DNA of 40,463 bases from an uncultured Sphingorhabdus sp. (lineage in GTDB: Bacteria > Pseudomonadota > Alphaproteobacteria > Sphingomonadales > Sphingomonadaceae), in NCBI RefSeq assembly GCF_937872355.1, contig NZ_CALMSV010000123.1, positions 1 through 40,463 of the forward strand. Reading direction: 5' to 3'. The notes beneath the pieces were generated by a model. It made no database searches. It worked only from the letters and a program-made list of their open reading frames with translations, and was not told the DNA's origin. Both the position numbers and the translations under genes were made by a program. Numbering within the stretch: position 1 is the stretch's first letter; each line of letters begins with the position of its first letter. Shown one piece after another: positions 1 to 40,463 of the stretch.

Positions 1-3000
1 CAATGGTGCTGAGAAAGCGCTTCTCGGCCTTCACGTCTGTCGCAATCGGACGAAACAGCGGCGGCTGCGCCTGGTTGGTCCGGTTGGTGCGGCCAAGGCC
101 TTGGATCGCGGCGTCGGCCTTCCAGCCGGGCTCGAGCAGGTAATGGACGCGCAACCGGCGATTCCGCGCCGACAGTTCGGCATGGTAACTCCGCCCCGTG
201 CCGCCGGCGTCGGAGAACACGAGGATGCGCTTGACGTCATCCATGAAGGCCGAGGTCTCGGCGAGATTGGCCGAGCCTGCGCGGTTTTCGACCACCAGCC
301 GGTCGCCCTTGCGGATGACGCGGCGCGAGCGGCCCGTCACCTCGGCGACCAGTTCGGTGCCGAAGCGCTGGATGACCTGATCCAGTGCCCCAGGTACCGG
401 CGGCAGCGAGGCAAGCTTCTCGATGAGGCGGTCACGGCGTGCGACGGCTTCCCGGCTCTCGACCGGCTGGCCGTCGCGATAGACAGGCCGGGAGCAGAGG
501 TTACCTTCCGAGTCGGTGAAGGGTTCGTAGAGCTGGACCGGGAAGGAGTGGGCGAGGTAGTCGAGGACATACTCGCGCGGGGTGATGTCGACCTGGACGT
601 CGCCCCATTCTTCAGTTGGAATCTCCGCGAGCCGGCGCTCCATCAGCGCTTCGCCCGTCGACACGATCTGGATGACCGCGGCGTGCCCAGCCTCAAGATC
701 GTTCTCGATCGCACGGATCAGTGACGGGGTCTTCATCGAGGTCAGGAGGTGACCGAAGAAGCGCTGCTTCGCGCTTTCGAAGGCGGAGCGTGCCGCAGAT
801 TTGGCCTGCCCGTTCAGCGTTCCCGTTGCGCCGGTGATGTTGGCGGCCCGCATCGCCGCGTCCAGGTTATTATGGATGACGCTGAACGCACCGGCATAGG
901 CGTCGTAAATGCGGACCTGCTCCGGCGTCAGTTGGTGCTCAACAAGCTCGTACTCGACGCCCTCGTAAGAGAGCGAGCGGGCTGCGTAGAGGCCGAGCGC
1001 CTTGAGGTCGCGCGCCAGCACCTCCATGGCCGCGACCCCACCCTCCTCGATCGCTTCGACGAACTCGGCACGGGTGGCGAACGGAAAGTCGGCGCCGCCC
1101 CAAAGGCCGAGGCGTTGGGCATAAGCGAGATTGTGGACCGTGGTTGCGCCCGTCGCCGACACATAGACCACGCGGGCATTCGGCAGCGCGTGCTGGAGCC
1201 TCAAGCCCGCGCGCCCCTGCTGAGAGGCCGCTTGGTCACCACGCTCGCCCTTGCCCCCGATCGCATTCTGCATGGCGTGGCTCTCGTCGAAGACGATCAC
1301 TCCGTCGAAGTCCGAGCCCAACCATTCGACGATCTGCCTGACGCGCGAAAGCTTCTCGCCACGCTCGTCGGTCCGTAGCGTGGCGTAGGTGGTAAATAGG
1401 ACGCCTTCCGCAAGCCGGATCCGGGTGCCCTGGCGAAACCGGGACAAGGGCGTAACGAGCAGGCGCTCCATCCCGAGCGCGGACCAATCGCGCTGCGCGT
1501 CCTCGATCAGCTTGTCGGATTTGCTGACCCAGACGGCACGTCGGCGGCCCTTGAGCCAGTTGTCGAGCAGAATCCCGGCGACCTGCCGGCCCTTGCCCGC
1601 GCCGGTGCCATCGCCCAAGAACCAGCCGCGGCGAAAGCGGACGGCATTCTCTGCGTCATCGCGCGCGGCGGCGATAACATCAAAGGTCGCATCGACCGTC
1701 CAGGAGCCCACGAGAAACTCAGAATGCGCCTCGCCGGCATAGATGACGCTCTCAAGTTGGGCGTCCGACAGAACTCCATCTGCCACCAGACTCGAAGGCA
1801 GGTGCGGACGATAGGATGGTTTCGGTGACGCAACGGACGCCATCGCCGCGGACTGCACGAGCTTGGTCGGGTGTGCGCACGATCCGGGAATACGGATCGA
1901 TTGCAATCCGTATTCCTCGTAAAGGGCATCGGTGAGCCGGGTGCCTTCCGGCGGCGACCATTCGACCGTTTCGTATGTAAGTTCGACGCCTTCTGGCGCG
2001 GCGTCTCTCGAAGAAGACGATGAGCGTGGTGCAACGGCGCCCAGCGATCGCGACATAGCCGGCCGCTCGATAGCGACGATCTCCGGTGATATGGCGACGG
2101 GCAGCCTTGGAGGCACATGCTGGTTCACCAAGTCGAGCAAGGTAGCGACGTCGGCCGCCATGCCTGGCGAAGCCGGAAAAGCCGTCGGATCGGCAGCGGG
2201 CAGCTTGTCGATCACAAGCAGCCGTGTGTCGATTTGTGTTCCGTGCTTCGCGTAGATGGCGCCGTCGATCGCCGCAGAAAACGCTACCTGCCCGCGTTCC
2301 TGGAGCCGCACAAAGGCTTCTCGCCATGCCGGGTTATCCGGTGCGAAGCTGGCGCCAGTGATGGCGACAAGGCGTCCACCGTCGCCAAGACGCGCGAGCG
2401 CTGAAGCGATGTGACGGAGAGCCGCATCCGTCATCCGTCGGTCTACGTTCGTCAATGCCGAGAACGGCGGGTTCATCAGAACGACGCTCGGCACGACACT
2501 CGCGTCGAGGTGGTCGTCGATCTGTGCAGCATCGAACCGCGAGACCTTAACGCCTGCGAAGAGATGATCGAGCAGCGCCGCGCGGGCCTCGGCCAACTCG
2601 TTCAAGACCAGAACGCCGCCGGCGAGCTCGGCAAAGACGGCGAGCAAACCGGTCCCAGCAGAAGGCTCAAGAACGCGATCGGCCGGCGTAATGCCAGCCG
2701 CGGCGCATGCGGCCAGCCCAAGCGGGATCGGCGTCGAGAATTGCTGAAGCGCCTGGCTGTCCTCGGAACGCCGCGTGTGGGTCGGCAGACAGCTAGCGAT
2801 CTTCGTGAGCATCGGCAGCATTGCTGCCGTCGACCCAGCCTTGGCACGCATCGCGGGGCCGAACTTGCGAAGGAACAGAACGGCTGCCGCCTCGCAGACG
2901 TCATAGGCGGTCTTCCAATTCCAAACGCCGGCCGTGTCCGAGGCGCCAAAGGCAGACTCCATGGCGCTACGCAGAACAGCGGCATCGATGCGACGGCCGC

Positions 3001-3112
3001 GTTCGAGCTCGGTCAGGACCTGTCGCGCGGCCCTGACAGCGGCAGAGGTGAGATTTGCAGCGGCACGCATGGAGAGCGGCGTGGCGATGCCGCCGGCAAG
3101 AGATTCGGTCAT
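1..3112 (-). CDS. Strawberry-notch-type helicase with methyltransferase-like domain (3' end outside window)
   Basis: The frame is open for 1037 codons from ATG 3112 to the window edge, so the C-terminus is missing. The N-terminal third has a DNA-methyltransferase-like NPPF motif near residue 213. A superfamily 2 helicase core follows: a Walker A variant GDGTGAGKG near residue 500 and a DESH box near 607. The visible end, around residues 975-1037, holds the FSDAGGTGRSYHA and GLGRTNRTNQ motifs typical of bacterial Strawberry-notch proteins. Such proteins are common on alphaproteobacterial plasmids and conjugative elements, next to ParB-like and ArdC genes as here. Their role is not established; helicase and methylase activity on the element's own DNA is an inference. 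ATG 3112 lacks a clear ribosome binding site, while an out-of-frame ATG at 3152 has a good one. Identity is confident, the start less so. Confidence 0.9.
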   Translation of the reverse strand, partial: MTESLAGGIATPLSMRAAANLTSAAVRAARQVLTELERGRRIDAAVLRSAMESAFGASDTAGVWNWKTAYDVCEAAAVLFLRKFGPAMRAKAGSTAAMLPMLTKIASCLPTHTRRSEDSQALQQFSTPIPLGLAACAAAGITPADRVLEPSAGTGLLAVFAELAGGVLVLNELAEARAALLDHLFAGVKVSRFDAAQIDDHLDASVVPSVVLMNPPFSALTNVDRRMTDAALRHIASALARLGDGGRLVAITGASFAPDNPAWREAFVRLQERGQVAFSAAIDGAIYAKHGTQIDTRLLVIDKLPAADPTAFPASPGMAADVATLLDLVNQHVPPRLPVAISPEIVAIERPAMSRSLGAVAPRSSSSSRDAAPEGVELTYETVEWSPPEGTRLTDALYEEYGLQSIRIPGSCAHPTKLVQSAAMASVASPKPSYRPHLPSSLVADGVLSDAQLESVIYAGEAHSEFLVGSWTVDATFDVIAAARDDAENAVRFRRGWFLGDGTGAGKGRQVAGILLDNWLKGRRRAVWVSKSDKLIEDAQRDWSALGMERLLVTPLSRFRQGTRIRLAEGVLFTTYATLRTDERGEKLSRVRQIVEWLGSDFDGVIVFDESHAMQNAIGGKGERGDQAASQQGRAGLRLQHALPNARVVYVSATGATTVHNLAYAQRLGLWGGADFPFATRAEFVEAIEEGGVAAMEVLARDLKALGLYAARSLSYEGVEYELVEHQLTPEQVRIYDAYAGAFSVIHNNLDAAMRAANITGATGTLNGQAKSAARSAFESAKQRFFGHLLTSMKTPSLIRAIENDLEAGHAAVIQIVSTGEALMERRLAEIPTEEWGDVQVDITPREYVLDYLAHSFPVQLYEPFTDSEGNLCSRPVYRDGQPVESREAVARRDRLIEKLASLPPVPGALDQVIQRFGTELVAEVTGRSRRVIRKGDRLVVENRAGSANLAETSAFMDDVKRILVFSDAGGTGRSYHAELSARNRRLRVHYLLEPGWKADAAIQGLGRTNRTNQAQPPLFRPIATDVKAEKRFLSTI

Positions 3113-3209
3113 GGCAGGAATTCTTTCGGAGAGCAGGAATGGGTCGAACCATCAGGCGCTCTCCTTTGCCCCCGACGGCTCAAACCCTTCCCGGCCCGAC
3201 TCTCACTCT
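3113..3209 (-). promoter_or_regulatory. Leader of the Strawberry-notch gene: AGAGTGAGAG box plus long hairpin
   Basis: Read on the minus strand, an AGAGTGAGAG box (3209-3200) is followed by a long imperfect stem. The arm GGAAGGGTTTGAGCC (3191-3177) pairs with GGTTCGACCCATTCC (3150-3136) with one bulge on each side. Box and stem resemble those ahead of parB and ardC, but the box-to-stem gap is 8 rather than 14 bases and the hairpin sequence differs. The loop carries GGAG (3164-3161) placed 8 bases before an ATG (3152) that is out of frame with the helicase. This is the most divergent of the leader copies. Confidence 0.5.
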
Positions 3210-3298
3210 CCGCCGTTCCCAATAAGAATGGGGACCAGCGCTACACACCGGTCCCCAAGCAACCGCGGGACGGCCAAAGCCGCCCCGCTCTGTGATGA

Positions 3299-5413
3299 TC
3301 ACTCAGCCGCGTCGAGATGTTGCGGATCTTCGTCGGCGGCGGTCTCCTGATCCTCCTCGTCGGCGAGGAATTCGGGCAGCCGGCCCGCCTCGCTCTCCTG
3401 CTCTGACGCCGCATCGGGATCGAGGAGACGCAACGGCTCCGGCAACCAACCCGAGCCATCCAGAAGTCGTTCAGCCTCCTTGGCCATGTCGGCCTTCTTC
3501 AGATGGTCGATCAGTTGCGCCGACGACTCGCCCTTGGCCTGCCGCACGGCATCCAGAATACGCGGCTTGGTAACCCGGCCGAGATAGTTGTCGACGGTCG
3601 GTCGCCAGCCGGCCTGCACCATGTCGAGCCCGACCGCGCGCGCCAGCACATCGGCCTGGTCGAGACGCGTGCGAACGCCATGGGCGGAGACGCGACCCTG
3701 ATTGTAGCGATTGGCTGGCTCATGGACGGCGTTGACCGCAAACGACGCACAGTGGGCGAACAGCGACGCCTGTGCACCACCATCGAGAGCCGTCAGCGCA
3801 TCCCAGAGATCGTTCTCGCTCTTTGGCAACCGTGCCTTCCAGACCTCATGTCGCGCCTCGACTGCTTTGGCCGAGACGCTTTCCCTCAGCCCCGGAGCTT
3901 GGGCGGGAAAGTTCGGCGTGCGAAGGCTGATCTCAAGACAGCTCCCGGACGATGCGAACCGGTAAAAGGCCGTCAGCACGAAGTTATGCAGAACTGCCTG
4001 GAACGCGACCGCTGGATTTCCCGCCAACGCATCACGCAATGTCAGTGTACGATGCGCCGTCAACTCGATGATGAGACGATCCGGCAAAGGTTTGGTCGCG
4101 TCCTCATCATCCTCCTCGGCATCAGCAGCGCCGCCTGCGACCGCGATGACCGTGCGCTGGACGGAAGGGCCCACTTCAAGACCTTCGGTCGACGACGCAT
4201 CGGCGCCCTGCCCGACATCAGGATCAGTTGCCGGCACCTCGTCCTCCGGCCGGACGTAACCCCGGTCCACGGCGAGGCGTCCTTCGGAGTCGATGCTGAT
4301 GAAGACACCAGCTCGGGCGATCTCCGCCGGTTCGTAAAGCATCGGCCGGTCTTCGAATGCAGCCAGGGCCGACTCGATTTCGCCGAGACGCTGATCGACC
4401 TCGTCGGGCAACTCGTCGGCATCCCGGTAGTCGACTTCCAGCTTGGCTTGCTCGGCGTTCAGCGCATCGATGGTGGCCTGCTCCTCAGGCGAGAGATCGA
4501 CGGGCTTGCCTTCGATTTGTCGTAGGCCTTGAGTGTGACCGTAGGGGAAATCTACGGCGACCGAGATCCACTTCCAGCCTTCGGCAGCAATCGTCTCAGC
4601 TTCGGCCTTGAGCTTCTCGGTTACGAGGCGGTCGAGCAAGACGACGTCCTGAAGCCAGCCGCCGTCGTCGTGCTCGAACAGATCCCGCAGAACGCCGCCA
4701 CCCGCGCTCTGATAGGCATCGAGGCCCACAAATTGGGCCCGGGGATCGGAACCGCGCACGGTGTTCTCCGTGAGCAGCCGGCGGATCTGGTATGGCTCGT
4801 CATAACCGGAGCGGCTGACATTCTCCCAGACTTGCTCCTGGCGGGCGTGATCGGCCGTGACCGAGAACGCCATGAGCTGCTCGAGGGTCATGCCGTCTTC
4901 GGCATAGACCTCATGCAGCTTTGGCGAGACCGACGCCAGGCGCAGGCGCTGCTTGACGATTGCAGGGTTCACGAAATGACGCGCGGCAATGTCTTCCTCG
5001 CTCATGCCGAGATCGCGGAGTGTCTGGAAGGCCCTAAACTGATCAAGCGGATGCAGGCCGACCCGCTCATCGTTCTCCGCCACCGAATCGTCCTCGGCGA
5101 TGCCCCCTTCACGCACAACGCACGGCACCGCCTGCGTCTTTGACATCCGCTTCTGTTTTACCAGGAGCTCGAGAGCGCGATAGCGCCTGCCGCCCGCTGG
5201 CACCTCGAACATGCCGGTCTCGTTGCCATCTGCATCGACGACGGCCCGGACACTCAGACCTTGCAGAAGCGTACGCTGCGCGATGCTCTCGGCTAGCTGC
5301 TCGATCGAGACACCGGCCTTGACGCGGCGAACGTTCGACTGGCCGAGCACGAGCTTGTTGAAGGGAATGTCCCGAGAAGGGGACAGCGTGATCTTTTGTA
5401 CGGCTTTCGTCAT
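3299..5413 (-). CDS. ParB-like N-terminal domain protein of plasmid/ICE type
   Basis: The 704-residue protein opens with a ParB/Spo0J-type domain over about residues 10-130. It includes a GGRRYRALELL box like the one shared by ParB CTPase domains, and then a helix-turn-helix-like stretch. It is much longer than a chromosomal ParB of about 300 residues. The middle and C-terminal parts, rich in Asp and Glu, are typical of the large ParB-like proteins of alphaproteobacterial plasmids and conjugative elements. The likely role is DNA binding in maintenance or regulation of the element; true segregation is unproven, since no ParA gene is in view. The frame extends upstream to 5680, but ATG 5413 is chosen because GGAG stands 7 bases before it and because an earlier start would overlap ardC. 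It sits between the helicase/methylase and ardC, all on the minus strand. Confidence 0.85.
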   Translation of the reverse strand: MTKAVQKITLSPSRDIPFNKLVLGQSNVRRVKAGVSIEQLAESIAQRTLLQGLSVRAVVDADGNETGMFEVPAGGRRYRALELLVKQKRMSKTQAVPCVVREGGIAEDDSVAENDERVGLHPLDQFRAFQTLRDLGMSEEDIAARHFVNPAIVKQRLRLASVSPKLHEVYAEDGMTLEQLMAFSVTADHARQEQVWENVSRSGYDEPYQIRRLLTENTVRGSDPRAQFVGLDAYQSAGGGVLRDLFEHDDGGWLQDVVLLDRLVTEKLKAEAETIAAEGWKWISVAVDFPYGHTQGLRQIEGKPVDLSPEEQATIDALNAEQAKLEVDYRDADELPDEVDQRLGEIESALAAFEDRPMLYEPAEIARAGVFISIDSEGRLAVDRGYVRPEDEVPATDPDVGQGADASSTEGLEVGPSVQRTVIAVAGGAADAEEDDEDATKPLPDRLIIELTAHRTLTLRDALAGNPAVAFQAVLHNFVLTAFYRFASSGSCLEISLRTPNFPAQAPGLRESVSAKAVEARHEVWKARLPKSENDLWDALTALDGGAQASLFAHCASFAVNAVHEPANRYNQGRVSAHGVRTRLDQADVLARAVGLDMVQAGWRPTVDNYLGRVTKPRILDAVRQAKGESSAQLIDHLKKADMAKEAERLLDGSGWLPEPLRLLDPDAASEQESEAGRLPEFLADEEDQETAADEDPQHLDAAE

Positions 5414-5494
5414 TTTGGCTCTCCACGACGGGTGGCCGTGAGACTCTCTCTCGGCTTCCAACCCGTCGCGAACAGCCTCCCCTCCTCTCACTCT
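5414..5494 (-). promoter_or_regulatory. Structured leader of the parB-like gene overlapping its ribosome binding site
   Basis: On the minus strand an AGAGTGAGAG box (5494-5485) is followed after 14 bases by CGCGACGGGT (5470-5461). This pairs over 10 positions, one of them a G-U wobble, with ACCCGTCGTG (5433-5424). Inside the 27-base loop a smaller GCCG/CGGC stem (5455-5452 with 5438-5435) can form. The outer stem ends on the first G of the GGAG ribosome binding site (5424-5421), and the start codon follows 7 bases later. Compared with the ardC leader, the wobble pair has moved to the other side, which is a compensatory change and suggests a folded RNA. Confidence 0.65.
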
Positions 5495-5510
5495 CGCGCG
5501 AGGCCAGGCA

Positions 5511-6473
5511 TCACGCCGTCTCGTGATCGGCGACAGCCGAATCCAGCGATGCGGGCTCAATGGACCCGGGAACGAAACCGAGCAAATAGTCCGCGGCCTT
5601 GCTCGCCTGCGAGGCGGCCCGCACGATGGCGCGATTGTCTTCACGCAGGACTTCGAGCCAGGAGCCGATATAGTCGGCATGGCGCACGGTGGGGACGATC
5701 CCTAGCGACGCGCAGCTGAACGCGGAACTCAATTCGGCGACCAGCTCTTCGAAGGCATATTTCTTGGTACCGTAGGATCCGCTCTGGTCGCGATTGAGAC
5801 GCGACGGGTGCCCAGTCGCATGACCGAGTTCATGCAAGGCCGTACGGTGCCAGTTGATGGGTTCGAAATAGGCCTGCGGCGGCGGGACCTGAACATAGTC
5901 TTCGGCTGTTGCATAGAATGCGCGATCTCCACCGATCCGAAATGGAATTCCGCTGGCCGTGATCAGGGCATCGACCGTCGGTTCGATGAGGCCGGCCGGC
6001 GGCGGCGGCGCAGCGGTGGCAATGTCGTCGGGCAGTTGCTCGCACTGATCGGTGTTGAAAACGGTAAATCGCTTGAGGAACGGGATCGCCTGCGCGTCTT
6101 CGCCGGTCTCGGCGGCGCGGCGCTTTTCATCATTCGGCACGAAACGATCCGCGTAGACGACGGTAGTCCCGCGCTCTCCCTTGCGAACGTGGCCGCCAAG
6201 AGAGAGTGCCTGGCGGAAAGTGAGCCAACTTTGACCGGTAAATCCGCGTTCGATCACGACTCCCCAGAGGATGAGGATGTTCACACCACTGTATTGCCGG
6301 TTGGTCGACGCATTTTTCGGCATGGCCAGCGGCGCTTTCGCCGCGGCAGTACCCCAGGGCTGAACCCAGGGGACGCGTCCGGCCTCAAGCTCGGCGATGA
6401 TCTTGTCGGTGATTTCGTTGTAGAGGTTCGCCCGGTCCTGGCCGGCGCGCGCGCAAGCATTAGGGTTTGACAT
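5511..6473 (-). CDS. ardC: ArdC-type antirestriction protein (ssDNA-binding plus metallopeptidase domain)
   Basis: The 320-residue protein has the two-domain ArdC layout: an N-terminal single-stranded DNA-binding domain (about residues 10-140) and a C-terminal zincin-like domain. The metal site is clear: HELGH at residues 214-218 and EELVAEL at 242-248, the usual third-ligand region. ArdC proteins protect incoming conjugative DNA from restriction in the recipient cell. The position next to parB-like and helicase/methylase genes fits an establishment region of a plasmid or conjugative element. ATG 6473 is preceded 7 bases upstream by GGAG, which sits at the foot of a predicted hairpin leader. 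Length and motifs are normal for the family. Confidence 0.93.
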   Translation of the reverse strand: MSNPNACARAGQDRANLYNEITDKIIAELEAGRVPWVQPWGTAAAKAPLAMPKNASTNRQYSGVNILILWGVVIERGFTGQSWLTFRQALSLGGHVRKGERGTTVVYADRFVPNDEKRRAAETGEDAQAIPFLKRFTVFNTDQCEQLPDDIATAAPPPPAGLIEPTVDALITASGIPFRIGGDRAFYATAEDYVQVPPPQAYFEPINWHRTALHELGHATGHPSRLNRDQSGSYGTKKYAFEELVAELSSAFSCASLGIVPTVRHADYIGSWLEVLREDNRAIVRAASQASKAADYLLGFVPGSIEPASLDSAVADHETA

Positions 6474-6554
6474 CGCGGGTCTCCGCGACGGGCACCGCGA
6501 GCCTCTCTCGCAGATTGTAACCCGTCACGGAAAACCAGCCTGCACTCTTACTCT
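6474..6554 (-). promoter_or_regulatory. Structured leader of ardC overlapping its ribosome binding site
   Basis: On the minus strand a one-mismatch copy of the box (AGAGTAAGAG, 6554-6545) is followed after 14 bases by CCGTGACGGG (6530-6521). This pairs over all 10 positions with CCCGTCGCGG (6492-6483), with one G-U pair. Within the 28-base loop a perfect 5-bp hairpin GCGAG/CTCGC (6511-6507 with 6501-6497) can form. The stem covers the first two bases of the GGAG ribosome binding site (6484-6481). The architecture and the 7-base spacing to the start codon match the parB leader exactly. Confidence 0.68.
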
Positions 6555-6560
6555 CAGCTT

Positions 6561-7044
6561 CTTGCCTTAGGCCGCAGGCCTGATCCGGCGTGCGCCAGGG
6601 GCGCATCGCCCCAAGAGAAATGGCACCCGCAGGAGCGTGAGCATAGCGACGCCGAAGGCGGCACGCGGGACCGAGTGCAGCGACGAGACCGGTTAAAAGG
6701 GCACCCGGGAACGGGGCAGTGATAACGATCGCCGCAGGCGAGCCCCTTTTCCGAGTGCCCCCGGCGAGGAGCACCAAAGCTCTGGCGCGAGGGATCGAAG
6801 CCGCAGGCCGAGACGCGGCGCGGCTCGGTTCACGAGAGCCCGGTGCGGCCCTGGCCGCACGCGCACAACCACTAAAAGACTTGAGCGAAAGTGATGCTGG
6901 CAATCCTGCGAGAACAGCCTGGCAATTTCACAGTGGTCTCAGAACGGGCGAAAACCTTGTCCTCTGCTGACTGAGAATCCCAGCCTTGTGTTAGCAGCCG
7001 GAACAAACGGCGGACCACTAGATTCGTGTATTCGGAGTTATTCA
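6561..7044. other. GC-rich intergenic region with many short inverted repeats
   Basis: About 480 bases lie between ardC and the next gene. The open frames here (for example 6719-6970 plus and 6460-6903 minus) look like chance products of GC-rich DNA and carry no recognisable motif. The region is full of small self-complementary patches built on GCCGCAGGC-like words, such as AGGCCGCAGGCCT near 6568 and GGGGCGCATCGCCCC near 6599. A larger pair of complementary blocks lies near 6690-6765 (GGGCACCC against GAGTGCCC). This suggests a folded untranslated leader or a structured backbone element ahead of ardC. No promoter could be assigned with confidence. Confidence 0.4.
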
Positions 7045-7323
7045 ATGCTGATGACCAGTGAGCGAAGGCCGGCGATACGGACACTGCAGGGTTGGGCGAT
7101 CCACGTGCTCCAGGAAGCGGGCGCCATCCGCGAATGCGAAGAGCATGGTTGGATGCAGGACCGCGCCGATCCGCATGCACGAGAGCGAGCCTTCGATATT
7201 GCCCGTCGAGACCCGCCAGCAGACGTCTCCCGTCAAGCCGCGGAGGCCGCGCTTCACGACGTGCTCGACTCGATTGGCGATACCTGCCCAGAATGCCCCC
7301 CTGACGAGGAGGACCCGCGCTAA
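7045..7323 (+). CDS. Small conserved-type rhizobial protein, 92 aa, unknown function
   Basis: ATG 7045 has GGAG 7 bases upstream, so it is preferred to the in-frame ATG two codons later and to the longer open frame from 6988. The protein is mainly helical and acidic, with an Arg/His-rich middle and a C-terminal CPECPPDEE stretch with two cysteines. I do not recognise a named domain. It resembles small hypothetical proteins seen beside Ku and ligase genes in rhizobia, and its position at the head of the repair island fits that. It is convergent with the DUF3606 gene, 25 bases away. Confidence 0.6.
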   Translation: MLMTSERRPAIRTLQGWAIHVLQEAGAIRECEEHGWMQDRADPHARERAFDIARRDPPADVSRQAAEAALHDVLDSIGDTCPECPPDEEDPR

Positions 7324-7348
7324 GCACCGACGCCGACCCGTCTGCTAC

Positions 7349-7537
7349 TCAGCGGCCTAGCCGTTTCTCCACCCGCTTGCGCGCGTTGCCGACCTTTTTG
7401 ACGGCCTTTTTCACCGCCGGCGCCGACTTTCCGGTCTTCTTCGCCTCGTACTGCACTTCGTAGTCCTGCCCGCCTGCCACCCGCGCCCGGTCCTGCTTTC
7501 GTCCGCGCGCCGTTTTGCTCTTCTTCGCTGCCGCCAT
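7349..7537 (-). CDS. DUF3606 small basic protein
   Basis: The 62-residue protein is rich in Lys and Arg and carries the QDRARVAGGQDYEVQYEAKK-like core of DUF3606. This family of small proteins is widespread in Alphaproteobacteria. Their molecular function is unknown. ATG 7537 is chosen because AGGAGG stands 5 bases before it; an in-frame ATG further upstream (7558) has no such site. An EcfG-type stress promoter lies immediately upstream, so induction under general stress is likely. The strong positive charge would allow nucleic acid binding, but that is only an inference. Confidence 0.8.
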   Translation of the reverse strand: MAAAKKSKTARGRKQDRARVAGGQDYEVQYEAKKTGKSAPAVKKAVKKVGNARKRVEKRLGR

Positions 7538-7564
7538 CGGTGCCTCCTGTTGGGACATCGAAGC

Positions 7565-7589
7565 AACGCGACAGGGATTCGCAGGTTCC
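7565..7589 (-). promoter_or_regulatory. Predicted EcfG (general stress sigma factor) promoter for the DUF3606 gene
   Basis: On the minus strand GGAAC (7589-7585) and CGTT (7568-7565) are separated by exactly 16 bases. This is the consensus of alphaproteobacterial EcfG promoters (GGAAC-N16/17-CGTT). Transcription would start near 7557, about 20 bases ahead of the DUF3606 start codon. Both half-sites are perfect matches. Confidence 0.7.
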
Positions 7590-7641
7590 GGAACGATTCG
7601 AACTGTGCCAATTTGAATCGGCTGTAGCGTGGAGTTCTTCA

Positions 7642-8562
7642 GTGGCGTTTCAGCGTAACAAGCCGGCGGCTATCGGCGTCAAGGCGCCTTTCCCCGCCTT
7701 CATCGAACCGGCCCTGGCATCCTCGACAGAGAAAGTGCCGTCGGGAGAGCGCTGGATCCACGAAATCAAGTTCGACGGCTACCGTGTTCAGGTCCATCTG
7801 GCCAACGAGACGGCGAAGATCTCCACCCGGCGCGGCCACGATTGGACGCACCGCTTCAAGAAGGTCGCTCATGACGCCTGGCGGATCAAGGCGAACTCTG
7901 CGGTGGTGGACGGCGAGATCGTGGTGCCAGCTGCCGATGGCACGACCGACTTCTCGGTCCTGCAGAACGAGCTCAAGGGTAAGTCGAGGAGCATCGTGCT
8001 CGTGGCGTTCGATCTGCTCTATCTGAACGGCCGAGATATCCGGAAGCTACCGCTTTTTCAGCGCAAGGCCGAACTCAAGAAGATCCTGACCGGCACCGAC
8101 ATCCAGTTCAGCGAAAGCTTCGCGATAGACGGCCGCGAGATGTTTGCGCACGCCTGCAAGCTTGGCCTCGAAGGTGTCGTCTCGAAGGTCCGGGACGGCG
8201 CCTATCCGGCCGGACGCACGAATGACTGGGTCAAGAAGACCTGCGTGCAGCGTGAGACCCTGACTATTGCGGGTTTCGCGCTCGATGGAACGAAGTGGGA
8301 CGGCATCTACGTCGGCCGGCGTAAGGGCGACGATCTAATATACGCCGGGAAGGTGGACCATGGATTCGACAAGGCATCAGCCGCCGACCTTCAGAAGCGT
8401 CTGAAGCCGCTGATCCGCAAGACGCAGCCTTATGCAAAGCGGATTGCGCACAAAGGAATCTGGGTCGAGCCCAAGCTGCTGGCCGAGATAGAGTACCGTG
8501 CAAAATCAGCGGAGGGAAAAGTCCGTCATCCCTTCTTCAGGGGGCTTCGGGAGGATCTGTAA
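7642..8562 (+). CDS. ATP-dependent DNA ligase, stand-alone LigC/LigD-ligase type (first copy)
   Basis: The 306-residue protein is a minimal ATP-dependent DNA ligase: adenylation domain followed by an OB-fold domain. Motif I is EIKFDGYR, with the nucleotidyl-accepting lysine at about residue 43. Further motifs are VVDGEIV, EGVVSK and DWVKK. It matches the ligase part of LigD but has no polymerase or phosphoesterase domain, so it is LigC-like. It would seal breaks in non-homologous end joining with the Ku encoded at 12.2-13.1 kb. The start is GTG 7642, with GGAG 7 bases before it; the open frame upstream of that point does not resemble the family. It overlaps the following 54-codon gene by one base. 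Confidence 0.9.
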   Translation: MAFQRNKPAAIGVKAPFPAFIEPALASSTEKVPSGERWIHEIKFDGYRVQVHLANETAKISTRRGHDWTHRFKKVAHDAWRIKANSAVVDGEIVVPAADGTTDFSVLQNELKGKSRSIVLVAFDLLYLNGRDIRKLPLFQRKAELKKILTGTDIQFSESFAIDGREMFAHACKLGLEGVVSKVRDGAYPAGRTNDWVKKTCVQRETLTIAGFALDGTKWDGIYVGRRKGDDLIYAGKVDHGFDKASAADLQKRLKPLIRKTQPYAKRIAHKGIWVEPKLLAEIEYRAKSAEGKVRHPFFRGLREDL

Positions 8563-8726
8563 TGGATGCCTTTGACCGCTTCTGGGAGTGGGCGGAAAAG
8601 CCGCTCGATAGTCCGCTGACGATCCCTGCGGAGCTCCATCGAGCGGTTATGGAGCTGTCTCCGGAGGACAGGCGGGACCGCGCAAAGGTCAATGAGGCCG
8701 CAGGGCGGGCGGTTTCCGACCGATAG
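8562..8726 (+). CDS. Small protein of 54 aa coupled to the DNA ligase, unknown function
   Basis: Its ATG overlaps the stop codon of the ligase gene (TAATG), so it is likely translationally coupled. The sequence begins MDAFDRFWEWAEKPLD and is predicted to be helical. Similar short proteins beginning this way occur next to ligase genes in rhizobia, as far as I recall; no function is known to me. Codon use resembles that of the ligase gene. Confidence 0.65.
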   Translation: MDAFDRFWEWAEKPLDSPLTIPAELHRAVMELSPEDRRDRAKVNEAAGRAVSDR

Positions 8727-8877
8727 TTACCAGCGAGCGCCCAGTCTGAGCGCGCCCGCTCGAGACCCACCATTCAAGATTGACCTGCTTGAATTGGACA
8801 GTGTCCGAATTCGCGAAACGGAGTATGATCTGGTCATCACCGGCAAAGGCACTCTGCCCGCGGGCACCGGTGACTGA
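8692..8877 (+). CDS. Possible small protein, 61 aa (weak)
   Basis: This frame overlaps the end of the 54-codon gene in another register. Its second half (about residues 29-61, with LLELDSVRIRETEYDL) has protein-like composition and codon use, while the first half looks like out-of-frame sequence. AAGG stands only 3 bases before ATG 8692, which is too close for a good ribosome binding site. No family was recognised. It may be real, may be the remnant of a larger gene, or may be chance. Confidence 0.25.
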   Translation: MRPQGGRFPTDSYQRAPSLSAPARDPPFKIDLLELDSVRIRETEYDLVITGKGTLPAGTGD

Positions 8878-8915
8878 GAGACCAATCGCGCTCCCGCCTG
8901 CAGCAGGAGCCACCA

Positions 8916-9119
8916 ATGTCTCATTATTCCGAACGTGTCATCCTTGCCCGTCACCATGTTGCCAAAGGACGTCAGATCGTCGAAAGGCAGCAACGGATGG
9001 TCCGCAAGGGTGGCGCAAACATCGCAGAAGCTCTGAAGCTCCTGGCTCTCTTTGAAGCAACGCAAAATATCTTCGAGGATGATCTGGAGCGCATCTTGCG
9101 GGAAGAGCGCAACTGCTAA
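8916..9119 (+). CDS. Small helical protein, 67 aa, unknown function
   Basis: ATG 8916 is preceded by AGGAG at a good distance (6 bases after GGAG). The protein is predicted to be all helical, with a basic N-terminal half and an acidic C-terminal half. It resembles short hypothetical proteins frequent in Bradyrhizobium-like genomes. No catalytic or metal-binding motif is visible. It is the last gene of the rightward ligase group and faces the coiled-coil gene. Confidence 0.65.
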   Translation: MSHYSERVILARHHVAKGRQIVERQQRMVRKGGANIAEALKLLALFEATQNIFEDDLERILREERNC

Positions 9120-9214
9120 GGCTCGCGACTTGGCAGTTTAGAGTCTGGCAATTTCCGGTCTCGGCGGCAAATCAGGCGTCAACGCTAAGACACGAGATGG
9201 TCGCACTTTGAGAC

Positions 9215-9817
9215 CTAGCCTCGCGCGCGTCGTAACGCGACTTCCAACCGGGCCTTCTCCTTTTCCCAACGCGCTTCCTCGTCCCGCGCGCTTTCCTCAA
9301 GAACTTCGAGCTGTTGTTGAATGTCAGCGGCCTTTTCTTCGTGCTTGCGACGGGCCGCGTCCAAGGCACTTTGCGCCTTGTCGACGGCGTGCTGCCGTCG
9401 CTCACGCTCCTTCTGCCGGACGGCCTCCTCCTTGGCACGTTCGCGCTCCCGTTGCATCTGCTCCTTCTCTAAAGCAAGTGCAGCCTTCCGGTCGGCCGCA
9501 TCGTCGTGGGCCCGCTTAGAAGGCTTCCGCGGTTGACGGCGGCCTGTCTTCTTTGAGCTGCCGCTGGCAAGGTCGGTAGGTAGCTCGGCATGCTCCCTGA
9601 ATGGCCCGTTGGAGCCGACGGGTCTCTTCAGAACGATGCCCGGCGCAGCCATAGTCGCCTCGATGACGTCCGGATCGTCGCTTTCCTTCGCCGCGCCCTG
9701 GTGGAAGAGATTGCTGTCAGCGCCCCAGGCTTCGAGGGCCGCTTTCATGGAGGGAGCGGCGATCGCCAGATCGAAGAAGCCCAGCGAGGTCTGATAGGTC
9801 TTCAGTTTTCTGGCCAT
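9215..9817 (-). CDS. TolA-like coiled-coil protein of the ligase/Ku neighbourhood
   Basis: The 200-residue protein has a compact N-terminal part (about residues 1-75, beginning MARKLKTYQTSLGFFDLAIA) and a charged C-terminal part rich in Glu, Arg, Lys, Ala and Gln. The latter (about residues 105-200) is a long coiled coil. Such proteins are often annotated as TolA-like only because of composition; no signal peptide or membrane segment is present, so an envelope role is unlikely. The N-terminal part recurs beside DNA ligase genes in rhizobia, suggesting a link to repair or stress. ATG 9817 is chosen because the family-like N-terminus begins there; the frame extends to 9931 without support. Confidence 0.75.
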   Translation of the reverse strand: MARKLKTYQTSLGFFDLAIAAPSMKAALEAWGADSNLFHQGAAKESDDPDVIEATMAAPGIVLKRPVGSNGPFREHAELPTDLASGSSKKTGRRQPRKPSKRAHDDAADRKAALALEKEQMQRERERAKEEAVRQKERERRQHAVDKAQSALDAARRKHEEKAADIQQQLEVLEESARDEEARWEKEKARLEVALRRARG

Positions 9818-9870
9818 CGGTCTGATCCGCCCTCGTCGATCGTCAACGTCTCGCACGCCACCATGCCTGC

Positions 9871-9896
9871 GGAACACGACGCGGCCCCGAAGCGTT
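9871..9896 (+). promoter_or_regulatory. Predicted EcfG stress promoter for the second DNA ligase
   Basis: GGAAC (9871-9875) and CGTT (9893-9896) are separated by 17 bases, a perfect match to the EcfG consensus. Transcription would begin near 9903, about 50 bases before the ligase start codon. The site lies in the divergent gap between the coiled-coil gene and the ligase. The element is also nearly symmetrical (GGAAC...GTTCC), but the opposite strand lacks a proper CGTT. Confidence 0.7.
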
Positions 9897-9955
9897 CCCC
9901 AATCCTTGAAGGACGTCCATGCATTTCGCAACGCGCTCTTAAGGATTGGCCTTGA

Positions 9956-10903
9956 ATGAGCCGGATGTCGACCCTGCCCAAGCGCCTGCAGCCGATGCTT
10001 GCTACGCTTACCGAGGCGCCGTTCGACGACCCCAGCTGGGTTTTCGAGGACAAGTACGACGGCTTCCGGATGATCGCGGAAATCCGGCGGGGCAAAGTTG
10101 CGCTCTACAGCCGCAACGGCAAGATAATCAGCCGCAGCTATATTGAGGTCGCCAAAGCGCTGGAGGGCGTGAAGGGCGACGCCGTGATCGATGGTGAGCT
10201 TGTCGCGATCGGTAAGGATGGCGTCTCACATTTCCAGTTGCTTCAAAACGCGCTGCGCCATGAGGCGAAGCTGCTGTACTGCGCCTTCGATCTCATGTTT
10301 GAGAACGCAGCGGACTTGCGCAACCACCCCCTCCTCGAGCGGAAGAAGCGGTTGAAGGCAATACTGCCGCGCGACAAGTTGATCGCCTTCAGCCATCACC
10401 GCAAAGCGAACGGCATGAAATTCTTCGCCGAGGCCGAGCGGAAGGGTCTGGAAGGCGTCATGGCGAAGCGCGCCGACAGCGCGTATGCGTCCGGAAGCCG
10501 GACGGCGGATTGGCTGAAGATCAAGACAGCAAAGCGGCAGGAAGTGGTGATCGCGGGCTTCACGGCGCCGAGGCGTACAAGACCATACTTCGGCGCCCTG
10601 GTCCTCGCCGTGCGGGAAGACGACACATGGCGCTATATCGGACATGTTGGCACTGGCTTCAGCCACAAGGTCCTGGAAGACCTCCACGCCAAGCTCGTGA
10701 AGCTGACGATCCCGAAATCACCCTTCCCTGCCAAAGTGAAGGACGAGGCCGCCACGACCTGGGTCAAGCCCTCGTTGGTCGCCGAGGTCAAATTTGCGCA
10801 GTGGACGAGCAAGGGCGAACTGCGCCAGCCCGTCTACCTCGGGCTCAGGTCCGACAAGCGGGCGAAGGATGTCGTGCGTGAGCGAGAACGTCCGCGCAAG
10901 TAG
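9956..10903 (+). CDS. ATP-dependent DNA ligase, stand-alone LigC/LigD-ligase type (second copy)
   Basis: The 315-residue protein has the same two-domain architecture as the ligase at 7642 but is clearly diverged from it. Motif I is EDKYDGFR, with the adenylated lysine at about residue 33. VIDGELVA, EGVMAKR and DWLKIK correspond to the later motifs, and the OB-fold domain runs from about residue 205. No polymerase or nuclease domain is fused. Two ligases in one island may differ in substrate or in expression. An EcfG promoter lies just upstream. ATG 9956 follows AAGGA at 10 bases; an in-frame ATG at 9965 is an alternative start. Confidence 0.9.
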   Translation: MSRMSTLPKRLQPMLATLTEAPFDDPSWVFEDKYDGFRMIAEIRRGKVALYSRNGKIISRSYIEVAKALEGVKGDAVIDGELVAIGKDGVSHFQLLQNALRHEAKLLYCAFDLMFENAADLRNHPLLERKKRLKAILPRDKLIAFSHHRKANGMKFFAEAERKGLEGVMAKRADSAYASGSRTADWLKIKTAKRQEVVIAGFTAPRRTRPYFGALVLAVREDDTWRYIGHVGTGFSHKVLEDLHAKLVKLTIPKSPFPAKVKDEAATTWVKPSLVAEVKFAQWTSKGELRQPVYLGLRSDKRAKDVVRERERPRK

Positions 10904-10955
10904 CTTCCCTTCGGCGAAAGCCGGCAAAAAGGATTGATGCACTCTCCGCCGACAC

Positions 10956-11420
10956 TCACTCGCCTCCAAGGTCGTGGATTTCCGGTCGCATGCCGTCAGG
11001 CGTGAGTTCGAGCGTCGCAAACGTGATCGGCAGCTTGAAACGCCGAGGTCCCGCGCTGCCGGGATTCAGGTAGAGAATGCCACCGACCGTGTCGATCTTC
11101 GGTACGTGGGAATGCCCGGAGACGATGACGTCGAAGCCGGCGCCGAGATCGGTCTTCAGCGTCTTCAGGTCGTGCAGAACGTAGATCGACTTACCTGCCA
11201 GACGGACGAGTTTCGTGTCGGGGTAGTCGCGAGCCCACTTGCCACTGTCCACGTTTCCACGAACGGCCGTGACGGGTGCGATCCGGCGAAGCGCGTCGAC
11301 GATCTCGGGGCGTCCCATGTCGCCGGCATGAATGATGTGATCGACGCCCGTCAGGCCTCGCTCCGCCTCGGACCTCAACAGGCCGTGCGTGTCCGAAATG
11401 ACTCCAATCCTGAACATCAT
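10956..11420 (-). CDS. YfcE/MJ0936-type metallophosphoesterase
   Basis: The 154-residue protein has the complete metal-binding set of the calcineurin-like phosphoesterase fold: SDTHG at about residues 9-13, HAGD near 31, GNVD near 55 and GHSH near 101. Length and motifs fit the small YfcE/MJ0936 family of phosphodiesterases, whose natural substrates are mostly unknown. Its ATG overlaps the stop codon of the Nudix gene (ATGA), so the two are translationally coupled. It is the last gene of the leftward ku group. A role in cleaning damaged nucleotides or ends is a guess from context. Confidence 0.9.
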   Translation of the reverse strand: MMFRIGVISDTHGLLRSEAERGLTGVDHIIHAGDMGRPEIVDALRRIAPVTAVRGNVDSGKWARDYPDTKLVRLAGKSIYVLHDLKTLKTDLGAGFDVIVSGHSHVPKIDTVGGILYLNPGSAGPRRFKLPITFATLELTPDGMRPEIHDLGGE

Positions 11421-11923
11421 TTCCCGACGCTCTCAGCCGAGATCGCCAAAAGACGATCGAGAAACTCTACCTGAGCGGACAGCATCTTGGTCCGCGCTAA
11501 CTCGATATCAAACCATTCCGCGCGGTCGACTTCGGGAAAGCTCTGCCGTCGACCGCTTCGAGGCGGCCATTCGACATCGAAGGTATTGCTGGTCAGTGCT
11601 GCCGGATCAAAGTGTCCCTCGCCGCCGAATGCGATGACGCGCTTGCCTCCTCGCTGTCGGACCTCCCCCAGCGCCTGGAGTGGACCAATCGAAGCGCTCG
11701 GGCCGAGTTCTTCGGCAAATTCTCGTTGAGCAACGTTCTCCGGAACATCATTGGCATCGATTTCGCCCTTTGGAATGGACCAGGCGCCATCATCCTTCTC
11801 ACGCCAGAACGGACCGCCGGGATGAACGAGCAGAACCTCGAGCCCCCGAGCTCCTCCCTTGCGGTATGCGAGAATGCCCGCGCTCAAGGTCGATCTCCTG
11901 GAAGTCTTTTTCACCGCAGCCAT
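11417..11923 (-). CDS. Nudix hydrolase
   Basis: The 168-residue protein contains a Nudix box ending in REFAEELG at about residues 71-78. The first conserved glutamate of the consensus (G-x5-E) appears to be Asp here. Upstream GPFWREKDDGAWSIPKGE is typical of the family. Nudix enzymes hydrolyse nucleoside diphosphate derivatives; the substrate cannot be deduced. ATG 11923 has AGGAG 4 bases before it and is preferred to a longer frame starting at 11995. The gene lies 7 bases after a broken small gene that follows ku, and overlaps the phosphoesterase gene. Confidence 0.88.
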   Translation of the reverse strand: MAAVKKTSRRSTLSAGILAYRKGGARGLEVLLVHPGGPFWREKDDGAWSIPKGEIDANDVPENVAQREFAEELGPSASIGPLQALGEVRQRGGKRVIAFGGEGHFDPAALTSNTFDVEWPPRSGRRQSFPEVDRAEWFDIELARTKMLSAQVEFLDRLLAISAESVGK

Positions 11924-11930
11924 ATGGCTC

Positions 11931-12202
11931 CTACTTTGCAGAGCAATCGAGAGCCGGCGAGCCGTCGTCCCGCCATACGGGACCGCGTTCGCCAAGCGCC
12001 TGCTTAGCTTCGTCCGCGGTCCTATGCACCGTTACTTCGGCCTCGCGCTCGGCCGCCTTCCTGGCGCACGCACCTACCCGCCGGGTCGCCATTAGACGGC
12101 GACGAGATGATCTCGCGTGACCTCGTTGAGACGGATTTGCCATTCGCCAGAGCCTGCCACGGACGACGAAGGAGTGCCGTCCGGCGTCACCGGATGCTTC
12201 AC
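11931..12202 (-). pseudogene. Frameshifted small rhizobial gene downstream of ku
   Basis: The intact family, as I recall it, is about 90 residues: it opens with KHPVTPDG, continues with a VVRGRLWRMANPS segment, an ELMAARRAV-like helix and a DEAKQALGERGPVWWDDGAP-like end. All parts are present here but in alternating frames. KHPVTPDG is read from GTG 12202, FVVRGRLWRMANPS in a second frame, LNEVTRDHLVAV back in the first frame, and LMATRRVGA through QALGERGPVWRDDG in the second frame to the stop at 11931. At least three shifts are needed. The last segment could still be expressed from ATG 12092 (53 codons). Either the gene is decayed or the sequence has local indel errors. Confidence 0.65.
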
Positions 12203-12207
12203 GACAC

Positions 12208-13140
12208 CTAAGCCGACTTCCGCTGCGGCTTGGCCGCCGGCTTTTTCGCCGCGGCCTCCTTCGCCGGCTTCTTGCCTGCGATCGGCATCAGCATTTCCTT
12301 CTGCCCGGCCGCCGCCTTGCGCGGCTTTTTTCCTGATTTCTTGGGTGCCTCTGTCGCTGAGGCGCCCTCTCTTCCGATGCTCTTTCGCAGCGCGTCGATC
12401 AGGTCCACCACGTTCTCGCCGCGGGGACGCGCTTTCGCGGTGATGGGTTTGCCGGCGCGCTTCTGATTGATCAGTTCGATGAGGGCGGTTTCGTATTGGT
12501 CTTCGAACTTGTCCGGCTCGAAATGGCCCGCCTTCTGATTGACGATGTGCTTGGCGAGATCAAGCATGTCCTTGGTGACTTTGACATCCTGAATGTCGTC
12601 GAAATACTCATCAGCTGAACGGACTTCGTAAGGATAGCGCAGTAGCGTTCCCATCAGGCCCTTGTCCAACGGCTCCAGCGCGATGATGTGCTCGCGATTG
12701 GTCAGCACCACACGGCCGATCGCGACCTTGTTCATCTCGCGGATGGTTTCCCGAATAACGGCGAAAGCATCGTGCCCGACTTTACCGTCGGGACGCAGAT
12801 AGTAGGGGCGAATGAGATATCGCGGATCGATCTCGCTGCGGTCGACGAACTCGTCGATTTCGATCGTTCGCGTTGATTCCAGTGCGACGTTCTCTAGCTC
12901 CTCCTTCGTCACCTCGATGAAGGTGTCCGTGTCGACCTTGTAGCCTTTGACGATGTCCTCGTTGTCGACCTCCTCGCCGGTATCGGCATCCACCTTAGCG
13001 TACTTGATCCGATGGCCGGTCTTTCGATTCAGCTGGTTGAACGAGACCTTTTCGGATTCCGACGTGGCCGGATAGAGCGCAACCGGACAGGTGACGAGGG
13101 AAAGACGCAGGAAGCCTTTCCAGTTGGCGCGGGGGGCCAT
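12208..13140 (-). CDS. ku: Ku protein of non-homologous end joining
   Basis: The 310-residue protein starts MAPRANWKGFLRLSLVTCPV and continues with FNQLNRKTGHRIKY, both hallmarks of bacterial Ku. The Ku core spans about residues 5-235. The C-terminal tail (about 240-310) is rich in Lys, Ala and Pro, like the extended tails known to aid DNA binding and threading. Bacterial Ku forms a homodimer that binds double-strand break ends and recruits a ligase, here plausibly one of the two LigC-like enzymes. ATG 13140 has GGAG 9 bases upstream; a second in-frame ATG lies at 13155. The upstream gap is shared with a divergent operon carrying a LexA box. Confidence 0.95.
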   Translation of the reverse strand: MAPRANWKGFLRLSLVTCPVALYPATSESEKVSFNQLNRKTGHRIKYAKVDADTGEEVDNEDIVKGYKVDTDTFIEVTKEELENVALESTRTIEIDEFVDRSEIDPRYLIRPYYLRPDGKVGHDAFAVIRETIREMNKVAIGRVVLTNREHIIALEPLDKGLMGTLLRYPYEVRSADEYFDDIQDVKVTKDMLDLAKHIVNQKAGHFEPDKFEDQYETALIELINQKRAGKPITAKARPRGENVVDLIDALRKSIGREGASATEAPKKSGKKPRKAAAGQKEMLMPIAGKKPAKEAAAKKPAAKPQRKSA

Positions 13141-13260
13141 CGCGGGGAACTCCATTACTGATGCCGGATTAAAGACGAACGACCGGGCTTGGTTCCGACA
13201 TCGCGACCCGCCCCACAGCGGGATTTTTCTCATCGGCCTGCCTGGCCGGACTCGACATTT

Positions 13261-13275
13261 GTTCTTGTTATGTTC
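13261..13275. promoter_or_regulatory. Predicted LexA (SOS) box
   Basis: GTTC (13261-13264) and GTTC (13272-13275) are separated by exactly 7 bases, the alphaproteobacterial LexA consensus GTTC-N7-GTTC. The site ends 10 bases before the ATG at 13286 and lies in the gap between ku and the divergent SRAP/dinB operon. It most probably represses the rightward operon until DNA damage; an effect on ku, about 120 bases away, is possible. The gene content (SRAP, dinB) supports SOS control. Confidence 0.7.
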
Positions 13276-13285
13276 TAATTCGGGC

Positions 13286-13681
13286 ATGACCGACCGACCC
13301 GCGAGCTGGCGCATGCCGACCCCGAAACAGATGGAAAAATTGGCCGCTGAAGCCGACCGCAGACGAGCGCCGCCCGCTGCGGGTCCAGATGCCCCCCTCC
13401 CGGCCGAATATTGGGAATCGGTCCTGAAAGACGCACGCGCCGGCACGACCGGGGCTCAGATGCGGCAGCGACGTCTTTCCGAGATTCAGCGTCACGTGCT
13501 GCGCGTCTCCTGCCGCCGCTGCGAGCGGACCGTGGAAATCCAGACCGCTGATGCCGTTCGACTGTATGGCGCCAACGCGCTCTGGAAGGACGTCGCGCAG
13601 CGGCTGCTCGACAATACCTGCCGGCAGCGCACCGGCAGGCATGAAGAAGACGGGTGCTGGCCAGCGTTCGAGACGCCGTAG
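13286..13681 (+). CDS. Cysteine-containing protein of an SOS-type operon, 131 aa, unknown function
   Basis: The N-terminal half is polar and Pro/Ala-rich. The C-terminal half carries CRRC at about residues 73-76 and later cysteines (TCRQRTGRHEEDGCW), suggesting a zinc-bound fold. No enzyme motif is visible. Similar proteins occur in rhizobia near repair genes. ATG 13286 is chosen because it follows the LexA box directly and the family-like sequence begins there; the ribosome binding site is weak. It is the first of four rightward genes ending with SRAP and the dinB remnant. Confidence 0.65.
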   Translation: MTDRPASWRMPTPKQMEKLAAEADRRRAPPAAGPDAPLPAEYWESVLKDARAGTTGAQMRQRRLSEIQRHVLRVSCRRCERTVEIQTADAVRLYGANALWKDVAQRLLDNTCRQRTGRHEEDGCWPAFETP

Positions 13682-13727
13682 CCGCTCTGGATTTGCCGAT
13701 CCGATCTCTTTGCGCCTGGATGTCTGG

Positions 13728-14177
13728 ATGGCCCCGAAGTATCACCCTACGCCCTTGTCGGGCGGCGATCGCAAGGCTCTGGCGAAAGAGCTCGGCAAGG
13801 CACGCGCGATGGCCAGCATGCTGGCGACCCAATCGGCGGAGATGCGGGCCAAAGGCGGGGCGATGATCCAGCAAGCCGACAGGCTGCTTTGCGAAAGCTG
13901 GAACGAGCGGATGTGGAGTGACGGCGAACCGATCGATCCGTCGCCGACCATCGATCAGGCCGTAAATGGAGGCTTCCCCTGGCTGGAGATCAGGTGCGCG
14001 CGCTGCAAGACGCCGAGCGATGTCGACCTGGCCGCGATGAAGCACCCGCCGACCACCTTCGTGCACGATCTCGCCAGCCGGCTGCGCTGTCGCAAATGTG
14101 CCAAGGCCGGCCGGCGTCCATCCGCGACTCTGCTACAGTTGACCTGGCAGCCGCGCCACCCTCGAGCCGAATCCTGA
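13728..14177 (+). CDS. Zinc-ribbon-like protein of the SOS-type operon, 149 aa
   Basis: The protein starts MAPKYHPTPLSGGDRKAL, followed by a helical middle. Near the C-terminus are two Cys pairs, CARCK (about residues 89-93) and CRKCAK (about 123-128), the layout of a four-cysteine zinc ribbon. This suggests nucleic acid or protein binding; the function is unknown. The open frame reaches back into the preceding gene, but the conserved-looking N-terminus begins at ATG 13728. The gene ends 3 bases before the SRAP start codon, so the two are surely in one operon. Confidence 0.7.
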   Translation: MAPKYHPTPLSGGDRKALAKELGKARAMASMLATQSAEMRAKGGAMIQQADRLLCESWNERMWSDGEPIDPSPTIDQAVNGGFPWLEIRCARCKTPSDVDLAAMKHPPTTFVHDLASRLRCRKCAKAGRRPSATLLQLTWQPRHPRAES

Positions 14178-14180
14178 CCG

Positions 14181-14906
14181 ATGTGCAATCTTTATTCGAT
14201 CACGACCAATCAAGCCGCGATCAACGCGCTGTTCCGCGTTGTCAACCGATACGTTGGAAATCTGGCGCCGATGCCGGGGGATTTTCCCGACTACAAGGCA
14301 CCGATCGTGCGCAACGGAGTGGAGGGCCGCGAGCTCGCTACGGCGCGATGGGGAATGCCGTCGTCATCAAAGGCGCTGATGGACGCCACGAAGAAGCGAG
14401 CCGAGAAGCTGCAGGCCAAGGGCAAGGCAGTGGATTTCAAGGAATTGCTGCGAATGGAGCCGGACGGCGGCACGACCAACATCCGCAATGTGAAGAGCAA
14501 GCACTGGACGCGATGGCTGGGGACTGAAAATCGCTGCGTGGTGCCGTTCAACTCGTTCAGCGAGTTCAACAAGGCCGAGGGCGGTGATATCTGGTTCGCG
14601 CTCGATGAGACACGTCCCCTCGCCTGCTTCGCCGGTATCTGGACCAACTGGACGTCCGTCCGGAAGGTCAAGGAAGGCGAGACGACCAACGACCTCTACG
14701 CGTTCCTCACGACGGAGCCCAACGCCGAGGTCGGCGCCATCCACCCCAAGGCGATGCCGGTGATCCTGACAACGCCAGATGAAGTCGAGACCTGGATGAC
14801 GGCCCCTGCGGACGAAGTACTGAAATTGCAAAGGCCGCTTCCGGACGGAAGCCTCCGGGTCGTCGCTCGCGGCGTCAAGGAAGACCCAATAGGGCCGACG
14901 ACGTGA
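14181..14906 (+). CDS. SRAP (YedK/HMCES) family abasic-site-processing protein
   Basis: The 241-residue protein begins MCNLYS. In this family the initiator methionine is removed and Cys2 forms a stable thiazolidine crosslink with abasic sites in single-stranded DNA, shielding them during replication. Later family features are present: NxR-type segments ([10 protein letters not shown]), [12 protein letters not shown] near residue 117 and the HPKAMPVIL histidine segment near 190. Family proteins are often genetically linked to SOS genes, and here the gene lies in an operon with a LexA box. Its stop overlaps the GTG of the following dinB remnant. Confidence 0.92.
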
Positions 14907-15970
14907 CGGACGAGACCGACTACCAAACGGGGCCAGCACCGCATCAGCGCAAGATCATTCTGTCGATATAGACATCTTCTACGCATCAGTGGAGCAGCGG
15001 GACAATCCGGACTTGCGTGGCAAGCCAGTCGCTGTGGGCGGGATCGAAAGAGCGCGGTGTCGTAGCTGCAGCGAGCTATGAGGCGCGAAAGTTTGGAGTT
15101 AGGTCGGCATTGCCGTCAGTGACAGCCAAACGGCAATGCAAAGAGCTAATTTTCGTAAAGCCGCCGCGCTTCGAAGTCTACAAGGAGGTCTCTCGACACG
15201 TCCGGACAATCTTCGCGGAGCATTCTGACGTCATTGAGCCCCTGTCGTTAGATGAGGCCTACCTAGATGTCACCGAGAACATCCAAGGCCTCCCAATCGC
15301 GACAGAGATCGCGACCTTGATTAGAGTCAAGATCCTGAGCGAGACAGGCCTGACCGCGTCTGCCGGCATCTCTTACAATAAGTTCCTGGCAAAACTTGCG
15401 TCCGACCAACGGAAGCCCAACGGACAGTTCGTGATCACGCCAAAGATGAGGCCGAGCTTCGTTCAGGATCTCCCAGTCGGCAAATTCCATTGAATCGGAC
15501 CGGCGACCAGTGCGAAGATGCATGGCCTTGGCATCTTCACCGGCATGAATATGCGCAATCAGTCGCTCGAGTTCATGAACGCCAATTTTGGGAAAGCTGG
15601 GGCGTATTATTACTGGATCTCGCGGGGGATTGACGAGCGTCCTGTCCGTGCCAACCGAATCCGAAGGTCCGTCGGCGCCGAAAGCACGTTTCGCGGGACT
15701 TGGCAGACCACGAAGCGCTGACCATCGAACTGCGCCCACTGGTCGACAAGGTCCGGCAACACTGCGAGGCGACGGGCGCGCGAGGCCAAACGGCGATCCT
15801 TTTCAGATTTCGAGCTGATCACTCGCAGCACGTCCGTACGCATGAACGACACCGCGGACGATCTCTCTAGCCTGGCTCTTGAACTATTAGCGCAACTTAT
15901 GCCGCCAAAGAGGCCGATCCGGTTTATCGGTTTTTCTGTTTTGGGGGTTTGTTGGGTCAGGGCTCGATGA
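14903..15970 (+). pseudogene. dinB: dinB (DNA polymerase IV) remnant with several frameshifts
   Basis: Translated pieces in all three frames reassemble a Y-family polymerase IV. The GTG overlapping the SRAP stop starts a segment ending RKII; the next frame gives [20 protein letters not shown]. Then [20 protein letters not shown] through [11 protein letters not shown] and [14 protein letters not shown] runs to a stop at 15493. After another shift come GIFTGMNMRNQSLEFMN and YYYWISRGIDERPVRANR (15518-15721). Finally LRPLVDKVRQHCEATG and RFIGF segments run to about 15970. At least four frame changes are needed, and the catalytic DMDAFYA box has become DIDIFYA. The gene therefore cannot give a full polymerase unless the sequence itself is wrong. 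Confidence 0.85.
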
Positions 15971-16113
15971 TGATCAATTGCCTCTCATGCTGGCTTGATT
16001 TGGCGGGTCCAACCGCATCTCGTTGCTGCTTGCAATAGGTGCCATCCACTCCCCCAATTTACACAGAGCATGCTTGGGAAAACGCGCAAAATATCGCTTT
16101 GCAGTCGATAACT

Positions 16114-16142
16114 CTGACCCAAAGCATATACTGCGCTATCAT
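16114..16142 (+). promoter_or_regulatory. Possible sigma-70 promoter of the Mokosh-type operon
   Basis: CTGACC (16114-16119) and TATCAT (16137-16142) are 17 bases apart, in a stretch richer in A and T than its surroundings. Transcription would start near 16149, 26-41 bases before the candidate start codons. The -35 match is moderate, so this is only a suggestion. Confidence 0.35.
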
Positions 16143-16174
16143 ATACGAATCACCGCATTTGTACTGTTTCAAGG

Positions 16175-19100
16175 ATGGATTACGGCGCTATGGCGCGAGC
16201 TACCATGCAAGGCAAAGCGACGCTCGACGCACGATTCAAGTTTGCTGATACCGCGTTTTCGAGCGGCACCGAAGGTTGGAATTCTCAACTTCGTTTTGCC
16301 ACCGGCATCGCCGACGGCGAGGACTATCTTCTTCGTCTGTTCAAGAAGACCGGAACCCCGCTGGACGAGGACCTGAAGCGGCTCATCACGCACGGCCTCA
16401 GGCGTGTCCGGCGTGTTCTGTCGTCACGCCGTGCGCGCCAGTTATTGGTCGAGGTTCTTGAGATCGTCGAGGACCAGGAAGAGATCGGTATCTTAATGGT
16501 TGATCCTGGCAGTCCGATCTGCGGGTCATTGCACAGGGTTCGAGCGCGAGAAGGCCGGCTGCTTACGACGACCGGCCGCAAGATGTTTTGGCGCAATATC
16601 TTGCGCGTAGCTGAAGGACTTGCACTTTGTCATGATGCGGGCATCGTGCACGGCGCTGTCAGCGAACATACGATCTTTTCGCATAGCGATGAAAAAGAGG
16701 ATTTCCGACTCGGCGGCTACGAAGCGTGCGTACACATTGCCGACGGCGATGTGGGCGGCGCGGGACATCTGCTGCGGCCCTCCGGCACCGTCTCGTTTCG
16801 CCGGGACTGGAGTGATCTTGGGCAGGCAGCGTCGCGGATCCTCGGCCTGACCGAGGACGGCGGCGGTCCTTCCCTGCTGTCGATCGAGCGACGCATGCTT
16901 AATCGTCTTGCCGATCCGCCACGCTACCAGCTTTTCGACGGAAGTATCGTGCTAAACGAGATCGCCGAGGTCGTGGCCGATCTTGACCGGTCGGGGTCAA
17001 GCGGCGAAGGCGAGCTAATTCTCTACCCTTCCACCCAGGTTACCCAAAGCGACCTTGCATCGCTTACATCGGGCACCATCCCGGCTGACGATAGGGATGC
17101 GGTCCTCCGTTTTGTCGAAGAGGATCTCAGCGGACCAACGGTACGCACTGTTGTCGTAGATGAGGCCTTCGTGCGTATCGTCACCGACCTTGCCGCGTAT
17201 GGCGTGAAAGTCATCGATGACTATGTCGGCATGATCGAGAACGCCAACAAGAGGCGGCCTGACGACTACATCTATGATGCCGTCGAGGTTCGCCACCGGA
17301 TTCATCTTGCGCGAACTCGGAGAAGCGCCGAAGAGCGAGTACGCAGGCTTGGCCCTGGCGCCAAACCGTGGATTGACGCGAGTGTCACAACAGGAGTGAG
17401 CCGATCAGTCGAAGAGATTCCCACTTGGTACGCCCTCATTCTTCTCGAAGCCTTTACTTGGCTGCGGGAGCAATTCCGAATCTATCCCGTCGAAGTGCTT
17501 CACCCGCCGTCCGGCGGGGATTCAGATTTGGCCTGGATCGCCTCCCGCGAAGATCCCGACCGGGACATGCGACGCAAGCTGATGGGACTGCGCCCGGCAT
17601 ACGACGCCTTGGCGCGCGAATTGAAGTACGACGACGGCAAACCAAATTGGACTCTTTCACGCAGCGACGCGCTCGCCGGCGATCGGGAGCGATTTCCGGA
17701 ACTCAGTTATGAGGGAACGGGCGGTGTCGTCGACGGCCGCCTACCGTTCACGTTCGCGACAAGCGAAGCTGTTGTACCGGGGCAGCTTCTTTTTCTTCGT
17801 CCTCGAAGAGATGGTGGATTTGAACGCGCAATTCGCCGCCGCCTTCAAAATATTGTGGCGGCCCGGACGAATATTGAACTCTTGAGAGCGATTGACGATC
17901 CGGCGCAGGTCGCGCTGGACGAAGTATTACGTGATATTGCGACCCCGAATGCGGTGCCGCCGGACGAGATGGACGGTTCGAAAAAGGTGGCATGGGACGC
18001 AATCGTATCAGGCAAGTCCATCAATGTCGTTGTTGGCCCTCCTGGCGTCGGCAAGACGTTCCTAATTTCGAATCTTGTCAAAAGCATTCTGGACAAAACA
18101 CCGGACGCAAGGCTTCTAGTGTCGGCGCAAAACCACGAGACCTTGATTCAAATGGAGGACGAACTCAAGGCGACACTGGCGAGCGGCACGAAGATCGTCG
18201 TTCGTGTCGAGCGGACACGATCGACCGATGAAGTCAGCTCCTTGCGTGCGAGCTCCGTTGATCTTCTTAGGTCCGTTTCGACGGTCGACCACGCCGCTGA
18301 AAGCATGATGGTCAACCAACGCTATCAAATCAAGCAGGCGCTCCGGCCCGTTGATGCGTCGGAAGCGACGGTTGCGGAACGCGTATTTCGCGATACCGAC
18401 AATCTGCTGCTGCGCTCTTCCGATGTCACGCTTGCCACGACATCGTCGCACATCATCGAGGAGATGATTGCCGATGGCGATCAATTCGACTGGGTCATCG
18501 TCGAAGAAGCGGCCCGCGCCAACGGTGCGGAACTGATCGGCGCGCTATTGCTGGGCAACAGAAGAATCATGGTTGGCGATCACAACCAACTCTCTCCATT
18601 CGATGCCGCCCAGCGGCAACAATTCTACGATCCCGAGCGCGCAGTTGATCTGCTGCGGGACGCGAAGGAGCGGCTTGAAACCATCTCCGATCTACCGCCG
18701 GAAGTTACTGAGGCGCTTGATACAGTTAAGTCGAGCGAACATCTGATGAGGGAGGCTCTCGCAACAGCGGCGCGTCTTGAAGAACCGTTTCGATCAATAG
18801 CTGAGCGCGAAATTGAGCGCGAAAAGGACACGGGGCGTCCGAGCACGATCGTCAACACGCTGCTGGAACAGAGCCGCATGCACCCCGCCATCGGCGATCT
18901 CGTCTCGAATACTTTTTATGACAGAAAGCTCGCTCCCTCCGACCGCGTCAAGCGTCGCACGCTAACGGTCACGTCCACGGTCGCGTACCTCACCTCTCCA
19001 ATCGTTCTTCTCGATTTTCCGCCCCTCAGCATGTCAAAACGGCGACATTTCGAACACAAAGTGGAGCGATCATTCCGCAACGAGCTTGAGGCGCAGGCCT

Positions 19101-19648
19101 TGATAGCGGCCTTGAAAGGGTTGCGGCCGATAGTTGGCGCGGACGGCCGCCGACCGACCCTCGTGATCATCTCGCCCTACGCGGCGCAGGTGAGATGGTT
19201 CAAGCGCTTACTGCGCGGCCAAGTCAGGAAAGACAAGACCTTGTTCGGCTTCGCGAGCCCGCGCAGTAATGGTGAGTTCGTCTTTACCAGCGATAGCTTC
19301 CAAGGTGGCGAAGCCGATGTCGTGGCCGCCAGCCTTACGCGCAACAATGTCATGGTGGGATCGCGCGCGCTCGGATTCGTCAAAAGCCCACAGCGCATGA
19401 ATGTGCTGCTCAGCCGCGCCAAGCAAAAGCTGATTCTTGCCACAAGCCAGCGCTTCATTCGCGAAGTGGTCGAAGGAATCGATCCGGATGCAAAAAAGGA
19501 CGATCTTGAATTCCTACGAAAGATGCTGAAGGAGCTCGCGACCCTCGCCGGGACCGATTACGAGCTCGTCAGGAAGGATGCTCCTAGCATTAAGGTGAAA
19601 GGCGCATCCATCGTCGCGATCGACGAGAACGGGAGGCTTCCGGCGTGA
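16175..19648 (+). CDS. mkoA: Type I Mokosh MkoA-like protein: kinase-like domain plus SF1 (COG1112-type) helicase
   Basis: The 1157-residue protein has a protein-kinase-like N-terminal domain (about residues 30-230) and a superfamily 1B helicase of the Upf1/Dna2 type. Helicase motifs are Walker A GPPGVGKT near 620, VIVEEAARA (Walker B region) near 775, GDHNQLSPF near 800, DSFQGGEADVV near 1042 and NVLLSRAK near 1075. In the kinase part the usual HRD loop reads HGAVSEHTI and the DFG site reads LGGYEA, so catalysis is doubtful. This layout followed by a phospholipase-D gene matches the published type I Mokosh anti-phage system. ATG 16175 has no spaced ribosome binding site; ATG 16190, with GGA 10 bases upstream, is an alternative. 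The stop overlaps the next start codon. Confidence 0.85.
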   Translation: MDYGAMARATMQGKATLDARFKFADTAFSSGTEGWNSQLRFATGIADGEDYLLRLFKKTGTPLDEDLKRLITHGLRRVRRVLSSRRARQLLVEVLEIVEDQEEIGILMVDPGSPICGSLHRVRAREGRLLTTTGRKMFWRNILRVAEGLALCHDAGIVHGAVSEHTIFSHSDEKEDFRLGGYEACVHIADGDVGGAGHLLRPSGTVSFRRDWSDLGQAASRILGLTEDGGGPSLLSIERRMLNRLADPPRYQLFDGSIVLNEIAEVVADLDRSGSSGEGELILYPSTQVTQSDLASLTSGTIPADDRDAVLRFVEEDLSGPTVRTVVVDEAFVRIVTDLAAYGVKVIDDYVGMIENANKRRPDDYIYDAVEVRHRIHLARTRRSAEERVRRLGPGAKPWIDASVTTGVSRSVEEIPTWYALILLEAFTWLREQFRIYPVEVLHPPSGGDSDLAWIASREDPDRDMRRKLMGLRPAYDALARELKYDDGKPNWTLSRSDALAGDRERFPELSYEGTGGVVDGRLPFTFATSEAVVPGQLLFLRPRRDGGFERAIRRRLQNIVAARTNIELLRAIDDPAQVALDEVLRDIATPNAVPPDEMDGSKKVAWDAIVSGKSINVVVGPPGVGKTFLISNLVKSILDKTPDARLLVSAQNHETLIQMEDELKATLASGTKIVVRVERTRSTDEVSSLRASSVDLLRSVSTVDHAAESMMVNQRYQIKQALRPVDASEATVAERVFRDTDNLLLRSSDVTLATTSSHIIEEMIADGDQFDWVIVEEAARANGAELIGALLLGNRRIMVGDHNQLSPFDAAQRQQFYDPERAVDLLRDAKERLETISDLPPEVTEALDTVKSSEHLMREALATAARLEEPFRSIAEREIEREKDTGRPSTIVNTLLEQSRMHPAIGDLVSNTFYDRKLAPSDRVKRRTLTVTSTVAYLTSPIVLLDFPPLSMSKRRHFEHKVERSFRNELEAQALIAALKGLRPIVGADGRRPTLVIISPYAAQVRWFKRLLRGQVRKDKTLFGFASPRSNGEFVFTSDSFQGGEADVVAASLTRNNVMVGSRALGFVKSPQRMNVLLSRAKQKLILATSQRFIREVVEGIDPDAKKDDLEFLRKMLKELATLAGTDYELVRKDAPSIKVKGASIVAIDENGRLPA

Positions 19649-21384
19649 AAATCTACCTTCCCGCTTGGCACTATCGCGCGCGCGCCATCGTTCAACGCAC
19701 ATGGGGATGGAGTCCAATCGAAGAAATGATCCTGCTCGCGCTCGATCGCACCCCAGAAACGATCGAAGAGGTGGCAACGTCGCTCGGGATTCCAAGCCAG
19801 GTCGCGGGCTCGACCATCGCGCGGTTGATGCAGTTCGGCCTGGTCGAGCTTCGCCTGGCTCCTGTCCCTCAATTGGCGACAAGCGGCGTCGGTCAAGACT
19901 TCATCCGGTTGGGTGGCGCCTTGCCGGAGCGAACTGAAGATCGGGAGATTCACATCAGTCTAGTGCTGGAGAAGGTCGGACACTCGGTCTTTCGCAACCG
20001 CGACGTCGAGACCGCTCCACTCTATCGGATGACCCATACAGATCACAAGGTCAACTTTCCTCCGGGCCCAGATGAGACCGATGACACAATGGCGGTCCGC
20101 GTAACGCAGCTCGTCGCCGGCATGCTCCGTCCCGGCGAATGGCTGCGCGGCGTTCAAACGATCAACTCCGTTCTCGAAAGAAAATATCTCGCGATCGAAC
20201 TGAACGACGTCAAGAACGGATTGCTCCCTGAGGGGGCCAGCCAGGACTTGATCGGCGCTCTTCAAGCAACAATCAGGACTGGTATTCTGCCGGAAGCTAG
20301 CGATCCGCAGCCAAGCCGGTCAGTGACCGTCGATACGATGATTGGCACCGATCAATTGATCGTCGGCGGCGAACAGCATCTCGAATGCTTCGAACGCATC
20401 GTGGGTCAGGCCGAGGAAGACGTTTTCGTACTTTCGACTTTTGTGACGCCTCACGGCGAAAAATACACGGAGCAACATGAACGCATTCGAAAAGCTCTTG
20501 AACAGGCTGCGCAGCGTGGCGTGCGCTGCCACTTGTTCTACGGTACTGCGCTAGACACCGACAGAAAGAACGCGATCGCGATGCAGGAGCTCAATATGCG
20601 GCTCTCGTCGGTCCGTCGCGCGCGTGGCTTTGTGTTCACGCAGCGCGATTCTGTTCGAAGCCATGTGAAATGCCTTGCCGCGGATGACGGCCACGGCGGC
20701 GCTGTCGTCGTGCTCGGCTCCTCCAATTGGCTGTCGTCGCCCTTTTCTGCCTTGGAGGTGTCTGTCGAGCTGACAGAGAACCGCGCGGCCGCGGCGGGCC
20801 TGGATCTTTTGCGTTCTATCGTGTCACCTCTTTCAAGCGCCAGCCGTTCGATTGAGACGCTCCAATTCATAGCATCGGATTTAAGGCGCTCGCGGAGCGC
20901 CTTAACATCTAGCGCCGATGCTGGAGGGAGTATTCCAGTTCGGATGAGCATTCTCCAGGCTGACGATCATGAGCGATTGATTCGGAGGGTTGCTCACGAA
21001 GCCGAAGAGCGATTTGTCTGCTGTACCAACAAGGTCGGAGCTCCCATGGTGCCGGCGATCTTTAACCCCGCCGAAATCGCAGGACGCCGACTCGACGACG
21101 TCCGTGTTTACTACTCGCGCCAGACCGGGCCGATCAAACGGCGGCACGTCAAGGCCCACCGCGAACGGCTACATGGTGTAGTCGATCTGATCGCCGTGGA
21201 GGATCCGCAAGTCCATGCAAAGTTTCTTTTGTGGGACAGAGATCACGTCGTGGTGAGCACGATGAATTGGGGCTCTCAGTCGGGTTCACCGGATAATCCT
21301 CTCGACGAGATCGGCCTCCATTTGGAAGGGCCTGGCATAGCCGAGTTCCTCCTAATGAAGTTCGAGAGTCAACTCGACGATTAG
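19645..21384 (+). CDS. mkoB: Type I Mokosh MkoB-like protein: phospholipase-D family nuclease
   Basis: The 579-residue protein has two HKD motifs, HVKCLAAD near residue 339 followed by GSSNW, and HAKFLLWD near 523 followed by STMNW. One chain thus holds both halves of a phospholipase-D-type active site. The N-terminal part (about 20-80) looks like a winged helix, with an IEEVATSLGIPSQVAGSTIARLM-type segment. Such domains usually cut nucleic acids in defence systems. The GTG start overlaps the stop of the helicase gene (GTGA), showing tight coupling. In type I Mokosh the helicase-kinase and this nuclease act together against phage; how they sense infection is not shown by sequence. Confidence 0.85.
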   Translation: MKIYLPAWHYRARAIVQRTWGWSPIEEMILLALDRTPETIEEVATSLGIPSQVAGSTIARLMQFGLVELRLAPVPQLATSGVGQDFIRLGGALPERTEDREIHISLVLEKVGHSVFRNRDVETAPLYRMTHTDHKVNFPPGPDETDDTMAVRVTQLVAGMLRPGEWLRGVQTINSVLERKYLAIELNDVKNGLLPEGASQDLIGALQATIRTGILPEASDPQPSRSVTVDTMIGTDQLIVGGEQHLECFERIVGQAEEDVFVLSTFVTPHGEKYTEQHERIRKALEQAAQRGVRCHLFYGTALDTDRKNAIAMQELNMRLSSVRRARGFVFTQRDSVRSHVKCLAADDGHGGAVVVLGSSNWLSSPFSALEVSVELTENRAAAAGLDLLRSIVSPLSSASRSIETLQFIASDLRRSRSALTSSADAGGSIPVRMSILQADDHERLIRRVAHEAEERFVCCTNKVGAPMVPAIFNPAEIAGRRLDDVRVYYSRQTGPIKRRHVKAHRERLHGVVDLIAVEDPQVHAKFLLWDRDHVVVSTMNWGSQSGSPDNPLDEIGLHLEGPGIAEFLLMKFESQLDD

Positions 21385-21695
21385 TATCTGACACGTATTT
21401 TGGGCTGCGTCCAAATTGTCAACGCGCTGCGCGCCAATTGCGCTGAAATTGCTGAGTTCTTTGTTCAAGGTGGAAAGAGAACCTTTCGCCATCTATCATC
21501 AGGCGCAGCCAAAACGCCTGATAAATACAAAGCAGACCGAGCTCGCCGATTTTCCTACAGACTACGACGAAGATCGGTATGACCCCCAAAAATCTGCCGT
21601 CGTGAAAGCCACGCCGTCATAACGCAACCCGTTTGCAGTGCTTAGCCGGGTGGGCAGCCCCGATCGGGAGCGTCCAAAAGACCGCCTCACGAATT
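21385..21695. other. Convergent intergenic region with a perfect 8-bp hairpin
   Basis: These 311 bases separate the end of the Mokosh-type operon from the end of the AddA-like gene. A perfect hairpin ATCAGGCG/CGCCTGAT (21498-21505 with 21515-21522, loop of 9) could act as a two-way terminator, but no T-run follows it on either strand. A frame from a TTG at 21416 to 21622 is open and reads acidic protein-like sequence at its end, but it has no ribosome binding site or recognised family. No other gene is visible. Confidence 0.45.
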
Positions 21696-24600
21696 TTACC
21701 GTGGCGTTCTAGTCGTGACCCACCGAATGACGCCATCCGTCATGTAAACCACGGCGCCCCGAGGTGCTCCTGTGGCACGAAGATAGTCGCTCAGCTGAGC
21801 GGCATGATCGCGCCTATCCTGCTCGCTGGGCGCGACATCGCTCTTCCAATCCAGGACAACGGCAGGCTGACCATCTTGAACAGCGATGGCATCTATCCGC
21901 CCAGCCAGCGCAGTCGCCGCGGGTGAAGCCGAGAGCATCGCATAAATTGGCCACTCCGGAGCGAGGCTTGGCCTGAGTGCGGCGATTTCGGGCAGTGCAA
22001 GGGTGCGCGCGACGGTCACCGCTATTTCCTCTGGGTCCGGAAGCTTCGCTCCGTTGTCAGCATCAATTATAAGCTGCGTCATCAGCACTCGCGCACGTGC
22101 AGCGACGACCGGCATCTCCTCGGCCAGTTCGCCGGTAAGCATCTCCTCCATCAGCTTGTGGAGAATAAGGCCCCGCACGCGGCCGGCGCCGACCGGCAAT
22201 TCGGTTTCTGGGGCTTCGCCAGGCTCCATCGCGATCGCCTCACCTCTTGGCGCTCGATCAGGATCGTGATCGCTTGGCCGCAGCCACTGGAGCGGCATCG
22301 CCGCGGCGGCGATCGCGGCACGCTCTGCCCCGAACAGCTCCGGCGTCTGCGTATTCGGAGGCGCGACGTCGGTCACGCGGGCGACCGGCGTCAAGTGCGA
22401 CAGGACAAGCTGCGGCAAGTCCCGATGCGCAAGATCAACGATCCGTGCCCAGGACCGCTGCTCAGCCTGAGGCAATTCCGGAACGATCAGAAGTTCGCGG
22501 GCGCGCGTGCAGGCGACATACCAGAGGCGCTCCCGCTCGCGGGCCAAGCTATCGTCTTCAGACTCGAGTGCGCGAAGCAGTTCCGGCGGAACCACGTCGC
22601 CAATCAGCCAATGCAGTGTTTCGTCGTCGGCGCGGTAGACGAATGCCTCGCGCGAGCGCAGCAAGGTGCCGGTGTTGATCGGAATTACCACCGGCCATTC
22701 GAGACCCTTAGCGCTGTGGATCGTGATGATTTCGATCGCATCGCCTTCCGCATCAACTCGTCCCTCATTGTGGGGCACGCCGTCGCGCCATTCCCGGGCG
22801 AGATCCCGAACGAACTTCCTGAGGCCTCGCACACCGTAAGGCCGCGCACGTTCCAGGAACGCTTCGAGATTGGCGGCCGCGCGCGCACTACGATCACCCT
22901 CGCGCGCGGCGAGGGTTGCACGGACCGCGAGGCGTTCGATCGCTTCGGCCAAGAGCAGCGCAGGCGTGGTCGCCCGCACGCGTTTTCTGAGGTCTTGTAG
23001 GATCGCGAGCGTGCGACGTGCCAGAGGATGGGCGACATGATCGACATCGGTCAGCACCGAGAAGCGCTGGGGCGCTTCGGCGCGATCGAGATGCGGCGGA
23101 AGACCCACGGTGATGTCGAGTAGCTCCTCCTCAGTAAGCCCGACCAGTGGGCCACGCAGCAGCGCGCCGAAGGCCAATGTGTCGCCAGCGTCGGCGAGTA
23201 CGCGAGCTAGCGCGAGCAGGTCCTGCACTTCTTGCCGGCGGAACAAACTCTTGCCGGCCTGCGAGGCGATCGGCAGCCCGCGCTGCTCGAGCGCGCGCTC
23301 ATAACGCCAAAGCTCGGCGCCAGTTGGCGCAAGCAGGGCGATGCCGCCGGCAGTGAGCGGTACGATTGCGCCGTCCTCGTCGCGGATAGGGAGATTGCCG
23401 ATAAGGCGGGTGCAGAGATCGGCAACGGCTTCGGCCTCCGCGTCGCGGATTTGAGCGGGCCGAGAATCAGGCGGCACATCCACTGTGATTCGCGCCGCGC
23501 AGGGCAGATCATGATCGGGGTCGCCGAGCGTCGACGTGAGCGGCACGTAACCGGGCTGGCCTTCTCCCGACAACGGGCGCGCGAAGCAGCGGTTGATGTG
23601 CCTAAGGATGTCGGGACGCGAACGAAAATTGGCGGTGACCTGAACGATATTTTCCGGCAATTGCCGCTCAACAGCGGCGCGCGCCTGCGAGTATGAGCCG
23701 ATATCGGCGCCTCGGAAGCGATAGATTGCCTGCTTCGGGTCACCGACCATGAATAAAGCCCCGGCACGCAGCACGCTGTCCTGCCAGCGTCCGGCGCGAT
23801 CCTTCCCCGCGATCCCGAAGAGGATCTCTGTCTGAACAGGGTCGGTGTCCTGAAATTCGTCGACGAAGATGTGGCGATAGCGTTCTCCAAGCGCGCGGCG
23901 CACGTCGTCATGCTGGCGCACCAGCGCACGCGCCTTCTCGAGCAAGTCGTCGAAGTCCAAGACTGCAGCGGCCCGTTTGAAGGCGGCGTAGTCATCGAGT
24001 ACTTCGTCGAGCTCGGCCGCAAGCTGGGCGACAAGCGCGGTCGCGAACCGACCAAGAACGGTCCGGTAGCAGCGATTGACCCGCTCAAAGCATGCGGTCG
24101 CCTCTTCATTGAGGAGCGCGCCTCGCTCTTTGCCCGCGACACGCTCCCAAGCTGATTTCCGTCTCGGCGTGAGAAGATCGAAACTGTGTCGGCGCATGCA
24201 CGCGAGCTGTGGCGGATGGGCGAGACGCCAGAGCGTGGCAAAATCCGGTGGAGGGTCGAAACTACCGGCGTAGAAGTTGGCGAGCGTCTCAAGCTCTCCG
24301 ACCAATTCTAGGGTCTTGGGCTCGACCGGCTGCGACGAAATCCAGCGTCGGAAGTCCGCGACGGCGTCGACCAGGTCGATGTCGGGCCGACCGCCGAGCT
24401 CGGCGGGCAGAGCGCGTGCGCCGCGATATCTGAGACGGAAGCGTGCGAGTTCCTGAAGAGTATCGACGATGCGACGCGGATCATCGCGCGAGAGTGTCGC
24501 GATGGCATCGCCTGGCCGCTCGGGCGCATTCAATCGCCGTTTCAGCCACTGCTCGAAGACGGAATCGAAGGCCGCCGCCGCCTGAACGGCGTCAAGAATG

Positions 24601-25010
24601 CGCGCGCCCGGATCAATGTCGGCCTCAACCGCATAGCTGGAGATGATCGTCTGGCAAAATGCGTGAATGGTGGCGGTTGTCAGTTCGTCGAGCTTCGCCG
24701 CTGCACCGGAAAGTGCGCGTCGTTGGTCCACGTTTAGTCCGTTGGGCAGAGCAAGCCGCAAAGGTTGAGGCACACGTCCCGCAAGCAGCTCCTCGACATA
24801 GCGTTGCACGCGCGTCGCCAGCCCGCTCGCGGCAAGCTCTGTGAAAGTGATCGCGGCGATCGCGCCGGGCTCGGTGCCACGCGCGAGCAGCATGGTCAGG
24901 CGTCCGGCCATTAGCGCCGTTTTGCCGGTGCCGGCGGCGGCCTCGACGAGCAACGTGGCGTCGAGATCAGTCAGGATGCGAAGCCGTGCGGGATCGTCGG
25001 CGAGTGTCAT
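21696..25010 (-). CDS. AddA/UvrD-like helicase-nuclease, last gene of the SIR2-HerA operon
   Basis: The 1104-residue protein is a superfamily 1A helicase with a C-terminal RecB-type nuclease. Walker A AAGTGKT is at residues 25-31, the DEFQDTDP box near 381, and HSAKGLEWPVV near 760. The nuclease shows GRIDAIAV, LDWKSD near 1053 and a QLSDYL helix, a complete PD-(D/E)xK set. Length and order resemble alphaproteobacterial AddA. The chromosomal addAB locus normally lies in another context, so this is probably a defence-specialised paralogue. ATG 25010 overlaps the stop of the AddB-like gene (ATGA); a GTG at 25022 is a weaker option. It would unwind and degrade DNA together with its AddB-like partner. 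Confidence 0.88.
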   Translation of the reverse strand: MTLADDPARLRILTDLDATLLVEAAAGTGKTALMAGRLTMLLARGTEPGAIAAITFTELAASGLATRVQRYVEELLAGRVPQPLRLALPNGLNVDQRRALSGAAAKLDELTTATIHAFCQTIISSYAVEADIDPGARILDAVQAAAAFDSVFEQWLKRRLNAPERPGDAIATLSRDDPRRIVDTLQELARFRLRYRGARALPAELGGRPDIDLVDAVADFRRWISSQPVEPKTLELVGELETLANFYAGSFDPPPDFATLWRLAHPPQLACMRRHSFDLLTPRRKSAWERVAGKERGALLNEEATACFERVNRCYRTVLGRFATALVAQLAAELDEVLDDYAAFKRAAAVLDFDDLLEKARALVRQHDDVRRALGERYRHIFVDEFQDTDPVQTEILFGIAGKDRAGRWQDSVLRAGALFMVGDPKQAIYRFRGADIGSYSQARAAVERQLPENIVQVTANFRSRPDILRHINRCFARPLSGEGQPGYVPLTSTLGDPDHDLPCAARITVDVPPDSRPAQIRDAEAEAVADLCTRLIGNLPIRDEDGAIVPLTAGGIALLAPTGAELWRYERALEQRGLPIASQAGKSLFRRQEVQDLLALARVLADAGDTLAFGALLRGPLVGLTEEELLDITVGLPPHLDRAEAPQRFSVLTDVDHVAHPLARRTLAILQDLRKRVRATTPALLLAEAIERLAVRATLAAREGDRSARAAANLEAFLERARPYGVRGLRKFVRDLAREWRDGVPHNEGRVDAEGDAIEIITIHSAKGLEWPVVIPINTGTLLRSREAFVYRADDETLHWLIGDVVPPELLRALESEDDSLARERERLWYVACTRARELLIVPELPQAEQRSWARIVDLAHRDLPQLVLSHLTPVARVTDVAPPNTQTPELFGAERAAIAAAAMPLQWLRPSDHDPDRAPRGEAIAMEPGEAPETELPVGAGRVRGLILHKLMEEMLTGELAEEMPVVAARARVLMTQLIIDADNGAKLPDPEEIAVTVARTLALPEIAALRPSLAPEWPIYAMLSASPAATALAGRIDAIAVQDGQPAVVLDWKSDVAPSEQDRRDHAAQLSDYLRATGAPRGAVVYMTDGVIRWVTTRTPR

Positions 25011-27661
25011 CGGCAGCCCCACACTCGTGCAAACCCTCCGAAAGCGCGCATGAACGCGCCGTTCTTGAGCTGAAGATAGGCTGCTGGCGACGACGGCAGG
25101 GCTATGCGGAAGTCATTGTGCTCTTCCTGAGCGTCGGGGCCAGGCAGGGCATGGCCACCGCGCAGGAGGGTGATGGCCGCCGTGACATGCCCGCCGAGTT
25201 CGGCGATCGCCTGGTCGACGTCCGGTAGGCGATAGGGCCTCGGCTCTTTGTTGCCGAGAAAGACGAGGCGCGCGATCACGCGCGGATTGTCGGGGAGCAA
25301 CTGACTGGCCGCGACCGAATAGATGACGCGCTGAAGCTCCGCACCGCGGCCAAGCACGATCTCCTCCGCTCGGCGCGGTTCTACGCCGGTCTTATAGTCC
25401 GACACGCGCACGCCGCGACGGTCGCCGGTGAGATCGAGCCGATCGATATTGCCTCGGATGCGCACCTGGGTACCGGGAATCGTAACAAGGGAATCGGGGC
25501 GCCAGGGTAGATCGTGTGCCATCGCACCATCGCCAGCTTGACTGAAAGCAAGCTCCGTCCAGCTTCGCGTACCGGGTTGGAACGTCTCGTCAAGCGTCAG
25601 TGCCTTGAGGGCGAGCTGAGCTGCGGCAGCGGGCGTGTGTTCCCAGAGCAACGCCCGCGCCGCTGATCGCTTGAGTGGCCAATGCGTGCGGACCGTCTCC
25701 GTCGAGGTCGCGAGCGCAGCTTCGATTTCCTCCCGGGACGCACGCGCATAGCCCGGCACAGGTTCGAGCGCATCAACCGTGCGCTTCAGCAACTCATGGA
25801 CCAGCTCACCATAAGAGCGTGCGTCCAGCGTGAGGGGCTGATCGTCTTCTGGGACCGCGCGCCAGCCCAGCGCGTAGCGCCAGACGAAGGCGAGCGGATC
25901 GCGCAACATCAGCCGCAAGGAGGTGGCGGACTGGACATCACCGATTGCGCGGACGATTTGGGGATGGTCTGCGCGAACCTGGCCATCGTGGGCGGTGACG
26001 ATCGGGCGCCGCCAGTTGCGCCAGCAGAGATTGGCTGCGGTGAGCGCCGGCGATGTCGCCGCTTCGTCCGGCCGTGCAAGAAGACGATCGGCCTCGCTGA
26101 ATGCATGCTGCGGAATGCGCGCCCGCTTCAGGATCTGCAAAGATGCGCTCTGCGGGATCAGCGGGCTGGCGGACAACTGCCCACCTTGAGCGTTACGCCG
26201 GCTTCGCGAGAGAACGCAGCCGCGCGCCGCCTGACTGGTGATGACGGCAAAGGCGCGTCGATCTTGCTCGGCGACGGGATCAGGGTCAAGCACAGAGCGC
26301 GGCAGGATGTGGGCCGGTATCAGTGGGTCCTCGGCCGTGCGGCGCGGCCAAGAGCGCGATGTCATGCCGAGCAGGCGCACCCAGGGACGCGGCGCACCTG
26401 CAAGGTGGCTCGCCGGGCACCAGACAGCGCTCGCGCCTGGATCGCGTCCATCGGGCAGCCGCAAGTCCTCTAGTGAGAATTCGAGCCCTTCGGCCGGCGC
26501 GCGTCGAAGCGCCTCGGTCCAGAGCGCACGGGCCGCTGTGCCCAATAGCATCGCGCCGGCCTGCGCAGCCGCCTCGGGGCCACTCGCAAGCAGCCGCAGA
26601 ATGGGCATCACGACCGGTCTTGGATCGCCTGCGTCGGCGCGGCGGCCGGTCGCCTCGTCAAGCGCGCGCTGCCACTGATCAATCTCGAACAGCGCCGCAC
26701 CAGGCTGGAGGCCGAGCGACCAGTCCGCAGGCAAGTCGGCCAAGGCACGGCTTCGACCCGCGGCATGGCCGAACAGTCGCCGGAGGCGATCCTGGCCAAG
26801 CCCGTTGAGCAGGACGTCGGCAAGTGCGGCGCACGCTTGTCCCTCGCGCGATGCGAGGACCGGCACGCCGTGCGAGAAATGGAGTGGGAGATCCGCGTCC
26901 GCGACGAGAACCAGGAAGTGCTCGTCCCAGTCCTCGGTGGCCGTGGCACAGATCGCGATCTCATCGGGTCGCGCGCGGCCAGAGGCAATGAGTTCACGCA
27001 TCCAACGTAGCGCTTCGACTGCTTCGGCGCGCGGGTTCGCGCAGGAAACTAAGGATATGTCCGCAGCCATCTCGCGGTCGCTGGTAATTAACTGGCCCGG
27101 AAACCAGTTCGCATCGGAGGTTCCAGGATTGCGCCAAGCGAGTGGGACCGTCTTCGCGAGCGTCGCAAGAAGCGGACGCCAGACCGATGCAATCTCACTG
27201 AGCTGATCGATATCGATTGACCCGAGCGCTGCAGCCGCATGGGCCGCGTGCGCAATTGCGGCATCGCGCAAGTCGCGCGGTGTCAGAACCCCTGCTGGGA
27301 GGTTGGCGCGAACGCGGCGCTCGACCTCCGCAAGCTCGGCAAGCCGAGCATTGTGGCTAGCGAGCCCCTCAAGATCGAGGTCGGCTTGCCAAACCTTTGC
27401 GAGCGTGCGGGCGATTGACCGTGTCGTGCCCGGAAGCTGACGGATACCTTCGAGCTCCGTCAAGCCGCCGGCGGCGAGTGCAGCGCGAATGGCTGGGTCG
27501 AGGTCCTGGGATCGCGCCGGTCGGTTAAAGCCTCCGGCGAGACGTGCAGCAAGCAGTGGAAGTGTGAAAATCTGCAGCCCAGAATCCGCTCGCTGTGCGG
27601 CAGCGATCCGCGCTGTACGGAATGCAAGCGGCCCTTCGACAACTATCGATCGTCGACTCAT
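25007..27661 (-). CDS. AddB-like protein with PD-(D/E)xK nuclease domain
   Basis: The 884-residue protein has an AddB-like layout: a degenerate helicase-type body without an obvious Walker A site and a C-terminal RecB-family nuclease. The nuclease motifs RGNIDRLDL and VSDYKTG (near residue 752) are followed by a GAELQRVIYS helix, so the site looks active. It is shorter than typical AddB (about 1000 residues or more). It lacks the clustered C-terminal cysteines seen in iron-sulphur AddB enzymes of Gram-positive bacteria. Its ATG overlaps the herA stop and its stop overlaps the AddA-like start, tying it to both. A processive AddAB-like end-resection or degradation complex is the natural inference. 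Confidence 0.8.
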   Translation of the reverse strand: MSRRSIVVEGPLAFRTARIAAAQRADSGLQIFTLPLLAARLAGGFNRPARSQDLDPAIRAALAAGGLTELEGIRQLPGTTRSIARTLAKVWQADLDLEGLASHNARLAELAEVERRVRANLPAGVLTPRDLRDAAIAHAAHAAAALGSIDIDQLSEIASVWRPLLATLAKTVPLAWRNPGTSDANWFPGQLITSDREMAADISLVSCANPRAEAVEALRWMRELIASGRARPDEIAICATATEDWDEHFLVLVADADLPLHFSHGVPVLASREGQACAALADVLLNGLGQDRLRRLFGHAAGRSRALADLPADWSLGLQPGAALFEIDQWQRALDEATGRRADAGDPRPVVMPILRLLASGPEAAAQAGAMLLGTAARALWTEALRRAPAEGLEFSLEDLRLPDGRDPGASAVWCPASHLAGAPRPWVRLLGMTSRSWPRRTAEDPLIPAHILPRSVLDPDPVAEQDRRAFAVITSQAARGCVLSRSRRNAQGGQLSASPLIPQSASLQILKRARIPQHAFSEADRLLARPDEAATSPALTAANLCWRNWRRPIVTAHDGQVRADHPQIVRAIGDVQSATSLRLMLRDPLAFVWRYALGWRAVPEDDQPLTLDARSYGELVHELLKRTVDALEPVPGYARASREEIEAALATSTETVRTHWPLKRSAARALLWEHTPAAAAQLALKALTLDETFQPGTRSWTELAFSQAGDGAMAHDLPWRPDSLVTIPGTQVRIRGNIDRLDLTGDRRGVRVSDYKTGVEPRRAEEIVLGRGAELQRVIYSVAASQLLPDNPRVIARLVFLGNKEPRPYRLPDVDQAIAELGGHVTAAITLLRGGHALPGPDAQEEHNDFRIALPSSPAAYLQLKNGAFMRAFGGFARVWGCR

Positions 27662-29688
27662 TTCCCCTCAGCCGCGACGCTATCATCGCCATGTTCGAAA
27701 GTTGCCGGCGTAATGCGAACCTGAGCCGCTCGCCCCTCCTCATGGAACCACAAATCTCTAATTCTCGCGTCATCGCTTGCAGGCAAAGGATTTGCGTCGC
27801 GCACGCGAAAGGTCGTGGGAAGGTTCACGGAGGTGCCGAAGACCAGCGCATGCTGCTTCGGAAGCGACGGGAGCCGCTTCAGGACCGCCTCGGAGATGAA
27901 CGGGGTCATCTGCCGTATATGAGCAAGGTCGTCGGGATTCTGGATTCGATGGATGACGAAATTCGAGCACTGCGAAAGAATGGTCTTCGAGAGTTCACTG
28001 GGCCTCTGCGAAGCGGCGAGAATGAACAGCCCGTACTTTCGCCCTTCCTTGGCAATCCGCTCGTAAACTCTGCTGGCGTCTATGGCATAGCGGGATGGCT
28101 TCTCCGCGATGTATCGATGCGCTTCCTCAAGAAGCAGATGGATCGGAAACCGATTGCGTGGATCTGCTTGTCGGAGCAGCCGAAAGGCCATTCTAGCGAG
28201 CACTGACGCTACGAGCTCGACAACCTCATCCTCCACCGCATTCATGTCGATGATGACGATCTGGTTGCGTTTGACCCAACCCGCTCCGTCGCGTGCCAAA
28301 CCGAGGAGCTGCTCAAGGAAGTTTTCGAGCGACGGCCCAGCTTGGCTTCCTTGAAGGTCGTAGCGCAGGAACGCATATTCAGGTCGCTCCTCGAGCGACT
28401 TAAAACGCGTCAGCATCTGCGAGCAGTAATCTCGGATCTGACGGTTACCGTGAGCCTCCTCGTATAGGATCGCCAGATCGAGCGCCTCTCCCAACGCGGA
28501 AAACTCAAAGGGAAGGTTGGCATATGCCGGGAATTTCAAACCTTCGATGATAAATCCGCCGCCATTGGCGTTTCCCAACAAATAGGTTGTTAAACCGGCA
28601 GGGTTGGCCATCTGGCCGAAGCCGATTTTGATGAATGGCGCGATCTTTTGATTGTTGATCTCCGGCGTGTTGAATCTTTGCAGCAGACCGACCATGCGAT
28701 CGTGTTTTGACGGACTGCCTGTGTCGTCACGAAGAATTTGGCTCAGGCAGGTTGCCAGAATGTGGTTCTTGATCCCCTTCAGCTCCGCCGCGCTGCCCGC
28801 TGAGAACAATGTTGCCAGCCCGAGCGCCATGCGCAGTATCGGTAGTTGGGTGCGCTCGCTGGCCTGCAGAAGCAGCTCCCACTCTGACTGCTCCAGAAAC
28901 CAATGGGGCAGACGAAAACGCTCCGTGCGTGCGGTGCCGTCCAGAATGACATGGTCCACGCCGATCTGCTTGCGCTTTGCGAGCGGCGACAGCGCCTTCG
29001 CATATTCTCCATTGACGTCGAATACGACGAACGTGGCACCGCGAGCATGGTGTTCTTCCGCCTTTTCGAACAAGGATTGGAGGACCGATGCGACCGTGCA
29101 GGACTTCCCGCTCCCTGTGTTTCCCAGGACGGCAGTGTGTCCGCCGAAGAAATCATCGATCCTGACCTTAACGTCGTAACCCTCGAATATGACGGACCGG
29201 CCGATCGTCAATGCGCGATAGCGGGTGGCATCAGGTGGCGTGGGTGGAACATTGTCGATCGGGGGTGTAGGCTCCGAAGGATGATCGGTTTCGAAGACTC
29301 GATCCAGTTCAGCGTCCAGCGCATACAGTGCGTCGCCGTAGAGTGACGGGAACACGGAGACGCCGAAGCGAAACCTTTCGCGCCGATCTTGAGGCAGCAT
29401 CCCGACGGGAACGACATCGAGGTACTTCGCCGAAGAAGCCTTATCCAGCTCCCCTTCACTGCGACTAACATGACCAACGTCGCGCTCACGCAGGCCGACG
29501 ACCTCGACAACCACGTACTCGGTTTGCACCGCGACCATCAGGAACGATCCGAGCCTGGCGACATAGTGAACGTCGTCGAATCCGACGACGGTGAAGTTGT
29601 CGGTGCCCGCATGCATCTCGATCACGAAACGGTCGGCCGCGACCGAGACCACCTTGCCGATTGCGCGCTTCCGATCGTCACGACTCAT
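27658..29688 (-). CDS. herA: HerA-family ATPase of a SIR2-HerA-type defence operon
   Basis: The 676-residue protein begins with a HerA-type beta-barrel region (about residues 5-60) and continues into a FtsK/HerA RecA-like ATPase. Walker A is GNTGSGKS near residue 190, the Walker B region is IHLLLEEAHRY near 518, and the AASQRPSELSKTILSQ stretch near 555 is typical of the family. HerA forms hexameric rings that drive nucleases or other effectors; in SIR2-HerA defence it assembles with SIR2. ATG 29688 is preferred to ATG 29694 because GGAGG lies 6 bases before the former but touches the latter. It overlaps the SIR2 gene by 11 bases, and its stop overlaps the AddB-like start. Confidence 0.9.
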   Translation of the reverse strand: MSRDDRKRAIGKVVSVAADRFVIEMHAGTDNFTVVGFDDVHYVARLGSFLMVAVQTEYVVVEVVGLRERDVGHVSRSEGELDKASSAKYLDVVPVGMLPQDRRERFRFGVSVFPSLYGDALYALDAELDRVFETDHPSEPTPPIDNVPPTPPDATRYRALTIGRSVIFEGYDVKVRIDDFFGGHTAVLGNTGSGKSCTVASVLQSLFEKAEEHHARGATFVVFDVNGEYAKALSPLAKRKQIGVDHVILDGTARTERFRLPHWFLEQSEWELLLQASERTQLPILRMALGLATLFSAGSAAELKGIKNHILATCLSQILRDDTGSPSKHDRMVGLLQRFNTPEINNQKIAPFIKIGFGQMANPAGLTTYLLGNANGGGFIIEGLKFPAYANLPFEFSALGEALDLAILYEEAHGNRQIRDYCSQMLTRFKSLEERPEYAFLRYDLQGSQAGPSLENFLEQLLGLARDGAGWVKRNQIVIIDMNAVEDEVVELVASVLARMAFRLLRQADPRNRFPIHLLLEEAHRYIAEKPSRYAIDASRVYERIAKEGRKYGLFILAASQRPSELSKTILSQCSNFVIHRIQNPDDLAHIRQMTPFISEAVLKRLPSLPKQHALVFGTSVNLPTTFRVRDANPLPASDDARIRDLWFHEEGRAAQVRITPATFEHGDDSVAAEGK

Positions 29689-30982
29689 CGTCATCCTCCC
29701 CCTTCTGGGGAGCCGCGGCCTCCTTCTTCGGGGCCATCGCCTCGATCACCTTCCGAACGGCGTCATCAATGCGCTCGCTCGGGCGTTGCGGCATGAACTC
29801 TTCGATAATGGTGTCGAAGTAATGGGCTTTGCGTCCGGCGCTGCGTCCGGCACCCCCAATGATCCAAATTCGTGGATCATTTAGCGCGCGAAGCTTCGCA
29901 ATCTCCCCGTCCAAATCTGGATCTACAAAGATCACGAGCCGGAACGTGGGAATCGTCAGGGCCTGATAGATGATATTGTTGATGTGCTCGTCGCCGAAGG
30001 CATACCCCATCGTAAATAGCACGCTCTGTTCGCGAACAATGCGTGACTGGAATTCCCGAAACAGATCGGCATAGGGAGACCCAAGGCTCGAATTCTGCTT
30101 GGCAGGCGTCGGATAGATCATCACCTTGCCCGGTTCTTTGGAGACGGCCGTTTCTCGGATCGGGAAAAGTCCGTGATCGTCCTCTGTCCAACTAATGGAC
30201 CCATGAATCTTACACAGATAGACAAAGCCATCGACCGCAGACCACTTGCGGCTGGTGACATCGAGCTGTTCAGCGAGGGCGTACCGAAACGTCGCTGGAT
30301 TGAACCGCCGTTCGACAACGCCGGAGAAGCCGTTCGTGTATGGCAGGCCGAGCCTATCCATTGCGGTCTCGTTGAAGAGATCGTAGTTCGTGGTGAACAC
30401 CCAAGGACGCGGAAGAGATCGGTCGCGCAGCACAAGCTTGCGATAGAAGGATTCATAAAGGCCAACGACGGTATGGTCGCCATTCGCGAAGGCGCCGTTC
30501 GTGCATTTGGCCCAAAGAAATGTTTGAACCTTCTTGATGATCGATTCGACAGTCTTGAGTCTTGTGGCGGCATCACTCAGCGAACTGCGCACTAAGACGA
30601 AGCGCAGGCTGAAAAGAAGCTCCATCAGCCGCTCTAGGTTGCGCGCATACTCCGCGGCACCGAGGTCGATTCCAAACTGCTTCAACAGAGCATCACGTTC
30701 GTCGGCTGTCGGGAACGATTGATCCCCTTCCTTCGGTGCCGCCGTGAATTCCTTCGCGAGGGGCGCCATCGTTGGGATGCCGACCTCCTTGTCATTAGCC
30801 CACGACGAAGAACAGCCAGCTCCCAGGAGGAACGCCACATTTTTGGCATTCAGTGACTCAGCCAACGCCTTTCTGACAATATCCGCCCCATCAGGCCAAT
30901 CATAATCAGCCTTCTCACCCTCGACGCCGCGAATAAACTTGAATGTGAGCTTCGATGGCTCCGTCTTGTCTGCATCCGCCAC
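29678..30982 (-). CDS. SIR2-domain effector (NAD-cleaving type) of a SIR2-HerA-type operon
   Basis: The 434-residue protein has a SIR2 fold over about residues 45-360. Visible are LLGAGCS (residues 52-58), the TTNYD box with N200 and D202, and a KIHGS motif whose H261 corresponds to the catalytic histidine. The end carries GYAFGDEHINNI, common in defence SIR2 proteins. Such proteins deplete NAD+ on infection and stop phage growth by cell suicide or dormancy. The start is GTG 30982, with a GGGGGG run ending 8 bases before it. The gene follows AbiEii by only 18 bases and overlaps herA, so it may be cotranscribed with the toxin-antitoxin pair. Confidence 0.88.
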   Translation of the reverse strand: MADADKTEPSKLTFKFIRGVEGEKADYDWPDGADIVRKALAESLNAKNVAFLLGAGCSSSWANDKEVGIPTMAPLAKEFTAAPKEGDQSFPTADERDALLKQFGIDLGAAEYARNLERLMELLFSLRFVLVRSSLSDAATRLKTVESIIKKVQTFLWAKCTNGAFANGDHTVVGLYESFYRKLVLRDRSLPRPWVFTTNYDLFNETAMDRLGLPYTNGFSGVVERRFNPATFRYALAEQLDVTSRKWSAVDGFVYLCKIHGSISWTEDDHGLFPIRETAVSKEPGKVMIYPTPAKQNSSLGSPYADLFREFQSRIVREQSVLFTMGYAFGDEHINNIIYQALTIPTFRLVIFVDPDLDGEIAKLRALNDPRIWIIGGAGRSAGRKAHYFDTIIEEFMPQRPSERIDDAVRKVIEAMAPKKEAAAPQKGEDDDES

Positions 30983-31000
30983 CGCATTCCCCCCAAATCT

Positions 31001-32017
31001 CTATTTCGCCGCCTCGTTTGCCCGGCGCGCGACATCTGCACTCCGCGCCATGAGGACCTCGAAGGTTTCAGCATCTTCCAACAGCAGACCGTCCTCGACC
31101 ATGCGACCATAATCTTCTTCCAGCGCCTTCGCGGCATCACCGCCAGGCACGAGCTGCAAACCGCCATTCACGGCAGCCGCATAATCGATCGGACTTCGAT
31201 CGGCCGCCCTCTCAACGAAGAACATGCCCTTGTGGCGCGCGACCGCGTTCGCCAGCTCCCTATCGGCGAAAGCCGCATCCGCCAGGCCGGCGTCATCCAG
31301 ACGCGCTATGTCATGCCAGTGGCGTGCGAAGCGATCACCGCGCAGCCGCTGCTGGAGGCAGAAGACGTGGACAGCCGTCGCCTTCTCCCAGAAGGTCCGC
31401 TCGGCGTGCATCACGCGCGGCCGCGCTGTTGGGAACGTTACGCCTTCAACCAGGCCGGATGCATCGCATTTGATGTCGCGGAGGCTCGCCGGCTCGCCCG
31501 TTGATCGCGCCCCGAACTCCAGCATCACACTCGGTGCGACGTAGCCCGAGCCAGCGGTGGTCGCCTCGTAGTCGACAAACAGCTTCTCGCCTTCCACGCG
31601 GACGGCAGCCGCCAACGTCGCGGCAGCCAACGCGTCCGCGACGACCGGCTGCGCGGTGCCCGCCACCCAATCCGGCAAGCGCTTGCGCACCTCGCTCGAC
31701 CAGCGCTTCTCCTCGCTACGTGTTTTCGGCAACGCCTCGCCGTTGCCGTCCACCAGGTCGGGCGCGATCGCCCGGATGTCGTAGGTCAGGTCGACGTCCT
31801 CGGAAAACCGCCGGATGACCCCATAGGCCTTCGACAGTGACGTGCCGCCCTTGAACACCAGATGCTCGCCGAGCGCCGACCCGTAGAGCGTGGCGAGCGC
31901 CCAAACCACCCACACATCCTTCTCGAGAAGGTGCGCCGGTCGTCCCGACTGATCGGCCGCGACGCTTAGCGCCTCGCGGCGGTCAGCGACCGGAAGGTGG
32001 AGAAAGGCGTCAGCCAT
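31001..32017 (-). CDS. abiEii: AbiEii-type nucleotidyltransferase toxin
   Basis: The 338-residue protein carries the nucleotidyltransferase signature of AbiEii/type IV toxins: FKGGTSLSKAY at residues 55-65 and SEDVDLTYD at 72-80, with D74 and D76 as metal ligands. The later ERTFWEKATAVH segment is also typical of the family. Family toxins transfer nucleotides, for example to tRNA, and block growth until relieved. The gene overlaps the antitoxin gene by 8 bases. It is directly followed, after 18 bases without a terminator, by the SIR2 gene. Length is normal and the active site is intact. Confidence 0.92.
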   Translation of the reverse strand: MADAFLHLPVADRREALSVAADQSGRPAHLLEKDVWVVWALATLYGSALGEHLVFKGGTSLSKAYGVIRRFSEDVDLTYDIRAIAPDLVDGNGEALPKTRSEEKRWSSEVRKRLPDWVAGTAQPVVADALAAATLAAAVRVEGEKLFVDYEATTAGSGYVAPSVMLEFGARSTGEPASLRDIKCDASGLVEGVTFPTARPRVMHAERTFWEKATAVHVFCLQQRLRGDRFARHWHDIARLDDAGLADAAFADRELANAVARHKGMFFVERAADRSPIDYAAAVNGGLQLVPGGDAAKALEEDYGRMVEDGLLLEDAETFEVLMARSADVARRANEAAK

Positions 32018-32603
32018 GCGCCGCCTTTCCTACGCTGCGCGCGAGCCAGGTCGGAAGCTGCGGCGCTGCCGCGACCAGTTCGCTGAAAGTGGACGGCGAG
32101 AGCTTCCGCTTCAACGTTTTCAAGGCGGCTTCCGCTTTCTCCGGCCCAAGCCAGGCCAACGCCCGCACCGCCTCGCCAGCCGGCTTATGAGCCAGGGCGA
32201 GTTGCCAGCGCGGAGCATGACGAAGTTCGACAACCTGTTTGCCGAGATTCATCGTTCGGCTGCGGCCGGAGGTTAGATAGACCGACCGAACCGGCACCTG
32301 GGTCGTCAGGCCGAGAGTGTTGGCCGCCGCCGCCCCGCTCGGGACGATGACTTCGCCGCGCTGGTTGGCGAGCGCCTCGACCGCTTGCTGGACGGAGGGG
32401 GCCCTCGTTCCGAACCGGCTCGTGATGGGACGGAGATAGACGCCGCGACCGGCCCGGATCAGTTGGCCCCGCTCAGTCAGACGCGACAAAGCCTGATCCA
32501 CCGCGGCGCGATTACCGAGGTGAAGCAAGCTCTTAGCCGCCACGGGCGTACCTTCCGGCAACCCTTCGGCATGCGCGAGAATCTGTTCGGTTAACCGTTG
32601 CAT
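32010..32603 (-). CDS. abiEi: AbiEi-type (DUF6088-like) antitoxin and transcriptional repressor
   Basis: The 197-residue protein has an N-terminal winged helix (about residues 1-60, with VDQALSRLTERGQLIRAGRGVYL), the DNA-binding part of AbiEi/DUF6088 antitoxins. The C-terminal part carries VPSGAAAANTLGLTTQVP and LTSGRSRTMNLG, also typical. AbiEi proteins counter AbiEii and repress their own promoter by binding inverted repeats. Here a perfect palindrome overlaps a strong promoter just upstream. ATG 32603 is preceded by AGGAGA at a suitable distance. Its end overlaps the toxin gene. Confidence 0.9.
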   Translation of the reverse strand: MQRLTEQILAHAEGLPEGTPVAAKSLLHLGNRAAVDQALSRLTERGQLIRAGRGVYLRPITSRFGTRAPSVQQAVEALANQRGEVIVPSGAAAANTLGLTTQVPVRSVYLTSGRSRTMNLGKQVVELRHAPRWQLALAHKPAGEAVRALAWLGPEKAEAALKTLKRKLSPSTFSELVAAAPQLPTWLARSVGKAAHG

Positions 32604-32613
32604 GGCCGTTCTC

Positions 32614-32650
32614 CTGTCAGAAATATACGCGGTTTTCTGACAGTTTTCAA
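32614..32650 (-). promoter_or_regulatory. AbiE promoter with overlapping perfect inverted-repeat operator
   Basis: On the minus strand TTGAAA (32650-32645) and TATATT (32627-32622) are exactly 17 bases apart, a near-consensus sigma-70 promoter. A perfect inverted repeat, CTGTCAGAAA (32614-32623) with TTTCTGACAG (32634-32643) and a 10-base spacer, covers the -10 hexamer and the gap up to the -35. Binding there would block RNA polymerase. AbiEi antitoxins are known to repress through inverted repeats in their promoters, so this is most likely the AbiEi operator. Confidence 0.82.
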
Positions 32651-32684
32651 GCCAGCGGACTTGCTGGGGAGCCGTCTATTTCGG

Positions 32685-34016
32685 CTAGATCAAGGGCGAA
32701 CCCCTGTCGAGTAGACCATCCAGGAAATCCTCCCGCGAGCTGATCGGCCCCGCGAGCGTCGCAAGGATCAACGCCTCGACGATCTGGCGGGCCAACGACC
32801 GCGCCATCACCCGCTCTTTCGTCGAGATGGCGGTCATGGCTCGGCCGTGCAGGAATGCGCTTCGCACGTTGAAGAGCTGCTCATACTGATCGGCGAAGCG
32901 TCGATCGCCCAGCAGGCCGGCCACCCGTCCCCGAATTCTATTCGTGGCGCGCATCCCTTTGTGGCGGTCAGGCGCGATGCGAAAATTCTTCTGATAGTCC
33001 GCGCGCAAGCCGAGCGCCGCCTCGATCGTCGTGATGTGCGCAAGGAATTCATCCACGCCCTCGGCCAGGAACGCGCGGACGAGGAAGTGAGGGATCGGCG
33101 TCTCAAACAAAACCGATTGCTTCGCCTGCTCGACGGTCGTCCATCGGCTCTGGTCCCACACCGTCAGCTCGGTCTTTGCATCCTCTTCTAGGTGCAGCTC
33201 GACCGGGCGCTCTTCCTCGTATGTCCCGCCATAGCCATCGTCGTAGACCCGGTCCTCCCAGCTCAACGTGTCGGGGGACGGCGGCGAACTGGGACGAACG
33301 AAGATGTCGCTGTCGATCGTGTAGACCCATGGCACACGGAAGCCCCGCCAATCGACTTCCTGCATGGTCGACCAGCTCTCCCAGGGGGCCAGCAGGAGGA
33401 AGAACAGCGCTTCTTCCAAGGCAGTCGGGAACCGCCCTTGATGCGGTTCGACCCGCCCCAGATCTAGGCTCAGGTCCATGAACAGGACCGGGACCGCGCG
33501 TTCCTCCGGCTCCTGCTCGAGCACCACGACCTCCTCAACGATCAGCCAGTGGAATTCGGCGAAGCGCTCGGCATCGAAGTCCTGACGCGGATAAAGCCGC
33601 CTCAGCCGGCGCGCATCGATCACGCCGCGCAGCTCGTCGGCGCTCAACCGGCACACCCTGGCCGGACCGAATGCGTGCGGCGGCAGGTCGGCGGCAAGAT
33701 CGAGCGGCGCAAGGTGAATGCGCCTGGCCCGGGTAGCGCGCAGCGCCGCGTCCAATCCCTTCGCCGCTTCCTCCACAGGCATGGCAAGATGGGCCGTGTC
33801 CTTCTGCAGGTGACATGGAAGGCCCAACGCCCGCAATGCCGTCGAGAGCGCGAAGTTCGGCCCCTTCTTGCCGGCGTTTGGGTAGTCGTCGCGGCAGATC
33901 TCACGCAGCCGCATGAAGGCCGGGTGCGCAAGAATATTGTCGGGCCCGGGCGGTCGTATGCGCCACAGGTCCGTCATCGCCATCAGCATCGCCATTCTCG
34001 GACCCGTCTCGCTCAT
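32685..34016 (-). CDS. HEPN-like protein, candidate effector downstream of a TIR gene
   Basis: The 443-residue protein has no clear known N-terminal domain. Its C-terminal third (about 310-430) is helical and contains LFNVRSAFLHGRAM. The R385-x4-H390 pattern in it fits the RNase motif of HEPN domains, as in ApeA-like and other defence RNases. A long acidic linker lies near residues 250-280. The ATG overlaps the last base of the TIR gene stop codon, so the two are coupled. An RNA-cleaving toxin, or a surface-sensing protein with a HEPN module, is possible. The family match rests on one motif and the helical context, so it needs a profile search. Confidence 0.6.
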   Translation of the reverse strand: MSETGPRMAMLMAMTDLWRIRPPGPDNILAHPAFMRLREICRDDYPNAGKKGPNFALSTALRALGLPCHLQKDTAHLAMPVEEAAKGLDAALRATRARRIHLAPLDLAADLPPHAFGPARVCRLSADELRGVIDARRLRRLYPRQDFDAERFAEFHWLIVEEVVVLEQEPEERAVPVLFMDLSLDLGRVEPHQGRFPTALEEALFFLLLAPWESWSTMQEVDWRGFRVPWVYTIDSDIFVRPSSPPSPDTLSWEDRVYDDGYGGTYEEERPVELHLEEDAKTELTVWDQSRWTTVEQAKQSVLFETPIPHFLVRAFLAEGVDEFLAHITTIEAALGLRADYQKNFRIAPDRHKGMRATNRIRGRVAGLLGDRRFADQYEQLFNVRSAFLHGRAMTAISTKERVMARSLARQIVEALILATLAGPISSREDFLDGLLDRGSPLI

Positions 34017-35128
34017 CAGGAGATCCGGAGCCGCCGCAAAAGCTTGCCGAGGACCGCCTCGTACTCCTCGGGCTTGGAGAAATCGGCGTAGAGCTTGCCT
34101 TTCAAGAACTCTGGCAGCTCACATTCCTCGTAGAGCAGCGGCAGCACGACCACCTCGCCGCTCGCGATCTCGCGGTTCATCGCCACGTCGAGCTCCTTCT
34201 TCACCCAAGGAGCGCCGATCGACTTTTTCGACAGGACGACGGCGATGTAGCGGCTGAGCTTCATCCCCTCTTCGATCTTGGCGATCAGCGAGTCCCCGAT
34301 GTCGATTTCGGCCTCGTCCAGCCACACATGCTCTACGCCATGAGCGAGCAGATCCTTGCGAAGCTGGCGCACGAAGGGTTTGTCGACGCCAGTATGGCTC
34401 AGGAAGATGCCGTGATACTTCTCATGCGCCGGATCGGCCTTCTCCAACGCGAGGCTGTCGCGAACGAGCTGGTTCTGGGCTTCCTGCGACGTCGGCGGCG
34501 TCAGCAGCCAGCCCGTCGGGGTGCCGAGCATCAGCTGACCGCCGAGGCTGTAGCCCTCCGGCGTCGCGGCGATCGACCCATAGCCTTCGCCGGGATCGGA
34601 TAGGCACAGCGTCCAGCCGCCGGTCCGCGACAGAACCTCGAAATAGCGCGCGAAGGGGCTGTCGAGATCGACCGGCCCCATCCTGCGCCCCTTCTTAATG
34701 AGAAGCTCCGAACGCTTTACGAAACTCGCCACTTTCGGCGCCACATATCCAAGATGGGTTTCGCGATAGCCGAAGAAGTTCACCCGCTTCGGCTCGGACA
34801 GGCACCAAACGACCGTCGCGCCACCCGCAATCGCGGCCTCCATCTCCTTGCGTCGGTCCTCGCCATCGAAGGCGGAGTCGAGGTCGTAGCGGTCATTCTG
34901 CCCCTTCAGCTTGCCCAGCTCGTAAAGTTCGTTCGAAAACTCTCCGGCCTTACCGAACAGAAAATGCGTGTAGCTCTCCGGATTGATGATGATCGTGTCG
35001 TATTCGTAGAGCGGATAGGCCGCCCGCTCTCGATCGACATCGGGCTGGCAGAGCCCGAGATTTTCGATCTCCACGCCATCGATCTTGTCGCCGGTGTAAG
35101 TCAGCCCGACAGTCAGCACCCGTTTCAC
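34016..35128 (-). CDS. TIR-domain protein with a distinct N-terminal domain
   Basis: The C-terminal 130 residues form a TIR domain: KYHGIFLSHTGVDKPFVRQL (from residue 237), VWLDEAEIDIGDS near 268-280 and SKKSIGAPWVKKEL. In the last, E312 sits where TIR NADases carry their catalytic glutamate. The first 230 residues, beginning MKRVLTVGLTYTGDK, are of an unrecognised type and may sense infection or process nucleotides. TIR proteins in phage defence cleave NAD+ or make signal molecules. The GTG start overlaps the stop of the upstream PD-(D/E)xK-like gene (GTGA), and the stop overlaps the HEPN-like start. Confidence 0.88.
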   Translation of the reverse strand: MKRVLTVGLTYTGDKIDGVEIENLGLCQPDVDRERAAYPLYEYDTIIINPESYTHFLFGKAGEFSNELYELGKLKGQNDRYDLDSAFDGEDRRKEMEAAIAGGATVVWCLSEPKRVNFFGYRETHLGYVAPKVASFVKRSELLIKKGRRMGPVDLDSPFARYFEVLSRTGGWTLCLSDPGEGYGSIAATPEGYSLGGQLMLGTPTGWLLTPPTSQEAQNQLVRDSLALEKADPAHEKYHGIFLSHTGVDKPFVRQLRKDLLAHGVEHVWLDEAEIDIGDSLIAKIEEGMKLSRYIAVVLSKKSIGAPWVKKELDVAMNREIASGEVVVLPLLYEECELPEFLKGKLYADFSKPEEYEAVLGKLLRRLRIS

Positions 35129-35760
35129 GTGTCGTTCCTTTCCGCCGCCTGCTTGGCCGCCTCTCTAGCTTTCACTTCCAAAACCTCGCCGCGGCTGCCG
35201 ACGAGCGCGATCTCGATGCCGGCCAAGGCGCACCGCGGCGCGAGCCGCTCGGCCAGGCGCAAGGTGCCGTCCGTCAGCGGAACCACGGCCACCTGACGCC
35301 CCTGCGATGGCGTGGCCATCAGCAGGCCTACGGTCTCGCAAAGACCCCGGTAGAGCCGCGACAACTGGCCTGGATGCCGCGCGTTGATAATGCCGCCCTT
35401 GCATTCGGCCGAGATGACGTGGTCGCCGATATTCGCGACGACATCACCGAGCCCGGACTTCGGGTTGACGGTGATCGTCTGGCCCGCCGGATTTCGATAG
35501 ACTCCGCCATAGGCGGTGCTACCGACGCCGGAGACCTTGGTGAACGCTCGCCGCCCCAGCCAGCCCGCGAAATCGAACTGCTTTCCGTGCTCGCCGTCGG
35601 GATGGACACGGACGTCCCGTGCGCCCTGCGTGCGGAGCAAGTGCATCGCGTAGGCGACCATCACCGCGCCCTCATACAGATGATGTTCGTGGGCGCCGTC
35701 CGATTTTCCGGCGCGGTTCGGCGGCGGCTCGAGCGCCGTCACGAGATCCTCGAAATCCAA
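35125..35760 (-). CDS. PD-(D/E)xK-like protein heading the TIR/HEPN-like operon
   Basis: From TTG 35760, which has GGGGAGG 5 bases upstream, the protein is 211 residues. The frame is open back to 36240, but that part lies over the opposite-strand gene and its promoter. A restriction-endonuclease-like motif is visible: GLGDVV with D106, then ISAECKGG with E119 and K121. This is the D-xn-E-x-K order of the PD-(D/E)xK fold, as in Mrr-like nucleases. The C-terminal 80 residues are Ala/Arg/Leu-rich. It overlaps the TIR gene by 4 bases. DNA cleavage or DNA sensing is inferred from the motif only; no known family was recognised. Confidence 0.6.
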   Translation of the reverse strand: MDFEDLVTALEPPPNRAGKSDGAHEHHLYEGAVMVAYAMHLLRTQGARDVRVHPDGEHGKQFDFAGWLGRRAFTKVSGVGSTAYGGVYRNPAGQTITVNPKSGLGDVVANIGDHVISAECKGGIINARHPGQLSRLYRGLCETVGLLMATPSQGRQVAVVPLTDGTLRLAERLAPRCALAGIEIALVGSRGEVLEVKAREAAKQAAERNDT

Positions 35761-35853
35761 TCCAGCCTCCCCGCGATATCTGCGGACGCGCAGCGCGCAC
35801 CATTGACAGGAGCTTATAACCGGCCATATTTGCCCGGTAAAGGAAGGCCTGTC
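35761..35853. promoter_or_regulatory. Divergent promoter region with a 7-bp inverted repeat
   Basis: Rightward, TTGACA (35803-35808) and CATATT (35825-35830) are 16 bases apart, pointing to the gene at 35854. Leftward, TTTACC and TATAAG flank 17 bases within the same stretch and point to the gene at 35760. A perfect 7-bp inverted repeat, TGACAGG (35804-35810) with CCTGTCA (35848-35854), brackets both promoters, and ACCGG/CCGGT lies inside it. This looks like one regulated divergent control region for the two gene groups. Confidence 0.5.
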
Positions 35854-36408
35854 ATGTTTACCTATAGCCCCGAAAAATTTGCGTCGCTCTACGCCTCCGA
35901 ACTTGGCCAGCGCATCTGGGCCTTTCTCACGCGGCCCGAAAACGTCGCCCGCCTGGAGACCGCGTCCGAACTCGGCAAGCCCGCGGTCGAAGGCATCGAG
36001 GAGCAGCTCCTGGCGGAATTCCGCGAGGAGGTCTTGGCCGACCGCGTGAAGCAGATGGTCGGCCATATGGTGCGGCAGATCCTGGAGCAGCGAGATTGGG
36101 TGCTCGACCAGACCGATGTGAAAGTTCAGTCGGTGCCCTTCAGCAAGGCGGCACGCTATCGCCGGCCTGACTGGTTCACCTTTCACGCCTTCCGCAACAG
36201 CAGTGATCCGCGCGACGTCGTTATCACCGATCGCCGGCAAAATCCGACGCTGCCGAACGGCGCGCGCTGGACCTTCTACGCTACCTTCGCCAGCCCGCTA
36301 AAAGCGGCGGTGGCGTTCGGCGTCAACGACATCAAGCAGCTTCGTCAGCAGGTCCATTCGCACGGCTTCCACCGTGTTCGCATCGAGCGGATGCTGCGCC
36401 GGGCATGA
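35854..36408 (+). CDS. Unrecognised 184-aa protein heading a rightward defence-island operon
   Basis: ATG 35854 has AGGAAGG about 6 bases upstream. The protein is helical in its first half (about residues 5-80, beginning MFTYSPEKFASLY). Its second half contains KAARYRRPDWFTFHAFRNS, with mixed basic and aromatic residues. No signal peptide, membrane segment or catalytic motif is visible, and I do not recognise a family. It starts immediately after a divergent promoter region opposite the PD-(D/E)xK-like gene. It is followed after 9 bases by the next gene, so it is probably the first gene of a rightward operon. Confidence 0.6.
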   Translation: MFTYSPEKFASLYASELGQRIWAFLTRPENVARLETASELGKPAVEGIEEQLLAEFREEVLADRVKQMVGHMVRQILEQRDWVLDQTDVKVQSVPFSKAARYRRPDWFTFHAFRNSSDPRDVVITDRRQNPTLPNGARWTFYATFASPLKAAVAFGVNDIKQLRQQVHSHGFHRVRIERMLRRA

Positions 36409-36417
36409 GACGAGCAG

Positions 36418-37344
36418 ATGATGACTGATCTATTCGATGTCGACGGCGCCAATCTCGATCGCGGGTTTGAAAACCTGAAAGCCGCCGAGCTTCCGATCGA
36501 GCAGCAGCTTCACGCCATGCTGCAAGAGATGTGGGGGCGTTACGAGCCTTATGCCGACCCCGACTTTCGGCAGGGTTTCGCACGCGATGTCGATGGCCGA
36601 TTTTGGGAGATGTATCTGGGCTGCACGCTGCTCGAGGCGGGCCGCACCCTGCTTCCCGTCGTCGAGCGCCAGCGCGAAGGCGGTCAGCCGGACCTCTGCG
36701 TCCTGGAAGATGGCCGCCGAATCTGGATCGAGGCCATTACCCCAGATGAAGGCGCACCGGGTCCTGACCAGATCGTGCGTCCGGTCCCCCTCAACGAGGG
36801 CGGCGGCCTCTTCGCCGCACCGATCCGTCAGGCGCAGTTGCGCACGTCCGGGGCGTTCTGGACCAAGGCGCAGAGGATCGCGCGCTATCTCGAACAGGGT
36901 GTGATCGGCCCGGAAGACACGAGGATCATCGCGATCAGTGCGAGCCGCTTCGGCGTCTATGTCGCCGACCAGCCGTTGCCGCTGATCATGACCACGTTAT
37001 TTCCGATCGGAGATGCCTACATCACCATCGATCGCGAGACCGGCAACGTCGTTGACGAAGGATTTCACCCGGCCCCCTTCATCGACCGCGAACGCAATCC
37101 GATCCCGCGCACGGCGTTTCTCGACGAGCGTTTCGCTGACATCTCAGGTGTGATCTGGTCGCGCGTTGGCCTCGGCAACCTCTCGCGTCGAAGCCGCCCG
37201 CTGACCTATGTCCACAACCCCTTGGCGCAGGTTCCGCTGGCGACAAGCTGGGGCGTCTGGGATCGCGAGTTCGTCATCACGCCGCGCGGCGACGAGTGGG
37301 AGGCCAACGACATTCTGGCGCAAGCCGCAGCGGAGGCATCATGA
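36418..37344 (+). CDS. PD-(D/E)xK-like protein, 308 aa (E...PD...WIEA type)
   Basis: No named family is recognised. Residues 60-108 contain RFWEMYLGCTLLEAG (with E64), QPDLCV (D92) and RIWIEAIT (E105). This helix-Glu, PD, strand-ExA order mimics the PD-(D/E)xK nuclease core, but the usual Lys two residues after the last Glu is absent. The gene at 37396 carries the same arrangement. Start codons at 36418 and 36421 are both possible; neither has a strong ribosome binding site. The protein may be a nuclease with a migrated lysine or an inactive derivative. It ends with an acidic, Ala-rich tail. Confidence 0.6.
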   Translation: MMTDLFDVDGANLDRGFENLKAAELPIEQQLHAMLQEMWGRYEPYADPDFRQGFARDVDGRFWEMYLGCTLLEAGRTLLPVVERQREGGQPDLCVLEDGRRIWIEAITPDEGAPGPDQIVRPVPLNEGGGLFAAPIRQAQLRTSGAFWTKAQRIARYLEQGVIGPEDTRIIAISASRFGVYVADQPLPLIMTTLFPIGDAYITIDRETGNVVDEGFHPAPFIDRERNPIPRTAFLDERFADISGVIWSRVGLGNLSRRSRPLTYVHNPLAQVPLATSWGVWDREFVITPRGDEWEANDILAQAAAEAS

Positions 37345-37395
37345 CGATGCGCCCGAGTGCCCGCGTCTGGCGCCTTCCGTTCCGTGAGGTTGATC

Positions 37396-38790
37396 ATGGC
37401 CGTCGGCGATGAGCAGCGACTGATCACGCCGATCAGCCAGCGGCAGTTTGAGCTCTATGCGCTGTCGCTCGAACGTGGGCCCAATTTTGATCCCGCGCAG
37501 ATCTTCGGGAGCTATCAAGCCGGACACGGCAGCGCGAGCGGCTGCATCCTCCTCGATCCGGAGCGCGGGACCTTCACCGCCCTGGCCTTGCGCAGGCGTG
37601 TCGATCATCGCTGGGTCCGCGTCGATGAAGGCGGCCCCTATCCCACTCCCGAAGCCGCGCTGGATCAGCTCACCATCAGCATGCGCGCTGGCGAGCCGCC
37701 CGAGCCATTGCCGCCGGGCGCACGGCGACGGCCGCTTCTGCTGAAGACCGGATCGCGAGGCACATCGCCGGAGTTCGACCTGCTGACGAGCACGATCAGC
37801 CATTTCCCGGCGCTGATGGCGGTCGGCGAATGCTACCTCGCGCTTCCCAATCCGGATGCCAATTTCGTCCCCGATCTGCAGACCAGCAATTTCGCGTCCC
37901 GCCTCTTCGAACTCTATCTTCTTGCCTGCTTCCGCGAGCAAGGCCTGATCGTCCGGCAGAAGCATGTCTCACCGGACTTCCTGATCGAGAACGATGGCGC
38001 CGCCTGCTGGATCGAAGCCGTGACCGCGAATTCCGAGACGCCCCGCTCCGGCGGGATCGGGGACTGGGTGCATGCTCCGGTCGATCGAAATGAACGCTTA
38101 ACCGGCGCGCCAGCTGAGCGCTTCGCCAAGACGCTGCGCGGCAAGCTTCAGCGCAACTATCATGAGCTGGATCATGTAAAGGGGATACCCTTCGCTCTGG
38201 CGATCGCTGACTTCTATGAATCCGGCTCGATGGTTTGGAGCCGCGAGGCTTTGCCGACCTATCTCTACGGCCTGCGGGCAGATGTCGAAGGCGAAGGCGC
38301 CGGGCGACGTGCGATCGGCACGCCGATCAACAATCTTACGGGCAGGCACGGCATTCCGGCCGGGCTATTCCGCGATCCCGACTTCGCTCACCTCTCTGCC
38401 GTCATCTTCAGCAACGCGGCGACGCTCGCCAAATTCAACCGCATGGGCTTTCTCGCTGGATGGCGGCCGCCGGGCCTCACGATGACCCGCCGCGGCATTC
38501 TCTTCGACCGAACGCCGGGCGCGCTGGAGCCCATTGATTTCGATCTGTCGGTCGACAGCGCCGAATACCAAGCGCTCTGGCCTTGGGGCGAAGCCTGGTG
38601 TCAGGAACTGGAGGTCTTTCACAACCCACAGGCGACGCACCCCATTCCCTTCGATCTCATACCCGGCGCGACCCATTGGTTCGAGCGCGGCGGCGACGTC
38701 GAGTGCAACACCATGTGGGCGAACTCGGTCATTTCATCGATCACTCATCTGCGCATGGCCGGCGCGCAAGGCGAAAGCGAGCGGCCATGA
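37396..38790 (+). CDS. PD-(D/E)xK-like protein, 464 aa (E...PD...WIEA type)
   Basis: ATG 37396 has GAGG 7 bases upstream and is preferred to the open frame from 37357. A leading region of about 150 residues is followed by a core shared with the preceding protein: RLFELYLLACFRE (E172), SPDFLIENDG (D194) and CWIEAVT (E207). As in the neighbour, the lysine expected after the last Glu is missing. The rest (about 215-464) is a mixed fold without recognised motifs. Two adjacent genes sharing this core suggest duplication with divergence, or a heteromeric complex. The next gene starts about 55 bases after the stop. Confidence 0.6.
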   Translation: MAVGDEQRLITPISQRQFELYALSLERGPNFDPAQIFGSYQAGHGSASGCILLDPERGTFTALALRRRVDHRWVRVDEGGPYPTPEAALDQLTISMRAGEPPEPLPPGARRRPLLLKTGSRGTSPEFDLLTSTISHFPALMAVGECYLALPNPDANFVPDLQTSNFASRLFELYLLACFREQGLIVRQKHVSPDFLIENDGAACWIEAVTANSETPRSGGIGDWVHAPVDRNERLTGAPAERFAKTLRGKLQRNYHELDHVKGIPFALAIADFYESGSMVWSREALPTYLYGLRADVEGEGAGRRAIGTPINNLTGRHGIPAGLFRDPDFAHLSAVIFSNAATLAKFNRMGFLAGWRPPGLTMTRRGILFDRTPGALEPIDFDLSVDSAEYQALWPWGEAWCQELEVFHNPQATHPIPFDLIPGATHWFERGGDVECNTMWANSVISSITHLRMAGAQGESERP

Positions 38791-38845
38791 TCTGCCCGCC
38801 ATGCATGCGTCGCCGTCCTCGCCCATCAAAGGAGCATCGTTGAAC

Positions 38846-39768
38846 ATGGAAACGGAACCATCCGACCGGACCATCGTCCTCCATCTCCTGCGCGGGGCTG
38901 TACCCGAGCGCGCCGACGAGATCAGCGGCCTATGGAGCCAGTATGGTCATGGTGTGGAAGTCGCGCCGAGCACCAAGGGCGTGACGATGAAGGCCGATGA
39001 CAAGCGCATCCAGTTCGACACCAAGACGATCGACTTTTTCTGGCTGCTCGGCTTCAGCGCATGGCGTGCCATCGAGGTGTATTCGCCGGCCCTGCTGGTG
39101 GCGACATGGACCGGAATGCCGCTTGATCAGGCCCTCAAGATCGATGCCGAACGGGGGCAATACGAATTCGATTACAAGCAGCGCGTCAGCACCGCTCAAT
39201 CGCTCATCGCGGCCGAACAGACCGCACAGATTTCCTGGCCTGCGGACATCCCCGAGCCGACCGCTGACCGCGACAGCTTGGGAGATGTCCAGCACAAGAC
39301 GATGTTCGACCTCGTCGCGTTTGCCCTGGCCTTCGCGCTGCTGCACGAATTCCGGCACGTCATGTATTGCGCCGACAAGAGCGCACCGTCGACACTGCCC
39401 GAGGAGGAAATCGGCTGCGATAACTGGGCCCGCGAGTTCATGACCAGCGGCCTCGCCGCCTATGCGAAGGAGCATAGGACAACTACGCTCAAGTCCAGCA
39501 GAAGCGCGCGATGGGAATAGCGCTCGCCGCCGTGATCATCCATGCGATGACGCCGACCCACGCGCATTGGGGCAATCGGCAGTATCCACCGATCGCCGAG
39601 CGGCTGACGGCGATGATCGGAGGCTACAATCTGCCGCCCGGCTCGTCCTTCTGGCCCTTCACGGCCTGCCTTTTGATCACGCTGATGAGGCAGGAGGGCC
39701 GGCCGCTCGACATCATCGCGTACTCAAATCAGGAAATGGTCGAGGCCCTGCTCGACCGGCTCCGTTGA
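38846..39768 (+). pseudogene. Lit-like (peptidase family U49) metalloprotease with one frameshift
   Basis: The first segment (ATG 38846 to about 39476, 210 codons) contains LLHEFRHVMYCAD, with HEFRH at residues 167-171 as a zinc-binding HExxH motif. EEEIGCDNWAREF (187-199) follows as a probable third-ligand region. Directly after AAYAKEH the frame breaks and runs to an early stop at 39520. The neighbouring frame continues seamlessly from DNYAQVQQKRAMG to the stop at 39768. The pattern resembles family U49, typified by the phage-exclusion protease Lit, which cleaves EF-Tu. A one-base loss near 39476 explains the break. A TTG at 38840 with AAAGGAG 5 bases before it is an alternative start. Confidence 0.68.
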
Positions 39769-39786
39769 CGCTGCGGGGAGCGCGAC

Positions 39787-40290
39787 GTGCCGGTCTATTT
39801 CATTGGCGAAGATGAAAACGGATGCTCCCCGATCAAGATCGGCGTGGCGAAGAACATCGAGGCGCGCCAGCGCAACCTCCACACGGGGAATCCTTTGGAG
39901 CTGCGACTGCTCGGGTGGATCGAAGCGACCGACGCCTTCCAGCTTGAACGAGAGCTGCACAAGCATTTTGGATCGACCCATGTGCGTGGAGAATGGTTCG
40001 ACATCGAGCCGGGTGACATCCTGGCCATTCTCAAGCGCGCCGGCCGCGCTGGATTTGTCGCCAAGAACGCCGATGCTTTCCAGATCGTCGGTTATGATCG
40101 CGACGCCATTCCCGAATACCTCGGCGTGTGGGAATGGGCCGATCTGGAAATCGACGAATGCTGCCCGTTCTGCGGATGTCTATGCGGCATGCATTTTCAG
40201 GAAGCCTCGCAGATGTACTATTGCATCCGATGCGACACGCTGACCGACTTTTCCGAGCTCGATCCGCGTGAGTATCCGCCGGACGAGTGA
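39787..40290 (+). CDS. GIY-YIG-type (T5orf172/MUG113-like) protein with C-terminal cysteine cluster
   Basis: The 167-residue protein starts with VYFIGEDENGCSPIKIGVAKNIEARQRNL-type sequence and continues to ERELHKHFGSTHVRGEWF. This is the pattern of the T5orf172/MUG113 branch of the GIY-YIG superfamily. The C-terminal part (about 118-150) has CCPFCGCLCG and YYCIRC, a likely zinc ribbon. The start is GTG 39787 with GGGGAG just upstream. Members are found in phages and accessory regions and are assumed to cut nucleic acid, though some lack activity. It lies 18 bases after the U49 gene and closes the rightward group. Confidence 0.75.
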   Translation: MPVYFIGEDENGCSPIKIGVAKNIEARQRNLHTGNPLELRLLGWIEATDAFQLERELHKHFGSTHVRGEWFDIEPGDILAILKRAGRAGFVAKNADAFQIVGYDRDAIPEYLGVWEWADLEIDECCPFCGCLCGMHFQEASQMYYCIRCDTLTDFSELDPREYPPDE

Positions 40291-40463
40291 TGTCCTGAAA
40301 GGCGGAAAGATGCCAATCCTGAGAAGCTGAAACCCGGCTTTGCGCTTCTGAGGGGAACGCCATCCCCTGCGGCCGGCCTTCGTCTCAGCCGCCCCCTTTT
40401 GCGGGGAGCCCCCGCAACGCCCCCTTCAGAGTGAGAGTGCGGACGGATTTTCCGTGACGGGTT
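40291..40463 (+). promoter_or_regulatory. GC-rich gap and first half of another structured leader, pointing out of the window
   Basis: After the GIY-YIG gene the DNA holds short inverted repeats, AGAAGC/GCTTCT (near 40321-40349) and AGGGGA/TCCCCT (40351-40356 with 40363-40368), which could help end transcription. At 40428-40437 lies AGAGTGAGAG, followed after exactly 14 bases by CCGTGACGGG (40452-40461). The latter is identical to the stem arm ahead of ardC. The second arm and the gene it serves lie beyond the window, on the plus strand, so another backbone gene is expected there. Confidence 0.65.

What the first reader, a model, noticed from the sequence alone, without database searches (positions are those of the whole stretch)
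5414..6554. A recurring hairpin leader that overlaps ribosome binding sites of mobile-element genes
Seen in sequence: ahead of parB (5414-5494) and ardC (6474-6554), an AGAGTGAGAG box, exactly 14 bases, a 10-bp stem and a 27-28 base loop holding a second small stem. The stem foot lies on the GGAG site, with 7 bases to the start codon. The arms differ by compensating changes (CGCGACGGG with CCCGTCGTG against CGTGACGGG with CCCGTCGCG). Another half copy at the right edge keeps the 14-base spacing, and a divergent one precedes the helicase/methylase. Inference: an RNA element coordinating translation of establishment genes when the element enters or is stressed. I cannot name an RNA family for it.
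Basis: partly seen in the sequence, partly recalled or inferred. Interest (0 to 1): 0.82.

Follow-up and report, generated by a model that had tools for sequence, protein, structure and literature searches.

The report
Shared RNA hairpin on plasmid genes
Several core genes of mobile DNA elements in one large class of bacteria carry the same folded RNA leader that hides the ribosome's landing site, an unnamed RNA family that probably keeps these genes' translation in check and under one shared control.

Summary
The two hairpin leaders are real. A covariance model from relatives finds the parB copy, not in the model, at 70 bits; both copies fold better than all 200 shuffles. The 'divergent' copy is a second architecture (3110-3209), found at 66 bits by a model made without it.

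Relatives covary in both stems. Sense-strand G-U pairs outnumber A-C mismatches 308:32, so the folded molecule is the sense RNA rather than a DNA operator or template-strand promoter. The Shine-Dalgarno GGAG lies in the outer stem. Of protein-anchored ParB loci, 22 of 22 at 50% identity or more carry the leader, 1 of 8 below; ArdC, DUF932 and others carry it too. Rfam has no match; radC RNA is the nearest kind, a different family.

Best reading: a per-cistron translational brake with one recognition code (AGAGnnAGAG box, AGAGG loop), read by an unknown factor. CsrA, TRAP and ProQ are missing from 18, 22 and 22 of 22 leader genomes tested.

The parts
6471..6554 (-). ardC leader, whole element from box to ATG (R1 type)
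   Evidence: R1 84 bits (its own copy is in the model); fold -39.8 kcal/mol, z -3.8
6545..6554 (-). AGAGnnAGAG box of the ardC leader (AGAGTAAGAG)
   Evidence: a box with up to one mismatch in 142 of 156 relaxed pattern matches
6520..6532 (-). outer stem, 5' arm (ardC)
   Evidence: pair list; outer pairs counted
6495..6513 (-). inner hairpin with apical AGAGG loop (6502-6506)
   Evidence: fold; inner helix 8 of 8 pairs with two-sided changes in relatives
6481..6493 (-). outer stem, 3' arm, holding the GGAG Shine-Dalgarno at 6481-6484
   Evidence: SD mostly paired in relatives
5511..6473 (-). ardC (ArdcN + MPTase-PolyVal)
   Evidence: Pfam
5411..5494 (-). parB leader, whole element from box to ATG (R1 type)
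   Evidence: R1 70.2 bits, E 8.8e-17, copy not in the model; z -5.4
5485..5494 (-). AGAGTGAGAG box of the parB leader, 16 nt after the ardC stop codon
   Evidence: row L128
5461..5473 (-). outer stem, 5' arm (parB)
5435..5455 (-). inner hairpin (parB)
5421..5433 (-). outer stem, 3' arm, holding GGAG at 5421-5424
3299..5413 (-). parB-like gene (704 aa; ParB_N and HTH_ParB just below Pfam cut-offs)
3110..3209 (-). second architecture (R2 type): box, GGGAAGGG stem, GAGCC helix, GCTCTCC, ahead of the helicase/methylase gene
   Evidence: R2, built without this copy, 66.1 bits, E 9.9e-14; alignment with 18 relatives; z -3.7
2..3112 (-). methyltransferase/helicase gene, runs off the contig
   Evidence: open ORF; homologue annotated 'bifunctional class I SAM-dependent methyltransferase/DEAD/DEAH box helicase' in pMLb (matched as L164)
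40428..40463 (+). 5' half of a further R1-type leader (box, spacer, CGTGACGGGTT), cut by the contig end
   Evidence: (16.1 bits, E 0.022)

Best explanation
A family of cis-acting RNA leaders, one per cistron, on backbone genes of alphaproteobacterial plasmids and related mobile elements. In the mRNA the outer stem takes in the Shine-Dalgarno GGAG, so that by default ribosomes load poorly (supported by covariation and predicted folding; no translation was measured). A conserved AGAGnnAGAG box about 82 nt before the start codon and an exposed AGAGG apical loop are, in the ardC/parB type, sequence-conserved parts that the stems do not need. I infer that one trans-acting factor, a protein or small RNA not yet known, reads these AGAG motifs and opens or locks the hairpin, so that ArdC, ParB, DUF932, the helicase and others, which can lie on one transcript, are switched together at translation. 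That the switch serves arrival in a new cell is the least certain step.
For: RNA on the sense strand: A1 (77 rows) inner helix 8 of 8 pairs with two-sided changes; 84 two-sided cells over the whole structure against 29.0 in shuffles, 0 of 500 as high; the inner stem was not fixed by the search pattern. A3 (57 rows: R1 hits lacking the exact pattern, plus the window parB; six rows are also in A1): 5 of 13 outer and 7 of 8 inner pairs two-sided, 66 cells against 21.9. G-U 308 against A-C 32 of 1614 cells, 216 against 28 of 1191. Sense fold more stable than antisense in 126 of 126, 56 of 57 and 19 of 19 of the R2 type. SD occlusion: GGAG in the outer stem; SD unpaired median 0.04 in 34 leader genes against 0.25 in 25 leaderless homologues, p 0.013; over 124 leaders mean unpaired SD 0.18, apical loop 0.88 (114 of them), box 0.48. 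Per cistron on one mRNA: the box follows the previous gene's stop by 40 nt or less in 11 of 73 neighbour pairs, and abuts or overlaps it in three, two of them near-identical loci. Gene association: ParB 22 of 22 at 50% identity or more, 1 of 8 below; ArdC 11 of 13 at 60% or more, 0 of 17 at 51% or less. No exact box within 260 nt before 25 of the 26 leaderless homologues (L227 not checked). Two architectures share box and purine loop.
Against: No transcript, start site, translation or binding data. No sigma-70-like site was found on the minus strand of 5380-7000, so that the element is transcribed is inferred. The SD effect is modest: start and SD were picked by a rule of mine, some leaderless homologues also have buried SDs, and single leaders are predicted open (L192, 0.99). 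No regulator gene was seen near the leaders (clusters read by eye, no family search). The box is no more unpaired in predictions than the coding region (0.48 each) and partly pairs with CUCUC in the R2 type. Covariation counts are not corrected for phylogeny, and A3 was gathered with a model that contains the structure. For the R2 type support is weaker: two-sided pairs 5 against 3.4, 54 of 500 shuffles as high, though the covariation score is above all 500. Of 57 plasmid records with the ardC leader region 30 are typed non-mobilizable, and whether chromosomal copies lie in mobile elements was judged only by gene content.
Confidence: 0.55

Rival explanations
1. Passive fold-back insulator: the hairpin blocks translation of read-through mRNA from neighbouring promoters, while a native promoter inside the element starts mRNA beyond the 5' arm, so that the SD is free. 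The box would then be a DNA element of that promoter.
For: The box-to-stem spacing is narrow (128 of 142 within 27-29 nt from box start to GACGGG), as in a promoter; no signal upstream of the box is shared by the three gene groups, though the ArdC group has some conservation of its own; pLS20 EGeRS1-B, ahead of ardC, blocks expression from an upstream promoter and shows no promoter of its own (PMC8708921 section 13, read). Fold-back inhibition of transposase mRNAs is recalled.
Against: GTGACGGGTT is no -10 element that I know (recalled); no sigma-70-like site on this strand in 5380-7000; box-to-GACGGG distance differs by about 9 nt between the two architectures (by eye); it does not explain the conserved AGAGG loop.
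Confidence: 0.2
2. Intercistronic processing or stability hairpin (an RNase III or RNase E site) that sets mRNA decay rather than ribosome access.
For: About 21 base pairs with an internal loop, placed between cistrons.
Against: The stem is in register with SD and start codon (GGAG to start 7-9 nt in 140 of 142), and the box and loop sequences are conserved beyond what a nuclease that reads duplex needs (the latter is recalled knowledge).
Confidence: 0.12
3. Single-stranded DNA hairpin acting during transfer, as an Frpo-type promoter or like the STAXI motif.
For: The genes are of the kind found in leading regions (ArdC, ParB, SSB nearby in pEJ01); with DNA parameters too the sense strand folds better, 125 of 126.
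Against: An Frpo promoter folds the template strand (inferred from PMC11541004 passages), where sense G-U becomes A-C: observed 308 to 32 for the sense strand. No -10/-35 found. The register with SD and ATG would be unexplained.
Confidence: 0.05
4. Double-stranded DNA operator (inverted repeat bound by a repressor).
For: Inverted repeat with narrow spacing to the box; the box could be DNA.
Against: The conserved U-G pairs (67 of 77 and 68 of 77 rows) are mismatches in a DNA palindrome; the inner arms vary as long as they pair.
Confidence: 0.04

Closest known systems
radC RNA motif (Rfam RF01754)
   Same: Cis-regulatory RNA present in several copies in one genome (4 on one contig of G260); recalled to precede genes whose products act on DNA, including anti-restriction proteins.
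   Different: 149 nt, several hairpins, other sequence; no leader locus in the 22 genomes reaches its cut-off, and G260 carries both families at different places (leaders on C1, radC RNAs on C4).
EGeRS1 of plasmid pLS20 (PMC8708921)
   Same: Repeated, strongly structured region ahead of ardC and other establishment operons, just before the ribosome binding site; blocks expression from an upstream promoter.
   Different: About 600 bp, plasmid of Bacillus, large branched structure; its authors have no evidence whether RNA or ssDNA is the acting form; no sequence comparison was made here.
STAXI motif (Rfam RF01728)
   Same: Near anti-restriction, SSB and integrase genes (PMC2864571 passages).
   Different: Tandem pseudoknots; no Rfam match here.
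Frpo / ssi single-stranded DNA promoters
   Same: Hairpins ahead of leading-region genes, including ssb.
   Different: They act as DNA and carry -10/-35 boxes (PMC11541004 passages).
ISPpu9 transposase leader (PMC8450116, abstract)
   Same: Mobile-element mRNA whose 5' UTR structure likely hides the RBS and is opened in trans, there probably by an antisense sRNA.
   Different: One gene of one insertion sequence; no shared box across different genes is mentioned in the abstract.

Membership tests
radC RNA (RF01754) | Match to the family covariance model above 40 bits | tested here: not met
   No match in the window at gathering or in 5380-6640 at E up to 10; in 22 leader genomes only four G260 C4 copies pass, none at a leader
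radC RNA (RF01754) | Lies before genes that act on DNA | tested here: met
   ArdC, ParB, helicase/methylase downstream; the defining feature itself is recalled
STAXI (RF01728) | Tandem pseudoknots; match to the Rfam model | tested here: not met
   No such match
Frpo-type ssDNA promoter | Fold on the template strand | tested here: not met
   Sense-strand wobble bias and lower sense energy in 126 of 126
Frpo-type ssDNA promoter | -35/-10 in the hairpin | tested here: inconclusive
   No sigma-70-like site on the minus strand of 5380-7000, but a simple consensus scan is weak evidence of absence
CsrA/RsmA-regulated leader | Host encodes CsrA | tested here: not met
   CsrA in 4 of 22 leader genomes tested, absent from the window's own
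TRAP-regulated leader | Host encodes TRAP | tested here: not met
   0 of 22
FinO/ProQ-dependent regulation | Host encodes a ProQ/FinO domain | tested here: not met
   0 of 22
EGeRS1 (pLS20) | Blocks expression from an upstream promoter | not testable with these tools
   Needs reporter fusions

The most novel reading that the evidence does not exclude
A translational regulon written in RNA: one mobile-element lineage marks each of its establishment and maintenance cistrons with the same AGAG-box and SD-hiding hairpin, in two architectures, and a dedicated, so far unknown RNA-binding factor reads the code to time their translation after transfer. It would be zygotic induction at the level of translation.
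Probability: 0.3. Interest if true: 0.85.

Novelty: new variant of a known kind. Interest (0 to 1): 0.66.

Why it matters
The leader is in 30 of 385 sampled genomes of the class at E 0.01, 27 of them convincing, and 21 of these 27 hold two or more copies; it has no Rfam entry. It shows that distinct backbone genes of plasmids share what looks like a translational control element. That offers a direct handle on how such elements time anti-restriction, partition and DNA-processing functions, and a bait for finding the factor that reads it. It would also annotate unexplained 5' regions in rhizobial, rhodobacterial and sphingomonad plasmids (records).

Tried and rejected
Rfam: gathering search of the window 0 matches; permissive searches gave only hits that I take as chance (mir-611, 20 of 90 bits; one search gave two tRNAs and three sub-threshold hits). 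A recalled lead, the DUF3085 RNA motif, found no paper. radC RNA was a serious candidate from Table 1 of PMC2864571 and was rejected by its model. CsrA, TRAP, ProQ as readers: run on 22 of the 27 convincing leader genomes. A mini-ORF GUG-ACG-GGU-UGA in the 5' arm was considered and rejected, since the GUG becomes GCG or CAC in several copies while pairing is kept. Neighbour families within 93 loci: no RNA-binding candidate by eye among the 28 clusters printed (no family search run on them). The box on the opposite strand, as a sign of an antisense partner: 0, 0 and 2 places in three plasmid stretches, neither of the two near a leader gene. Upstream promoter consensus: none common to the groups. 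Viral contigs: 6 pattern hits, 2 real by box and gene. The weakest three genomes (25-28 bits, L160-L162) do not look like leaders. Seven of the 118 stretches are from other phyla by title and all seven lack the box.

Rows dropped before counts: one search kept 136 of 156 regex matches (20 without a box or without a start with more than 40 aa); one search dropped 10 with a far box, then reduced 126 to 77 by redundancy. The regex allowed one mismatch per arm, so A1 already holds a few rows without the exact pattern. For A3: 81 pattern-negative hits with a frame and over 78 nt, 80 after removing one false hit, 64 after redundancy; I left out 8 of the 64 as too divergent (RadC-like, 172-, 150- and 128-aa gene leaders and one without a box) and added the window parB copy, giving 57. 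These 8 would probably lower the pairing figures. For the R2 type, one search gave 19 non-redundant stretches; I dropped one (L005) and trimmed five to the box, giving the 18 of A5. In some searches the structure string pairs column 22 with 73, not 72 as in the pair list; that pair fails in 15 of 18 rows and is noise. Loci overlap in part (same genomes in two collections), so the 226 hits are not independent. Searches gave loci for 30 of 39 and 30 of 53 match rows; the rest were not tested for the leader.

Papers: search listings; PMC8708921 passages and section 13; PMC11541004 passages; PMC2864571 passages, among them most of Table 1; PMC8450116 abstract and outline. That I know no printed description rests and on Rfam; the library lacks most subscription papers, the 2017 survey of 224 RNAs (recalled) was not held, and Rhizobiales-1 of the 2010 survey has no Rfam number in its table and was not tested.

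Full report
WHAT IS THERE. On the minus strand the window has, in order, ardC (5511-6473), parB (3299-5413) and a methyltransferase/helicase gene that runs off the contig (2-3112). Each starts behind a structured leader. The ardC and parB leaders share one plan: an AGAGnnAGAG box, 14-15 nt, an outer stem around GACGGG/CCCGTC, an inner hairpin, GGAG in the foot of the 3' arm, 7 nt, ATG. They fold to -39.8 and -40.2 kcal/mol, better than all 200 shuffles each. The helicase leader (3110-3209) has the same box but another arrangement. A 5' half of a further copy is cut by the right contig end (40428-40463).

Box, spacing and loop lengths are off by one base in places, and the two copies differ by one-sided wobble changes, not compensation. 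The box alone is not significant.

RELATIVES. By title seven are from other phyla, and these lack the box; most of the rest name Alphaproteobacteria, a few only 'Proteobacteria' or 'Bacterium'. Of 156 relaxed matches in the loci then held, 142 have the box with up to one mismatch, and its distance to GACGGG is 27-29 nt in 128 of 142. A distant BLAST finds the ardC leader region in 57 plasmid records: 22 typed conjugative, 5 mobilizable, 30 non-mobilizable. Model R1 from 77 rows finds six full copies in the window's own genome, the two of the window included, and a weak seventh at E 0.5. It matches in 30 of 385 genomes of the class; three of these at 25-28 bits are probably false. In a draw of 299 genomes from the phylum 25 match, all of the same class or the window's own family; how many of the 299 lie outside the class was not shown. 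Two of six viral-contig pattern hits are real.

RNA, NOT DNA. In A1 all eight inner pairs show two-sided changes, but only one of 13 outer pairs; whole-structure two-sided cells 84 against 29.0 in shuffles. The outer arms were part of the search pattern, so I looked at hits of the model that lack the exact pattern (A3): five of 13 outer pairs have two-sided changes, 66 cells against 21.9 over the whole structure. A3 is not fully independent: it was gathered with R1, and six of its 57 rows are also in A1. Shuffles do not correct for relatedness; slid structures, which keep it, reach at most 27 two-sided cells in A3 and 41 in A1. G-U outnumbers A-C 308:32 and 216:28, and the sense strand folds better than the antisense in 126 of 126 and 56 of 57. 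Two U-G pairs are conserved as wobble in 67 and 68 of 77 rows. This fits an RNA of the coding strand. It argues against a duplex operator and against an Frpo-type promoter, whose folded strand is the template.

SECOND ARCHITECTURE. Of 34 helicase-gene starts found by protein similarity, 31 have an exact box within 130 nt upstream. There it is typically followed closely by GCCGGGACGGGTTTGAG and, before the start, by GCTCTCC and a GAGG site; a pattern for this gave 22 distinct stretches. Part of the box pairs with CTCTC. Model R2, built from 18 relatives without the window, finds window 3110-3209 at 66.1 bits and matches in 15 of the 22 R1-bearing genomes that I gave it. Its covariation is weaker.

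GENES. Of 226 model hits, which are in part redundant, 212 have a frame over 40 aa that starts at or within 12 nt of the model's end: 94 in the ParB cluster, 64 ArdC, 32 DUF932-like, 12 of an unknown family (159-185 aa where whole), and ten others. Pfam was run on the window's ArdC and ParB and on three members of the other families, where the DUF932 match is just below its cut-off and the other two have none; pEJ01's record calls the first 'DUF932 domain-containing protein'. Two of the others I read as RadC-like from their letters, without a search. Anchored on proteins instead of on the leader, 22 of 22 ParB loci of 50% identity or more carry it, 1 of 8 below; ArdC 11 of 13 at 60% or more, 0 of 17 at 51% or less. 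No exact box lies before 25 of the 26 leaderless homologues, the 26th not checked. Annotated plasmids show the same order, ArdC-ParB-helicase-toprim in pMLb, and a DUF932 gene with RadC and SSB nearby in pEJ01. In these two and a third stretch the exact box on the coding strand occurs only before such genes.

MECHANISM. Supported: the GGAG is part of the conserved outer stem, and predicted SD access is lower than in leaderless homologues (0.04 against 0.25 median, p 0.013). Shown: leaders can sit right between cistrons, with 16 nt from the ardC stop to the parB box in the window, and box and stop codon touching in L069, L153 and L156. So each cistron of a likely common mRNA has its own brake. 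Inferred: the AGAG box and the AGAGG loop (0.88 unpaired) are read by a shared factor. Known readers of such motifs are not general candidates: CsrA in 4, TRAP in 0, ProQ in 0 of 22 leader genomes. Not shown: transcription start, expression, trigger. The main rival is a passive insulator against read-through with an internal promoter, for which pLS20 EGeRS1-B is a precedent for the blocking, though not for the promoter.

KNOWN KINDS. The nearest kind is the radC RNA, listed as probably cis-regulatory in Proteobacteria (PMC2864571 Table 1; its gene context is recalled). Its model finds four strong copies in G260, none at that genome's leaders, and the sequences and structures differ. STAXI and Frpo differ as tabulated. 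I found no printed description in the searches named under Tried and rejected. I therefore call it a new RNA family and a new variant of a known kind.

Noticed in passing
window 16175-21384 (+): A 1157-aa AAA_11/AAA_12 helicase and a 579-aa PLD protein matching PADLOC MkoA (E 1.6e-214) and MkoB (E 6.1e-90): a Mokosh-like defence pair (the system's name is recalled).
   Followed up: partly
window 27658-30982 (-): HerA (E printed as 0) and SIR2 (E 1.1e-228) by PADLOC: a SIR2-HerA defence pair, next to UvrD-helicase and PDDEXK proteins at 21696-27661.
   Followed up: partly
window 31001-32603 (-) and 34016-35128 (-): AbiEii/AbiEi pair and a TIR-domain protein: the middle of the window looks like a defence island between leader-bearing mobile-element genes.
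   Followed up: partly
window 7540-8562 (+) and 12208-13446 (-): ATP-dependent DNA ligase and Ku, an end-joining pair; a DNA ligase also lies near the leader genes in pMLb.
   Followed up: no
window 40340-40427 (+); also upstream of ardC in L008, L014, L021, L032, L038, L039, L058, L061: In one ArdC lineage about 110 nt before the box hold further GC-rich inverted repeats (such as GGGGAAAGCCTTCCCC and GCGGGGAGACCCCGC) that vary but seem to stay complementary (by eye): perhaps a longer multi-hairpin leader.
   Followed up: no
G260 contig C4 37277-77169 (L256-L258): Four Rfam radC RNAs on one contig of a genome that also carries the leader family elsewhere.
   Followed up: partly
L069 3719-4271, L153, L156: A 120-128-aa gene with a diverged leader lies just before parB, and its stop codon touches the parB box; the L153 member has no Pfam match.
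   Followed up: no
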